The position numbers and the translations under genes were made by a program. From Stenopsyche tienmushanensis (taxonomy: Eukaryota > Arthropoda > Insecta > Trichoptera > Stenopsychidae), in assembly GCA_008973525.1 (NCBI GenBank), contig WACJ01000106.1, positions 248,001 through 312,000 of the forward strand: a stretch of DNA of 64,000 bases. The letters are read 5' to 3'. This document shows positions 1-64,000 of this stretch, piece by piece. How positions within the stretch are numbered: the stretch's first letter is position 1; every line of letters starts with the position of its first letter. Below the pieces are notes generated by a model, which saw only the letters and a program-made list of their open reading frames with translations, had not been told where the DNA came from and did not search any database.

Positions 1-135
1 GTCCGTATTTAATGCGCTGCCATAACGTTCATCCGATGGCGATAAAACTTTGTCAACTTACTGTTTACATTAGCGGAAATAACATAAGCATAGTAAAAAT
101 ATTGTATGGATGCACCATATTAGCGCATATTGGTC
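1..135 (+). mobile_element. Helitron-like non-autonomous element, partial, cut by window start
   Basis: The window opens inside a copy of the commonest repeat here. Shared landmarks are TTTAATGCGCTGCCATA, CATCCGAT-GCGATAAAACTTTG and AACATA-GCATAGTAAAAATATTG. The 3' hairpin and CTAG end seen in complete copies (7,434-7,437 and 50,174-50,177) are missing here. Confidence 0.6.
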
Positions 136-804
136 TGGTGAAATGAAGTTTGGGCTGCGAGGGCGTGGAAAGAAAAGAGCCGTGCACAATACGATGGATA
201 AGTCGGTCTTCACATGCATGCAAATGCATTATTTGGATCGTTGGATTTTAAATAAAAAATAGATAGTACCATTTGAATCAATGATTACAGTAGACGTTCT
301 AAGGCCTTAATATCAAAAACAATTTGGCAATTTGAAGGAAGTACATTGTCATAAGAGCCTCCCCTGGATGATCGACTCGTGATGGCAAATTGCTTGATAA
401 GACCTCTGCTGTCATTATGTAGCACTTGCCACGATTTTATTGATACACTCTCTGGTTGCCAAATGCGAGGAGCGAAGATTCGAAAGTACTCGAGGGATGC
501 CTGGCTTTATTCCCGGAATTTCGCGAAACATAACTTTTCCACTTCAGATATTTCATCTTTCGGAATATAAAACTTTTGACGTAAACAAGTCCTCATTTTC
601 TCATACAATACATCTATTTCTAGATTGTTACATATTTCAATACAGGCTCTTTCTGGAGCAGTGTGCCATTTGGAAAATAAAAATATTTTTTTGTATTTAT
701 TCCTATGTGATGGCGATCGAAGACTCTCAAAATATACATTTTGTGCGTTATAAGAAATTTATTTTGATATTTATGCCCAAATCAATACTTCAATATCGGT
801 AATC

Positions 805-1085
805 TAATATATAAAAAATAATATTTGTTTGTTCATATTTAATGCGCTCCCATACTATTCATCCGATTGCAATAAAACTTTGTCAATTTATTGTTAAGAA
901 TTACGCGAATAACATAGGCATAGTCTAATATACAAAATAAAAATTTGTATGCTCGTATTTTATGCGCTGCCATAGCGTTCATTTGATTGCGATTAAACTT
1001 TGCCATCTTATTGTGTGTACTTTCTCAAATAATATAGATATAGTACAATTAACTTACAGTAGATCTTATCTGTGGTGGCAACGCA
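805..1085 (+). mobile_element. Helitron-like element, dimeric copy without 3' end
   Basis: Two head-to-tail units, each starting near CTAATATA-AAAA and running through the AATGCGCT-CCATA and GATAAAACTTTG landmarks. The first (about 805-930) carries the internal variant 'TTGTTAAGAATTACGCG', the second (about 930-1,085) the variant with 'TTGTGTGTACTTTC'. This two-unit arrangement recurs at 7,142, 36,340 and 49,885. Confidence 0.6.
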
Positions 1086-1487
1086 CCGAGTATCAGCTAG
1101 TAGTCAATAAAAAATCGATCATTCTTCAAGATCATGGACTATAACTACCTAAAAACGTACATAGACATAATCTAGTATTAAATTCGGCCAAAAGGGTTAG
1201 TAGGGTATACATTTTACGACCAAAGTGTCTGCCTTTTGTTGTGATTTATAGGTTCGTAAATATTTTATTGAATAGACGTATTTGGACAAGTTACGCTACA
1301 TAACATTGTCTTTACGTTTATTACATCATTTCTTTATAAATTACTTATTTAAGTACAACAACTTTCAAAGTTTTGCCTTTGAAATTATAAGCTTTCATAA
1401 CTTTAAATGTTTTTAAGCGAAACTTGTATTGGCGCGATAGAACAAATTGAGCTGAACGAGACGAAAAGTGAAAACCCAAGCGACAAT

Positions 1488-1635
1488 TGATTGGAAAGAG
1501 AAGGAGAATCGTTTCTACTCTCTCCGTCGCACTCATACGTGCATAGACACGCTATGTACATGCATCGCGCTGGCAAACATACGTAAAGCAACTAGTAGCA
1601 CTTTTTATATATTACACAAACACAGCTTAATATTT
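1488..1635 (+). repeat. Dispersed repeat family B copy
   Basis: This family has a GGAAAGAGA-GGAGAATCGTTT start, a CATAGACACGCTA-GCGCATGCG core and a TTTTATATATTACACAAACA end. Other copies lie at about 5,630, 6,860, 11,445, 14,740, 19,655 and 43,750. No coding capacity or terminal structure was recognised, so its class is unknown; a SINE or MITE is possible. Confidence 0.55.
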
Positions 1636-1708
1636 TAGCTAACTATAATATCATAGATGAGATGCCTAGAGTCTTAGAGATGACTCTAAGGCTGCTTAAA
1701 TGAAAACG

Positions 1709-1754
1709 AATAATTACGCGTTGCGCAACAAATGATGCGCAACGCGTAATTATT
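1709..1754. repeat. Perfect inverted repeat, 19-bp arms
   Basis: The arms 1,709-1,727 and 1,736-1,754 are exact reverse complements around an 8-nt loop, with the core ACGCGTTGCGCA. It lies just upstream of a second hairpin at 1,797-1,834. Confidence 0.85.
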
Positions 1755-1796
1755 ACTTCTCTCTATCTAACGTTACTGTAAAAAGCATAAGACTAA

Positions 1797-2090
1797 AGTC
1801 ATGCCGTAAAGGTGGGTACCTTTACGGCATGACTAAACACGTCTAAACTTTCGTTCATGTTGTCTTGAGAGCAGGTGTTTGTTTTGATAATTAAGATACT
1901 CGCATCATTCTTACTGTTAAATAATTTTGTTATTCCCCCTTGACTATTCTAAAGTGGCGTCTTTAGCCGAGTATCATCACTCCTTTGCAAAATCTACTCC
2001 TTCAGAAGTAAGCTGGCAGGCTTGCAGGCCCTATCCTTTTATTTTCGCAGCACATTAATAAGCAAAAATAGCTGAACAACAGAAAGCAGA
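1797..2090 (+). repeat. Dispersed repeat family C copy, starting with a 17-bp hairpin
   Basis: This copy starts with perfect arms 1,797-1,813 and 1,818-1,834 (GTCATGCCGTAAAGGT and its complement) around a 4-nt loop. The following sequence, with landmarks TTGTTTTGATAATTAAGA, GCCGAGTATCA-CACTCC and GCAAAAATA-CTGAACAACAG, matches 48,838-49,293 over most of its length. No coding capacity was seen. Confidence 0.6.
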
Positions 2091-4919
2091 TACCATGCAA
2101 ATTGAATATTAAGAAATACTGCAAAGAAATGAAGGAACATTGTGTGCTATCAACAGTGTTAAAGTTCATTTATTGAGCCTGATCAACGATCGACTTATAA
2201 TTATCAAAAAAATATTGAAACGTTTTTATTTAATGAACAAAAATCTACAAAAAATGTTGATAAAAATACACAATTTTTTTTCGATCGCTCAATTTTTTTT
2301 TTATTTTTTAATATTTCTTCATAATTTTAGGTCAAACTATGCACATCGCCTAGTCAACATTCTATATTTAATACATTTTGCATTTAAAAATGGTAAAAAA
2401 CGTCCCTTAATTCTTTGAGATCCTATGTCGAGCCTGGCTCGACATTTTGTTTTTATATATTTTTTTTCGCCACTCAGATTTAAAATCATGTAATTTTATT
2501 TTGCGTATCGTATTTAGAACAGTATTTAGAAAGGAATATTGGTTTTTATGATCCTTCATAGTGTTTTTTCTACCTGCTAGAGATACAAAGGAAAAGGGTT
2601 GTTGCCCGGATAAAATCCTAAAACACACTTAACGCATAATATTGGGCATAATGCGCGAAATTAGAATTCGAACGCGTAGGGAAGAATAATTGATTGACTA
2701 AATCACGGAAAACGCATTCTTTCCGCCGGTTCTCTAATTGTCTCGCAACTGTCATCTCTTTCTCCAATAAAAATAATGATTTTGATTAAAAACGTCGATT
2801 TTATATTATCTCCTGATCATTTTCTTCGTCTTCTTCCATCTTGGAGTGAGTCTATTCCGCCATTTAAGACTATCCCGATGCTTTTTCCTTCAATTTTCCA
2901 AAATTAAAGGTTTTAATAATGTATATATAATCGCACGATGAAGACAACTGTCCTGTTCAAACATGTTTTCTAGAAAAGGGTGTTCGCAAGTGAGCAGCAG
3001 GAGTAGTAATTTTTTACTCCCTTCAATTGGGGAAGACTCGGAGGGCTGTCGACGCGAAAGTTAAGCGCTTCAGCTAAAACAAACATTAATTATCATCCGC
3101 AGTGAAAGTTGGTTAACTTGTTTAATGTTGTTGAAACAAATTCAATTTAGGGGTATAGTTTGCTTTCATATGTTTTAATTAACTTTCGTTTTTTAGCATC
3201 GAGGGGATGGTTTTATTTATACATTCGCGACTTAAAATGAAATCTTCCCCGACGAAATGTCAAACGCGACATTATTAAAATACACACAGCCTTTGAAAAT
3301 GGCACCTTTATCGGTTATCATAAACAGGGATGTAAAGGTCATGATCCCAGCCAGACGAGGGACTGCTCTATACATCCATACATTCATTCTGGACCAATCG
3401 TGGAAGTAAAAGCAATTTTCAGATGTAAATTTGACAGCCTGTCAAAAATTTGCTCCCAACAACGAAAGCGAAAGGATTCGCAAATTTCGAATGCGAAATA
3501 TTTTAATTTCATATATACAGAGAAACTAGTTGAATTCACTTAATATTTATAAGGTCCTTGTTCCTTTTTCTTGGTTTTATGATCATTCAATTATCCTTTT
3601 CTTATCATACTCGAAAAACATTATACACTTTTACAAATTTATTCTTTCTCAGAGTTTCCAGCAACATATAGTTGTATAATATATTCCATGCTTAACTTTT
3701 TATTAAGGTTGACTCTCATCAAGTTTTATTTGATGTCTTGCGGGCTTTTTTATATGTCCTGGTACATAGAAAGAACATCTTTCTTGAAGTTATTATAGTT
3801 GTTCAATCGCTACATATTTGCACAACTTGAATACGCTGTAGTTGAATCCCTATTAAAATATTTACTTGAATTCCCCCAAGGATTTAAACTGTTTGTCATT
3901 GAAATAATTTACATTTGAATTTTCTTCCTTGGAAAATTGTCTTCGTTGGAAAAGACATCTCATTCGTATTCCGACGCATAGTCTCTATGTTCGAAAGACC
4001 ATTCTTCTTCATCGCTTACCATGGAATTTCATTTGCATTTATTTTCATACAGATGATTTTTACTTTTAAATATCACATTAACAACGAATTTCGCTGAAGA
4101 ATATTAACCAAAAACTATGCATGTTTTAATTGCTGAGCGTTCCTACAGAAACACAGACAATTTTATTAGATTTTCAAGCTAATTTAAATGAAAAAGTCCG
4201 CTTAAGCTTAAAAAGTTCTTTTACATTTAAACCATAGACAATGTTTGAATAAGGGTTCGACCGCGAAGTCTCGCAGTTGGGTAACTCTTGTCCTTATACG
4301 GACCGACTGTATTTTATACTTTTTAGCCACCTAATCCAAATAATAGCCATTGTGCACTAGACGATGCAATAAACGTGGAAATTTAATAAGAAAGCCTTAT
4401 TTTGATGTTATTAAACATGGTAAAGGGCATAATTATATTTTTCATCCTTCCTTGCAAAGTTTCGACCAGACTTGGATTGGACTAATGGATGTGGCCACAA
4501 TACATTCGCCATTAACATATTTAGGGCATTATGTGAGAAAACGTAAAGTTACATATATGGAGCGCTTCCCAGAGACCGAGGCTATATTTCTCAGCTTTTC
4601 CGTTTCCGGTTAGAAAAGCTGGGGAGAGCTTCAACCATTACCGGCCATGGCTCCTGTATTTAATTCCTAAGTTTACAATATGTCCAAGCCGAAAGATTTA
4701 TCATTCAGCATGGTGGCTCGGCAGGCGTCTGCCCTATCCGAGCATTAATCTACCACATTAAGTTCTTTTCCGAGGACCCACTCCCAAAAATACTGACTTT
4801 CCTCGAAAAAGGACATCAAATCCGAAATTAATTAATAATTTATTCGATCATGATATATTGACGTTTTAACAATCAAAGGCATGTAAAAATATTTAAATTT
4901 ATATTAAAACTGTAACGTA
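2091..4919. other. Unassigned AT-rich intergenic DNA
   Basis: Only short open frames in low-complexity sequence were found, none with recognisable protein features. No terminal repeats or copies of the dispersed families were noticed in this stretch. Confidence 0.5.
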
Positions 4920-5015
4920 GGAGTGAAGGCGCTTTCGCGTGCTCATCAGAGTGGCTGCAATAAGGCTGATTGATCTGGCTGCGGGAAGGACGTCCTTCCG
5001 CAATCAAGGCTAACC
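4920..5015 (-). repeat. Family F (SINE-like) fragment with self-complementary core
   Basis: The core GCGGGAAGGACGTCCTTCCGC is a near-perfect palindrome. It is preceded by 'GATCTGGCT' and followed by 'AATCAAGGC', which is the family F layout in minus orientation. The family is described at 20,515-20,690. Confidence 0.5.
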
Positions 5016-5275
5016 GACGAATGCTGTATGTAAAGATCATTTATTGATACATGATACAAGCTTGACTCACGCTGCGCGGTCTTGAGAGCAAAATTGATTT
5101 GCATAGACATATAAATATAGTATCAATGCAGTATTTAAAGGGTTCGCACACCAATAACTATTGCATTTTTGAACTGACTTTTGACTAAGAATCCCAAATA
5201 TTCGTAAAATTAATTATTTTTTACTTTAAGGGGTCCAAATATTGATCTTCGAAAACGTTTTTTGACAGTTTTAGG

Positions 5276-5400
5276 AGTCAAAATCATGGATTTGGAGAAT
5301 TTTTCAAAGGGGGGGGGGCATTTTTCACGTTTTTTTTGTATAAAAAATCTTGGAAAAATATTGAAAAAAAAATCTTTCGGGAAATGGGTCCTTTTTGGCA
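5276..5400 (-). repeat. Isolated sequence related to the 56-bp minisatellite monomer
   Basis: Read on the plus strand, 5,371-5,399 contains CTTTCGGGAAATGGGTCC followed by TTTTTGG. The complement of the hAT-borne minisatellite monomer has CTTTCGGGAAATGG-TCAC-TTTTTGG. A second shared piece, CAAAATCATGGA, occurs at about 5,280. This is a diverged relative of the array at 15,965-17,997 in the opposite orientation. Confidence 0.5.
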
Positions 5401-5629
5401 TTTAACCCCTTAACTGGGTATGACGTATATATCCGTCAAGACCAAAGTCCACGCAAAGTGGGTATGACGAATATATCCGCATTGTGAAAGTTAAACAAAT
5501 TTCAATGGAAAATGATGGATTTTTCCTTTTAATATATGACACTTTTAACAGTAAAACATAACGTTGAAGGGGGTAAAGGGTCCAAATAATGGACATAGAT
5601 GAATTTAAAATGCGCCCTTTGCTGTGTGT

Positions 5630-5706
5630 GTGTGTGTTTGTGTGAATACGCAGCAAAGCGCAACCACTAGATAATAGCGCGGCTATTTTATTATATATTA
5701 TACAAT
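5630..5706 (+). repeat. Family B 3' fragment
   Basis: It carries the family B tail: a GTGTGTGTTTGTGTG run, then CGCAACCACTAGATAATAGCGCG and TTTTATTATATATTA. Confidence 0.45.
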
Positions 5707-6591
5707 ACACAGTCCACAAGTTTCTGGAAGCTTGTTGCGTTTTGGTAATCTTTCCAATCTATTGTCTTGATTGGGCATTTTAAAACTTACATGAATACAA
5801 CGTAAGAAGGCGAGGACACCATTGCGATTATAGGTGCGATTCTGAGAGCTGAAATCCATGTAATCTAGAAAGACTCTTTTATTAAAATCAATTTTTTTTT
5901 CATTCACTTCTAAGAAAGATATATGCTTTTATATCACCCACACCGCAAAAACGCCATTTGATATATTCATTTAGATGATTCGTTAGCCTTGGTCGCGAGA
6001 AGATGCATTCTTTCCGCGGGCTTCCCAGTCGTCTCGTAGATGATGTCTCTCTCCGATTGAAATAAAGATACGTTTTGTGATTTCGATAGCCAGCGACTTG
6101 ATTTAGCGCGTATAAATAATATTTTAAATACTTAATCGTGCCGTTATACAACACCAAATTTCATATATGTTAATTTGTGAAATTCGGATCGTGACTCCCA
6201 AATATTACCCGATAACATGACTTTTCGAAAAAGGAGCATTTCGAGCAAGATCGCAGTATTTCGATGAAAATTCTTCTATAATATCGCCTCCGGTGTTAAT
6301 TATATAAGTTGCGCTACTTCCCGTCTACGGAAATTTCAGATTCCAATCGGCGAAAGAAACAAACAATGAAAGTTTGGGAAACTTCTGCGGAACGATCTTC
6401 AAACATAAATATTTGAAATAATGGTGGAAGTATCATTAGATTTGCGTTGTCGTTCGATTTTCGACAATAACGACGGGGAAACTTTTGTGTCGGCTACCTT
6501 TGCAGTCTATAAACAGTCAAAAATACCCATTTTCAATTTTATATTTAAATTAAATTCAAACTATCGAGTTTCTTTCGCCGCGTGGGATGAG

Positions 6592-6630
6592 GGCGGCGCG
6601 AGCTGGCGGCGCGAGCTGGCGGCGCGAGCT
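6592..6630 (+). repeat. Three tandem copies of a 13-bp GC-rich unit
   Basis: GGCGGCGCGAGCT is repeated three times without a mismatch, followed by GGCGGCCCTC. It lies in a 94-codon open frame (6,421-6,702) that has no other protein-like feature and is not called as a gene. Confidence 0.85.
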
Positions 6631-6859
6631 GGCGGCCCTCTCACCCTACCGCGTACTACGCGTCGAACAAGACGACTGCCTATATTAGGAAAGTCATTTT
6701 AAAACTTATTCAATTACATTCTAAATCAATTCTGCGCTTACATATCGTTTTTGAATAAACTTGGCATGCTTAGAATACTCGATTTATTCGCAGAACTATA
6801 AATATACTTGGATAACATGTGCAAAATAAGATCATGGATAAAAGTATAATGTAAGATAT

Positions 6860-7032
6860 GCGAATGAAGCGGCTACTTGGTGCGGGCGTTGGCAGATGTA
6901 CGTATGAACATAAGAGCATGTGCGCATGCGCTGTGCCAAGTATACTATGCCGTACGTAGCATAAAATAGCCATTAGACCAGTAGTGCGCCGATTTTATTA
7001 TATACTACACAAAGATTATTATTTTAACTAGC
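6860..7032 (+). repeat. Family B copy
   Basis: It has the GCGCATGCGC-G core, TACGTAGCATAAA, and the TTTTATTATATACTACACAAA end typical of the family. Confidence 0.5.
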
Positions 7033-7141
7033 AATTTCAATGGATACACCAACCTCGATGAGAATTCAAAAACATGGATGCGTATAAAAATATTTTGAAA
7101 TATAACTGTTTTTAAGTTTTTGTTATATCGTTTTTTATATT

Positions 7142-7437
7142 CACAACTAATATAAAAATTAATCTGTGTTTGTTCGTATGTAATGCGCTACCATACCGTT
7201 CATCAGATTGCAATAAAACTTCGTCAATTTATTGCTAAAGATTGTGCAAGTAACATAGCCATAGTCTAATATATAAAAATTAATGTTTGTTTGTCCGTAT
7301 TTAATGCGCTACCATATCGTTCATCTGGTTGCGATAAAACTTTGTCAACTTATTGTTTACACTTGCGAGAATAATATAGGCATAGTAAAAATATTATTTG
7401 TGTACGCAGTTTGTTATGCATGCCGGGTAATCACTAG
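7142..7437 (+). mobile_element. Helitron-like non-autonomous element with intact 3' end
   Basis: Two diverged units run head to tail (about 7,142-7,265 and 7,266-7,437). The copy ends at CTAG (7,434-7,437) followed by T, as Helitrons do (insertion between A and T, CTRR end). The terminal hairpin stem that is clear at 50,150-50,165 is only partly preserved here (GCATGCCGGG). No Rep/helicase gene is present, so the element could only move with help in trans. Confidence 0.6.
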
Positions 7438-7499
7438 TTTATAAATAAATAATATGTAATACTTTTAACATTGAATAAAATCCCAATTATTTTAATACA

Positions 7500-8570
7500 C
7501 CCAAAGGAAACCAAAAAAGCCCTAATAGGGACCCTCCTCTGACCCATGCTGTGTATTCACCCCACAGTTCAGGAGCATGCCAACCCGCTTGCAAGCACTC
7601 GGGGTAGCAGAGCTCAACTTTGACAACATGGTCCACAGCATGATGGAAAGCAAGAAGAACTGGGACCTTTGGCGCGAGTACGTAGAAGAGATTCTGATCG
7701 CCAAAGAGGGCAGTGAAAGAGAGAGACGCAGAGCGCCTCTCCAGCACTAAAATAGAGCCAACTAAAAGGCCAGACTACCTGTCCTTCTAAAGCAATGTGT
7801 AAAATAATACCAGGGGGCTATAGAAGGACAAGGGAGGTGGTTTAGTGGGTACAATCCTACACTACCCATGAAGGGTGTCTTGGCTTGTAAGAGTCCATCC
7901 GTGGTATACCGCTCGCAAAGTGCACAGCATGGTGCAAAACCGTCAATTTAAAATTCTACGTCCCAAGGACACGCTCCTTCTCCACTTTTCGAAAGGTAGC
8001 TAAAGATTTTAACTTAACTTTGAGATTCTTGAGCTAGGATAAATATATAAATAAATACTGTTTAAAAATAATATAAATGAAAAATAATGATGCTTAAACG
8101 CTCTAAAATTAGAGGGAGTGGCCACAAGGTCTCCGTGTCCAACCGGTCCGAATTTCAGACCACTGACACATCGAATCTTGGGATCGGACGCCACGCACCA
8201 TAAGGACGAACATATCCACAGAGTCTGCGTCTATGAACGGATCTCCACATGGGGACTCTGAAATTGTTGGAAGCCCAAAGCTAACAAACAAGGATAAACA
8301 GTAAGAGAGGAGATCAAAGAGGCTGAGATTCGTGAAAATCATCCTCGGACCAACGGAGAAGACGACAGAGAAGCTATTGTTTGCTGGAGTACTGAGCCAG
8401 CTACATGCCCAATCTGATGCGGGTCCAGAGGGAGCTGATCATCGTCCATTATCTGTACGAAGAGGGCGATGCCCAAGCGCCCTGCATAGAGCACCCACGC
8501 TCTTATAGGTAAGTTCTCGTGTTCTGACACCATAGGATTGTCAACTTTTTTTGTTTTCAATATGGCCTTA
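7500..8570 (-). mobile_element. Composite of R1-like LINE remnants
   Basis: The minus strand from 8,560 down to about 8,100 has broken frames matching the C-terminal cysteine-rich tail seen better at 30,285-30,505 (FGL.T.SE.PCGDPF, then SDPK.GPVGH). A second, plus-strand LINE tail sits at about 7,592-7,917, between two short near-identical stretches (GCTTGCAA and GCTCGCAA). The related copy at 29,880-30,060 lacks that segment, so it looks like a later insertion. Confidence 0.5.
7592..7917 (+). mobile_element. LINE 3' end (C-terminal RT tail plus 3' UTR), truncated
   Basis: The plus-strand frame reads ...NFDNMVHSMMESKKNWDLW... then EEILIAKEGSERERRRA, resembling the basic, glutamate-rich C-terminus of R1/I-type LINE polyproteins. 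It is followed by a 3' UTR with GGTTTAGTGGGTA and ACACTACCCATGAAGGG. A sister copy lies at 18,286-18,540. The clade is inferred by eye. Confidence 0.5.
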
Positions 8571-8574
8571 AGGC

Positions 8575-9220
8575 CGTATTGAAAATGACAATGATTGGAA
8601 ACACTATGTTGAATAAAGTTTATAAGAATGTCTGTCTTATATGTATATATATATATTTACTTCACATAATTAATATTTTAATCTTAGGCTGCTCGAGGTG
8701 GTTGATTTTCATTTTTAGTGTTCTATAAAACGCCATTAAAATCTCACTAAGATTCAAACGAATTAATATGAAAGTTTCATTAATGAAATGTTACAATCAA
8801 GCAACCATGAAAACGCGGCTTATGAGCGTTTCAATTTAACTGTCTCGTGCATACATTGCTGGGTGCGAAATTAAAATAAATACAATTCACACATATGATA
8901 AATTATCCAGCGTGCCCGAATAAAATTCATCAGTACGCTAAAATCCTCCAGGAGCCCCCTTAAATCCACGTGGCTTAAAACGTAGCTCTCATTGTGCTTA
9001 CTTTGCGTACTATTAATAATTTAATTTACTAATAATTTAATAGTTTTATTCTGGCGTATTTCTGGACTATCATTATGACAGTCTGGCGACTGAGTGCCGT
9101 TAGGTTTACGTTGCCAGATAATTATCAGCTTGTTAAGATAATACCAGACTGGTTCAAACTTGTTGAAGCTAACCAGAAAATTATGTCAATTTTAAAAAGT
9201 TGGAATAATTATTTTTTTTA
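8575..9220. other. Unassigned AT-rich DNA
   Basis: No coding frame, terminal repeat or copy of a dispersed family was recognised here. Confidence 0.45.
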
Positions 9221-9224
9221 TTTA

Positions 9225-9428
9225 ATAATTAGGTGCAATATGCTATTTTAACAGCGCCATCGTATGTGGTACTGCGAAGATATTGCACCTGCAATTAACG
9301 ACCGATCGCTTCTTGCGCGTGCACGCGGGAGTCGAAGAGTCGCCGGTTGGCCTTGGCTACAGGAAGACGTCCTTCTCGGAGCCAGATCTCTCTCTTTCGT
9401 GCTAAATAAATAGCTACCTAGAGAAGAG
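9225..9428 (+). repeat. Family F (SINE-like) copy
   Basis: It contains ATTTTAACAGCGCCATC, GCACCTGCAATTAACG and GTTGGCCTTGGCTAC-GGA-GACGTCCTTC, ending in TCTCTCTTTCGTGCTAAATA. The same order of blocks is seen at 24,650-24,890 and, inverted, at 11,780-12,080. Confidence 0.55.
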
Positions 9429-10515
9429 TCTTTCTATTCGCCGCCCGTCTATTCCCATCCATTCGTCCAGCAACATCACGGCCCGATAGAAAAATGGACC
9501 CGTATTTTACCGCGGTCGTCTCGACGAATACTAGCGTATTTACAACTGGAATAATCAGCCTAGATGAAGTGTGATATTTGATGAGCAATTTTCCGCATAA
9601 AGAGGACCGAAATAAATTGTGTTTTTAACGAAATCAATTTTCGCAACAATAATCAGATTTCATATTAACCCCCCCCCCCCCCCATTTTGCGCCCCTCGCA
9701 GGCTAAGAGCATTCCGATCCAATTTGTTTTTTTTCCTGTCCATAATTTTGACTCTTTTATTCAATTACGCCGAATTCAAATGAAAAACGAATGATTTTTC
9801 ATTCGCATTTTCCGCGCCGCGGAATCCGCCATCGAGGGATGAATTATACTCGCCAAAGAGGAAATTGGGGGCTAATTTGCGATATTTGGCAGGCATTGTC
9901 ATTCGGTCAGCGTGTAAAATTTTAAAAGGGAGAAAAGCTCAATTCAAGACCATTTTCTTTGCGGACTTAAAAGAATAAATTCAATCAATGACCAAATTTT
10001 AAAGCACTCTTCCCGCTTTGGGATTGCACCACCCTTTTTTGTGCGCTCTTCGAATGCTCTGTGGTCTTTTTTCATTAAATCTCTTTGAACCCTCACGGTC
10101 GTTTGCAGCATCCGTCCTCATCAACGCGAAGGTGGCGTTCAAGAGCGCAGTCAAGTTTTGAAATTCAAATTGCTTCCATTGAGTGCTAGTTTGCATCAGC
10201 TGTTTGCGAATTCGCAAAACAAGCGGGTGGAATACACAGGGCTGATATTCGCCTCGCTTATCCAACGCGATTGCCATTTACATGGGTAAACTTGTGAAAG
10301 TTGTGAAATTGTGGCAATACTCCTAGGAATGCATTTAGCATAACTTAACAAGAATATGTCACCGCTCTGTGATGTTTGTCTACAATTGCATTTATGTGAG
10401 ATACAAACCAAATTACTTGTGTATTACTTGTAAACAACGCATAAAATTTTACAATTACTAGACCACAAAAATAATGGATTTTTTCAACAAATTAATGCAA
10501 AACCTGCATCTTTGC
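9429..10515. other. Unassigned DNA with a C15 homopolymer
   Basis: A run of about 15 cytosines lies near 9,668-9,683. The 92-codon minus-strand frame at 9,999-10,277 shows no domain-like pattern and is not called. Nothing else was recognised. Confidence 0.45.
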
Positions 10516-11065
10516 TAATACGAGACACGTTCAGAAAGTAAGTGTACTGTGACCATAACGGACTGTGGTTTTTTTTAACACTGAAAGGTAAAAAGGGGAT
10601 CTCCTGACAGATCGAGCATTACAAGACCACGATAGTACGTAAACTCTCATTGTAGTATCCAATTGCGAGAAAGCTTGAATTGCAGCGACTTGAATTGGAA
10701 GGTGAGGATTTTCTGAACTATTTTGTGTTTAAAGATGAAATGTGGATGGCTCATTACACGCCTGAGTCAAAAGACAGTCGTCATACCAATTCAAAACCAC
10801 AACTTCTGGCAAAAAAATCATGGCCTGTATTTTGAGCCTAAAGAAGCATCATTTTGGTTAAAAAAAAAATAATTGAATTTTTGAGAGTTCCTCGAAAAAG
10901 GAATAAAGAAGCTTGTTCCACCATATCCATTGATCAACATGGCAGTTATGTGAAAAAATTGTCTACACATGCATCAAAAATATCCTGTAATATTTTTTCG
11001 AATACACTTTTTCTAAAAAAAAATATAGAAATCTAGTACACTTACTTTCTGAATATGCCTCGTAT
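10516..11065 (+). mobile_element. Decayed mariner transposon, internally deleted
   Basis: Inverted ends share ACGAG-CA--TTCAGAAAGTAAGTGTACT (left 10,519 onward, right complement ending about 11,064). Inside, a plus-strand fragment reads DEMWMAHYTPESK, the mariner transposase block around the first catalytic aspartate (usual form DETWVHHYTPESK). Stops and frame breaks follow, so it is dead. The right flank is also homologous to the flank of the copy at 47,341-47,775. Confidence 0.75.
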
Positions 11066-11444
11066 ATTAGATATTCTTGACTGCAGTGCTGTTTTTGGCA
11101 GACTAAGTGCTGCATTTGCGTCCAGCTTATTATTTTATGTCGATTTTATTAATGTTAATGTTTTGTATCTGAACATAAGTGACATCCAAAGACAATTATA
11201 TTATTTTTTTTTAATCCAAAGATTTCTTTTACCATGATACTGATTTTCGGAATAATAGTGATTTAATTTAAGTATCAATAATGCCTTCAAGTGTTGACTT
11301 ATAAAATACCTTTCCTGTCGACGTCAGCAACAATTAAAAATTCTTAAACAATCTAAATCCTTTTCTTGTTCGTGACAATCTTATTTCTCAGATTAAAAAT
11401 ATTTGTACAAAGCTCCCGGAGAGAAAGATTTCAAGAAGAATTTC

Positions 11445-11582
11445 AAGTTTACTCTATCTATCTATCGCACACATACGTATAGATACGCTGCGCGCATGCG
11501 CCGTCTCTGTTATGTCGATACGTAACATAAAGCAACCTGTAGCACTTTTTATATATTACACAAACACAGCTTCATCTTCACA
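11445..11582 (+). repeat. Family B copy
   Basis: Landmarks are ATAGATACGCTGCGCGCATGCGCCG, then CGTAACATAAAGCAACC and CTTTTTATATATTACACAAACACAGCTT. Confidence 0.55.
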
Positions 11583-11779
11583 CAGCTTCACCTTCGTCGG
11601 CTGTGGTCCAGTCGCACAGTCACCGACGGCAGGTGAGAAGGTATCCTTCCCGCTGATTCCTGGGCGGTTGCTGGTCCGTTCTTTATCGGACCCGGTGAGA
11701 TATGAAGGACGGAACTCTCGAGGAGCAAATGAAACGCAAATGAAATTATTCAGGGCCACGTATCACAAAGTTTACGCGC

Positions 11780-12085
11780 GCTCGAGGGATTTGGCTGCGG
11801 AAAGGACGTCCTTTCGCAATCAAGGCCAATCGCCGACTTTTCCCGACTCCCGCTTCCTGCGCGTCACCACCCAACCGGCAATGATGCATGCACAAGAAGC
11901 GATCAGTCGGTAAGCAGGTGCAATGTCTCCGTAGGGCCACAAAAGATGGCGCTGTTAAAATAACACATTGCATCTGAAGAGAGACGGAAGATGTCGATGT
12001 TAATCCGGCGAATTAAATCTGCTCAGATTAACAGCGCTACTACGTGGGAATGGTAAATCGCCCACGCTACATATTCATAAATAAT
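11780..12085 (-). repeat. Family F copy, long form
   Basis: Plus-strand order is TTTGGCTGCGGAAAGGACG, CCACCCAACCGGCAATG, CGCTGTTAAAATAACACATTG, GAGACGGAAGATGTCG, then AATCGCCCACGCTACA. This is the reverse complement of the blocks at 24,650-24,870, which fixes the orientation. Confidence 0.55.
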
Positions 12086-13430
12086 ATGAAGCCTCCTATG
12101 TGCTAAATCCATTATTGACTGAACGTTTTCTGCGACTTATAAGCATTATAAAAAACTGACATTTGACAGCTCAAACTAATTGTAATTGATAACATTTGGT
12201 CGGGTGATTCCTGTATATCAAAATTCTGAGTGTCAGAAATTATACCTCAAAATTCGGGATATTACATCAAGTCAAATTTATTTATTGAGTGTATTATATT
12301 GTAATATTGTCCCGATCGGGTTATCGTTGTAAGGAGCGCATTACCTGACTGGAATATAAAGTGCAGCTTACAAATATTCTAAGCTGGGATTACCCTCTTT
12401 GGGTAGGTAAAAGTGGGTTATTTTAAAGTTAGTTCATAACTTAGAAAAATTGATAAAACAAGTACGAAAATAGTACTCAATTTTGGAAATATTTATTTAA
12501 ATTATCGTAGAATAACAATATCTATCTCTTCTTGTGCGTACACCGCCTCCTTTGAGCCGATAGCCTTGACCATGGGAAGATATCCTTCCCACAAACCCAT
12601 AGCTGTAACTTCTCTCTCAGTAAATAAAACCTCTACTGCTCCACATTAAAAATCTATATTTTAATAAAATGTGTATGGATTTTACAATATTATATTTTAA
12701 CTTTGAGCAAACATTCATTTTAAAATCGTATGAAATATCCCAGTTGCAATTGTAACATGTTTGAAAATCATTGCGATTCGGTTCACTTATTGTAATTGTA
12801 TGCAGTCGGTATGGTCCATTACAGATCTACACGAGACGTAATCAAATAAAAATAGTAGACGACAACTTTTCCAGCTTTCTTCGTGTTTGCTTTCGATTGG
12901 AAATGCATTCGAACTTGCCTCGAAGAAAAATGTACGAAGCGACATATTGAAAAATTTATATCGAATGCAAATGAAAATAATGTTGAATACATTGAGATGT
13001 TCATATTGCCTTCAATAAAATTTCAATGAGCTCGATTTATTCAAATTTGCAATGTAGATTATATTGATTTCTATAAAAATTGCCATTGTGTAAATCGACT
13101 CGCCAGCCTACATTCGACTAAGATGGTCAACACACCCCAATAAGCCTTTATTGACAGAGGGGGTGTCCTTAGACAACCCCTGTTAGAATGACAAGAACAT
13201 TTCATTGTTTGCTTAGTACTCTCACGTGAGAAATTCAACACAATCAAACTGTTTACAGAGTCCAATCATGATTTAATCTAATTATAATACCTATATTATA
13301 ATACCCTATTAATCCTGAAATAACAATTTTCCCTAAATTATATACATTATCATATAGCCCAGCCATCTGGTCCAACGATATATTTTATCATCATTATCAT
13401 AATTTAATCATACAGACCCTATACAAGAAC
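12086..13430. other. Unassigned AT-rich DNA
   Basis: A weak family F trace (GCCTTGACCATGGGAAG-ATATCCTTCCC) sits at about 12,565-12,600. No coding exon was recognised in the remainder. Confidence 0.4.
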
Positions 13431-13740
13431 CTCGGCCATCAACAACGCATGCAGCCATTTCCGTATGTCCTGGGCCTCTCTTCAGTTGACCAAGTTCAAT
13501 TACTTGGTTTTCTATCAACAAGTTCGTATTTGAATCCCTTCAAAGAAGGATTGTTGAGGAGTTGTCTAAACAAAGCATAGAAAGAATTGCCTGGACTAAC
13601 AGATCGCTGAAATCAGAAGGAGCAACCCTCAAAAAAATTACAACTTAAGAGAACGTCTGCCATGCAAAGCTTGGCGTGGACGCTTCACCGTACATGTCCA
13701 TGTTTCAAGAGCTTGAGATCTCGTTCCGGAGATGACCAAA
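13431..13740 (-). mobile_element. Old, patchy RTE-clade LINE 3' remnant
   Basis: CTCGGCCA-CAACAACGCATGC and TGTCCTGGGCCTC match the 3' coding end of the intact RTE copy (26,030-26,075). The piece at 13,680-13,735 (GACGCTTCACCGTACATGTCCATG... GATCTCGTTCCGGA) matches 26,265-26,340. The central part is unrelated or too diverged to recognise. Confidence 0.55.
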
Positions 13741-13744
13741 ACTG

Positions 13745-14535
13745 AGCCTGCGGGAAGGACATCTTCCCGCAGACCGAGCGGGAATCAATTGACGCGCAAA
13801 AAGAGATAGATGTCGTTATTCTAAACGCAATTTGTTTGCAAAAAAGCAATATATGTCACTGTTAATTTGACACATAGACTGATAAATTATCGAAAGTCCC
13901 TTGTATGCAAACATCATAAAAGGCTGACTTTTTCGGAGTCGAGTTCCCAAAGCATAAAAAAATAGATTTTCGGGTGAAATAACATTTATTCAAATTAAAA
14001 GTGGTACACTTTACATCCGCGCAGATTTATTTTTGTTACCTCAATTTGAGATTTGCGCCTGTAAGTACCCAAAACCCATGAAATATTACCGCACCGGCAA
14101 ACTCCGCAAAAGAGGTTCTAACTGATTTTGAAAAGATTGACTTATGAGGCTCCTCTCAACCCTCCCGTTTAAGAGCCCCCGGCAGAATTGCGCCATTGGG
14201 GGCGCATCGAGGGAGGGGGGCTCTGAATCATGACTCGAATAATTTGCCTTCCATCGTTTTCAGCCGTTCCCGCAATAAATTATTAACGATCAAGTGATGC
14301 GTAGCTGTAATTTTGTTCTTACACTTAACTCTTCGACTGCGTTAATTATTTCCATGATGGGTTGCGAGCACTGTCAAATCTGGCTCGGTAATTTAAATGG
14401 GGCATTTCGTATCATCTTCCACCTCAACCGGAGCTAACTGCCGTATAATAAAAGGCTTAATGTGTGTCTGTAAACCCACAAGTTTCATAATCTTCATATG
14501 TTCGATTAAGCCTCCAACTTGTTTCATCAGATTTT
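13745..14535. other. Unassigned DNA with a family F hairpin at its start
   Basis: CTGCGGGAAGGACATCTTCCCGCAG (13,749-13,773) is the family F inverted core. The remaining sequence shows nothing recognised. Confidence 0.4.
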
Positions 14536-14727
14536 TTATTTATAACCAGTGATCACTCGGCATGCGTTACAATGCCACGTTTCGTACACAAACAATATTT
14601 TTATATATCTATGTTATTCCCGCAAGAGTAAACAATAATTTTACAAAGTTTTATTGCAATCGGATGAACGGTATAGCAGTGCATTAAATACGGATAAACA
14701 AACATTGATTTTTATATATTAGATAAT
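14536..14727 (-). mobile_element. Helitron-like element, minus orientation
   Basis: The 3' terminal block (complement of GCATGCCG-GT-ATCACT-G) lies at about 14,545-14,575. It is followed by the complements of AACATAG-ATA and CAAAGTTTTATTGCAATCGG, and ends at TTTTTATATATTAGA (14,709-14,724). Confidence 0.6.
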
Positions 14728-14737
14728 GAGGAATGGG

Positions 14738-14870
14738 TCGGAAACTTAGTAAAAAAGAGAATTGTTTATAGTTTTCATCTCCGCATACATCACAACATAG
14801 ACACGTTATGCGCATGTGCCGCGTCGCCGCCCTTTTTATTATATATTACACAAACATAGCTTTATTTATC
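14738..14870 (+). repeat. Family B copy
   Basis: Landmarks are GAGAATTGTTTATAG, ACATAGACACGTTATGCGCATG and TTTTTATTATATATTACAC. Confidence 0.5.
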
Positions 14871-15738
14871 CTATTTATATTTATCATTTTTAGGCTAAAA
14901 GGCAATAATTTAATTTTATTCAAAATGCAGCATAATAAATAAGAATATTTTGAATGATTTGTATTTATTTAATGCGAGGAAAGGATTTAATAGCCAGAAA
15001 AAAGTATGGTTCTTCACCGACTATCCCGTCCTTGCCGCCGTGGATTGCGTCGCTTTTTTACTATTTTTTAATTATTTTCGCTTTATCCCTAAAAATTTCA
15101 CGGGCAAGGGCTTATCTACGTGTTCGATTAAGACAGTTAGAATAGAAAAGTCGCTCAAGTCTGGTAAGCACTTCGCTAACTATCTCAGAAATAAGGGATT
15201 TTAGGCCTATCTCCATTCGTTTCCCTAATGGAATTCCCCTTTCAAGTTAAAAGAAATTCGATGCTCAATACATTAATCACCAGGGATAAAATGAACAACG
15301 CTTCTTTGGCTCGGAGGGATACTTTTTTGTCGATCCCCTTGTTGTAAGCAATGATGTAACGAAAGTAGATGGCTCTGATCTAATTTATTTCGATTTAATC
15401 AGCTCTGGCATTTTAATCAAACGGAATCGGTGGAAGGCTTTCAATAAACAGCCCTTATCTTTGAACCATCGGGATTTGACAATGAAGATATTTTCTAGTG
15501 CCCTTTATGTAACTTTTTGACAATGGGTCATCGGGAGACAATTCTTTTATAAATAATACCGTATTAATCCCATTAGAATGGAATAAAGCCTCCTTGTATA
15601 TATAAGTATATATTTATATGAAACTAATCAATATTGTTTATTTTAATTGCTTAAATGAAAGAAGTTACAAAAATGTACATCTTTATGCTCATTAACAATT
15701 TAGATCTACGAATTCCCGGCCGCAATTGGGGGCTCTAC
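14871..15738. other. Unassigned DNA before the hAT element
   Basis: An 84-codon plus-strand frame at 14,950-15,204 lacks any recognisable domain and overlaps another open frame in a different phase. It is not called as a gene. No repeats were recognised. Confidence 0.4.
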
Positions 15739-15746
15739 GATCTTAC
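15739..15746 (+). repeat. 8-bp target-site duplication, left
   Basis: GATCTTAC lies immediately before the hAT element and is repeated exactly at 18,029-18,036. Eight base pairs is the hallmark length for hAT insertions. Confidence 0.9.
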
Positions 15747-18028
15747 CAGGGCCGTAACAAGGGGGTGGCAAAGCAGGCGCTCGCCACGGGCGCAACTGGA
15801 CTTGGGGCGCAAAACACAGAACCAATGAACCAATACTGATTAACTGACCGTTTTTATAATATATACTAAGTTATCTAATCCCTATTCTTCAAATACTAGT
15901 TTTATCAATATAACTTATAATCAGAATGTTTTTTTTTTTTTTTTAGATTATTAAGATATTTTTAATGATTTTGATCCAAAAAGTGACCATTTCCCGAAAG
16001 AAATCCATTTTTTTACATCCATGATTTTGATCCTAAACGTGACCCTTTCCCGAAGGAAATCCATTATTTTACGTCAATGATTTTGATCCTAAAAGTGACC
16101 ATTTCCCGAAAGAAATCCATTATTTTACGTCAATGATTTTGATCCTAAAAGTGACCCTTTCCCGAAAGAAATCCATTTTTTTACGTCCATGACTTTGATC
16201 CAAAAAGTGACCATTTCCCGAAAGAAATCCATTATTTTACGTCCATGACTTTGATCCTAAAAGTGACCCTTTCCCGAAAGAAATCCATTATTTTACGTCC
16301 ATGACTTTGATCCTAAAAGTGACCCTTTCCCGAAAGAAATCCATTTTTTTACGTCCATGACTTTGATCCAAAAAGTGACCATTTCCCGAAAGAAATCCAT
16401 TTTTTTACGTCCATGACTTTGATCCAAAAAGTGACCATTTCCCGAAAGAAATCCATTTTTTTACATCCATGATTTTGATCCTAAACGTGACCCTTTCCCG
16501 AAGGAAATCCATTATTTTACGTCAATGATTTTGATCCTAAAAGTGACCATTTCCCGAAAGAAATCCATTATTTTACGTCAATGATTTTGATCCTAAAAGT
16601 GACCCTTTCCCGAAAGAAATCCATTTTTTTACGTCCATGACTTTGATCCAAAAAGTGACCATTTCCCGAAAGAAATCCATTATTTTACGTCCATGACTTT
16701 GATCCTAAAAGTGACCCTTTCCCGAAAGAAATCCATTATTTTACGTCCATGACTTTGATCCTAAAAGTGACCCTTTCCCGAAAGAAATCCATTTTTTTAC
16801 GTCCATGACTTTGATCCAAAAAGTGACCATTTCCCGAAAGAAATCCATTTTTTTACGTCCATGACTTTGATCCAAAAAGTGACCATTTCCCGAAAGAAAT
16901 CCATTTTTTTACATCCATGATTTTGATCCTAAACGTGACCCTTTCCCGAAGGAAATCCATTATTTTACGTCAATGATTTTGATCCTAAAAGTGACCATTT
17001 CCCGAAAGAAATCCATTATTTTACGTCAATGATTTTGATCCTAAAAGTGACCCTTTCCCGAAAGAAATCCATTTTTTTACGTCCATGACTTTGATCCAAA
17101 AAGTGACCATTTCCCGAAAGAAATCCATTATTTTACGTCCATGACTTTGATCCTAAAAGTGACCCTTTCCCGAAAGAAATCCATTATTTTACGTCCATGA
17201 CTTTGATCCTAAAAGTGACCCTTTCCCGAAAGAAATCCATTTTTTTACGTCCATGACTTTGATCCAAAAAGTGACCATTTCCCGAAAGAAATCCATTTTT
17301 TTACGTCCATGACTTTGATCCAAAAAGTGACCATTTCCCGAAAGAAATCCATTTTTTTACGTCCATGATTTTGATCCTAAAAGTGACCATTTCCCGAAAG
17401 AAATCCATTTTTTTACGTCCATGATTTTGATCCAAAAAGTGACCATTTCCCGAAAGAAATCCATTTCTTTACGTCCATGACTTTGATCCAAAAAGTGACC
17501 ATTTCCCGAAAGAAATCCATTTTTTTACGTCCATGACTTTGATCCAAAAAGTGACCATTTCCCGAAAGAAATCCATTTTTTTACGTCCATGACTTTGATC
17601 CAAAAAGTGACCATTTCCCGAAAGAAATCCATTTTTTTACGTCCATGACTTTGATCCAAAAAGTGACCATTTCCCGAAAGAAATCCATTTTTTTACGTCC
17701 ATGGTTTTGATCCTAAAAGTGACCCTTTCCCGAAAGAAATCCATTTTTTTACGTCCATGATTTTAATTCTAAAAGTGACCATTTCCCGAAAGAAATCCAT
17801 TTTTTTACGTCCATGATTTTGATTCTAAAAGTGACCCTTTCCCGAAAGAAATCCATTTTTTACGTCCATGATTTTGATCCTAAAAGTGACCCTTTCCCGA
17901 AAGAAATCCATTTTTTTACGTCCATGATTTTGATTCTAAAAGTGACCCTTTCCCGAAAGAAATCCATTTTTTTACGTCCGTGATTTTGATCCTAAATTTT
18001 GATCCTTGATACACTAGTTACGGCCCTG
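15747..18028 (+). mobile_element. Non-autonomous hAT transposon filled with a minisatellite
   Basis: The element starts CAGGGCCGTAAC and ends with its exact complement GTTACGGCCCTG (12-bp terminal inverted repeats). It is flanked by a perfect 8-bp duplication. Its first 40 bases match a short related element at 27,453-27,614 (GGGGTGGC-AAGCAGGCGC-CGCCAC). No transposase frame is present. About 2.03 kb of the 2.28 kb is tandem repeat (15,965-17,997), so the array must have grown inside a once-short element or been carried in by it. Confidence 0.85.
15965..17997 (+). repeat. 56-bp minisatellite with 448-bp higher-order period
   Basis: About 36 monomers of 56 bp, typified by GTGACCCTTTCCCGAAAG, AAATCCATTTTTTTACGTCC and ATGATTTTGATCCTAAAA. 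Variants at fixed places (CATCC/CGTCC/CGTCAA; CCATTT/CCCTTT; AAACG/AAAAG) repeat every eight monomers. The rare ACATCC-AAACG monomer starts at 16,015, 16,463 and 16,911, exactly 448 bp apart, giving three higher-order copies that look identical by eye (16,015-17,358). Monomers from 17,359 on do not follow the pattern. Confidence 0.9.
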
Positions 18029-18036
18029 GATCTTAC
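18029..18036 (+). repeat. 8-bp target-site duplication, right
   Basis: GATCTTAC is the exact match of 15,739-15,746 and closes the hAT element. Confidence 0.9.
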
Positions 18037-18099
18037 AGTATTATCCCCATAGCTTTTACAGAAATCCCTATAAACCTTAAACAAAGATGGACTGATCCA

Positions 18100-18190
18100 A
18101 CAGTTGTGTGTCCAAACGGTCCGCTCTTCAGACCGCTGATACAGCAAAAGAGCTTCTCACGATCGGATGCAATGCCTGAATCCACTCTGG
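18100..18190 (-). mobile_element. R1-like LINE C-terminal fragment (family A)
   Basis: The complement reads through the family A block: GATCG-GA-G, then TGTCAGCG-TC-GAA-AGCGGACCG-TTGGACAC. The family is described at 30,285-30,505. Confidence 0.45.
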
Positions 18191-18285
18191 GTGCGAGGGA
18201 GAAACTAGCTAGATTTTGTAAATTAAAACAATATAAAAAAAACTAGTTTAGCGAAAGAGGGGCACCCCAGAGGAAACTGCTGGAA

Positions 18286-18540
18286 TAAGCACTCGGGATA
18301 GCTGAGCTCAACGTCGACAACATGGTCCACAGCATGATGGCAAGCATGAAGAACTGGGACCTTTGACGCGACTACGTAGAAGAGTTTCTGAGCACCAAAG
18401 AGGGCAATGAAAAAGAGAGGCGCAGAGTGCAAGGGAGGGGTTTAGTCAGTAGGAATCTGACACTACCCACTCTGGGTGTCTTGAGTCGCCTACGGGCGCG
18501 AAGATTGGACTCCCACAGGAAAAAAAATCTGCAGAGCCGC
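18286..18540 (+). mobile_element. LINE 3' end, sister of 7,592-7,917
   Basis: GCACTCGGGATAGCTGAGCTC, AACATGGTCCACAGCATGATGG and AAGAACTGGGACCTTTG match the other copy closely. The 3' UTR keeps GGTTTAGT and ACACTACCCACTCTGGGTGTC. The coding frame has a stop where the sister reads W. Confidence 0.5.
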
Positions 18541-19654
18541 AGTGCTACCGTGCTTTGGTGTCACTGCACAAGCTTTCTGCATGCTGCATTTTTATGATAA
18601 GGATCAATGCAATCAAGCATTGAGCATGTTTATTCGAGTGAATATTTTCAACGGATAGAAAAACGTCCTCGACAATGGATCGGGCGCAACACTGTGCAAG
18701 ATTGGCTGCGAACAAGATGGTCATGGCCAATATGATTCCCAACGTTCGATAACGGATATTACACAATAAGAAATAAATTCGAAGGGAGGGGTATTGCCTC
18801 CCTTTATCCCCCCTAAGTAGTGCACAATAAATCCAATACAATGCCTCCGTTTCTCAATATCGCTATAGTGTTGTGCGATCCTTTACGGGGCAATAATCAG
18901 ATTCTCTCCTTGAATCTCAGATAGTCCTTTTTCCAACATCTGCATACGGATCTTCTTTCGCACGTCTGCTCGGAATTAAATGTATCCAATAATGCTGTAT
19001 TTCGCACCGGAAGCGAGCAGGAGGGCGGTTTTGCAGGGGAGGTCGGGAGTCCCGAGGGTTCCGCCGTCACGGACATCCGACCACTCTCGCAACTGACATC
19101 TTGACACGCGAGTGTGACGTTTGACTGCCAGTTGCCCGAAAAGTGATTCAATTCCCAGGCTTTATTTGCGTATTCCGAATGCTGGAGCATTTCTTATTTA
19201 TGCCCGGTGTACAACTAAAGTTCGGGACTTTTACACCTCGCCCATCGACATAAAGTCAACCACCAAAATGACCACGCGAAGCCGGGAATTCGACCGACGT
19301 CGGTTTAACGTTCGATCACAAAAATAAAAATGGACTTCAAATAATAAATTTGCACTGTGCTCTGGAGCGGATTTTACGTCCCAGGCGACGTCCAACATAA
19401 ATCCTGAAAACGACGGTCTCAGAAAATCTTCTATCGGGTCATTTCAAATTAACTCTCGGTTTTATTTTAGGATCTACCAATACACATGCAATAAAGGCAA
19501 TGCGCACAAAATTCTCCACTTTTAAGATGTTCAGACATTAACACTTTAAAACTGTGTTAATATAGTGGGTTAAAACCTGGATTTTGAATTCAAATACAGC
19601 TTGTAAGAAATGTATTACGTATAACGTCACGAAAAATGAAACTTCAACGGGCAA
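18541..19654. other. Unassigned DNA with uncalled open frames
   Basis: Minus-strand open frames of 98 codons (18,545-18,841) and 97 codons (18,897-19,190) have cysteine-containing but unrecognised sequence. The stretch 19,010-19,300 is richer in GC than its surroundings. I cannot support a gene here. Confidence 0.35.
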
Positions 19655-19812
19655 TCAGTTGGAAAGAGATGGAGAATCGTTTATAGTCTTTTACATCACA
19701 TCATGGATACGATACGCGCGTGCGCCGCATCGCCTATGCTGTGTGTGTATTTGTGCATTAAGTAACCGCTAGATCAATAGCGCGCCTATTTTATTATATA
19801 TTACACAAACAA
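19655..19812 (+). repeat. Family B copy
   Basis: GGAAAGAGATGGAGAATCGTTT, GATACGCGCGTGCGCCGC and TTTTATTATATATTACACAAAC are present. It lies about 40 bp past the last exon of the minus-strand odorant receptor. Confidence 0.55.
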
Positions 19813-19853
19813 AAAAATGTTAAAATTTTGTACAGTCGTTGCGTTTAAATATC

Positions 19854-19859
19854 TTTATT
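19854..19859 (-). terminator. Polyadenylation signal overlapping the receptor stop codon
   Basis: The complement reads GAATAAAGA, in which the TAA stop (19,855-19,857) is also part of AATAAA. If used, the 3' UTR would be very short. No other strong candidate was noticed just downstream. Confidence 0.4.
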
Positions 19860-22800
19860 CTGCATGCTTCTGATAGACGGTCCTCAGCAGTGTGAAATAG
19901 GACCAGGCCGTACTCAAAATCTAAAAAATTAAAAATCACATCAAGAATTCTTCCGCCCTATCGACTTCTCATGAAATATCTTCGCCACTCACCGAAGTTA
20001 AAGTTGAGAGTGATATGGTGGTGAAGCCCATTGCAGATATAGTAAGAGGCTGAGCACCTCTGACCTGCAGCATCATAATTCCTTTGCAATGGTCTCTTCC
20101 AGTACCTATCCATTGACTTTCATAAGCTGCCCTGGCTACGCCGCTGCTCTATTTGTGAGATTTAGTTTTTTTAATATGCAATTTGATGTGATAAAATTTA
20201 ACAACCAACCTCTTCTATCAGCTTGTTCCCATACCACGACATCATCATAATTTGCGTCAGTGAAGATGAGAGAAAGAGCAGATATTTCACAATGCGCGCC
20301 GGCGGTGATATCTATTGACATTAATATGAATTAATTCAAGTGTGAACTTAAAGATAATGGCGGGATCTTTCTCGTTATTTTTCTTCATTATTATTATATA
20401 TACATGACCAAAGAAAAAGGATATTCTTCTACATTCACTTATAAGATAATAGGGATTTTACCGGACAAAATTTAGCTTTTGTAATTTAAAATATATATTT
20501 CAATACCGATTATATTACCTATAGATAATCCCACGATTGAGCGGTTGGACTAGTAACTCAATCATTTTGGGTTCAAATCTAAAGAAGGGTGTGGCGAAAA
20601 AAGTAGATGGTTGACCTTGGCTGCGGGAGGACGTCCTTTCCGCAGCCAGATCCATCTCTCTCGCGCTGAATATAAAGTTATCGTTTAACAGAGCAATTAA
20701 AAAAAACGACATTTTCATCCGGACACCTAATAACTCTTAATTATTTTATACTGTGAATCGAAAATATTATGGGACTGATATATCATTTTAAAAACATTAT
20801 TAAAACCGTCTATTTGACATAAATTGATATGTAATTCGACATGTTTTATTTATTACTAGCTGGTATTTGACGCGTTGCTGCCACATAAGTAATAATTCTC
20901 AAAATATCGTTTGATATTTGAAAGAGTTATCTAAGAGACAAGGCCGTACGAACTGACAAGACAAACAGCGCACTGTTCAATCAAGTAAGCAACCAAGCAT
21001 CTTGGAACAACGTTTTTGCATCAATTAATGTGATTCCGGATATGCTTTTATCCCCGAAAATGCCACAAAAAGCCCCTAAAAGACAAAAGCAGTGGCCGCA
21101 AGCTCCGTGTCCTACCGGTCCGATTTTCGGACCGCTAATTTGACCCATGAATTCTGTGTCCTTTTTAATTTAGGCTTATTTAATCAATACTGCATTGATT
21201 ATACAAAACAAATTATTTTATACTATACTAACCGTCGCTGAAAACATCAACAAACAAATCATCAACGAACTGAATAGCAGATTTAGCAACAAGACAAAGC
21301 TGAAAATGGCTTCCACTTCTCTGCACAATCTGAAAATTAAATTTAAATCAATTATATATAATATTAATAGTGATTTCAAAACATAATGATTTGTCTTACC
21401 GAATCAATTTCGTATGGAAACGAAATATCTTTTGCAGCTTCAGTTCTGGTTTCTTTGAACATCCGTTGTTTATCTTGACACAGTTAATTTTCAATATTTC
21501 GTTGCATAACATTTTGAAGTGCATGCATAAATATGCAACCATCAAGCAGAAGAAGCAATCGACGCTGGATACAGCGGACGTCGTGAAGATCCCTTTAAAA
21601 AATCGTCACCAGTCTTAGCACTTTTCTGCCATTCTTCAAAATAAAGCGACTTGAAATGTCATTAATTAGGCGAGAGTCGAGAAAAAAGCCAAAAGTCACT
21701 CAATATCTAAGAAAATACCCCCCAAAACGGGAAATTCTTTTTGCGATTCCCTCTTTTATACAGCGAACAAGCTCTCTTTGTGTAATTTTGTACATACATT
21801 TGCACTTAGTTGGATTGGTTAATCATTTATATTGAAGCATATATCATATTCTTTCTCGCATATTCCTCCTTTTCTCCTCTTTTTTTTTGTAATAGTTCGG
21901 GACCGCTCACCGCCATTCTTTCGGCCATATTTTCTTTATTTGATATTTGTTCGCACAAAAATAGATTGTCGTACAGGACGAAAGAAATAATCCATTAATA
22001 AGAAATATTACTTTGCTGAAACTATTTTTAAAAAGATGTTCGGTAACATCTCCTGTTGGGAGTTTTGTGACCCGTACAAAAACCACTTATAATATTTGAG
22101 TAGCCATTTTATAGCAATCGCATTATACAAGTATACAATCAACTGAGGCAATCAATTTTTGTGGGATTAATTTAAAATTAGAATTTAAACAATTTATTTC
22201 AGAGCGTTCGCATAGAAACATGATCAATGGACAGAAGACGAAACAAAATCAAAAAGATCCCCGAAAATGCCATTAAAAAACCCAAAAGAGTGGCCACAAG
22301 TCTGTGTGTTCAATCGGTCCGCTTTTCCGACCGCTGACATAACGCTATATGATGATATACAATTTAAAAAATATATTTTAAAAGATAGTTTCTTAACAAT
22401 AAAATGACATTCTGAGATAGCTTACCGGCATAGCACTGAGATAGATAAGTGATCGTATAGACGAGCGCCGATTCGTTCCACGAATATGGATACCAGATGT
22501 AATAGGGCAGCAGGAATATTTGATTGTTGTACTTCCAATACTGGACGGCCATCACAATCAATGGAAAGATGTTGTACACCATCGAAAGGACGTTCGTCAC
22601 GAGGGTATAGATCCAGAAGAATTTCTTGGTCGGGACCATGGATTCGTAGATGATTTTATCGATTTCTTCGTCGTGTTCGTTCGGCCACATCAGTCTTAAG
22701 TTCTCCACCAAGTCTCTTATCTTGTCTTTTTTCCAGACCATCGTGAACGATTTGAAGGCGGCCAGCGTGCTCACCAGGAAGCACGGCATCAGATCAGTGA

Positions 22801-23152
22801 TCTTCAGGTATCTATCGTAGGAGCTGATCTCGTCGTATATCAACGTGGTGAACTGGACGACCTCGCCGAAGACCAGCAGCAGCAGATGGACCAAACCGAC
22901 TGTATAGACTATCCTCTGGACGAGCAAGAACGTCTCCGTTCGCCTGAATTTCTTCAGATGGATCTCGCTCAATCCGAAGATTACGAAGGTGTTTTCGATG
23001 ACGACGAACATCTCATCGAACGTTATCATCTTTGGGCTCTCGTCAGAATTGTTTCCAAAATGGAACATTTCAACCCTTATGTAGACAGGGTCGATCATAA
23101 ATAATAAATTTCGATGACGGTCTCGAATATTCGTCCCCATAATTAACGGCAT
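19855..23152 (-). CDS. Odorant receptor (insect 7tm_6 family), intact, six coding exons
   Basis: This is a seven-transmembrane insect odorant receptor; in the family these form ligand-gated channels with the Orco coreceptor in the dendrites of olfactory neurons. Coding exons: 22,426-23,152; 21,400-21,592; 21,233-21,329; 20,210-20,311; 19,993-20,148; 19,855-19,920. All junctions are GT-AG and in phase, giving about 446 aa. Family marks are LPYYIWYPYSW and TYLSQ near residues 212-238, CFFCLMVAYLCMHF in exon 2, SWYGNKLIEE at the end of exon 4, and AMGFTTISL then AWSYFTLLRTVY at the C-terminus. The start is uncertain: in-frame ATGs at residues 1, 19 and 29 (23,068) are all possible. The last four exons match the neighbouring receptor at 25,230 almost exactly in length (97, 102, 156, 66 versus 60 nt), so the two arose by local duplication. 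Ligand unknown. Confidence 0.9.
20515..20690 (+). repeat. Family F, SINE-like copy with tRNA-like head
   Basis: The head contains GAGCGGTTGGACTAGTAACTC and GGGTTCAAATC, resembling the A and B boxes of a pol III promoter. It is followed by TTGACCTTGGCTGCGGG-AGGACGTCC-TTTCCGCAGCC (an inverted repeat) and TCTCTCGCGCTGAATA. It lies in an intron of the minus-strand receptor. Calling the family a tRNA-derived SINE is inference; no poly(A) or simple-repeat tail was confirmed. Confidence 0.45.
21036..21160 (-). mobile_element. R1-like LINE C-terminal fragment (family A)
   Basis: It contains CCCCGAAAATGCCA, AGTGGCCGCAAG and CCGGTCCGATTTTCGGACCGC, shared with copies at 22,255 and 44,119. It is in an intron of the minus-strand receptor, in the same orientation as the gene. 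Confidence 0.5.
22255..22345 (-). mobile_element. R1-like LINE C-terminal fragment (family A)
   Basis: It contains CCCCGAAAATGCCAT, AGAGTGGCCACAAGTC and CGGTCCGCTTTTCCGACCGCTGAC. It is within the receptor intron between exons 1 and 2. Confidence 0.5.
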
Positions 23153-23925
23153 TCATAAGCGGACTAAAAGATTTAATTATGCAAACAACAGAATATCCGA
23201 TAACACTGATTTATTATGGAAGGCCCGTGGTTGATCAGATATTTTGAGTCATCGAGAAGAAAATTATTTGCTCTTCTCCTCGAACAGAATTTTGATACAT
23301 CCTTTCGTAGAAGAACAGCAATGTTGACCACAACAATAGATCAAAGCATCCAAGGACCAAGGACCTAATAAATCTCCACATCGTATCATATTACAGCAGT
23401 GCGTTGAATGATTGATGACAAATTAAATCGGCCGAATCAATTATTCAGGTTTCCATAAAACAATACAAACTTAATGTCTGTTTAGCTCCTCGCCTAGTGA
23501 ATTAAATGTGCTTATACAATTCCGAGGGTTCAAATCGACGGATTCGTTATCAATCAAGGACGCCCTTAAGGATTCGCCTAAATAATTGATCGATTTGCCA
23601 CCCCGAATAGGCTGAATATTTAAAATTTCGCAAAATTGCACCCGGTTGCATGCCGCGTGAGATGCATTAATTATGATGCAATGCCTCGTTGAATATGCAA
23701 CACCGTCACGCCAGCGGTTAAATATAATACGTAACGCTCTGATCCGGACGTAAATTATTCATTTTTAAAATGGCGTTTATGGTCTTTTAAGTATGCTCGG
23801 TTTAAAGACGGATCAAAGTGTCGCTTCAAAAAATAGTGGACATAATATTGCATTGGACAAATACGCGCTGCATACAAAATAGCTTGCCTTTTTATCCTTT
23901 TTAATACTTTAACGACCGCAGACGC
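23153..23925. other. Region between divergent receptor genes, proximal part
   Basis: This stretch lies upstream of the minus-strand receptor and should hold its promoter. No TATA box or other motif could be assigned with confidence. A 66-codon minus frame at 23,755-23,955 is not protein-like. Confidence 0.35.
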
Positions 23926-24040
23926 CAATATGGCGTTCTTAGCTGCGAGGAACAATGCAGTCGAGTCGTCAGTTGGCCTTGGCCGCGGGAGGTTGTCCTT
24001 CTCGCAGCCAGATCTCTCTCTCTCTCTTTCGGGAGGATTA
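23926..24040 (+). repeat. Family F copy
   Basis: GTTGGCCTTGGCCGCGGGAGG, GTCCTTCTCGCAGCCAGATC and a CT-rich tail match the family. Confidence 0.5.
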
Positions 24041-24237
24041 GTCGCTGTTGCTATCTCCTCCGATCAGAGAGAACTCTCAACAGATTCACTCTCGCAATCA
24101 CTGGCTTTTACATTTTTTTCTCCCTCTTCTCTTCCTCCGCTCCCGGCAGAGCCTCCTTTAGTCAACGGTATTGTTGTTCATGCAACTCCTTCAACTAACT
24201 CTTCGATGTTGAATTCGTTTAGCTCAAGGCCTAGAGA

Positions 24238-24305
24238 TTAGATGGCGTCCGATCGCGAGACGTTCATTCGTCAAGTCAGCGATCCGAAAAGTGTGACATT
24301 TTCGG
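24238..24305 (+). mobile_element. R1-like LINE C-terminal fragment (family A)
   Basis: ATGGCGTCCGATCGCGAGACG and TCAGCGATCCGAAAAG are the sense-strand family A block (MASDRE.FIR..SDPKS). Confidence 0.5.
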
Positions 24306-24649
24306 AGATAAACACGTACCCGGGGCCTTCTATACAATCAGGCGAATTCGAGACTGAGTGCTTTCCTATTTCAGGTTGACCCTCAGTTCGACGATTTAAA
24401 AATGATATAATTGGCAACGGAAGACAATGCTGTTATCGTTGCAATGTGAAATTCTTCATTTGCCTCCCCAGAAGACCGTCTCCTTGATGTTCTTCTTGTA
24501 CTTGTTCTGTTCCTAAAGCTTCTTGACTCCGAACCGGTAAGGATATTCACGCTACTTATTATTGGGTGGTATCAACTATGTAAGAGATAGCGAGTGATAA
24601 GCAAGCCAAGATTTGTAATAGTAGATAAACTAAGTATTAGCTTGCGGTT

Positions 24650-24870
24650 AAAATAACTGTAGCGTGGGCGAATTTAATTCGCCAGATTAACAGCGACATC
24701 TTCCGTCTCTCTTCAGGTACAATGTGCTATTTTAACAGCGCCATCTTCTATAGGAATTCGGAGACATTGCGCCTGCAATGGTTGGTGACACGCAGGAGGC
24801 GGGAGTTGAGGAAAATTCGGCGGTTGGCCTTGGCTGCGGGAGGACGTCCTTTCCGCAGCCAAATTATAAA
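24650..24870 (+). repeat. Family F copy, long form
   Basis: Blocks in order: GTAGCGTGGGCGAATTTAATT, AACAGCGACATCTTCCGTCTC, ATGTGCTATTTTAACAGCGCC, CAGGAGGCGGGAGT and GTTGGCCTTGGCTGCGGGAGG with its complementary partner. It is the best-preserved copy for defining the family. Confidence 0.55.
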
Positions 24871-25965
24871 TTCAATTCCCGTTCATCAATCAGGATAAAG
24901 TCTGGAAATCGTCTGAGTGCACCCGACAAAGTAGGAAAGTTTCACACTTTAACAATGTATTAATACTGCATTTTAATCCGATTCCAAAAAACAACCATAA
25001 CAGAACCACAAACAGACATTTGCCTATCATTTCATTAATAAGCAAGATTTAAATTGTTACATAGGATATCGAAGCATACGAACCACCTTGTGTTTATCAA
25101 AAACACTTTGTTCTATTATTCTTTTTATCTGCACGCTCTGCACACTGTCGAATAACTATATAAAGTCTTGCATTCGACATTAACTTGTCCCAGTCACATT
25201 TCAACGAATAGATCCCGAAACGTGCCAGGATGATCGAGAGCGAGCTGGAAATCGCAACTGACGACGAAGATGAAGACGTGGACGTACCTGACGTCAAATT
25301 TGAAGACGGTTTCCAAACCATCAATTTTTTTCTGACGTTTATGGGTCTTTGCGATGTATTCTATGAGAAATCAAATCGCAGCGTTCGATTTCTGTTGACA
25401 CAAAAGTAATCAACATCGCAATAAATTCGGTACTTGGTGTTTTTTATTTTTATTTAGCGATGTTTTTTTAGGTTGCTATTCTGCTATAATTATATCCAAA
25501 CAGCAATATTGCTGGTAGGAGAAGGTATCTTCTATTATTTGGCGGTTTCGAACTTTAACGTGGAAGGATTCTTCGCCATATCTGAGATGCTACCGTGCAC
25601 GCTCACCACGATCTTCGGTTTGACCTACGCCAATATGCTGCTGAACAACAAGAAGAAGCTGATAAAGATCGTCAAAACGCTGAAGCTCCTCTGGCCTAAC
25701 CAACAAAACAAAAAAGCGAAGAAACTCGTCGTCAAGAACTTGGTTCCGGCCAAGAAGTTCTGCATATTATACGTGGTTCTCATAAACGGACTGGCTTCCT
25801 TCTGGAGCATATTGCCAGTGATTGGAATTGGTTACAATCTAATCATGATCTATGTCTATGGTGCTGATAGAAAATGGAGTCATAATGTGACGCTTCCTTA
25901 TATCATTTGGTATCCTTATGATTATAAACAAAACTGGTGGACATATCTCTTGACGTATTTGAGCC

Positions 25966-25975
25966 AGGATATAGC
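25966..25975 (+). repeat. 10-bp target-site duplication, left copy
   Basis: AGGATATAGC is part of the receptor exon 2 coding sequence (Gln-Asp-Ile-Ala) and is repeated exactly at 27,301-27,310. Confidence 0.9.
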
Positions 25976-27300
25976 TTTTTACTTTTTTTACTTTTGGTGG
26001 CTCCTGCAGCCCTATAAGAGAGCCTCGGCCACCGACAACGCTTGCCGCCATTTTCGTCTGTCCTGGGCCTCCTCCCTCCAATTTCCCAGGCCCAGACGTG
26101 CGGCGTCTTTTCTGATCTGATCAGCCCAGCGTAGACGAGGTCTTCCGACGGGTCTACTGCCATTCGGCCCCGAATTCAAAATGGCTCGAGGGACTCTATT
26201 CGACGGCATCCGTGCCACATGGCCTGCCCATCGGAGCCGGCGGGTTCTGACGAAGCTTGTTATTGACGCTTCGCCATAAATGTCCATGACCTCACGATTT
26301 GACCTCATGACTTCGGTGCCAGAGGTCTCGTCCCGGAGGGGTCCGAAAATTTTTCTTAGTATTTTTCTCTCGAACCTCTCCAGGCGATTCGCGTCGCGGA
26401 TGGTCATGGTCCATGCTTCCCCGCCGTAAACCACTACCGGCCTTATTAGTGTTTTGTAAATTTTTATCTTTGTTCTCGCCGATAGTGATTTATTCCCCAG
26501 TATGCTTTTCAGGCCATGGTAGCACCGATTACCGTTTTGAATCCTGGAGGTTATTTCGTTGTTCATTGAATTCTTCTCCGTGAGGACGGATCCAAGGTAT
26601 TTGAACTCTTGGACCCTTTCAATATTTACACTACTACTACTCACGGAGGTGTAACCCCCAGGATTCACCCTCGATACCATCATATGTTTCGTTTTATCAT
26701 AGTTAATTTTCATGCCGAAATTAGCAGCAGCCCCGTCGATAGACGTAAGCGCCGCCAGAGCTTCCGATCTCGATTTAGCCACGACGTCGATGTCGTCAGC
26801 AAAGGCCAAATGCATCACATTATCACTCCATGGATCTGCGTGTCCCGATCTGCCAGTCTCCCTCATAATTGCCTCCAACGCAATATTAAAGAGTAATGGG
26901 GAGAGGGCATCCCCCTGTCTAACTCCCGTCGTTACCTCGAAAGGTTCGGACAGGGCACCGTTGGAGCGAACTACACTGACAGAACCGGACACACACATCT
27001 TCGACAGCCTCACCAGCTTACTCGGGATTCCCATCTCCAACATGGTCCTCCAAAGTTTTTCCCGGTTGACGCTGTCGTAGGCCTTGCAAAAATCAATAAA
27101 TATGTGGTGGAAATCAACACCGTATTCCCACATTTTTTCAGAGAATATTCGCACACTAAATAATTGGTCCACAGTGGACCTGCCCGGTCTGAAACCGCAT
27201 TGATACTCCCCGAGAAGTCCGTCCACGATGGGAGACAGCCGACCGATCAGAGCTCTTGCAAATAATTTATATCCAATATTCAAAAGGGATATGCCCCTGT
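25976..27300 (-). mobile_element. RTE-clade LINE, 5'-truncated, recent insertion
   Basis: The minus strand is a single open frame from the truncation point at 27,300 to the stop at 26,012-26,014. It starts at RGISLLN of the reverse-transcriptase domain and contains GVRQGDALSPLLFN and the catalytic AFADD. The C-terminal region ends DRRKWRQALSVAEALL. The 3' UTR is only about 36 nt and ends in an A-rich tail made of AAAGTAAAA-type units, typical of RTE elements. The endonuclease half is missing, as expected from incomplete reverse transcription. The open frame and perfect 10-bp duplications argue for youth. It lies antisense to the receptor gene. Confidence 0.92.
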
Positions 27301-27310
27301 AGGATATAGC
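27301..27310 (+). repeat. 10-bp target-site duplication, right copy
   Basis: AGGATATAGC is followed directly by AG and the intron donor GTTACT, so the displaced end of exon 2 and its splice donor lie here. Confidence 0.9.
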
Positions 27311-27452
27311 AGGTTACTCAATATTATATATATTACAATACCCATTATATTTCTTGTTGAATGTCCTCCTTGTCCTTCTATATGGTATCACTACTCTCCA
27401 TAGCTTATTTTCAATATGTCTTTCTTCAACGTGTATTTTCCTTGCATAATAG

Positions 27453-27614
27453 CAGAGCCGTAACATAGGGGTGGCGAAGCAGGCGCCCGCCACTGCGTTC
27501 ATACACATCCAGGTATGGCATCCAATCACGAGGCGCTCATTCGTCGTGTCAGCGATCCAAAAAGCGGACTGGTGGACCTTGCCACAGGCGCTTCATACCC
27601 TCGTTACGGCTCTA
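27453..27614 (+). mobile_element. Short hAT element (MITE) carrying a LINE fragment
   Basis: It starts CAGAGCCGTAAC and ends with the near complement GTTACGGCTCTA. It is flanked by CATAATAG (27,445-27,452) and CATAACAG (27,615-27,622), an 8-bp duplication with one mismatch. The left 40 bp match the large hAT at 15,747. Its middle (about 27,505-27,585) is the sense family A LINE block (GGCATCCAATCACGAGGCGC, TCAGCGATCC-AAAAGCGGAC). It sits in intron 2 of the plus-strand receptor. Confidence 0.75.
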
Positions 27615-28630
27615 CATAACAGTGTTTTTATGTTCTTTAAAATGACTTAATTTATAGGAAAACATTATCCATGTGTATTTTCTTATTTTAGGTATATTTG
27701 TCGTCACTGTGGGAGCAAGCGGAGATTGCTTCTTCTGTTTTGTCCTATCTCATCTTTGTATGCATTTCCAATTGATGCAGCAAGATATTCGAATGTTGAA
27801 CATGTCGAAGATAAACTCAGATGACGCAGACATGGATACGGAAGCATCCTTTAGGAAAATAATAAAAAGACACGTTATACTTTTAGCGTAAGAAGGATAA
27901 ATCACATTTGAAAAATTGTTTCAACTACTAACAAATTAAATGCGAAATTAAATTTGTAGATTAGTTGATGATCTGCAAGAAGTTTACTCTTGGAATCTGC
28001 TTGCAAAATTATTGTGCAGCTCCTTCTTGATATGTCTTCAATTATTTTGCGTGATCGTAAGAACTTTTCGGTCAAATATTTCAATCCATAGTTGTTAGAT
28101 TCAATGTTTTTTCGCCGTTGTAGATTTCGCCCTCAACTCAAGCGTTCAAATATATGCTCTTCGTCATCGTTGTCGTCACTGAAATGGCTCTAAAATGCAC
28201 TTATGGCAATTCGCTCAAAGAAGAAGTAAGTTTATTATTAATCGGTTGACATGTTACACCCCTGGATATTAATGTTTGTTCAATTTTATGGACAAGAGCG
28301 AAGCATTGGTGTTTGCTGCATACAGTTCCGGCTGGGTGAGCGGACCTAAGAGCCTCAAAAACGGCATACTGATGCTCCAAATGCGAGCTTCAAAACCGGC
28401 CGTCATCACGGCTATGGGATTCACGACGATATCGATGGACACATTTTCCGCTGTAAGAGACGCTCTAATTCGAACGAAATTATCGCAGCGCCATCTTTTG
28501 GCGGACGGTGCTAATTAAGCGCTATAAAAACAAGATGGCGGATGATAAATTCAATATTGTTTATTTTCAGATTTTAAGCAATTCCTGGTCGTATTTCACG
28601 CTTCTGCGCAATATGTACGGAGAAGATTGA

Positions 28631-29150
28631 TGCATTATTAGTTCTAATGAGTTAGCGTTCATGAGATGCGCTGCATACATTTTCACACAAAATGCGGGGA
28701 AGCACCGTTTTTATCAAGTTATTTTCATTCGCAATAAAGTGTTAGGCTTACGACGCACCCGTGTCAAAGCCTCAAGGCGCAAGTTAGTTAGCTGCTGTCA
28801 CCATTTAAGGGCTGATACGCGCAATAAGTTTTCCAAATATTTTCCCTTATCCTTGCGCCGGCGCTATTATGCGTCGTTATCGACGCCGTTAACGCGGGCA
28901 ACGGACCGACGGCATCCGTTATAACGACGCTCATTACAGCGGCGTCCTTTATAACGGGGTAATTAGTAGCGGAGCGGACCTCATTCGGTTTTGATGTTCA
29001 TCCACAGGGTATGTTATTCGACCGCAATTTACGCAGCGGGACTTCTTTAAATATTGCCACGAGGATGAAGACCTCCAGTATATTCCAGGCGTGAAAAGAG
29101 CATAAACTTCAGGAAGACCACATGCAAAGTTAAAAGGGACATCAGATCAT
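28631..29150. other. Unassigned sequence after the receptor, possibly repeat-derived
   Basis: AATAAA at 28,733-28,738 could serve the receptor transcript. From 28,850 to 28,980 the sequence is rich in CG and in variants of GTTATAACG and GCGTC, suggesting an unrecognised repeat. No coding frame is supported. Confidence 0.35.
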
Positions 29151-29154
29151 TTGA

Positions 29155-29245
29155 AAGAGCGAGGTGGCTCATAGATGGCGCACGGGTCTTCCGACGAGTC
29201 TGCTGCCACTCGGTCCCGAATATATATCGGCTCAATAAACTCTAT
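29155..29245 (-). mobile_element. RTE-clade LINE remnant
   Basis: GGTCTTCCGACGAGTCTGCTG and CCACTCGGTCCCGAAT match 26,137-26,170 of the intact RTE copy (GGTCTTCCGACGGGTCTACTG, CATTCGGCCCCGAATT). Confidence 0.6.
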
Positions 29246-29869
29246 GCGCCAAATATACCGGTATCAAAATATATTATAAGTACTCTACAAAAGATATATA
29301 AGTAATATTTTGTTTGCAAACCAGCGTCTGAACAATACTCATAAAATATATATTTTACTATAAGATGCATTATAAAATGGTAGTTATTTAATATTACATT
29401 TTTATTCTTGCGTCGACATATATATTGTCATTTATATTGTCGTATATATATAATTTATTTATCTAACGTCAAATATTAATTCAGTTCTGTTCTCTACGAG
29501 AAAAGCAAATTGTAAGAATCGAATCATCCTTTATTCTCAATATAAAAGTTTTTAGATTAATGTGGTAAGTTTCACATAAGTGCAGATAGATCTAAAAGGC
29601 CCGAAGCTTCTTTGAAAACTTTTGTGGAATTCTCCACGTTATCACAGACAATTTTCGCAAATTCGTCCAGGAAAAAATATCATTTTTAATACAGACATTC
29701 ATATCGCTACGCATGAAAATTTTAATATACTGCATAATCAGCTCTTTTAAATAATCACATTTATGTAATATTATATTAACTTGCACCGCAAAGGATTTCT
29801 TATATATATATTATATAATATGGAAAAGTATTGTGAATCTAATCTTCATTAGCACGGCATTAACATAAT

Positions 29870-30284
29870 CTTTGGGACGAATATAACAAACAACATGGGG
29901 ATCCTCCTCTGGTCCGAGCTGTGTGATTGATCCCCCTATTCGGGAGCATGCCAGCCCGCGAGCAAAGTGCACAACATGATGCAAAACCGTGAAATTAAAA
30001 TTCCATGTCGGCAAGGACACGCTCTTTCTCCGCTTCTTGCAGTCGCTTACGCTTTGAACGCGGGAGAGAGCGAGCTAAATATTCTAATTTTACTTTGAGA
30101 TTCTTAGGCTAGGATAAATATATAGATAAAAACTGTTTAAAAATAAAATAAATAAGAATAATTATATAAATATATGTTGTATAGGCTAGGGAAGAGTTTT
30201 GGGTCTCACTTGTGGCCCCGAAATAAAAATGTGCGAACCCACTAATTGTTACCAGTCGCAAGGAAGGGCCTCTACGACCCAAGG
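29870..30284 (-). mobile_element. Deleted relative of the composite LINE repeat at 7,500-8,100
   Basis: TCCTCCTCTGGTCCGAGC and GGGAGCATGCCAGCCCGC, then AAAGTGCACAACATGATGC, correspond to 7,530-7,590 and 7,915-7,940, without the LINE tail found between them there. The AGGATAAATATATA-ATAAA and ACTGTTTAAAAATAA blocks are also shared. Confidence 0.5.
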
Positions 30285-30505
30285 GGATGGCCACAAAATT
30301 TCCGTGTCCAACTGGTCCGAATTTCGGATCACTGACACAACAAAGGAACACCTCGTGATTGAACTCCATGCCTGAACATATCCACGGAACATGGTCTGTG
30401 TCCATGAACGGATCTCCGCATGGACACTCCGAAGTTGTTAAAAGCCCAAAACTAACAATCACAGCCCTAAATCGCCCGTGTCCTGTGAGGAACCGAGACG
30501 TCCAG
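30285..30505 (-). mobile_element. R1/I-type LINE C-terminal end (family A, best copy)
   Basis: The minus strand reads HWTSRFLTGHGRFRAV, then FGLLTTSECPCGDPFMDTDH-VPWIC, then CVSDPKFGPVGHGNFVA. The pattern LTGHG..., C-x-C-G, D-x-x-H...C is the cysteine/histidine tail after the reverse transcriptase in R1/I-type LINEs. This identifies the many GATCCGAAAAGCGGACCG-type fragments in the window. Clade assignment is by eye. Confidence 0.6.
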
Positions 30506-30612
30506 TGATCCGAGATGTGGCATTGCAACGCATGCCAGGTTTTCGCTAGTGTATATACAAAAATTAATGTATGTTTGTTTGTGTCATATACGTTCCTAAA
30601 CCAATCATCCAT
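30506..30612 (+). mobile_element. Helitron-like 3' end followed by a second partial copy
   Basis: GAGATGTGGCATTGCAACGC-ATGCCAGG forms the terminal hairpin, and CTAG lies at 30,546-30,549. A new partial unit (TATACAAAAATTAATGTATG) begins right after it. It abuts the LINE fragment without spacer. Confidence 0.55.
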
Positions 30613-32540
30613 TTGTGATAAAACTTAAGTGAGTGGTTGCGTACAGATTATTAAATTAATACAACAAGTATTTGTACGCAAATTTGCAAAACATTTCACA
30701 GATGCATCATGTTGTAATTATACAAGCATTAAAGTCTTCAAAATCATAGCTAGGATCTGTTTTTACTATTATCTTCTTATTTATCACAATCATCGTTATT
30801 TTTATATTTAGATTTAAATGGTTTTGATAAGATAAAATGCAAATATATTATCAACCAATGTGTTATATTATTTCTAATTATTAAGTACATTTTTCATACA
30901 TGCCATACTTGAATAAACTGTATTATATTTACTACACTGACACACTTCAATGCTTGCTGCAATATAACCAAATCAATATATCTACGTTGATTACATATTG
31001 GAAGGAAAAATCTCCAGATAAAAAATTTAAACGGTTATGCAAAAATATGGATACATTTCGGCATTGGTATAAAATCATATAATTCATTAAAATTTTAAAG
31101 ACAAAAAAATTACTAATTTCAACGAATTAAAGCTTAGTATTTGAGATTTTTCATTCAAATATCATCACATTCACGATAATCGTATTTTACAAGGTTTTAA
31201 ACATATCTTAAAATAATCAGTACATAAAATAACTCATCATAACAAGACAAAAATTATTAATCGAGATTCTTAATATTACCGAGCACGTGTCAAAGATACG
31301 ACACTGACTGTTTAAATTAAAAATATAAACTTTGGAGATCTTTAAATCTATTTACAACATTTTAACTTATTTACAAGATAAATTATAACTTTTATAACTG
31401 ATGAAAATCAAAGAAACATTGTATTCATAATAATATTAAAGCATTTTAATTTCCTACATCTAATTAAGATAGCTCAATTACCTCCTCTTTTAGCGATCAA
31501 TATGCGGATCGTTTTCATAATAAATTAACAATTTCAGGTTGCCGAGACTACGTCATGCCAAATTACAAATTACAAAAGTGCAGCTCGGGACTAAAAACTA
31601 TTTGTTCAAATCAAACGTTACAAAAAAAATCATCAAATTCATAATATAAATAAATTCTTAATCTCTGTTATTGAATGACTTTCGTTATCAATCTATTTTA
31701 AATCATACATAATTCACGAAAGCACCCATTTGCCGCCTATAAATGATTCGCAAAATACATTTGCTTCTATAACACAAAAAATAAAACACGATAGCGCCAT
31801 TTCATCCACAAATATGCAGATTTATATAACAGCCGATGTATCGAAAAAAAAAACGTTCAAAATAATCACTAAGCATATATGATTTACTTATACACTGAAC
31901 ATCTATGATTCCTTCATTAAACTTCTCTTGCCAGCGTTAAAATACCACACACAACAACCGCTGCAATTCTAGAACAAAAATTATCACTAACAAAAACAAC
32001 AACGAAATCAAGACACGGTCGTTGAGACGTCGATCCAATGTTGTTGGATCGAAAATTCAAAAAATTCCGATACGTACATTATTAATAAACACATTGGTCA
32101 CGATCTAAATTACAAAGCATCAGGTACCACTTTTTTACGAGAAAAAACACTAAGATCATTGAGTGCTCCGATTGGATGTACGATTGATATCTAATTTTTA
32201 TATAATATCTACGATCATTTCGAAATGACAAACATTCAACAAATTGACGATAAAAACGTGTAAATTTTACTAGATGCGTTTAATTTCAATTTTTGCCAAA
32301 CTTAATAGATCGTCGAAGAACGGATGTAAAATATTGACAAATAATTGAATAATTCCTTTAAGATAAATTATTTGGAATCACGCCTAAGCGTAGATATGTT
32401 ATTTGCAAGTGTGTTTTTATATAATTTTAAAAAATTAAAGAGAAGATAAAACGACACAACAGATTTTAGTATTTTTTCTACTCAAAGAAATTAAAAATGG
32501 AGGAGTGTATCGAATCTAAATTTAAAAAAATAAAACACAA
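30613..32540. other. AT-rich DNA downstream of Maf1
   Basis: No repeats with defined ends and no protein-like frames were seen. Part of it may be a long Maf1 3' UTR, but no poly(A) site could be fixed. Confidence 0.4.
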
Positions 32541-32544
32541 TGAC

Positions 32545-32640
32545 TGGAATACCTCGGCTGGGATAAATAGGTAGACATAGACGCCGCACGTCTCAGCCTG
32601 GACAATTGGAAGGATAAGGCTCAGGATAGACGGTAATGAC
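32545..32640 (+). mobile_element. RTE-clade LINE C-terminal remnant
   Basis: The plus strand reads DAARLSLDNWKDKAQDRR followed by a stop; the intact copy has DAARLGLGNWREEAQDRR at the same place. Upstream similarity continues only in a broken frame (PRLG... for PRLRW). Confidence 0.6.
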
Positions 32641-33042
32641 GACACGCATTATCGTCGGCCGGGTCTCTCTTGGTAAAGGACTGTGTAGGTGATTATGTAA
32701 GTATGTATTTAAATATAGCACAACTAAAACATATTTAAAAAATCAACCGACTCGTTCAAACATAGATTTGTTGCAAAAAAGCATCCGCGAGAATGTGTTA
32801 TGCCACAGCCCATTTTTAATTTTTTTGATAATCAAGACAAAATGCATCTTAAAATACGTTTTTTGTCGACGTCAACATTTAACGTGTGAAACATAATTTC
32901 GTTAAATGCTGGCGGCGTTGCTTAAAAACGATCAATAGCTCCTAAAACAATTTTTAAAATAATCATAATTATATATATATATATTAAACATTATCTTTTA
33001 CAAATCATAATTTTCAAAATCAATCAAAGGCGTTAGTATAAC

Positions 33043-36000
33043 TTAATAAACTTCTTCGTCTTCGTCCATTGCAAAATCTACTCCAGAATCTGCAGCGTAT
33101 ATCGGACTAAAATCATAAAGAAAAATACAACATCAATTAATATCGTCAGACTATAAATACATTACAATGAAATTGTATATTGTCATGCGCGCATCGGTGC
33201 GCATGACAATATACAATTATCTAAAACTATCCCTATACCATAAATAAAAAGCATAATTCATTTCGGCTTCTTTGTTTCATGATACACATTGGCAACTGGG
33301 TCTGTGGGGAGGACGCCCTCTGCTCATGGGGTTATTTAACCGCGTTTGAGGAGGACGGCCGTAATATTTCCCATCCATAAGGGGAATATGCTGCTGTGCT
33401 CCAACTATAGGGACATATCCCTTTTAAATATATACCGGATTGGTCAGCATTATTCGTTCCAATGGCGCCCTATTCTATTGTTGCCTTTTGAGGTGACGAC
33501 TGGAGTAAGACGGGAACGCCCTCTCCCTGATTCTCTTTAATATTGCGTTGGAAGTAATTATGAGGGAAGCTGGCAGAAAGTAGTCGGTGTAAAGCAATTA
33601 TGACATCAACGACTTCATCGATTTTAAATTTGCTCACTAACGAAAAGGTTAAGCAATCCATTTATCTCAAAATATAATTGCAGAATGATTTACTGATTTA
33701 GCCACAAATTCATATCTAAGAAAAATTATGTAGTTCACAACAGTTGTCCCGAAATCATTTAAAACATTATATTAACCTTTTACACTAAACTTTCTATTTA
33801 TCAGAAAATTTTGTAAACAAACCTATTCATATTTTATTTAAAAAATGACTACAATGTTTGATATGTAATAGACAAAAAAATAACAACTCTAAAATCTAAT
33901 CAAACAATTCATAACATAATCTTGTATCATAAGTAAAATTGTGCACAAATACATTCAAGATGATTAATTAATTCAGTGATACTTAACGGCAAGAAAACAA
34001 AATTTGATAGGTACTAAAACAAACATTTCACTAAAGATTGTTATCCGCTTATATTTTATATCAGCTCAATCAAAAGACAGATATAATTCCACATTCCTTT
34101 GCAAAAAACATTGTATTTTTCCAATCATATGATTAAACTTAAGAACACATTTAGCATACATCTTAACAATTGATAATAAAAGTGCTTATATAAACGCTCG
34201 ACAAAACAATATATAGAAAACATACGAGAAGAATACTCACTTTATGGCTCTACATGTAAAAAAAACAATGCGTTTGAGCTTCTTGTTGTATAGAAAGTAA
34301 TTAAACGACCACAAGCAACCGGGTTCCCCGAAGGGATCGGACGCCAAGTCGAGATTATAACTATATATATCGCATTCCGTCATCCCAATTTCATCGTCAA
34401 TGGCCGCCCAGAGCGCCCCGCGTAACACTCTATACTGCTCTCCGGCAACGGCACTCAAGTTGCCATCGACCTGTTGCATTACCCACTGTAGGGAAGGCTC
34501 TTTACTAAATTCATGACTCTGAAAATGAAATATTCAATGATTAATCTTCTGAAAACAATTTAAAACATGCCTCAAAATATCATTTCAGCATTTTAAACCA
34601 CAATCCCGTAAAAAAATTCTGTCTTCCACCGCTCTTTTAACCCTTCCTTTACTATGGTGTATTTACTACACAAAATCGAGTTGTAGTAAAGTTGTAATCA
34701 TTTTTACAACACTACTACATTGAATCTCGATATAATATCTATATCGATATGTATACTATCTGTATTGATGTATATATTATCAAATATCGATATGAAATAT
34801 AATGAATACGGGGTTTTAGAATTCGTAAGAGATCGTAAGAGAAAGGTTAATCCCACGAGAAACGCTACGCAGAGTTTCCAAGTGCTCACCCCTTTCACTC
34901 TGCACCCTCCAAGGAAGGCCATATGCACCCGGAGGTGCATTGGGGAAGGAAGAAAATATGTTAAGCTAAATTCAAGAGCTATCACACGAGATCAATGCCA
35001 CCATGAGTCCAACCTCAGTTTGAAGGGGGCTGCAGCAGAGGACAAAAATTAGCTTTGTAGAAATGGGTGCAAAATTTTGCTCGCTCGCATCCTCGACGCC
35101 CTCATAGAAATAACTCTCTTGAATTTGAAATAAGTTCTACAATAATAAAAAATAAATAAGCATACCTTTGCATTTGAAAAATCATAATCGTGAAATGCAG
35201 AGTTCAGTGTTGCTTTCAAATAAAACAACGTCTTCCTTGATATAGTGTCACATAGCATCCCTCCCTCATCGCCAGATAAACTCCGACTAAAATAAAACAT
35301 ATATTCTAATTAAAATACGTATAAAAATAAGTCTAAATAATAGAGTATTAATGAGCATAGCCTTAAATAATAATTTCAATATGAATATCCGTAGCTTTCT
35401 ACTTGTTAAAGTGTGTCACATATATCGTCGACTCAATAGGTCAGAAACCAATATAAACGCAATGAATTCCATAACTATAAATTGCCAAAATTAAACCCTA
35501 TGCGATATGCATATCTATGTGTAAATTAACGGTGAGTGGTTTTCTTTGATGAGCGAGTAATCAGATTCTCAGAAATAACACAAACACTACCATTGTGACC
35601 AAATTTGGTCACAAATTTAACTTATAATGATATCATTTTGATTCTCAGAATAACTGTCGAGATTCAATTTTCCATTCTTTAAACCACTTATGAAATGATA
35701 ACTCAAATGATCTTTTAACTATTCTTATCGACGCAAACAAATGTATTTGGGTTAGATAAAACGGAACAATATAAGTGCGTCAACGTGCACATCCTCTTGA
35801 TTCGTAAATTATTATGCAATTCTTAATTAATAACCGATGAGCATTGTAAATTCTACAAAAGCTCATACGAGCCAAGCTATTTCGCTCGAAACGATCACAA
35901 CACAATGGCGCATTAAAAATATTACATTCGTCTAAGAAACCATTGAATTTGCCGCAATAACGATTGGTGAATGCTCTATTGTTGAATTTGTTTATATTAT

Positions 36001-37791
36001 GCATCATAACGTATAAACTTTCCATTCGAAATCCGTATGCATTGCAATAATACGTCCTATCCTTCATTTTGTTTACCGCGGATGAAGAAACGTGTTCAAA
36101 AAATGCCATATATATCATCTTGCTAATTATTCGAGTGCGCTCAAATTTCAAATTCAAAAGCATATACACGCATATATACATTCCACTAATATACGGCCGT
36201 ATTTACACAAATCTAGCACACTTGATATTTGTAGGCTATGAGTACATAATAAATTGCAACGGGAGAGTTGATAACACAGATTCACACTGTAACGAACAAT
36301 ATTTTTTACAAATTTATAAAATTACGCTTTATATTTAAAATTTATCTGTTTGTTCGTATGTAATACACTGCTGCCATTTATTACTAAGGATTGCGCAAGT
36401 AACATAGGCATAGTCTATATATAAAAATCTATGTTTGTTTGTCCGTATTTAATGCGCTTCCATGCCGTTCATCCGATTGCGATAAAACTTTGTCGACTTA
36501 CCGTTTACACTTGGGGGAATAACACGGGCATAGTAAAAATATTGTATACGGTGGTTAAGTCGGTCTTCAGGACGAGAGCGAACTTTTGTAACGGTAACGG
36601 TTTAGAGGCACAATAAAAGCCGCACTAGTAGTTTCTTACCAAATTTAGCGTTTTGTATATTGAAAGAGGAGACTCTTAAACCTACACCTGGGTCACAAGT
36701 CCCAGACGCTGCTCAGAGTTTCTCATTCTGCCATATAAAAGACCCGACACCCATGCGTCCATGGAATGCTATGAAATTTGTCTCTCTTATGAGAGTTTAT
36801 CGGAACATTTTTTCAGAATTGAATACATTCCCTATTGCAAATGTGTGACCAAAGACCAAAATGAGAGCGATCAATGTTTAATTTTTGAGAATATTATTTT
36901 CCAGTATGATTCTTTTTACTGCTATTGTGTATTTATAAATTACGCTTAATATTATTAAGAAACGTAGTACGTGGTCACGTGTAACGCGGGCCGAAGAGCT
37001 GGGATCCTATGTTATTCGCGCAATCCTTGGCAATAAGTCGACGACGTTTTATCGTAATCTGATGTACGGTATGGCAGCGCATTACATACGACTAAACAGA
37101 TATTCATTTTTATATATAAGATGTGTCATCCAAATAAAAATTTGTGCGGCACGAATTATGTGGCAAAAAATAATGTAAATCATCGAAACGCTCCATAATA
37201 ACGTGTAGCCATATTCAATTGCCTTCTGGAAAGGTCGTCGGCATAGCAAAAAATAAAAGTCGTCAATTTCTGGCGAGTATTAAATATATCGAGGTCGTCA
37301 ATATCATAGTCTAAAACTTATTTTTCCAATTGAAATCACGGCTTAATTCTGATAAAGCTGAAATTGTTAATTCGTGTTAGTGCATTTTATTTACTGTGTA
37401 TGTTTATCGTTGATATTTATATATTTATAATTGTTGAATACGCATTTAAATAAATAAACACATCAATAGATAGTTTTGAATGAATGAATGTGACATTCAA
37501 ATAAATATGATGACCTTGTAGAGGAGTGCGTTAGCTTAGGTTCAGTTGGTTTGTTATAAGATACCTATAGGAGTGGGCGGTTTGGGAGTGAGAGTGGCCG
37601 GGCGAAGGCGAAAGAGCCTGCAGATCGTGCGGCGAGGCGCCGTCCTGCGTGAGGCGCTTGTAGAGGGCCTTGTCCTGCCCGGCGAGTTTGCAGCTGTAGC
37701 TCTCGATGCGTCCCGAGATGGTGCAGTCGCCGGTCTGGATGCTGAGGGCGCTGTTGACCGCCTCGAAGCGGCTACTCTCCAGGAGCTTCAT
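33043..37791 (-). CDS. Maf1: Maf1, repressor of RNA polymerase III
   Basis: Maf1 binds RNA polymerase III and shuts down tRNA and 5S rRNA synthesis under starvation and stress, downstream of TOR signalling (family knowledge). Four coding exons: 37,565-37,791; 35,166-35,286; 34,241-34,518; 33,043-33,106. All junctions are GT-AG and in phase, giving 229 aa, close to insect and vertebrate lengths. The N-terminus [17 protein letters not shown] and [12 protein letters not shown], the box [12 protein letters not shown]...DYDFS, and the second box CDIYSYN...DPFGE...[19 protein letters not shown] are diagnostic. The acidic end is DEDEEVY. The start has a perfect Kozak context (GCCGCCATG). Introns hold an RTE fragment and a 20-bp hairpin. 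It is transcribed divergently from SKIC3. Confidence 0.95.
33171..33218. repeat. Perfect 20-bp inverted repeat in the last Maf1 intron
   Basis: Arms 33,171-33,190 and 33,199-33,218 (core TGTCATGCGC and complement) pair without mismatch around an 8-nt loop. It lies 65 bp upstream, in gene sense, of the acceptor for the last coding exon. Confidence 0.85.
33340..33600 (+). mobile_element. Decayed RTE-clade reverse-transcriptase fragment in a Maf1 intron
   Basis: Plus-strand pieces read [25 protein letters not shown] and then PFEVTTGVR, matching conserved RT segments of the intact copy ([20 protein letters not shown]). The intervening region is deleted and frames are broken. It is antisense to Maf1. 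Confidence 0.7.
35593..35614. repeat. 22-bp perfect palindrome
   Basis: TTGTGACCAAATTTGGTCAC followed by AA reads the same on both strands. It lies in the first Maf1 intron. Function unknown. Confidence 0.8.
36335..36635 (+). mobile_element. Helitron-like element, dimeric, in the first Maf1 intron
   Basis: Two units start near 36,340 (shortened) and 36,415. The second runs through AATGCGCTTCCATGCCGTTC, GCGATAAAACTTTGTCGACTT and GCATAGTAAAAATATTGTATAC to CACTAGTAG. Confidence 0.55.
37005..37125 (-). mobile_element. Helitron-like unit, minus orientation
   Basis: CTATGTTATTCGCGCAATCC, ATCTGATGTACGGTATGGC and TTTTTATATATAAGA are the complements of the family landmarks. It is in the first Maf1 intron. 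Confidence 0.55.
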
Positions 37792-38160
37792 GGCGGCTCA
37801 CTCTCGGCCGGCGCCGCCGCCGCCGTTCTTGAACATGGCCGAGGGGTGTATGAAGATTCCTTTTCGTTTCGAGTGTATGAGACTGGCGCTGGGGAAGAGG
37901 AGCGGTCGGCGGGCTGCGGCCGCGGACGACTCCGATAACATCACAGAGACGCTGATTATCGACTCAGCGACGACAGCCGAGCTGCCCGTAACGAGCGCAG
38001 ATACGTCCGGCCGCACGAATACCGCTCACGAAAACCGATCGAGACAAACGGCGGATATTTCACTCGTCGTCCATTTTACGCACCCCAGCCACTGACACAA
38101 CGATAGAACAATAACGGAGCAAACACACCCCGCAAGCCTAGCGCGACGCTTAAAAATTTG
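37566..38160. promoter_or_regulatory. CpG-island-like 5' region of Maf1
   Basis: The first coding exon and upstream DNA to about 38,060 are rich in CG dinucleotides against an AT-rich background. On the Maf1 strand, a 72-codon upstream frame (38,016-37,798) ends 6 nt before the Maf1 ATG. No TATA box was seen. The 1.2-kb gap to SKIC3 probably holds both promoters. Confidence 0.5.
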
Positions 38161-38880
38161 ACCGTTTTTTCATATCGCCTCGTCAAAATTAAAATTAAAA
38201 TGCAAACGCACCGCAAACAATTTAATCGCTCACATTTTACGCACTCATTTCAGATGCGATTAAATGGATCACTACAATTTGATTCATTTCGACACATATA
38301 TAATTTTATTAATATCAAATATTCCGCACCGCCGACATTCTTCAACGCGATAATCCACGACGCAAAAACAAAATCTAAAAATATCCACCACACAATTGTC
38401 AATGTGATGTAAATTTTTGGCACTCGCATAAACTAGAACGCCGCTTACATAATTATCACACTGTTTAAATGATCGATCAACTTGATAAGTATTAATTTTT
38501 ACCACACAAATCATATCACATTTAATCATTTTTCAATTTAAAAAAATATAAATTCATTAATATTTAATTTTCATTTCTTCCAATTTATATTTTTATAAAA
38601 ATAATTCCAGTATTTATTTGATTATATTCGATATGATAAAAATATATTAGCTTTATTTTTTGACAACTTTTCGCCTTTTTATATTTTTTATCATGCTCAA
38701 GCGATAAAAATCAATGGTCGTATTTAGACATGTTATGATCTGTTAATACGTTTTGTTATCTGTCTGTACAGATGGACGGCTGTCAATTGCAAGATTTATT
38801 TTTTTATATTGTTTTTAAATAACACGTACGCTTTTGTATATTAAAAATATACTATCGTCGTCGGACAGATCGTTCAATAA
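38161..38880. other. AT-rich spacer between Maf1 and SKIC3
   Basis: No repeat family and no coding frame was recognised. Regulatory content cannot be resolved by eye. Confidence 0.4.
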
Positions 38881-38910
38881 GTTCCCCCATCGATAGATGT
38901 CCATCATTGC

Positions 38911-38975
38911 GTGAGTAAACATGGGATGTTGCAATTTTATATCATATTTGAATTCAAACTGATTGTATTTTTTAG
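38911..38975 (+). other. Probable 5' UTR intron of SKIC3
   Basis: GTGAGTAAAC at 38,911 is a strong donor and TATTTTTTAG ending at 38,975 a good acceptor. The coding start follows 6 nt later. This would be a 65-bp intron in the leader. Confidence 0.5.
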
Positions 38976-38981
38976 ATTGCG

Positions 38982-41900
38982 ATGGCCGACCTTAATACCT
39001 ATCTTAAATTCGCACGCATGGCGATCGATTCAAAGGACTATCCGATGGCTATACAAAACTGCAAGGAAGTATTGAAGAAGCAGAAGAACAACTACATGGC
39101 CCTCGTTATGTTGGGCGTTGCACTTCAAGACGATAGCAATGCCGTGGTCGCTTTCGAGAAAGCCATCAGAGTCAAAGAAAAAAATATTTTAGCGTATCAA
39201 GGACTGCTCAAATATTACCAGCGGATAAACGACGAAGAAAAACTTGTCGCCGTCTATTTACGAATACTTACATTAGACGATGTCAATATTGACGAGATTT
39301 GCGTCGAATTATTCAACGCTTCTTTAAATATTAAAAGCTCGAAGACATTAGCTAAGGTGCTTTTAACGCGATTGACCGACGAAACCAATGAAAATAAAAG
39401 AAACGTAATCTGCAGTTATCTTTCGAAGAGTTTAACGGACGTCGATAATTCATGCGACGAAGAAATATTGTCGATATACGAGAATGCGATGAAAGTATGC
39501 AATCCGACACAATTGAATGATGCGCTTATTAAGAAATATTTACAATGTATCATCCGATGCCGGGGATACGAAGATCTTTTTAAAACCGTTTGGGAAGTTC
39601 TCTCGTTGTATTGTTCGATACCGTTGAGCGATTGGATCTGTAAGATTTTTACGGAGGCGTACGTTTTCAACGGAAAATTTAATCCGGACTCGGCCAAATT
39701 GAATAATTTAGCCGAGAAACTGTTATTGGTTGCGCCCACTTCTCTCAATGCGCATTTTACGAAGGCGATAATACAGTTCATCGATGATAACATATTTGAA
39801 GCGTATCGTATGTCCGCGTGCATCATGAATAATTATAATAAGGATCATATCTTTTTTTTGTTTTTGGGACGTTGCTGTCTTACTCTTCAGCGTTGGATCG
39901 AAGCGGAAAATATTATCAGACCGTTGATGAATAACAAAGATGAAACATACGCGTTATGCGCCAAATTGATGTTGATTACGTCGCTAGCGTCTCAGAACGA
40001 TCCTATTAAATATACGGAAGGCGTAAATTTAAGCAAAACCGTCCCGTATAAATACTTCGGAGAGAGCCAATATATCAGTCTATTTCACGCTTACATCAAT
40101 CTTCAATTGTTCGTGCCCGCCGATGGTTGTTTAGAGAATTTGCAATATTCGGCTAGTTATCCGTCGTTGAAAGCTATGCTTCTTACGGCACTCGGCCGAC
40201 AATCGGAAGCGTTTGCCTTGTTATTGAGCAATAATGATCCGGAATCCTTAATCGAATTGGGTCGATTTTATATTGATAAATCGGATTATAAAAATGCTTT
40301 TAAACCGTTCTTAAATGCTGCGAAAGAAAGTCCGTATAATTACAACGTGTTTTTATGCCTGGGTGACTTTTATGTCTTATCCGAAAGCAATTATGAAAAA
40401 GCCAAGAAATGCTATCTTAAGGCGATGGAACTCAATCCGGAATGCATAGAAGCCGGTAAAAAATTAAGCAAAATCTATATGAAATTGAAAGATTGGGAAC
40501 CAAATTTGGCCCTCTTGAAAACGCTGACCAATTCCGTTATGTATTTAAACGAGAGCCGCTTTCAATGGGCATGGTTACAGCTCGGTCTTCATCATATCGC
40601 CGTGGAAGAATGGGATCATGCAGTCGTCAGTCTGCGTACGTACATCAGGATGAATGCGACGGACGTGAACGCTTGGGAGACTCTCGCCGACGCTTATTAC
40701 TTTCGGGGATCGTATACGTCCGCGTTGAAATGCTATAAAAAGGCAGTGGAAATCGAAAATACGAAGCGATACTGTCACGTTCAAATCGGAACCATACAGT
40801 GCATGCTCGGACAGCACGCTGACGCGTTGGAGACGTTTGAAAACATGTCCGATGATTATTTTTTGCCTTCGCTCAAAGGCTTGGCCGAAGTGAAACTCAC
40901 GATTGCGAATGATAATCTTTGTAGGAGTTTATATGGATTGTCTCGGGATAACGCGCAAGAAGCCATTGACATAATATCGCGAGCGATTTCGAAGGAAAGC
41001 CATTTGAATTGCCTTTGGATAATTCTGTATAATGCAATATCGACGGTAATTAAACTTCCGGCTGAATACAGTTGGCTATATTTTGATCCGAGCATCTCGT
41101 CTAATAATGAAAACGATAAAAAGAAGTTCTCCGGGAACGATCTGTATAATTTATCCATCGAATGCCTTTTTAAAGCGAAACAAAATTCCACCGCGTTCGA
41201 TGCCTACGTCTATCACGAATTGGCGAGCACTTATTATAATTATTACATTTATTCCGATAATTCTTCGTATGCTGAAAAAGCATATTCGGCGGTTGAAACG
41301 TGTTTAAAATCGGACGTTAAAAAATGGCAGCATTGGAATTTAATGGGTATTATTTGCGCGTCGAAAGCGTTAAATAAATATAGTATTGCGCAGCATTCGT
41401 TTATTAAGGGATTGGAATTGGATCCGTGTAATTCTATGCTTTGGAGTAATTTGGGCGTGTTTTATTCGATCATTGGAAACACGCTATATGCCAATATTGC
41501 TTTTAGAAAGGCTCAAGAATCAAATCCTACGTTTATTCAAAGCTGGATAGGTCAAGCGTTCATCGCTGAAATGTTAGATCACACCGATACTACCGATTTA
41601 TTCAGACACGCTTCACAATTAGGGTTCCACAAGGAAAGTAGCATGGGATACGGATATTGGGTTTCAAAAACAATCTGCGAAAACGAAGAAAAATATTCAA
41701 AATCGGCGTATTCGATACAAAATATGCACGCAATACCGGCCGCGTGTCATCTCATGGAATTTCACAGCAAGTACGAGAAAGATAACGCACTCAGTTGGAA
41801 TATATACGGGATCCTCCTCGAGAAACTGGAACGATACGACGACGCTATAAAAGCCTTCGAACAAGCTCTCGATAACGTCGAAATGAAATACAGAGACATC

Positions 41901-42803
41901 GTCCTGTTAAATCTGGGACGGACTTATACACGCGCCAAAAGATACGCATCCGCAATCGATATATTAAAGCTGATATCGGACATCAGTCTGGGATCCGCGT
42001 GCGAATTAGCCTTGGGTTATTTCAAAAACGAACAGTATAAAGAATCGTACACGACGTACAAGAAAGCGTTGAAATGGTTCGCTAAAAACACGGACGATAA
42101 AACGGACATCCTCATATCGCTGGCTTGCATTTCGCACAAATTCAATTCCAAGGAAAACGCCGAAATTCTTCTATTCCAATGCGTCGAAATGAACAAACAA
42201 AGACTACACAAAGACGGATTGCTCGCTCTCTGCGCGTTGAGTATGCTCTATTCCGAAAAAAGCATATCGGAGCTCGTCCTGTTTGAATTGAAACGTCTAC
42301 CGTACGATCATTCGAGCTCGTACATCCTATTATTCCTGGAGACGTATCTACTGTTCAATTATTACGGCGGCACTATTGCGGTACGGTTTTTAAGCAAACA
42401 GCTCAGGATATATCCGGCCAATCCGAATTTATGGGAGTTGCTGTCCAGGATACAAGATTTGGATTCGCGAGTGATTAATACGTGCGCTAAAAAAACGCTG
42501 TTCTTCGGCTCGGTCAAAGAATTCTTACCGTCGCTGAAATTGGCATGCGTTACCGATCTGCTCGTTGGGAATTTCGACGGTAGCAAACGATACGCGCAAC
42601 GAGCCATCGTTATGGATCCGAGAAATTCAGAAAATTGGTCGTTGCTCGTCGGCGTCTTATCAAGGATATGCAGGGACTGCGAAAATAGCGATAAGAAAAT
42701 CCAGCTGAAGACGATCATATCAAACGTCGTTAATAATTTCGATATAAGCGCGGATTTAAAAGAATGGTACGATAACGTGGATCGAGGCATCGTAGTACAT
42801 TAA
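38982..42803 (+). CDS. SKIC3 / TTC37, TPR scaffold of the Ski complex
   Basis: SKIC3 (TTC37, yeast Ski3) is the tetratricopeptide scaffold of the SKI complex, which feeds mRNA into the cytoplasmic exosome for 3'-5' decay and helps clear stalled ribosomes (family knowledge). The frame is uninterrupted for 1273 aa. The first helices (TYLKFARMAIDSKDYPMAIQ, NCKEVLKKQKNNYMALVMLG) and VVAFEKAIRVKEKNILAYQG are typical TTC37 N-terminal TPRs. Further TPR units appear at about residues 460-620 (e.g. YEKAKKCYLKAMELNPECIE; ALKCYKKAVEIE), 800-850 and 930-1020. It ends RAIVMDPRNSENWSLLVGVL and a short tail. The whole coding region lacks introns, whereas the vertebrate gene has dozens. A retrocopy is conceivable, but the intact frame and 5' UTR intron favour a functional gene. 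Confidence 0.9.
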   Translation: MADLNTYLKFARMAIDSKDYPMAIQNCKEVLKKQKNNYMALVMLGVALQDDSNAVVAFEKAIRVKEKNILAYQGLLKYYQRINDEEKLVAVYLRILTLDDVNIDEICVELFNASLNIKSSKTLAKVLLTRLTDETNENKRNVICSYLSKSLTDVDNSCDEEILSIYENAMKVCNPTQLNDALIKKYLQCIIRCRGYEDLFKTVWEVLSLYCSIPLSDWICKIFTEAYVFNGKFNPDSAKLNNLAEKLLLVAPTSLNAHFTKAIIQFIDDNIFEAYRMSACIMNNYNKDHIFFLFLGRCCLTLQRWIEAENIIRPLMNNKDETYALCAKLMLITSLASQNDPIKYTEGVNLSKTVPYKYFGESQYISLFHAYINLQLFVPADGCLENLQYSASYPSLKAMLLTALGRQSEAFALLLSNNDPESLIELGRFYIDKSDYKNAFKPFLNAAKESPYNYNVFLCLGDFYVLSESNYEKAKKCYLKAMELNPECIEAGKKLSKIYMKLKDWEPNLALLKTLTNSVMYLNESRFQWAWLQLGLHHIAVEEWDHAVVSLRTYIRMNATDVNAWETLADAYYFRGSYTSALKCYKKAVEIENTKRYCHVQIGTIQCMLGQHADALETFENMSDDYFLPSLKGLAEVKLTIANDNLCRSLYGLSRDNAQEAIDIISRAISKESHLNCLWIILYNAISTVIKLPAEYSWLYFDPSISSNNENDKKKFSGNDLYNLSIECLFKAKQNSTAFDAYVYHELASTYYNYYIYSDNSSYAEKAYSAVETCLKSDVKKWQHWNLMGIICASKALNKYSIAQHSFIKGLELDPCNSMLWSNLGVFYSIIGNTLYANIAFRKAQESNPTFIQSWIGQAFIAEMLDHTDTTDLFRHASQLGFHKESSMGYGYWVSKTICENEEKYSKSAYSIQNMHAIPAACHLMEFHSKYEKDNALSWNIYGILLEKLERYDDAIKAFEQALDNVEMKYRDIVLLNLGRTYTRAKRYASAIDILKLISDISLGSACELALGYFKNEQYKESYTTYKKALKWFAKNTDDKTDILISLACISHKFNSKENAEILLFQCVEMNKQRLHKDGLLALCALSMLYSEKSISELVLFELKRLPYDHSSSYILLFLETYLLFNYYGGTIAVRFLSKQLRIYPANPNLWELLSRIQDLDSRVINTCAKKTLFFGSVKEFLPSLKLACVTDLLVGNFDGSKRYAQRAIVMDPRNSENWSLLVGVLSRICRDCENSDKKIQLKTIISNVVNNFDISADLKEWYDNVDRGIVVH

Positions 42804-43455
42804 TACGTTAAATCATAGTAAATTGTTAGACCGAATTCTCAATTATTACCCGCGGGTGTGAATCGAAGCAATAGTTTCATTTGGAATTTCTTTCCTAGAC
42901 TCGGATAGATATTTTTTTACAATCTTGTAAATAGAAATTTTAGCGCTAAGAACGACACTATTGTGCGTCTATTTTTTAACACTTCTCGATAATCAAATTG
43001 TTCGATTTAAATGTGTAGAGGTAACGTGAAGAACTGATCTGTGATAGCTTCACTTCATGCATTTTCAATTTAGTCGTTTAAATTGTATTTTTTTTAAAAA
43101 AATCTATTCAAACTCGTGTATAAATTGTAATATATTCGTTTTAATTTTATATTTTTGGTATAAAATGCAAAATTTTTATATTTGTTACGGAAAACCAATC
43201 GATAAAAAAATAGAAAACTTGACTTGAAGTTATGTAAATTGGATCAGAGTTTTTTAAACGGCGCGCTGCCGTCACTCGACTGCAGCGCAATGAAATTATA
43301 CCACGTTTAAAATAAGGAGTTTTATATGAATTACTGTGCTATTTTTTGTAATAAATCATTTGGTCAAATAAATTGGCGTTATTTTTACATATTGTACCTT
43401 TTGTTCCGGGTAATGTTTGTCCACGGCAATCATTGTCATTGCATTATCTTCTATT
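42804..43455 (+). other. SKIC3 3' UTR and downstream
   Basis: AATAAA occurs at 43,350-43,355 and 43,367-43,372, about 550 bp after the stop, and both are plausible poly(A) signals. No repeats are present until the Helitron pair at 43,459. Confidence 0.5.
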
Positions 43456-43458
43456 CTA

Positions 43459-43727
43459 ATGTATAAAAATTAATATCTGTTTGTTCGTATGCAATGCGCT
43501 GCCATACCGTTCATCAGATTGTGATAAAATTTCGTCCATTTATTGCTAAAGATTGCGCGAGTAATATAAGCATAGTCTAATATAATATTTTTACTATGTC
43601 TATGTCAATCCCGCAAGTGTAAACAATAAGTCGACAAAGTTTTATCGCAATCTGATGAACGGTATGGCAGCGCATTACATACGAACAAATAGATATTATT
43701 TTTTATATATTAGATTACCTCAGTGCT
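43459..43727. mobile_element. Two Helitron-like units in inverted (tail-to-tail) arrangement
   Basis: The plus unit spans about 43,459-43,580 (TAATGTATAAAAATTAATAT, AATGCGCTGCCATACCG). The minus unit follows directly at 43,581-43,727 (TCCCGCAAGTGTAAACAATAAG, GTATGGCAGCGCATTACATACG). The outer ends are complementary, giving an imperfect palindrome of about 270 bp. Confidence 0.6.
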
Positions 43728-43749
43728 TTATAAAATAACTCCAAATGGC

Positions 43750-43920
43750 AGTTGGTCGAAGAGAGGGAGTATCCCTTCTACTATCTTCGATTGTATGCAT
43801 CTCAAGCGTACATAGAGACGCTACGCGCATGCGCCACGCCACCTCTGCTGTATGTGTGCATACGTAGCATAATGCAATCACTAGCACTTTTTATATATTA
43901 CACAAACATAGCTTAATTTC
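43750..43920 (+). repeat. Family B copy, well preserved
   Basis: GTACATAGAGACGCTACGCGC, ATGCGCCACGCCACCTCTGCT, ATACGTAGCATAATGCAATC and TTTTTATATATTACACAAAC appear in order. Confidence 0.6.
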
Positions 43921-44059
43921 ATTTTTAACATTTTAAACCTTTTGGTGTATTGATAAAATAATTTTTACTTTGTATTTAGAAATGGTGAATAAAATCCACA
44001 AATGGTATTGAATGACCTTTGACTGTTAGTGCATGAGCTAGCAGACATAATAAGCATTT

Positions 44060-44460
44060 CAAAAATACTTTACATTGCATATTGACTGAAAATTTGGACA
44101 TAAGAAAGCTGTGCGCAAAATGACTGCCAATCGGTCCGATTTTCGGACCGCTGATATGACGAATGAACGCCTCGCCTGTACATATCTACAGAACGATTGC
44201 GTACTCTCATTACAAAATGAAGTTATCCGAAGAAGACTGATCGGGTGGGTTGTTTAAATTTTACAATCCAAGGCCCGATGCTTAAGAGATAACGAAAAAA
44301 AGAGGGATACTTACTATATGGTTATGAGTGAGTGCTGGCGATGTTTCACAGCAATAAAAACGAGTTTTTGCTTCAATTCAGGATGAAATATGTGTCCATC
44401 ATTACACATCTGAGACAAAGGAACCCCTCCACTGATCCGAACTGTTTATTGATCTCGCAG
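44060..44460 (+). mobile_element. Mariner transposase remnant split by a LINE fragment
   Basis: The left piece (44,078-44,121) reads ILTENLDIRKLCAK and the right piece (about 44,325-44,450) reads MFHSNKNEFLLQF then SIITHLRQRN. The same two blocks are contiguous on the minus strand at 50,700-51,000. Between them sits an inverted family A fragment (44,125-44,300), showing a nested insertion. Confidence 0.65.
44125..44300 (-). mobile_element. R1-like LINE fragment (family A), left arm of an inverted pair
   Basis: CGGTCCGATTTTCGGACCGC, CTACAGAACGATT and GACTGATCGGGTGGGTTG are present. The stretch 44,131-44,269 is complementary to 44,853-45,002. Confidence 0.55.
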
Positions 44461-44594
44461 GTTTTATAACTTAAAACTAAAAAAAACTAGCTAATATAAC
44501 AGCATAAATTAGTAAGATAGATAAATATCGATCGCGACCTCATTTGGCATGAGCCGCCTATGCTCGTTAGCCTCTGAGGACGCTTCTGTGATCG

Positions 44595-44705
44595 TACAGA
44601 TCATATAAAATGCGGCAAAAAACCCTAAATTAAAACAGAGTGGCCATAAGATCTGTGTGTCCAAGCGGTCCGCTTTTCAGACCGATGAAATGACAAATGA
44701 GTACC
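44595..44705 (-). mobile_element. R1-like LINE fragment (family A)
   Basis: AGAGTGGCCATAAGATCTGTG and AGCGGTCCGCTTTTCAGACCG match the family. Confidence 0.5.
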
Positions 44706-44849
44706 TCACTATACTTTTTTATATATTACACACAAACACAGTATTTTAATTAAAAATGTCCATGAATTGGAGAAAAATACATATTTAAGTGTAAGCCTTT
44801 GGAATATAAAACGAACATTGGTAGAGAGAAAATCAAGAGAATATTTTCG

Positions 44850-45020
44850 ACCGATTGTAAAATTTAAACAACCCACCCGATCAGTCTTCTTCGGTCAACT
44901 TCGTTTTGTAATCGTTCTGTAGACATGTTGAGGTATGGCATCCGATCGCGAGGCGCTTATTTGTCATGTCGGCGATCTGAAAAGCGGACCGGTTGGACAC
45001 GCAGACTTTTTGGCCACTCC
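44850..45020 (+). mobile_element. R1-like LINE fragment (family A), right arm of an inverted pair
   Basis: ACCCACCCGATCAGTCTTCTT, GTATGGCATCCGATCGCGAGG and GCGATCTGAAAAGCGGACCGG are present. It is the sense-strand partner of 44,125-44,300. Confidence 0.55.
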
Positions 45021-45197
45021 GTCTTCATATATTATTTTAAAATGTAAGATATTTAATAAGTTGCATTTATAATAGTGTTATTTAATTTGTTGCGGCTCTG
45101 GTATATAAGAACGTCAAGACTTATGGGTCAATCTAGTGGATAAACTAATACCAAAGGATGTTGTTCGCGTATGCAAATCTACAAGCGCGATAGCGAA

Positions 45198-45491
45198 TCA
45201 CTTATCAGCAATCAGTCGAAGTTGTAATGACTTGAGCTGATTGTTGGTGTCCTGTTCTTCGTCCTGCTGTATCTTTGTTCGAGTCCTGCAGATCTCAGTT
45301 TGATATATTGACAATTTGCAATATGTCTTCGTCTGCTTTGCCATGGCGGCAAATTCCTGATTGGCAGCTGTTATCTTGTCCTGGATGTCGTGGTATAATT
45401 TGAGGTACAATTTCTTCCATTGTCTAATCAAATCGAACCTGGATTCTTGACGGTTCCAGTTTGAATCGAAGCAAGTTGCTCGACATTTCAT
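45198..45491 (-). CDS. Possible 3' exon of an unidentified coiled-coil protein
   Basis: A 97-codon frame from the first ATG (45,489-45,491; the frame is open further upstream to about 45,525) ends at TGA 45,198. The product is strongly charged and helix-forming: FDLIRQWKKLYLKLYHDIQD, then QEFAAMAKQTK, ending LKSLQLRLIADK. Codon choice looks like coding sequence rather than AT-rich noise. No domain was recognised and no upstream exon could be located. It may be the last exon of a gene with upstream parts at higher coordinates, or chance. Confidence 0.35.
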   Translation of the reverse strand: MKCRATCFDSNWNRQESRFDLIRQWKKLYLKLYHDIQDKITAANQEFAAMAKQTKTYCKLSIYQTEICRTRTKIQQDEEQDTNNQLKSLQLRLIADK

Positions 45492-45529
45492 ATTTAAGCG
45501 GTACTTCACGTTAAGAAACTTATTGTAGG

Positions 45530-47335
45530 TGTGTATTTATATCGAGGAGTTCCGTCAGGAGTATGATGTGGTGGCGCTACTGATGTTCTAAATTTACATC
45601 TAAAATAAGATTTGTGCTCGCAGCTTTCGCCCCACTGAAGTCAGTCGAGTCTCTTGCTCAACCTGGGGCAGTTTGGCCCACGGACGTACAGGATACATCC
45701 ACAATCCCTATTTAACATAATTTACAGTGGTTTTGCTCAGGAGCAATGTGCAGTGAATGTTAAAAATAGTTAATGAATCATGTGAAATGCCCAACACCGG
45801 TGGACTAACACTTTTGCTATGCGGCTCTTTGTGTAAACTCTTCACGGACCATCTGATCGTTAAATTCATTTCAAGGTAACAATACTTTTCGGTTCACCAA
45901 TCCTAAAAACGAATCCTCCTCGAAACCCAACATGAAGCCAGCAAACGCTATTATATGACCGCGTTCAATTCATAAAAACTATTTTTAAAATGCAAAATCG
46001 AATCATGAAGCAATCTTCAGATCCGCAGCCATATGGGCCGAGTTTCTTCAAACAAACCCCAAGAAATAATCGATGCAATCTCACACAAAATCGATTAAAT
46101 TCATCCAACAAGCACGTATTAATCAATATTTCAAACAGTAATGAGATCCACAGTTCTTCTTAAAATAAAACACCATAATCACTCTTTAGAAGAAACTCTT
46201 TACTAGCAAGAAATACCATCAAACAAACATTTTCTTAGAGAGTTGTTTATATTTTTATATTTTTCAGGGTCGAGGACGACAAACCTGTTTAAATAAAAAT
46301 ACAAACACCTCTCAACATCGATTGTTTGCACACATTCGATGCGTTTAATAATTTCACAACATATTTAACAATGCTATTTTATCCACATTGCAATCATCGG
46401 TTTTGTTCTAAATTAACTCAATGAACGATGTTCGCCATATAAACCGTCATCGCTCAGCCACCCACTCGTCTCCATTTTAATTTGTCACTTAAAACAACCA
46501 TCGAATACGTTTTTCTTCGTTACTTTCGACGTTGTATCGAATTTCGGGACTTATATCGCAATAATTGGCATATAGTGCTGTATTAAATGACGTTTGGGCA
46601 TCGGTTCAAGATTTTGTTCTTATCAGATATTCATTTTTTGGGATTTGAGATTGAAACAGCTCTGGACAAAAGTGATTTTGTGTTATCAGATAACTTATTT
46701 ATATCTATAACGCAGTCATCAGATATTTAAATGCTGGTTAAATATCTAAATAAAATTCCTTTCTGCTGAGACGCGGACTAAAACTCGCAAAATTCCCGAT
46801 TTCCCGACAAATTATTTATTTCTGTCGCTGCAGATGAATACTTATATACTACAATACTTTGATGTGATTCATAGCTATATTACGGAGGAATACAAAAATT
46901 CTGAATCCCATATCTATTATATTTCATATCGATATTCCCATTATTATAATCGATGTGTACTAAATACATCACCGGTAGGGAAAGGTTAATATAACTATTT
47001 TAAAAACATATATGTACTATATATATGTATACATAAATTAGACAGTTACTGGCCCTAGACGTCGCTTCTAAGCTCGCCAATTAGTTACGCCACTGTTTCC
47101 AAGCGTCCAGATTTCGGCGGGATTTATTAGCTTCATCGCGCTGATGAGGTGTACGATTTCTGTTAGATAAAAATTTCAATCCCGAATTTTTCGCGATTAC
47201 GTTTACTAATCCCGGGATTTATTAGCACCTAAAACTGTCCAGGATCCCGGGATTGGATTCCCTAGTCCTAGCTTATAGTGCATAACAAATATATAGGAAA
47301 AGATAACCCAAACAAAATATCTAATAATTAATTTT
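45530..47335. other. Unassigned AT-rich DNA
   Basis: No gene or defined repeat was found. A piece at 46,905-46,965 (TCATATCGATATTCCCATTA, AATCGATGTGTAC) has a diverged, inverted relative at 47,935-48,020. Confidence 0.4.
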
Positions 47336-47830
47336 GCTAATACGAGGCACGTTCAGAAAGTAAGTGTACTGTGACCATAACGAGCTATGGTTTTTTGTTG
47401 TTGTTTTTTTTTAGAGCCCTGAGTGGTAAAGAGGATCTCATGACATCTTCTTGGATTAATTTGGTTGGAATGTTTTGAACTGATTTCACGCTTTCCCCTG
47501 ACTTCTGGCATCTTCAGATGGTTATCTTTTCACCTCTTTGAAGTCACACATGGATGAAATTAGTTTTTCAATCGACGAGCCGGTGTAGAAAAATGTTCTG
47601 AAGTCGGAAAAAGAACCGGCGGTAGAGTTCTTCGAGGAAGGCATAAAAAAGCTTGTGCCACGATTCAACACATGCATTGAACGACATGGAAAATATGTGG
47701 AAAAATTGTCAACAAATGTATCAAAAATATTTTTATTTAATATCTAGTACACTTACTTTCTGAATACACTTCGTATATTGGATATTTTTGGCTGCACTGC
47801 TGTCTCTGACAGATAAAATAATGCATTCAC
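47336..47830 (+). mobile_element. Decayed mariner transposon, internally deleted, with shared flank
   Basis: The left end TACGAGGCACGTTCAGAAAG starts at 47,341; the right inverted end finishes about 47,775. Inside, a plus-strand fragment reads FFEEGIKKLVPRF, then ERHGKYVEKL, the C-terminal end of mariner transposase. The sequence just outside both ends also matches the copy at 10,516-11,110. Confidence 0.75.
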
Positions 47831-48009
47831 GCGCATGCATTGACGAAAGTTCTTTTTTGCATGAATAATGACATTAATAAATTTAAAGCATTACAGCTTA
47901 AAGATGGATATTCATCTTCCATTGATATCCAAAACTAAGGCAACTCGATAATAATGGGAATATCGATATATAATAGAAACGAGGTTCAGAATTTCATATG
48001 GTGTACCAA

Positions 48010-48630
48010 ATACATATCATAGTAGCGCGCGGGTGTCTCATTTTCGCGATAGTGATTCAATTTTACACTTATTAAATTCAAAGTAATTCCGCCGCCAATT
48101 CTTTTTGAATTCTGGGGTATAGTGACACACCCACGTGTCATCCCTCATCACGATAGAGTCCAGAAAAACTTCTCCCTCCTGTGCAAAACAGCATTCTGGG
48201 CACACATCTTCTTGTAACCGAATTTTTTCGACGCAAAATCACCAAGGAGACTACGAGAAATATCAGAAATCACTGATTATCTCCCATTCGTTGTCTCGTC
48301 GTGATTATCAGTAAGACCTTCTCTGAACCTGACCTAACCCACATCGTGACATGTTGTCGACTCATCATATCACTACCATAAACTTTCACCAGCTTTCGAT
48401 GAATATTTGTGGCGATATTATTCTACACTAAAAAAAACGGATGATCGCGTGGATCTCGCACAGACGGGAGCGTGTGACGACCTCTCCATCGGAAGAATTT
48501 ACTGTGACTGAATAAAATGGCCGACAAACACGCAGAGCCAACCAAGCTGGTCGTTAGGATCTCCCCTACATGCCAGATGTACCAACCAAGCTCAACCAAC
48601 GGGCCATCAGGATGAGCGTGTCGAAGTACA
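48010..48630 (-). mobile_element. Mariner transposase remnant
   Basis: The minus strand reads FLDSIVMRDDTWVCHYTPEF, the conserved block around the first catalytic aspartate (usual form FLDSIVTGDETWVHHYTPES). Surrounding frames are broken, and no terminal repeats were identified. Confidence 0.6.
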
Positions 48631-48837
48631 CTGTCTATCTTAACGAGACTTAATACAAGTCCATTTATACGTTTTATTTATACAATATATTAATATAAAA
48701 TTATTATTTAATTAATATAATAATTATATTGATGTATTTATTGTGTTAATCACATAATATTTTTCATTGATATACAACAATAATAATATTCCATCAGGTA
48801 TATTTAATTCCAATGTAATTATTTTGAAGTTCATTGA

Positions 48838-49293
48838 AGTCGTGCCGTAAAGGTACCCCTACACATCTAAACATTCTCAATTTATTTTTAATTTTTTTTT
48901 TTATAGAAACTCATAAATGTTCATACTTATTATTCAACAAAAAATCGTATTCTAAAGAATCTTTTAACTGTCATAAAATTTAGGTATAATTAACTGAAAT
49001 CGCTATTGTTGGATAAGCTATTAAGCTCTTTCAACAAAGATAAGACGACTTTCGTTCGTGTTGTCTTGAGGGCGGGCGTTTGTTTTGATAATTAAGACAC
49101 TCGCATCAATATTATTGTTGACCAATTTCGTTATTCCCCTTTGACTGTTCTAGAGTGGCGTCATTAGCCGAGTATCACCACTCCTTTGCAAAAACTACTC
49201 CTTCAGAAGTAAATTGACAGGCTTACACGGTAACCTTGTCCTTTTATTTTCGCAACACATTAATAGGCAAAAATAACTGAACAACAGAAAGCA
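48838..49293 (+). repeat. Family C copy
   Basis: It starts AGTCGTGCCGTAAAGGTACC, which matches the left hairpin arm at 1,797, but the right arm is absent. Later blocks TTGTTTTGATAATTAAGA, GCCGAGTATCACCACTCC and ACTGAACAACAGAAAGCAGA match closely. It contains about 170 bp of additional AT-rich sequence relative to the first copy. Confidence 0.6.
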
Positions 49294-49884
49294 GATTTTC
49301 GACACCCTCATCTCGTTGACCCACATAAGGAGCGTTCACAAAAAAAACCCAGATCAAATTCCATCCAGCCATTTTAATCATGCTGCAAATATTTACATGC
49401 GAATAAATCACAAAGCCTACAGTTGAAAATCATCCAGCTGAAATTTATATGTTTACATTGCTGAAATGGCGTATTGAAAAAGCGAAACCACAAAAGCTCG
49501 TTTTCAATATTATCCAAAATGACCTCGTAACGTCATCTGAAATAAATTGTAACATCGCCCACTCTTCGCGAAGAGTTTATTATCCTCGGGTCGTTGAATT
49601 TCAGACACTTACACGTCGTTTTCAGAATATATACATCCGTTTGACTTATATTGTGTGTCATAATTCAAAGGAAAAACAACTTAAAAGGAGTCCCGATTAT
49701 TCCCGAAGCGGTTTCTTGAACCGTCCCGACGTCCAGAACGTCAAACGGAAACTATTATATGACCGCATTGTCTTTAGAGGACGAAATCATATTATCAATA
49801 AATACAAAAGCATTTCAAACTAATTGCTAATCGCAACCGTCTGCCAAAATCGCATAAATTGGGACACTGTAATAAAACAAAAAT
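49294..49884. other. Unassigned DNA with one long uncalled frame
   Basis: A 124-codon plus-strand frame (49,449-49,823) is basic and tyrosine-rich with no recognised motif. It could be a relic, but I cannot support it as a gene. Confidence 0.35.
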
Positions 49885-50177
49885 ACAAATTAATTTGTTC
49901 GTATGTAATGCGCTGCTATACCATTCATCAGATTGCGATAAAACTTCGTCCACGTATTGCTAAAGATTGCATGAGTAACATAGGCATAGTCTAATATATA
50001 AAAATCATGTTTGTTTGTCTGTATTCAATGCGCTGCCATACCGTTCCACCGATTGCGATAAAACTTTGTCAGCTTATTGTTTACACTTGCGGGAATAACA
50101 TAGGCATAGTAAAAATATCGTTTGTGTACGCAGTTGTGCGAGACGTGGCATTGCAACGCATGCCGGGTACTCGCTAG
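49885..50177 (+). mobile_element. Helitron-like non-autonomous element, best 3' end
   Basis: Two diverged units (about 49,885-49,995 and 49,996-50,177). The 3' end has GGCA-T-TGC-AAC-GCATGCC, a 7-bp stem with one bulged T, about 10 nt before the terminal CTAG (50,174-50,177), which is followed by T. This matches the canonical Helitron terminus. No autonomous partner is present in the window. Confidence 0.7.
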
Positions 50178-50224
50178 TATAATATCGACGACCCAGCCGA
50201 CATAAGCCCGCAATAAAGACAACA

Positions 50225-50405
50225 AACAATATTTTCGACCGATTTTAAAATTTAAGCAACCCACGCGATCAGTCTTCTTCGGATAACTTCATTTTGTAAT
50301 GAGAGTTCGTAATCATTCTGTAGACATGTTCGGGTATGGCGTTCGATCGTGAGGCGTTCATTCGTCATGTCAGCGATCCGAAAAGCGGACCAGTTGGACC
50401 TCCTC
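50225..50405 (+). mobile_element. R1-like LINE C-terminal fragment (family A)
   Basis: AGTCTTCTTCGGATAACTTC, GGGTATGGCGTTCGATCGTG, then the frame AFDREAFIRHVSDPKSGPVG. It is the best sense-strand reading of the post-cysteine tail. Confidence 0.6.
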
Positions 50406-50639
50406 TTTTAAGCAGCATTTTCGGTGATGCAAGACTTGCGAACGAGTCTAGACTTACATCCACCCATAAAAACTCTATATTTAGATATCTTACTATTTTG
50501 TGTTGTTATCTTAGCTATTTTTTAGTTTTAAGTTTCAAAATCTAGCTGATTTATATTCCTCGCTCAGAGCGCAACTCGCCACTCGAAGTTAAGAATGAGC
50601 GTCTTTGTAGACATGGATATTAAATTCAGGTTTTACACC

Positions 50640-51060
50640 TTGCTGTGCACTTTTATGGAGCGGATTGGCATTGTCCCGAATGGCGGCACCAATTAACACT
50701 TCGGGTTAGTGGAGGGTCTCCTTGTTTCTTTGCCTCAGATGTGAAGTGATGGAGTCATGTTTCGTCCTGAATTGATGCAAAAACTCGACCTCATTGCGGT
50801 GGAACATTGCCAAACGCTCGTTTGTTATTGTTCCATTGTGAGCAAACGCGGCACCCATCTTACGCACAGCTTTATCATGTCTAAATTTTCAGTCAATATG
50901 CGATGTACAGCATTTCTTGAAAGGACTATCATATCTGATAGCTCGAAAAGTAGTAGAAAACGTCTTATGACAACCATGTTGATTTTACTGGAGAGGACTT
51001 TCTGGAATAAACGTTGTCCAAGAGTTCTTTTCTTCGCATGTTTCAAAGATTGACTCCAGT
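50640..51060 (-). mobile_element. Mariner-family transposase remnant
   Basis: The minus strand reads NAVHRILTENLDMIKLCVRW followed by VPRLLT, then in another frame MFHRNEVEFLHQF. This is the helix-turn-helix/linker region (RWVPRLL is characteristic) of a mariner subgroup different from the copies at 10,516 and 47,336. Confidence 0.7.
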
Positions 51061-52015
51061 CGACAACTTCAAAAGTATTTATGTGAGCTAAAAAATGTAT
51101 TTTCTTGCAAAATTAAATATCGACATACGATCGATTTTCATATTAGATAATATAAAAATACAGCTCGTAAGCAATATATGAGAACTGACAGGGAAACGTA
51201 GTCATAACACTAGATCAAATTAGCTACATGGCTATTTCAGCAGAATTTATTTGCATTTCGTCTGATGATCTTAGGAAGTATTCAGAAATTTATGTCCGTT
51301 GTAAATTTGGTCCGGAGTGCGTTAAACCAGACTAGGGAATGTGCTGTTTGAGATTTTTTTCTTCCAATTTTTTTTTTTCGAAGAACGCTGCTTACTGCTT
51401 TCCACGGGAGCTGTCAGCAAGATTGCTATAAGCATTTCGGTGTACCAAAATCTACTCTAACTACGAATCGGTTTTCCTCTATTATTAGCACTAACACTTC
51501 TGGATGAAGGCACCTCAGAAACATTTATAAATAATGCGGAACATCTATCTATACAGGCCGCTTTTTGACGAGCTCTTTGAAAGCACGTGTATACCACTGC
51601 TGAAATTATTCTACACAAGACCAAAGTATCCAATTCATTCAGCATCATCAGATTCTTCAAAAAAAAATCCAAACAAAACAACCATTCTAAAAAGTTCACT
51701 AGGAAACAAGTCTTAGTGACTCAGATGTTTCCTTTATCCGTGTCGCAATTTTACTAAATTGCGCCATTTCTGCATCACAATGATACAGTGCTGCTGACGC
51801 ATCGAGCAGATGCACGCATCTTATTCAGATTTCGTTGACTAATTTTCGATTGTGCACCAAAAATACATCAATTTGTATCCCAGAAGGACACGCACAAGGA
51901 AAGTCATTGTGTTGGAAGACAAAGATGACAACCATGATAAACATATTCACCTTCGTCCATGATGTGATAGTCGATTGTTGCGGATTACCGAGCGAACGCC
52001 ATTTGACGGTATCAA
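51061..52015. other. Unassigned AT-rich DNA
   Basis: No repeat with recognisable ends or protein-like frame was seen. Confidence 0.4.
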
Positions 52016-52017
52016 GG

Positions 52018-52390
52018 GATATTTTTACTGAGCCTATACTATTTCCGTAAGTGTAAATAATAAGTTGATAAAGTTTTATCGCAATCGGATGAACGGTATG
52101 GCAGCGCATTAAATACAGACGAACAAACATTATTATGACTATGCCTATGTCACTCGCGCAATCCTTAGCAATAAGTGGACGAAGTTTTATCGCCATCTGA
52201 TCAATAGTATGGCAGCGCATTACATACGAACAAACAGAGATTCAGAGAGTCTAACATATAAAAATCAATGTTTGTTTGTTCGTATTTAATGCACTGCCAT
52301 GCCGTTCATCCGATTGAAATAAAACTTTGTCAATTTACTGTTTACACCTGCGGGAATAACATAGGCATAATAAAAATATTAAATACGGTG
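52018..52390. mobile_element. Helitron-like units, two minus then one plus
   Basis: Minus units run 52,020-52,130 and 52,135-52,245 (GGATGAACGGTATGGCAGCG; AGTATGGCAGCGCATTACAT). A plus unit follows at 52,253-52,385 (AATCAATGTTTGTTTGTTCG). The arrangement resembles the inverted pair at 43,459. Confidence 0.6.
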
Positions 52391-52588
52391 GTTAAGTCGA
52401 GTTTTTTTTTCATCTTTCATCAAAATTTCAGGATCTTCAGCGAAATACACAAATATATGATGATGTTAAAATCTCAAAATGGCCCTAAAACGATAGTTAT
52501 TGGCCTTTCCACGACACGCTCAATTATAATGTATCGTAAAATTTAAAAACGCCTTGCTTAATTTTTCCAGATAGAACCCTTAACTGGA

Positions 52589-55500
52589 ATGATGAGCCGT
52601 GAACTGAATAACTGCAACAGCAACGATAGTATTCCTAAACTGAAGAACACACACAAGCACTCGAGCCATTCTGAAAAATCAGCCGAATTCAAAATCAATT
52701 CCAACAAACTTATAGAGCAGAGACCGAGATCTACAGGATTCAAATCATTCCTTAATTGGTTTAAGAAAGTAGAAAACCTTCAGCGGCAAAAAGAAGAAGA
52801 AGAAGAAGAAAGCGATTCAGACTCTTCAGATTCGTCAGAAAAGGATAGCTCCAGTTCCAGCACAGCGACCGTAGCAAGCTTTGCATTTTTACCAGCAAAT
52901 AAATACAAGCCCTATGGCGAAGCTATACAACCAGAAAAGTTCTTCTCCCCCGGACCGTATACCGAGACTTATAATAGGCTAATTTTAGAAAGAAATAGAC
53001 GGAGAAGCATCGACAAAAATATAAGCCTCAGAAAGAAGTATAGTCTCTATTCCAGCGGTACCCTACCAACTCAGAACCATTTAAAAAATAGTCCAATTGC
53101 AGAAGCCAAACAACCTGATGTTAGTTCACTGTATGACACTTTTAGTTTGCCTTCCTTGAGCAAAATTAAAGCCAATGACCTGGAGCACTACAAAAATGAT
53201 AGAAAAACGGCTAGTCTGTCATCCCGTAACATAAAAACAGGAACGCACGTTAAAGGCAAAAGGAAAGCGCCACTTCCACCGATCACGCCAGATTTCATCA
53301 GATCCTACAGAAAAAAAGAAAGGCCCCACCGCCGCCGAAGACCACAGTAGGTGGACTCGAAAAAGAAGCAGTGGACAAAAAATCAGAGACAAAAACTTGC
53401 TCGTCTGCGGTCGCAGCAAATTCCAGCCCTAAAAAACAAGAACATCTAGAGAATAACATCAAAAAATCAAACATGCAAAGCAAAGAAATTCAGCCACCGA
53501 CCTTGGAAAACTCTCCAAAACCATGGTACAAACGCGAAAGCAAACAGAAACCCAAAAACACGACCAACGAAAATGCAAAAAAGAAAAACAAGCACGAATT
53601 CCCCGAAGTTGGATTCTTCAGATGCTCCCAACTATTTGAGAACATAAGGAACATGAACAGCGACAAAAGCGAGAGCGAATCGAAGAGCGAAAAGAGAATA
53701 TCGCGCTTCTTGCCCAACATCAGCGAATTGGACAGGGAAGCCGCAGAAATAATAAAACAGCACAAGTCCAGCCTGGAAAACGAACCCAATACAACGTTCT
53801 GGGTTAATAATCCGATAAACAATCCGTCTTCAGCCAAAGAACTGATATCTAAATTTAACGCTCTGGCAAATTCCAACGAGATTTCTAAAGCCCAATTAGC
53901 CCAACCAATTCAGATAAATAACAAAAACGAGATCAAACTCTCCAGTGAATTGATTATAGGCAAGAGCCCGAAAGATCCAAACAAAACAAACGAAGAAAAA
54001 GATAATAACCAAAATAACGTTGGCAAAACTAGTGTTAACGATGTGAGTAAAGATCCGTCCAAAAATGTTTCACAGGGAAATCCTACAAGTGAAAGCTCAC
54101 AAAATAAAATTCCAAAAGAAGGAGAAATATCTCAATCGTTCAAGGCTGAAATATTTTCAGCCCTTCCTGACTTGAAACCTTCTTCGTCTAAAATTATCAA
54201 CGTTGAAAAAATAACACCCAAAAGTCCCATATTGCTGTCTAAACTAAATGTAAACAATCAAAAGGTATTGGACATGGAAGACAAAGCCAGATTAAAAGAG
54301 ATGTTGATAGAGATGAAAAATTCACTTCCTAAACGTCCCAAGCCAATTCAATCCAGTCCGGAAAAGATTATAAAAAGCCCAGTCGTCGAGGAAACTATCG
54401 TTCAAGCTAGTTCCTCGTCGACTGAAAATGTAACAAACAACAAAATCGAAACCAAAACAGTCGAAGTAGTGCCAATTATGATAAACGTCACATCAAATGA
54501 ACTAAAACTGCCTCCCAATACAGATAAAAATCCTCCGGAAGACACCCCAATAAAAAAGTACATTCCTCCAGACATGCTAAAAATTTCACCCAAGCAACAA
54601 ACAAACAACGTAGCCAACGCAAACAAAGTAAACAGCTTCGCTCAGACCAATTGTGTTCTTCAAAAGATCGAACCGACCCCACCGACCGAAACAAATAACA
54701 CATCACTCGCTGATAGACCCAAATTGGAAACGTCAAAAAATGAAAACACATCCAACGCACTATATATGAACGTGGACGAAGCAAAAGCCGAGCAGAAACG
54801 AGAAGAAGACCGCATCAAAAGAGAAGCGGACGAAATGCTCTTCAAGAGCAACACAAATGTTCTATTGAAGAAATTAGAGCAAGCAATAGCCGAAGGCGAC
54901 GATATTGCTGCGGCTAATTTAGCCAAAGATTTGGCAATGTTGAAAGTTAACTGTCTGGTGACGTGCTCACCGTATGTTAATACGCAGGAACAAAACTGCC
55001 ACAGGTAAGTTTTAACATCAATATAAATCCGCATATAATCGATGCTTACATATTAATTGATATAACGTACGTTATAATATCATTTTTCAGGATAAAAATT
55101 TATATCGAAGACCAATTCTCTCATCAAGGACCGCTTCCGTTGCAAATCTTAGAGAGCACAACGATGGGACAATTAAAAGATAAAGTGGAAAAAGAGCTGA
55201 ACATTCCGATAGCTGCGCAGCGATGGATCATAGGGAAACAATTGGCCGCCGATGATAACGCACCGTTGACGCAATATAACAACAACGATTTTGACACGCC
55301 GCTGTTCTTATACGTAATCGCACTAGGTATTTATACATTAATGCCAAATTAATATTTAATTTAACGAGGGTAATTCAATTCCACCAAGTATTTGTGTGTC
55401 CGTATGAAACATGTATGCATGTAAATGTAATTTTTATCCCTCCCCCCCCCCCAAGGATCTGTATAAATGTAACTTTTTAATGAAAGCTTTGGCTCATCAA

Positions 55501-56866
55501 TAATAAAATCCATTACTAATTATTTAACGTTCATACATTTTTGAAAACTTTCAGAAAAAACACCAATACTTCAGCGGCAGGAATCGATAGACGATAATAA
55601 GGAAACCCCGGATAAAATAACAAAACCACAAGATATAAATTCAAACATTGATATACCCAGTACAAGCAAAATTGCTGAATCAAATCATAAAGCTGAAAAA
55701 ATTGTATTAAACGATCTGCCGTCATCGTCGAAAAAGAGTGATGATGTTGTGGCAATTGAGTATTCCGTGAATCTGCTACATTTGAGCTCACCAGCGAATA
55801 GCCCTGCCTTAAAGAATGTAACAAAAAACACTTGGATTTGTAACACTTGCACTTTAATAAACAGTTTGTTGAGTCCACTTTGCAGCGCCTGCGGCATGAG
55901 GAAACCAGAAGCGTTAGAAACCCCCAAAGAAAACGTCACCGCTAAAAAAGTAGATTCAACAAATCACTACAAAGAACTGCTCCATCTAGATAATACTGAT
56001 CTGGTGGCAAACATTGAAGCCTTCGAGTGTCCAATATGCTTTGTAAATTGCCAACCAAAAGCCGGTGTAGTGCTACGAGAATGTCTCCACACATTTTGCC
56101 GGGAGTGTTTAGAAAATACAATTAAATACGCCGAAGACGCCGAATCAAAATGCCCGTACCGGGACAAGGATTACTTCTGCGATAGCATAATACAAGAGCG
56201 AGAGATCCGAGCCCTCGTCGATAAAACCGTCTACGATAAACACTTGGCCAAGTCTGTTAAATTCGCCGAGAACAAAATGCAAAACACTTTCCATTGTAAA
56301 ACCCCCAATTGCGCTGAATGGTGCGTAATCGACGATAACGTCAACGAGTTCCCCTGTCCCGCATGCAAGAAGAACAATTGCCTCACGTGTCAGGTATTTC
56401 AATATTTTTGTTCGCTTTGTTTTCGATATCCGCATGAATTTCTTTTAATACCGCTAATCATACTTGGTGGAAGTTCATACGCAATCTGAGAATCCAGGCC
56501 GTCGGTTAATCAATCAAAATAATTGCATTGTTTCAGGTAATACACGAGGGAAAAAATTGTAAGCAATATCAAGAGCAGATGAAGTACATCGACGCTTCGT
56601 CGTCTAAAAGCGAAGGACAACAGACCAAAAATATGCTCGACGAGATGGTCAAAAAGGGCGAGGCGTTAGCGTGTCCGTCCTGCCAAGTCATAATGATGAA
56701 GAAATGGGGCTGCGACTGGGTGCGCTGCTCCATGTGCAAAACGGAAATATGCTGGGTGACCAGAGGTCCGCGGTGGGGACCCAGCGGCAAAGGAGACACC
56801 TCGGCCGGTTGTCAATGCGGAGTGAACGGAATCAAATGTCATCCCAAATGCAACTATTGCCACTAG
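52589..56866 (+). CDS. HOIL-1 (RBCK1)-like RBR E3 ubiquitin ligase, with apparent frameshift
   Basis: HOIL-1 is an RBR ligase of the LUBAC linear-ubiquitin complex and forms ester-linked ubiquitin (family knowledge). Exons: 52,589-55,004; 55,091-55,326; 55,555-56,393; 56,537-56,866, with GT-AG junctions in phase. The order matches HOIL-1: a helical LTM-like segment (LLKKLEQAIAEGDD, AAANLAKDLAML), a ubiquitin-like fold (LGIY end; LKDKVEKELNIPIAAQRWII), an NZF finger (WICNTC...CSAC), RING1 (CPICF...CLHTFCRECL), IBR, and RING2 with KKWGCDWVRC containing the likely catalytic Cys. The tail CHPKCNYCH is a HOIL-1 signature. About 780 polar, serine/lysine-rich residues precede these domains, far more than in human HOIL-1 (510 aa). 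Exon 1 changes frame by -1 at an A7 run (53,311-53,317); joined, it encodes about 1,273 aa. The acceptor-like TTTTTCCAG before 52,571 means further upstream coding is possible. Confidence 0.85.
53311..53317 (+). other. A7 run where the reading frame shifts by -1
   Basis: Read in the upstream frame, the codons here are AGA AAA AAA GAA, a heptamer A-AAA-AAA. The upstream frame meets a stop at 53,348-53,350. The -1 frame reads KKRKAPPPPKTT and continues open to 55,004. This could be a homopolymer assembly error, a real indel allele or programmed slippage. Confidence 0.7.
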
Positions 56867-57560
56867 TCACTATATATTGACGTCGTTATTTTATACACAT
56901 CTCGTCAAGAAAATCTAGTCAAATTTACTCAATTAGCTTAAGAGATTTGATCAGATATACCGTGTATTTTGAATAGGCCGACTTGTGATATTTGGCACTG
57001 TTAAGCATCGCTTCATCAATTCTGAAAATGACGAATTCAAATAATATTTTATTGTGATTTTTCAGCATATTCTAGAATGAAATAAGTTATATTTACGACC
57101 GATCTTAAACCTTTGCAATATAATTTACATAATTATTTTGTGGAAGGATATAACTGCCATTTATAAAGACAGTAAGCTTAATATCTCATCATCGCCGAGT
57201 TTATCGTTCCGTTTAAGAATTTAAATCATGGTGCATTTTAGCAGATTGTTGTAAATTTCAAAATGTCTATAGCAAATAATTTGTGCGATTCTGTTGATGA
57301 TTTACATTATATTATGATTAAGACTGCATTTTCTTATCTTTATAAAAAAGATACATATAAGAACTTTAATAAATTATTTTAATATATATTTGCTCTTTAT
57401 TATATTATTTCGACCATCAATTGTATCTAAGGAAGACATCGGATATCGGACAAAGTATCTACGGAAGAATACCTTAGCTGACTGATAGAAGAGACGAATG
57501 AATGTAGCGTGGAACAATTCAGACACTACAAACAAGCGCGTGATTTCAAGTACTTTTTAC
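56867..57560 (+). other. 3' UTR of the HOIL-1-like gene and downstream
   Basis: AATAAA at 57,368-57,373, about 500 bp after the stop, is the best poly(A) candidate. No repeat is recognised until 57,565. Confidence 0.5.
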
Positions 57561-57561
57561 T

Positions 57562-57700
57562 AGTGATTACCTGACATGCGTACGCAAACAATATTTTACT
57601 AAGCCTATATTATTCCCGCAAGTGTAAATTGTAAGTTGACAAAGTTTTATCACGATCGGATGAACGATATGGGAGCGCATTAAATACGAACAAACTGTGG
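57562..57700 (-). mobile_element. Helitron-like unit with 3' end
   Basis: The plus strand starts CTAGTGATTACCTGACATGC, the complement of the Helitron 3' end, and continues through TCCCGCAAGTGTAAA and GGATGAACGATATGGGAGCG. Confidence 0.6.
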
Positions 57701-57954
57701 ACAAACTATTAAAAGTTTGAGAATATTGAAGGGTAGCTAACAGTATTAAAAGCAGATTTATCCAGTCCAATCTTCATTCTCTCGTAAGAAGCAAAGACCT
57801 GGAAGATTAAAGAACGGTAGGCAATAAATGGATTTCATTGAAATATGACGAAGATCATCATTAATGCATTTAAATAGATAATTTAAATACCTCAAAAGTT
57901 ATGCAAAGACTTCCATGGAGTTCTCCGCAAAATGTATATCAAACCTGCGCCCGT

Positions 57955-58108
57955 CCTATGTTACTCGTGCCTACGTTATTATGCCTATGTTTTTCGCACA
58001 ATCCTCAGCAATAAATAGACGAAGTTTTATCGCAATCTGATGAACGGTGTAGCAGCGCATTACATACGAACAAACAGATATTAATTTTTATATACTAGAT
58101 AACTGCTA
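57955..58108 (-). mobile_element. Helitron-like unit
   Basis: ATCTGATGAACGGTGTAGCAG, GCGCATTACATACGAACAAAC and TTTTTATATACTAGA are complements of the plus-strand landmarks. Confidence 0.6.
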
Positions 58109-58109
58109 T

Positions 58110-59084
58110 GGTTAATTCTATAATATGACTCCTTATATTATCCATGTATATCTCATAATTTTATGATTTTTTTGACAATAAGGGACTAATAAAAATATCA
58201 AAGAATATTCTTACAAATAAAAAGATATATTTTATTAAATATTTTTACAATCTTAAATCTACTAGATGAAACACAGGACTTGGTTTTGTAATGGGATTAC
58301 TTTATTTGTTCAAAAAAAAATATATATCCAGTTAAATCCTCACTATTTTTCACAATTTAAACCACCGATCAAGGATATCTAAGGATTCAAAGAAAATCAC
58401 TACCAAAATTTCAATGATCCGTTTGAAACATTGGCATCTCGTTAAAAACCTATTGAAATTATGAAACGTACTAAATTAACTTAAGAGAAATTTAAAAAAT
58501 TAACATAGCCATTAAAAGATATGGATTTTCTACATAACGGCGTTTTTTTAAACTTAATTGAATCATAGTAGTTATGATAGTAATGTCACACGTTCACTTA
58601 TTCGTAGAACATTTGTTCGCCCAATTGAACAAATCTCCCTTTTGTACATACATTTTGAAAAATTTAACATCGGTTTAACGCAACTTTACAAAACTACAAT
58701 AAATTCAATGGACCACCGCTCTTAATTAAAGTATATTATGACAGTCATAAACGTAGCTTTGCACCGCACGCATAGTATTTGTGAAGCCTCGTATGAATAT
58801 AAATAAGGCACAAAACAAAGATTATATAATAACCTGTGTGTCTATGTTAATGTTGCAAAGCTAGTTTGTATAAAAATGACATTCTCATCTGAGATTTTTA
58901 TCGAGTTGTAATGGATGATAACTTCAGTCGCGCACCGACTACTACCACATTATTACTAGCACGTAAATCTTAAAAAGAGGTGATAAAATATTACGATATT
59001 ATGAACGAATTTCCCAACTAAATATGTTAGCTCGCGAGCTAATATCGTTGGCTGAAATAATGTAAAATGAAATTTATTCTTAAA
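58110..59084 (-). other. SmB 3' side, mostly unassigned
   Basis: On the minus strand, AATAAA occurs 7 nt after the SmB stop (59,073-59,078) and again near 58,231-58,236. Either could set the 3' end. No repeats are recognised. Confidence 0.4.
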
Positions 59085-60273
59085 CTAGAACGGTCTCGGC
59101 GGTCCTCCTCTCATCATGCCGGGTGGCGGCGGTCCCCTCATCACGGGAGGTCCGCCCATATTGGGAGCTCCTCGACCCATCGCGGGCATACCCGGCGGCA
59201 TTCCCATCATTCCAGGTGGCGGACCGCCCATCATTCCTGGACCGATCCCTCGCATTTGAGGAGGCGCCGCCATCTGTCCTCTGCCGCCCGGAGTCATATG
59301 CTGCTGAGACGGTCCGCCGACACCTCTCACGGGCCCCTGCAAACCGGCCGGAACTCCGGCGACGTTCGCCGGCATTCCGCGCCCAGTCGCTCGACCGATC
59401 CCCGGACCGGGAGCCGCGCCGGGCAGCGGCACTCTCGGCAGACCTTCCTCCGGCGGCGGCAAACCCTCGATCGACATCGACACTATATTTTCGCCCCTCA
59501 ATAGAACAAATCCGAGCGTTCTCTTCTCTTCTCTTTCCGGTCCCTTATTCTTGGGTTTAATTTTTCTAAATTCTTCACAATCCCCGAGGATCATATTCAT
59601 GTGTCTATCGAACGCTTTAAACGTTCCGATAAATGTTCTAGAATCTTGCAGCACAATACGCACTCTGTAGTTTATGTGCTGCAGCATCTTGTTATTCTTT
59701 CCGATCGTCTGAAGAAACACCAAAAAAAAAATGTAAATGTAACATGATCACAATGATGAAATGATAATATTATATATCACATTATAAAAGGGAATAATAT
59801 AATTTTATTATACTTGTATAAAATATTCATACACGATATTAAGTTTGTCATGGATTTTGTTGAAGAATTTTATTCTCTAAAGTCTAACCAATCGAGGACA
59901 GTTTGATAAAATTATATCTGATCAATATGTGAAATATGATATAATAATAACGTTAAATATGAGCCATAGAAGCCGACTTTAAAAATCTTATAGGTTATCT
60001 GCTACAAAATATCAAAATGCAAGGCTTTAAGCCGTCTAACAAATGCTATATTTAAAAAAATCAATGCAATTGAGCATTAAAGCGTTTTGCACGCGATTAA
60101 ACAGCGTTCGCAAGAATAATTGCATTCTGGAAATAAAAGTTACATTGGCGCCGGCCGGCAAACGTACACATAACGTTAGTCGCATAAAAGACATGGAAGA
60201 AAAATAGCTACGGGAACGTCTAGAAAATAATTAAAGGAATCATATTTGACAAAAATCGGGAATAGATTACCAT
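59085..60273 (-). CDS. SNRPB: Small nuclear ribonucleoprotein SmB/B'
   Basis: SmB is one of the seven Sm proteins that ring the Sm site of U1, U2, U4 and U5 snRNAs and build spliceosomal snRNPs (family knowledge). The main exon 59,085-59,708 starts directly after a TTCTTCAG acceptor with [18 protein letters not shown]. The only fitting upstream coding exon is the bare ATG at 60,271-60,273, followed by the donor GTAATC, giving MTIGKNNK as in other animals and 208 aa in total. The Sm fold covers about residues 5-85 (Sm1 [20 protein letters not shown]; Sm2 [12 protein letters not shown]). The rest is Pro/Gly/Met-rich with PPPGMM motifs and RG dipeptides, ending GGPPRPF. It is a compact, fully intact gene. 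Confidence 0.95.
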
Positions 60274-60419
60274 TTTGGAGGTTGTTCGAGACGGATTTCA
60301 ATATCGAAGCGTAAAAAAGGCGGCGGTTGTTTTGACAGACGCAAATCGACTCTGGCAGCACTGGCCGCGCTCTTGACAGCACGTTTATCGACCATCACTC
60401 GTGTACGAAATTCGCCAAA

Positions 60420-61350
60420 CTTTAATACGAAATGCGTATAGTTTAATCATTTTAACGCCATAATGCACTCACTAAATATTAATAATGTAGAAAGCATTTA
60501 ATCATCAACCGGTAGTCATATTCGATTTAATCCAATATTAATATTCGCACTCTTCATTTGATTATATGTTGAAGTCAACTCAGAATGATCAATGCAAAAT
60601 ATGAATCAAATTAATATTAAACGATTAATATACTTTAAATAATATAATACAGCACTTTATAATTTAAAATAAAAAATAATATGCAAATGTGCATTTAACT
60701 GCCCATGCCGTATATATACGCTAATCACCAAATTTGGACTAATAAATTAAAATTTAACGCAGCTCATGTTAAAGAACCCTGATTTAAATGTATGAAATTT
60801 CTTTGAAAATATTAACACATTTAGTGTGGGATAATATTGAGCGAATTTTCTATCTATTAAATTGTTCCCGTACGCAATATGTTAATAAATATTGATTTTT
60901 TTAAAAATATATATTGCTTATTGTATAAAATATTCTCTTTTGTGTTATTTCGCTCTCCTCGCTTGCGGCTTCTCATTGGAATTTCAACATACATACATAC
61001 CATCTTTTCCCTCATTGATAGAATTTAATTAAAAAAGTGTATCTTTGTAAAGCACTTTTTGCAAATAATACCAGAAGACTTATGACTTATTTTAATCTAT
61101 CTGATTTTGCTCTTTGATATTGTGGAAAACATTCGTTAAATTATATGATTTTCTACAGCAAAAGTTGATGCAGCAAAGTCAAGCAGCTGAGGTGTATAAT
61201 ATATTGTTTATTTTACTTACCATTATTATTTTTCTTTTTGCATGGTTACAAACGTAGTCTTCGTGTTACTTTTATTATATTGTTTTAAAACGAGGTTCCA
61301 AAGATACGAATGAAATATAGAAATAAGAATAATGTAGTTTGTGAATAATA
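60420..61350. other. AT-rich spacer between SmB and Kr-h1
   Basis: No repeat family and no coding frame was recognised. The SmB promoter probably lies just above 60,300. Confidence 0.4.
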
Positions 61351-61356
61351 ATGTAG

Positions 61357-61437
61357 GTGGCGGACGTCGAGCGGTTCGAATATTGGACGAGAGTGTCGAC
61401 GGCGACCGTCGACAGGCGGCCGCGGGAGTCCATCGAG
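61357..61437 (+). CDS. Orphan exon-like sequence, gene unknown
   Basis: Between an AATGTAG acceptor-like site and a GAG|GTACGC donor lies an 81-bp stretch open in phase 0 on the plus strand, reading VADVERFEYWTRVSTATVDR then RPRESIE. Its GC content and codon use differ sharply from the AT-rich flank. The polypyrimidine tract is poor. No family was recognised and no partner exon was found. It may be conserved non-coding DNA at the Kr-h1 3' end instead. Confidence 0.3.
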
Positions 61438-61463
61438 GTACGCAAATGAAAGGCGGGAGTGTG

Positions 61464-61469
61464 TTTATT
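61464..61469 (-). terminator. Candidate Kr-h1 polyadenylation signal
   Basis: AATAAA on the minus strand lies about 345 bp after the Kr-h1 stop codon, in sequence that turns AT-rich. Confidence 0.45.
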
Positions 61470-61814
61470 TTTCGTTTAATAATAATTATATAAATAATTT
61501 TACACAGTTTTGTAATCTGAGAGATGCGATCTTATAACGCAGAGTTAAATAATAACAACGATAAGATGAAGACGACGCCGGAGCGAAGCCGAGCGTTCGT
61601 CGTTTAACACTATATGATACAAAATGAGTAGAAAGTACCTTAGCGAACTCTTTCACAGTTTCGTCGTCGTACGGAGGTAGCGATGTCAAAAGTGGAATAC
61701 TATAGGAATAAAAGGGGCGGGAGCGCCCGCGAGGCGGCGGGGGCCGCGCTCCGCCCGGGGGCGCGATCAGTCTTCGGCGGCCGAGTCGCCGGCGGGTTTC
61801 AGTCTTCGGCGAGC

Positions 61815-63158
61815 TCACGACGCCCTCGCGAACTGGATGACGGAGTTCATCCTGATGGGCGCCGTCTCGATGGGCTTCATGTAGGTCTTCCGCTTGCGCA
61901 GCGGCAGCGACATCACGTCGCGCCGCGAGATCGGCTCCGGCGACGGGGACCTCTCCGGGGTCGAGCCCGGGGGCGACGGCGACGGCGTCGGCGCCGCCCC
62001 CGCGTCCCCGGCGGCCGCCGCGAGCGCCGCCTCCACGCACTTGACGACGTTGCTGTCGATCTCGAGCGCGGGCAGAGGGGCGGGCGGCGGCGCGCCCGCG
62101 AAGCGCGCCCGGCGCGCCGCCGCGAAGCGGTCGTAGGGGGCGCCGCGCTGGGGCGCGACCTCCGCGGCGGCCGCGGCGGCCGCGGCGAGCAGCGCCGGGT
62201 CGAGGCCGCCGACGGGGGGCGCCTCCGACGGCGCGCCGAAGTCGAGCGGGGGACCCTCGCGCGGCGCCGGCTCGGGCATGTCGTCCGCGTGGCCCTTGAT
62301 GTGCGTCTCCATGTCCTTCTTGCTCTTGAAGGTGTCCTCGCAGATGGTGCACTTGTAGCACTTGGCGCCGTAGTGCTGCACGCGGTGCAGCTTGAGCACG
62401 TGGTTGTAGCCGAAGTCCCTGAAGCAGATGTCGCAGTGGTAGGGCTTCTCGCCGGTGTGCGTGCGCGAGTGCACCTTGAGCTGCTTCGAGCACGTGAAGC
62501 CCTTGCCGCAGCCGGGGGCCGCGCAGCGGTAGGGCTTCTCGCCCGTGTGCGTGCGCAGGTGGATGACGAGCTGGCCGGACTGGATGAAGGTCTTGCCGCA
62601 GACGGAGCAGGCGTGGGGGCGCTCGCCCGTGTGGATGCGCATGTGGCGGTGCAGCTTGCCGCTGTGCTCGAAGGCGCGGCCGCAGACCTCGCAGCGGTAG
62701 GGCCGCTCCTTGGTGTGGATGCGCCGGTGCACCTGCAGGTTCTCCTTCACGCTGAACATCTTGTGGCAGAACTCGCACTCGAAGGGGCGCTCGCCCGTGT
62801 GCGTGCGGTAGTGGCGCACGAGGCGCGCGGGCACCGCGAAAGTCTTGCGGCAGACGTCGCAGCGGTAGCTGTCGCCGCCGCCGCCGGCCTGCGGGGCCGC
62901 CGCCCCGGCGCCCCCGGGGCCGGCCGCGCCCCCGGCCGCGCGCCCGTGCGACCGCGCGTGGCTCGTGTGCGCGCTCTTCGTCGCGAAGCTCATCCCGCAC
63001 TGCCTGCAGGGGAAGCGCCCGAGGGCCGTCCGCTGGGGCGGCGCCTCCGCGCCCGCGGCCGCCGAGGAGGCCGCGACGGGCTCGCCGCCCTCCGCGGCGG
63101 CCTCCGCGCTGTCGAGCGACGGCACCCCGGAGAAGTGGGAGCCGACCATGTCGCTCAT
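61815..63158 (-). CDS. Kr-h1: Kruppel homolog 1, eight-zinc-finger transcription factor
   Basis: Kr-h1 is induced by juvenile hormone through Met/Tai and represses metamorphosis genes such as Broad and E93 (family knowledge). Eight C2H2 fingers run in order after about residue 50: FPCRQCGMSFATKSAH, YRCDVCRKTFAVPARLVRHY, FECEFCHKMFSVKENLQVH, YRCEVCGRAFEHSGKLHRHM, HACSVCGKTFIQSGQLVIH, YRCAAPGCGKGFTCSKQLK, YHCDICFRDFGYNHVLKLH and YKCTICEDTFKSKKDMETH. TGE[RK]P linkers join most of them; finger 6 has two extra residues between its cysteines. The C-terminus KRKTYMKP... VIQFARAS is typical of the family. From MSDM the product is 447 aa. The acceptor TATCTTGCAG at 63,176 means earlier exons exist, so other N-termini are likely. 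GC content is unusually high, with alanine- and proline-rich linkers. Confidence 0.93.
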   Translation of the reverse strand: MSDMVGSHFSGVPSLDSAEAAAEGGEPVAASSAAAGAEAPPQRTALGRFPCRQCGMSFATKSAHTSHARSHGRAAGGAAGPGGAGAAAPQAGGGGDSYRCDVCRKTFAVPARLVRHYRTHTGERPFECEFCHKMFSVKENLQVHRRIHTKERPYRCEVCGRAFEHSGKLHRHMRIHTGERPHACSVCGKTFIQSGQLVIHLRTHTGEKPYRCAAPGCGKGFTCSKQLKVHSRTHTGEKPYHCDICFRDFGYNHVLKLHRVQHYGAKCYKCTICEDTFKSKKDMETHIKGHADDMPEPAPREGPPLDFGAPSEAPPVGGLDPALLAAAAAAAAEVAPQRGAPYDRFAAARRARFAGAPPPAPLPALEIDSNVVKCVEAALAAAAGDAGAAPTPSPSPPGSTPERSPSPEPISRRDVMSLPLRKRKTYMKPIETAPIRMNSVIQFARAS

Positions 63159-63258
63159 CCGATTCCAGAGTCTCTCTGCAAGATAAGAAGGGAGGGTCGT
63201 CAGTCGGGCTCGGCGGGCGTCGTCGCGTCCGACGTCCGCCGAGCCCGGGGGCACCGAC

Positions 63259-63340
63259 CGGGGGGGGGCTCCTCGTTCGGGCGCATGAAGACGCTCTTGA
63301 TCCATTCCTTGTGGCGCCTCTCCCAGACCTCCTCGGACAT
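63259..63340 (-). CDS. Possible upstream coding exon of Kr-h1
   Basis: ATG at 63,340 opens a frame reading MSEEVWERRHKEWIKSVFMR then PNEEPPP. A GTCGGT donor-like site at 63,258 would join it in phase to the acceptor exon at 63,175 (E-RLWNR-MSDM), with an 83-bp intron. The donor is weak, but the peptide looks protein-like in a region where most frames are open by composition. This is inference. Confidence 0.4.
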
Positions 63341-63344
63341 GTCG

Positions 63345-64000
63345 CCCAGGAGAGCGCGCGAGGCGAGCGCGCGGGCCCGGGGCCGGCTCGGTTGTGGCCG
63401 CGCGGCGCGAGGCGAGAGGGCGAAGGGCCCGCGGGCGAGGGGGGCGGAGGGCGGCGCACGTGGAGCCGGCCGCGGCGACACGTGCCGCGGGGGAGCCGCG
63501 CGCGGGTCAGGTCCGCGCCTACGTCACCGCGCGTCGGCGGAGCGCGCCGGAGGGATGCGACGCCGGATCGGCGGTTCGTCGACCTCCGGGCGAGGGGCGC
63601 GGGCCCGCCGTCCCCTCGCTCCCTCCGGTCGGCGCGATCTCCCGGGAGGCGAGGGGCGATCTCCCGACTCTTCCGCGCGACGGTCGGAAGCGCTCCCGCC
63701 CGTCGGGTCTCGCCGCCTCGGGCGCGGGACCGAGAGCGAGAGCGCGACGCGGAGGCCCGGCACCGGGGCCGCGCGCGGTGCCGCGCCTCCACGCGGACGG
63801 CGATCAGCGACCTGGCCAACGCGCGCCGCCGTGTCCCGACCGCGCCGCGCGCGCGCTCGCGCTCGGACCGGGCTCGACGGCGAACGTCGCTCGCCGATCG
63901 GACGGCGACGGAGCGGACGATCCGACGGGCGATCGCGCGAGCGACCGACCGAGCGATCGAACGATGCGACGATAGAGCGATCGATAAATAAATAAATATA
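63345..64000. other. GC-rich 5' region of Kr-h1, low complexity
   Basis: It is very rich in CG, with many long overlapping open frames on both strands caused by base composition. These Arg/Ala/Pro-rich frames are not called as genes. Composition returns to AT at the last 15 bases. Confidence 0.5.

Follow-up and report, generated by a model that had tools for sequence, protein, structure and literature searches.

An odorant receptor gene of Stenopsyche tienmushanensis has very probably been inactivated by the insertion of an RTE-like LINE through target-primed reverse transcription. The gene lies on the plus strand of the 64-kb stretch of DNA analyzed here (the window), and the inserted element, a 1,325-bp copy at 25976..27300 on the minus strand, runs antisense to it. 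The insertion point falls inside receptor exon 2, two bases 5′ of the splice donor.

When the flanks of the element are joined and the repeat at its two ends is counted once, the receptor gene reads as seven in-phase exons (1,293 nt) that encode 430 amino acids plus a stop codon, with GT..AG at all six introns. Exon 1 (25230..25405, 176 nt) extends from the ATG to a phase-2 donor, GTAATC. Exon 2 is divided by the element into a pre-insertion part that includes the first copy of the duplication (25472..25975) and its last two bases, AG (27311..27312), which are followed by the native donor GTTACT at 27313. The remaining exons are exon 3 (27692..27887), exon 4 (27960..28056), exon 5 (28124..28225), exon 6 (28297..28452), and exon 7 with the stop codon (28571..28630). 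An earlier note on this DNA had claimed that removal of the element and one duplicate restores the exon to donor GTTACT and brings the later exons into phase in a protein of 430 residues, and the joined model reproduces this result. The same note had described the other receptor exons as undamaged, which agrees with a joined frame free of stop codons and with GT..AG at all introns.

The 430-residue protein matches Pfam 7tm_6 (PF02949) with an E value of 3.7e-47 over profile positions 8 to 312 of 313, as well as OR28 of entry 8v3c, which we take to be a mosquito receptor, with an E value of 2.5e-28 over residues 66 to 426. In the protein-database search with the receptor, none of 4,395 candidates reached an E value of 0.001 or lower; because the Pfam and Protein Data Bank (PDB) matches are strong, we read this result as a limit of word-based searching in a fast-evolving family. 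A PDB search with exon 2 alone as the query found nothing. Donors and acceptors were scored with a generic matrix, which gives a rough scale, and on this scale two of the six receptor acceptors (27959 and 28296) score about 0, while both intron positions match those of a neighboring receptor gene. The exon 6 acceptor at 28285–28296 (TTTATGGACAAG) has almost no pyrimidine tract, and its intron position is exactly that of the neighbor.

This neighbor is an intact odorant receptor gene at 19855..23068 on the minus strand (six exons, 418 aa), which provides a control for the exon boundaries. It is open throughout, has GT..AG at its five introns, and matches 7tm_6 with an E value of 2e-55. The two genes are arranged head to head with their start codons 2.2 kb apart and share 35% identity (145 of 409 aligned residues), the broken receptor aligning with its neighbor to its end. 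All five introns of the neighbor share both alignment column and phase with introns of the broken gene, which has one extra intron of 66 bp (phase 2, after codon 59). At the critical donor, TYLSQCYAG followed by gtaagc in the neighbor corresponds to TYLSQDIAG followed by gttact in the broken gene. The shared intron position shows, with no recourse to the element itself, that 27312 is the last base of exon 2 and that the insertion point is two bases before the donor. The matching intron of the intact neighbor confirms that the proposed donor two bases after the insertion is real, and it speaks against an exon that normally ends upstream of 25966, the case that the earlier note had named as refuting its reading.

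The neighbor also bears on the suggestion that the receptor was dead or redundant before the event and that the insertion was merely a passenger. Receptor families are known for rapid turnover, which would favor such a history, as would the presence of a related receptor gene 2.2 kb away and an exon 6 acceptor nearly without a pyrimidine tract. However, the joined frame is free of stop codons, aligns with the neighbor to its end, and has GT..AG at every intron, and a neighbor with only 35% identity would hardly be a substitute. We consider a passenger insertion improbable.

Other coding frames were also observed in the window. The plus-strand region 38976–42803 holds an uninterrupted frame of 1,275 amino acids with many tetratricopeptide repeats (TPRs), perhaps a single-exon gene, and a protein search with this frame returned four bacterial or metagenomic TPR proteins. 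At 53254–56489 on the plus strand, one frame contains a RING finger that passes its cut-off together with a sub-threshold RanBP-type zinc ribbon, and another frame has a LUBAC-tethering match that is also sub-threshold; together these frames may possibly represent a linear-ubiquitin ligase gene. A frame for a C2H2 zinc-finger protein of 563 amino acids lies at 61815–63506 on the minus strand.

The sequence AGGATATAGC is present as two exact copies in the window, at 25966..25975 and 27301..27310 on the plus strand, and its telling feature is that the pair coincides precisely with both ends of the element. The chance expectation is 0.06 matches, and two copies were seen in 0 of 100 shuffles. A full count across the whole window found two identical runs of at least 10 bases at the 1,335-bp spacing in 62,665 positions, the second of which (1846–1855/3181–3190) is unrelated to the insertion. 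With only two such runs, the chance of one at any particular breakpoint is low (about 1 in 60,000). At the outermost base of the duplication, five of six fetched relatives of the element read NYRG and the sixth reads NFRG; as this base could be element sequence, the target-site duplication is 9 or 10 bp long. The perfect 10-bp repeat that had been described at both element ends is borne out by the exact count, with a possible length of 9 bp. In the sense of the element, the flank reads TATTGTAATATATATAATATTGAGTAACCT and the duplication GCTATATCCT. A chimeric join during assembly that placed a LINE in the exon is scarcely credible as an explanation, since a perfect duplication that coincides with the element ends, together with the tail and truncation geometry, is a hallmark of real insertion and is unexpected from a misjoin. 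Moreover, the flanks join exactly.

The 3′ tail of the element, read in its sense direction, is AAAAGTAAAAAAAGTAAAAA at 25976–25995, and an open reverse-transcriptase (RT) frame with its stop codon occupies 26012..27292 on the minus strand (426 aa as searched). The minus-strand frame is open from 27313 to 26012 (433 aa) and begins in flank sequence. In Pfam, the element frame matches RVT_1 with an E value of 3.5e-36, the profile match beginning at position 12. The protein search produced 1,396 matches, of which the best 120 listed are 34 to 48% identical, and identity over the full query is at most 46% among these 120 of 1,396. The listed relatives, which carry no clade names, include proteins from insects, for example Periplaneta, and one record each named Pantoea (a bacterium) and Metarhizium (a fungus). 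Fourteen distinct PDB sequences were matched, the best being LINE-1 ORF2, R2, and other RTs, and the weaker ones being group II intron and retron-type RTs.

Relatives that span the first residues of the element (84 of 120) extend a median of 115 and a maximum of 318 residues further upstream; these figures are lower bounds because relatives were admitted only up to 1.75 times the query length. At the C terminus, 96 of the 107 spanning relatives end no more than eight residues from the stop of the element, whereas 11 run past it by 17 to 374 residues. As the relatives extend upstream and mostly coterminate downstream, the copy is 5′-truncated: judged by these alignments, it has lost its 5′ part, including any endonuclease and the start of the RT, while its 3′ end is most likely complete. 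The truncation implies a fragment incapable of moving on its own, and the copy was dead on arrival and is probably neutral. The fully open frame that the earlier note ascribed to the element holds for the part retained, which comprises the RT core to the C terminus only.

RVT_1 is the sole Pfam match in the element, with no match to RNase H. There is no CCHC knuckle after the RT, the last 60 or so residues of the translation containing no cysteines, and only 36 nt separate the stop codon from the element end. Members of the RTE clade typically have an RT without an RNase H domain and without a CCHC knuckle after it, as well as a very short 3′UTR and a short tandem-repeat tail, and the element fits an RTE-like LINE. 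An APE-type endonuclease 5′ of the RT is a further RTE trait, and the corresponding part of this copy has been lost by truncation. The portion of PMC13295347 drawn on here describes short-repeat tails in RTE elements and reports a Tn-TA insertion signature for Bov-B, legume, horse, and elephant RTE elements. A Tn-TA-like signature is absent at the insertion, the one copy examined, and this signature is not diagnostic for the RTE clade as a whole. The RTE label proposed earlier is in keeping with the lack of RNase H, the short 3′ end, and the A-rich repeat tail, but the Tn-TA signature is missing.

Short, diverged DNA fragments related to the element were found elsewhere in the window at 13417–13478, 29185–29248, 32579–32671, and 33435–33577 (E < 1e-8, 76 to 85% identical), along with two shorter matches at E 0.006. 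Translation of stretches around three of the related places gave no continuously open frame among the three in sense orientation, and the 3′-end stretches inspected for two of the window fragments (13360–13430 and 32655–32760) show no short-repeat tail. Repeats of other kinds were also observed: a tandem array of a 56-bp unit at 15965–17996 (about 36 copies, 95% matches) and a dispersed repeat of about 50 to 80 bp at 24242–24291, 27511–27577, 30306–30389 (minus strand), 44931–44998, and 50333–50401, in which the pairs compared are 75 to 92% alike. One copy of the dispersed repeat lies inside intron 2 of the broken receptor.

We propose that the event began with an odorant receptor gene at 25230–28630 that would have encoded 430 amino acids. 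The plus strand would have been nicked after ...GGATATAGC, two bases 5′ of the exon 2 donor, and target-primed reverse transcription of an RTE-like LINE mRNA would have started at its A-rich tail. An early stop in copying would then have left the 5′-truncated antisense copy of 1,325 bp together with a target-site duplication of 9 or 10 bp. The exon would thereafter have run into the element and reached a stop after codon 274, inactivating the receptor.

Read through the broken exon, the frame ends after 274 codons, the final 47 of which are element-derived. The break lies within the hydrophobic segment 217–251, which we assign to S4, and the receptor loses 203 residues, namely the remainder of S4 and S5–S7. 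In Orco structures, the anchor domain and the pore helix S7 both fall within S5–S7. A stop at this point, with the loss of these parts, points to a null allele or young pseudogene, which is by far the likeliest reading of the sequence. A gene predictor would probably call the broken receptor as two partial models.

Splicing around the element was considered as a source of normal protein, with the enumeration covering single GT–AG splices, each with GT as the donor and no more than one new intron. The 430 residues were restored neither by any GT joined directly to exon 3 nor by any pair of a GT (score of at least 0) and an AG inside exon 2 or the element. Open frames are left by seven direct GT-to-exon-3 joins, with products of 279 to 470 amino acids, and by 11 internal GT/AG pairs, with products of 279 to 471. 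The exonic donors at 25515 and 25525 have good scores and give products about 150 residues shorter, and skipping of exon 2 breaks the frame because of the intron phases. As no enumerated GT–AG splice yields 430 amino acids, we rejected the idea that splicing still supplies the normal protein.

One of these joins has a further bearing. The donor at 26098 spliced to exon 3 gives an open frame of 470 amino acids, the best in-frame product to retain the upstream part, and could represent an exonized element that lengthens S4 of the receptor by about 40 residues. However, this donor scores 2.0 bits, compared with 3.9 to 8.8 for the 11 real donors of both receptors on the generic matrix, and the extra residues would fall within helix S4. 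Exonization is highly improbable, and the model, the stop, and the lack of splice rescue support the claim that an odorant receptor gene whose frame is otherwise open has been disrupted by a LINE insertion with a target-site duplication.

No disabling change was found in the receptor (1,293 nt plus 12 splice sites) or in the element frame (1,284 nt), about 2.6 kb altogether. Neutral decay was simulated with 1,500 runs per setting and with assumed indel ratios. When indels were left out, the share of runs in which both sequences remained intact was 28% at 1% substitutions, 8% at 2%, and 3% at 3%. With indels at one-tenth of the substitution rate, both were intact in 18%, 4%, and 0.6% of runs at 0.5%, 1%, and 1.5% substitutions, and with indels at one-fifth of that rate, in 8% at 0.5% and 0.3% at 1%. 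Judged against this simulated decay, the absence of disabling changes probably places the insertion below about 1% neutral divergence; the most lenient view, in which indels are ignored, allows about 2.5%. The age is bounded at about 1 to 2.5% neutral divergence, but the description "very recent" is not itself established.

Youth does not by itself mean polymorphism. It is possible, although we think it unlikely, that the insertion is a presence/absence polymorphism and that a functional 430-residue allele still segregates in the species. The absence of any other lesion from about 2.6 kb in which decay would show is consistent with a segregating allele; however, a fixed insertion would also be expected to stay free of lesions until neutral divergence reached about 1%. 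In addition, the part of PMC4910016 used here reports Drosophila melanogaster nulls at frequencies of at least 10% in at least one population, in all chemosensory families. If the insertion is polymorphic, it would offer a ready-made natural knockout of one odorant receptor for a test of olfactory behavior, and if it segregates, the behavioral role of the receptor could be tested by comparing siblings, the allele being under selection. The locus presents a textbook-clean death of an odorant receptor, with one LINE insertion, a complete empty-site model, and no later decay seen.

LINE insertion with a target-site duplication is a standard gene-inactivating mechanism, and LINE-made pseudogenes are known. 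The present case is an ordinary LINE-made pseudogene: it shares with other gene inactivations by LINEs and target-primed reverse transcription the 5′ truncation, the A-rich 3′ tail, the short perfect duplication, and the position of the copy in an exon. It does not differ from them in kind, and the host gene and position alone are particular. Similarly, the element resembles RTE/Bov-B LINEs in lacking an RNase H match and in having a very short 3′ end, an A-rich short-repeat tail, and a short duplication. Compared with Bov-B and some other RTE elements (PMC13295347), however, the duplication here begins with G and there is no run of T about 10 nt upstream, and the tail is of the AAAAAAAGT type rather than (CAA)n.

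Known insect chemoreceptor nulls and pseudogenes resemble the present case in that a disrupting mutation has abolished an odorant receptor. Or74a, Or85a, and Or98b of Drosophila suzukii are reported as pseudogenized in the part of PMC6951304 seen here, and the corresponding part of PMC10542623 gives general background on receptor pseudogenes. The D. melanogaster nulls counted in the available part of PMC4910016 comprise CNVs, nonsense SNPs, and small frameshifts, whereas the lesion here is a LINE. Among the titles and abstract openings listed, our literature search gave no account of an odorant receptor exon interrupted by a LINE, and we do not claim that none exists; the part of PMC2826372 seen here has no bearing on the case. 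Because LINE-made pseudogenes and, from the part of PMC4910016 cited above, segregating chemoreceptor nulls are already known, the case leaves the general view unchanged.
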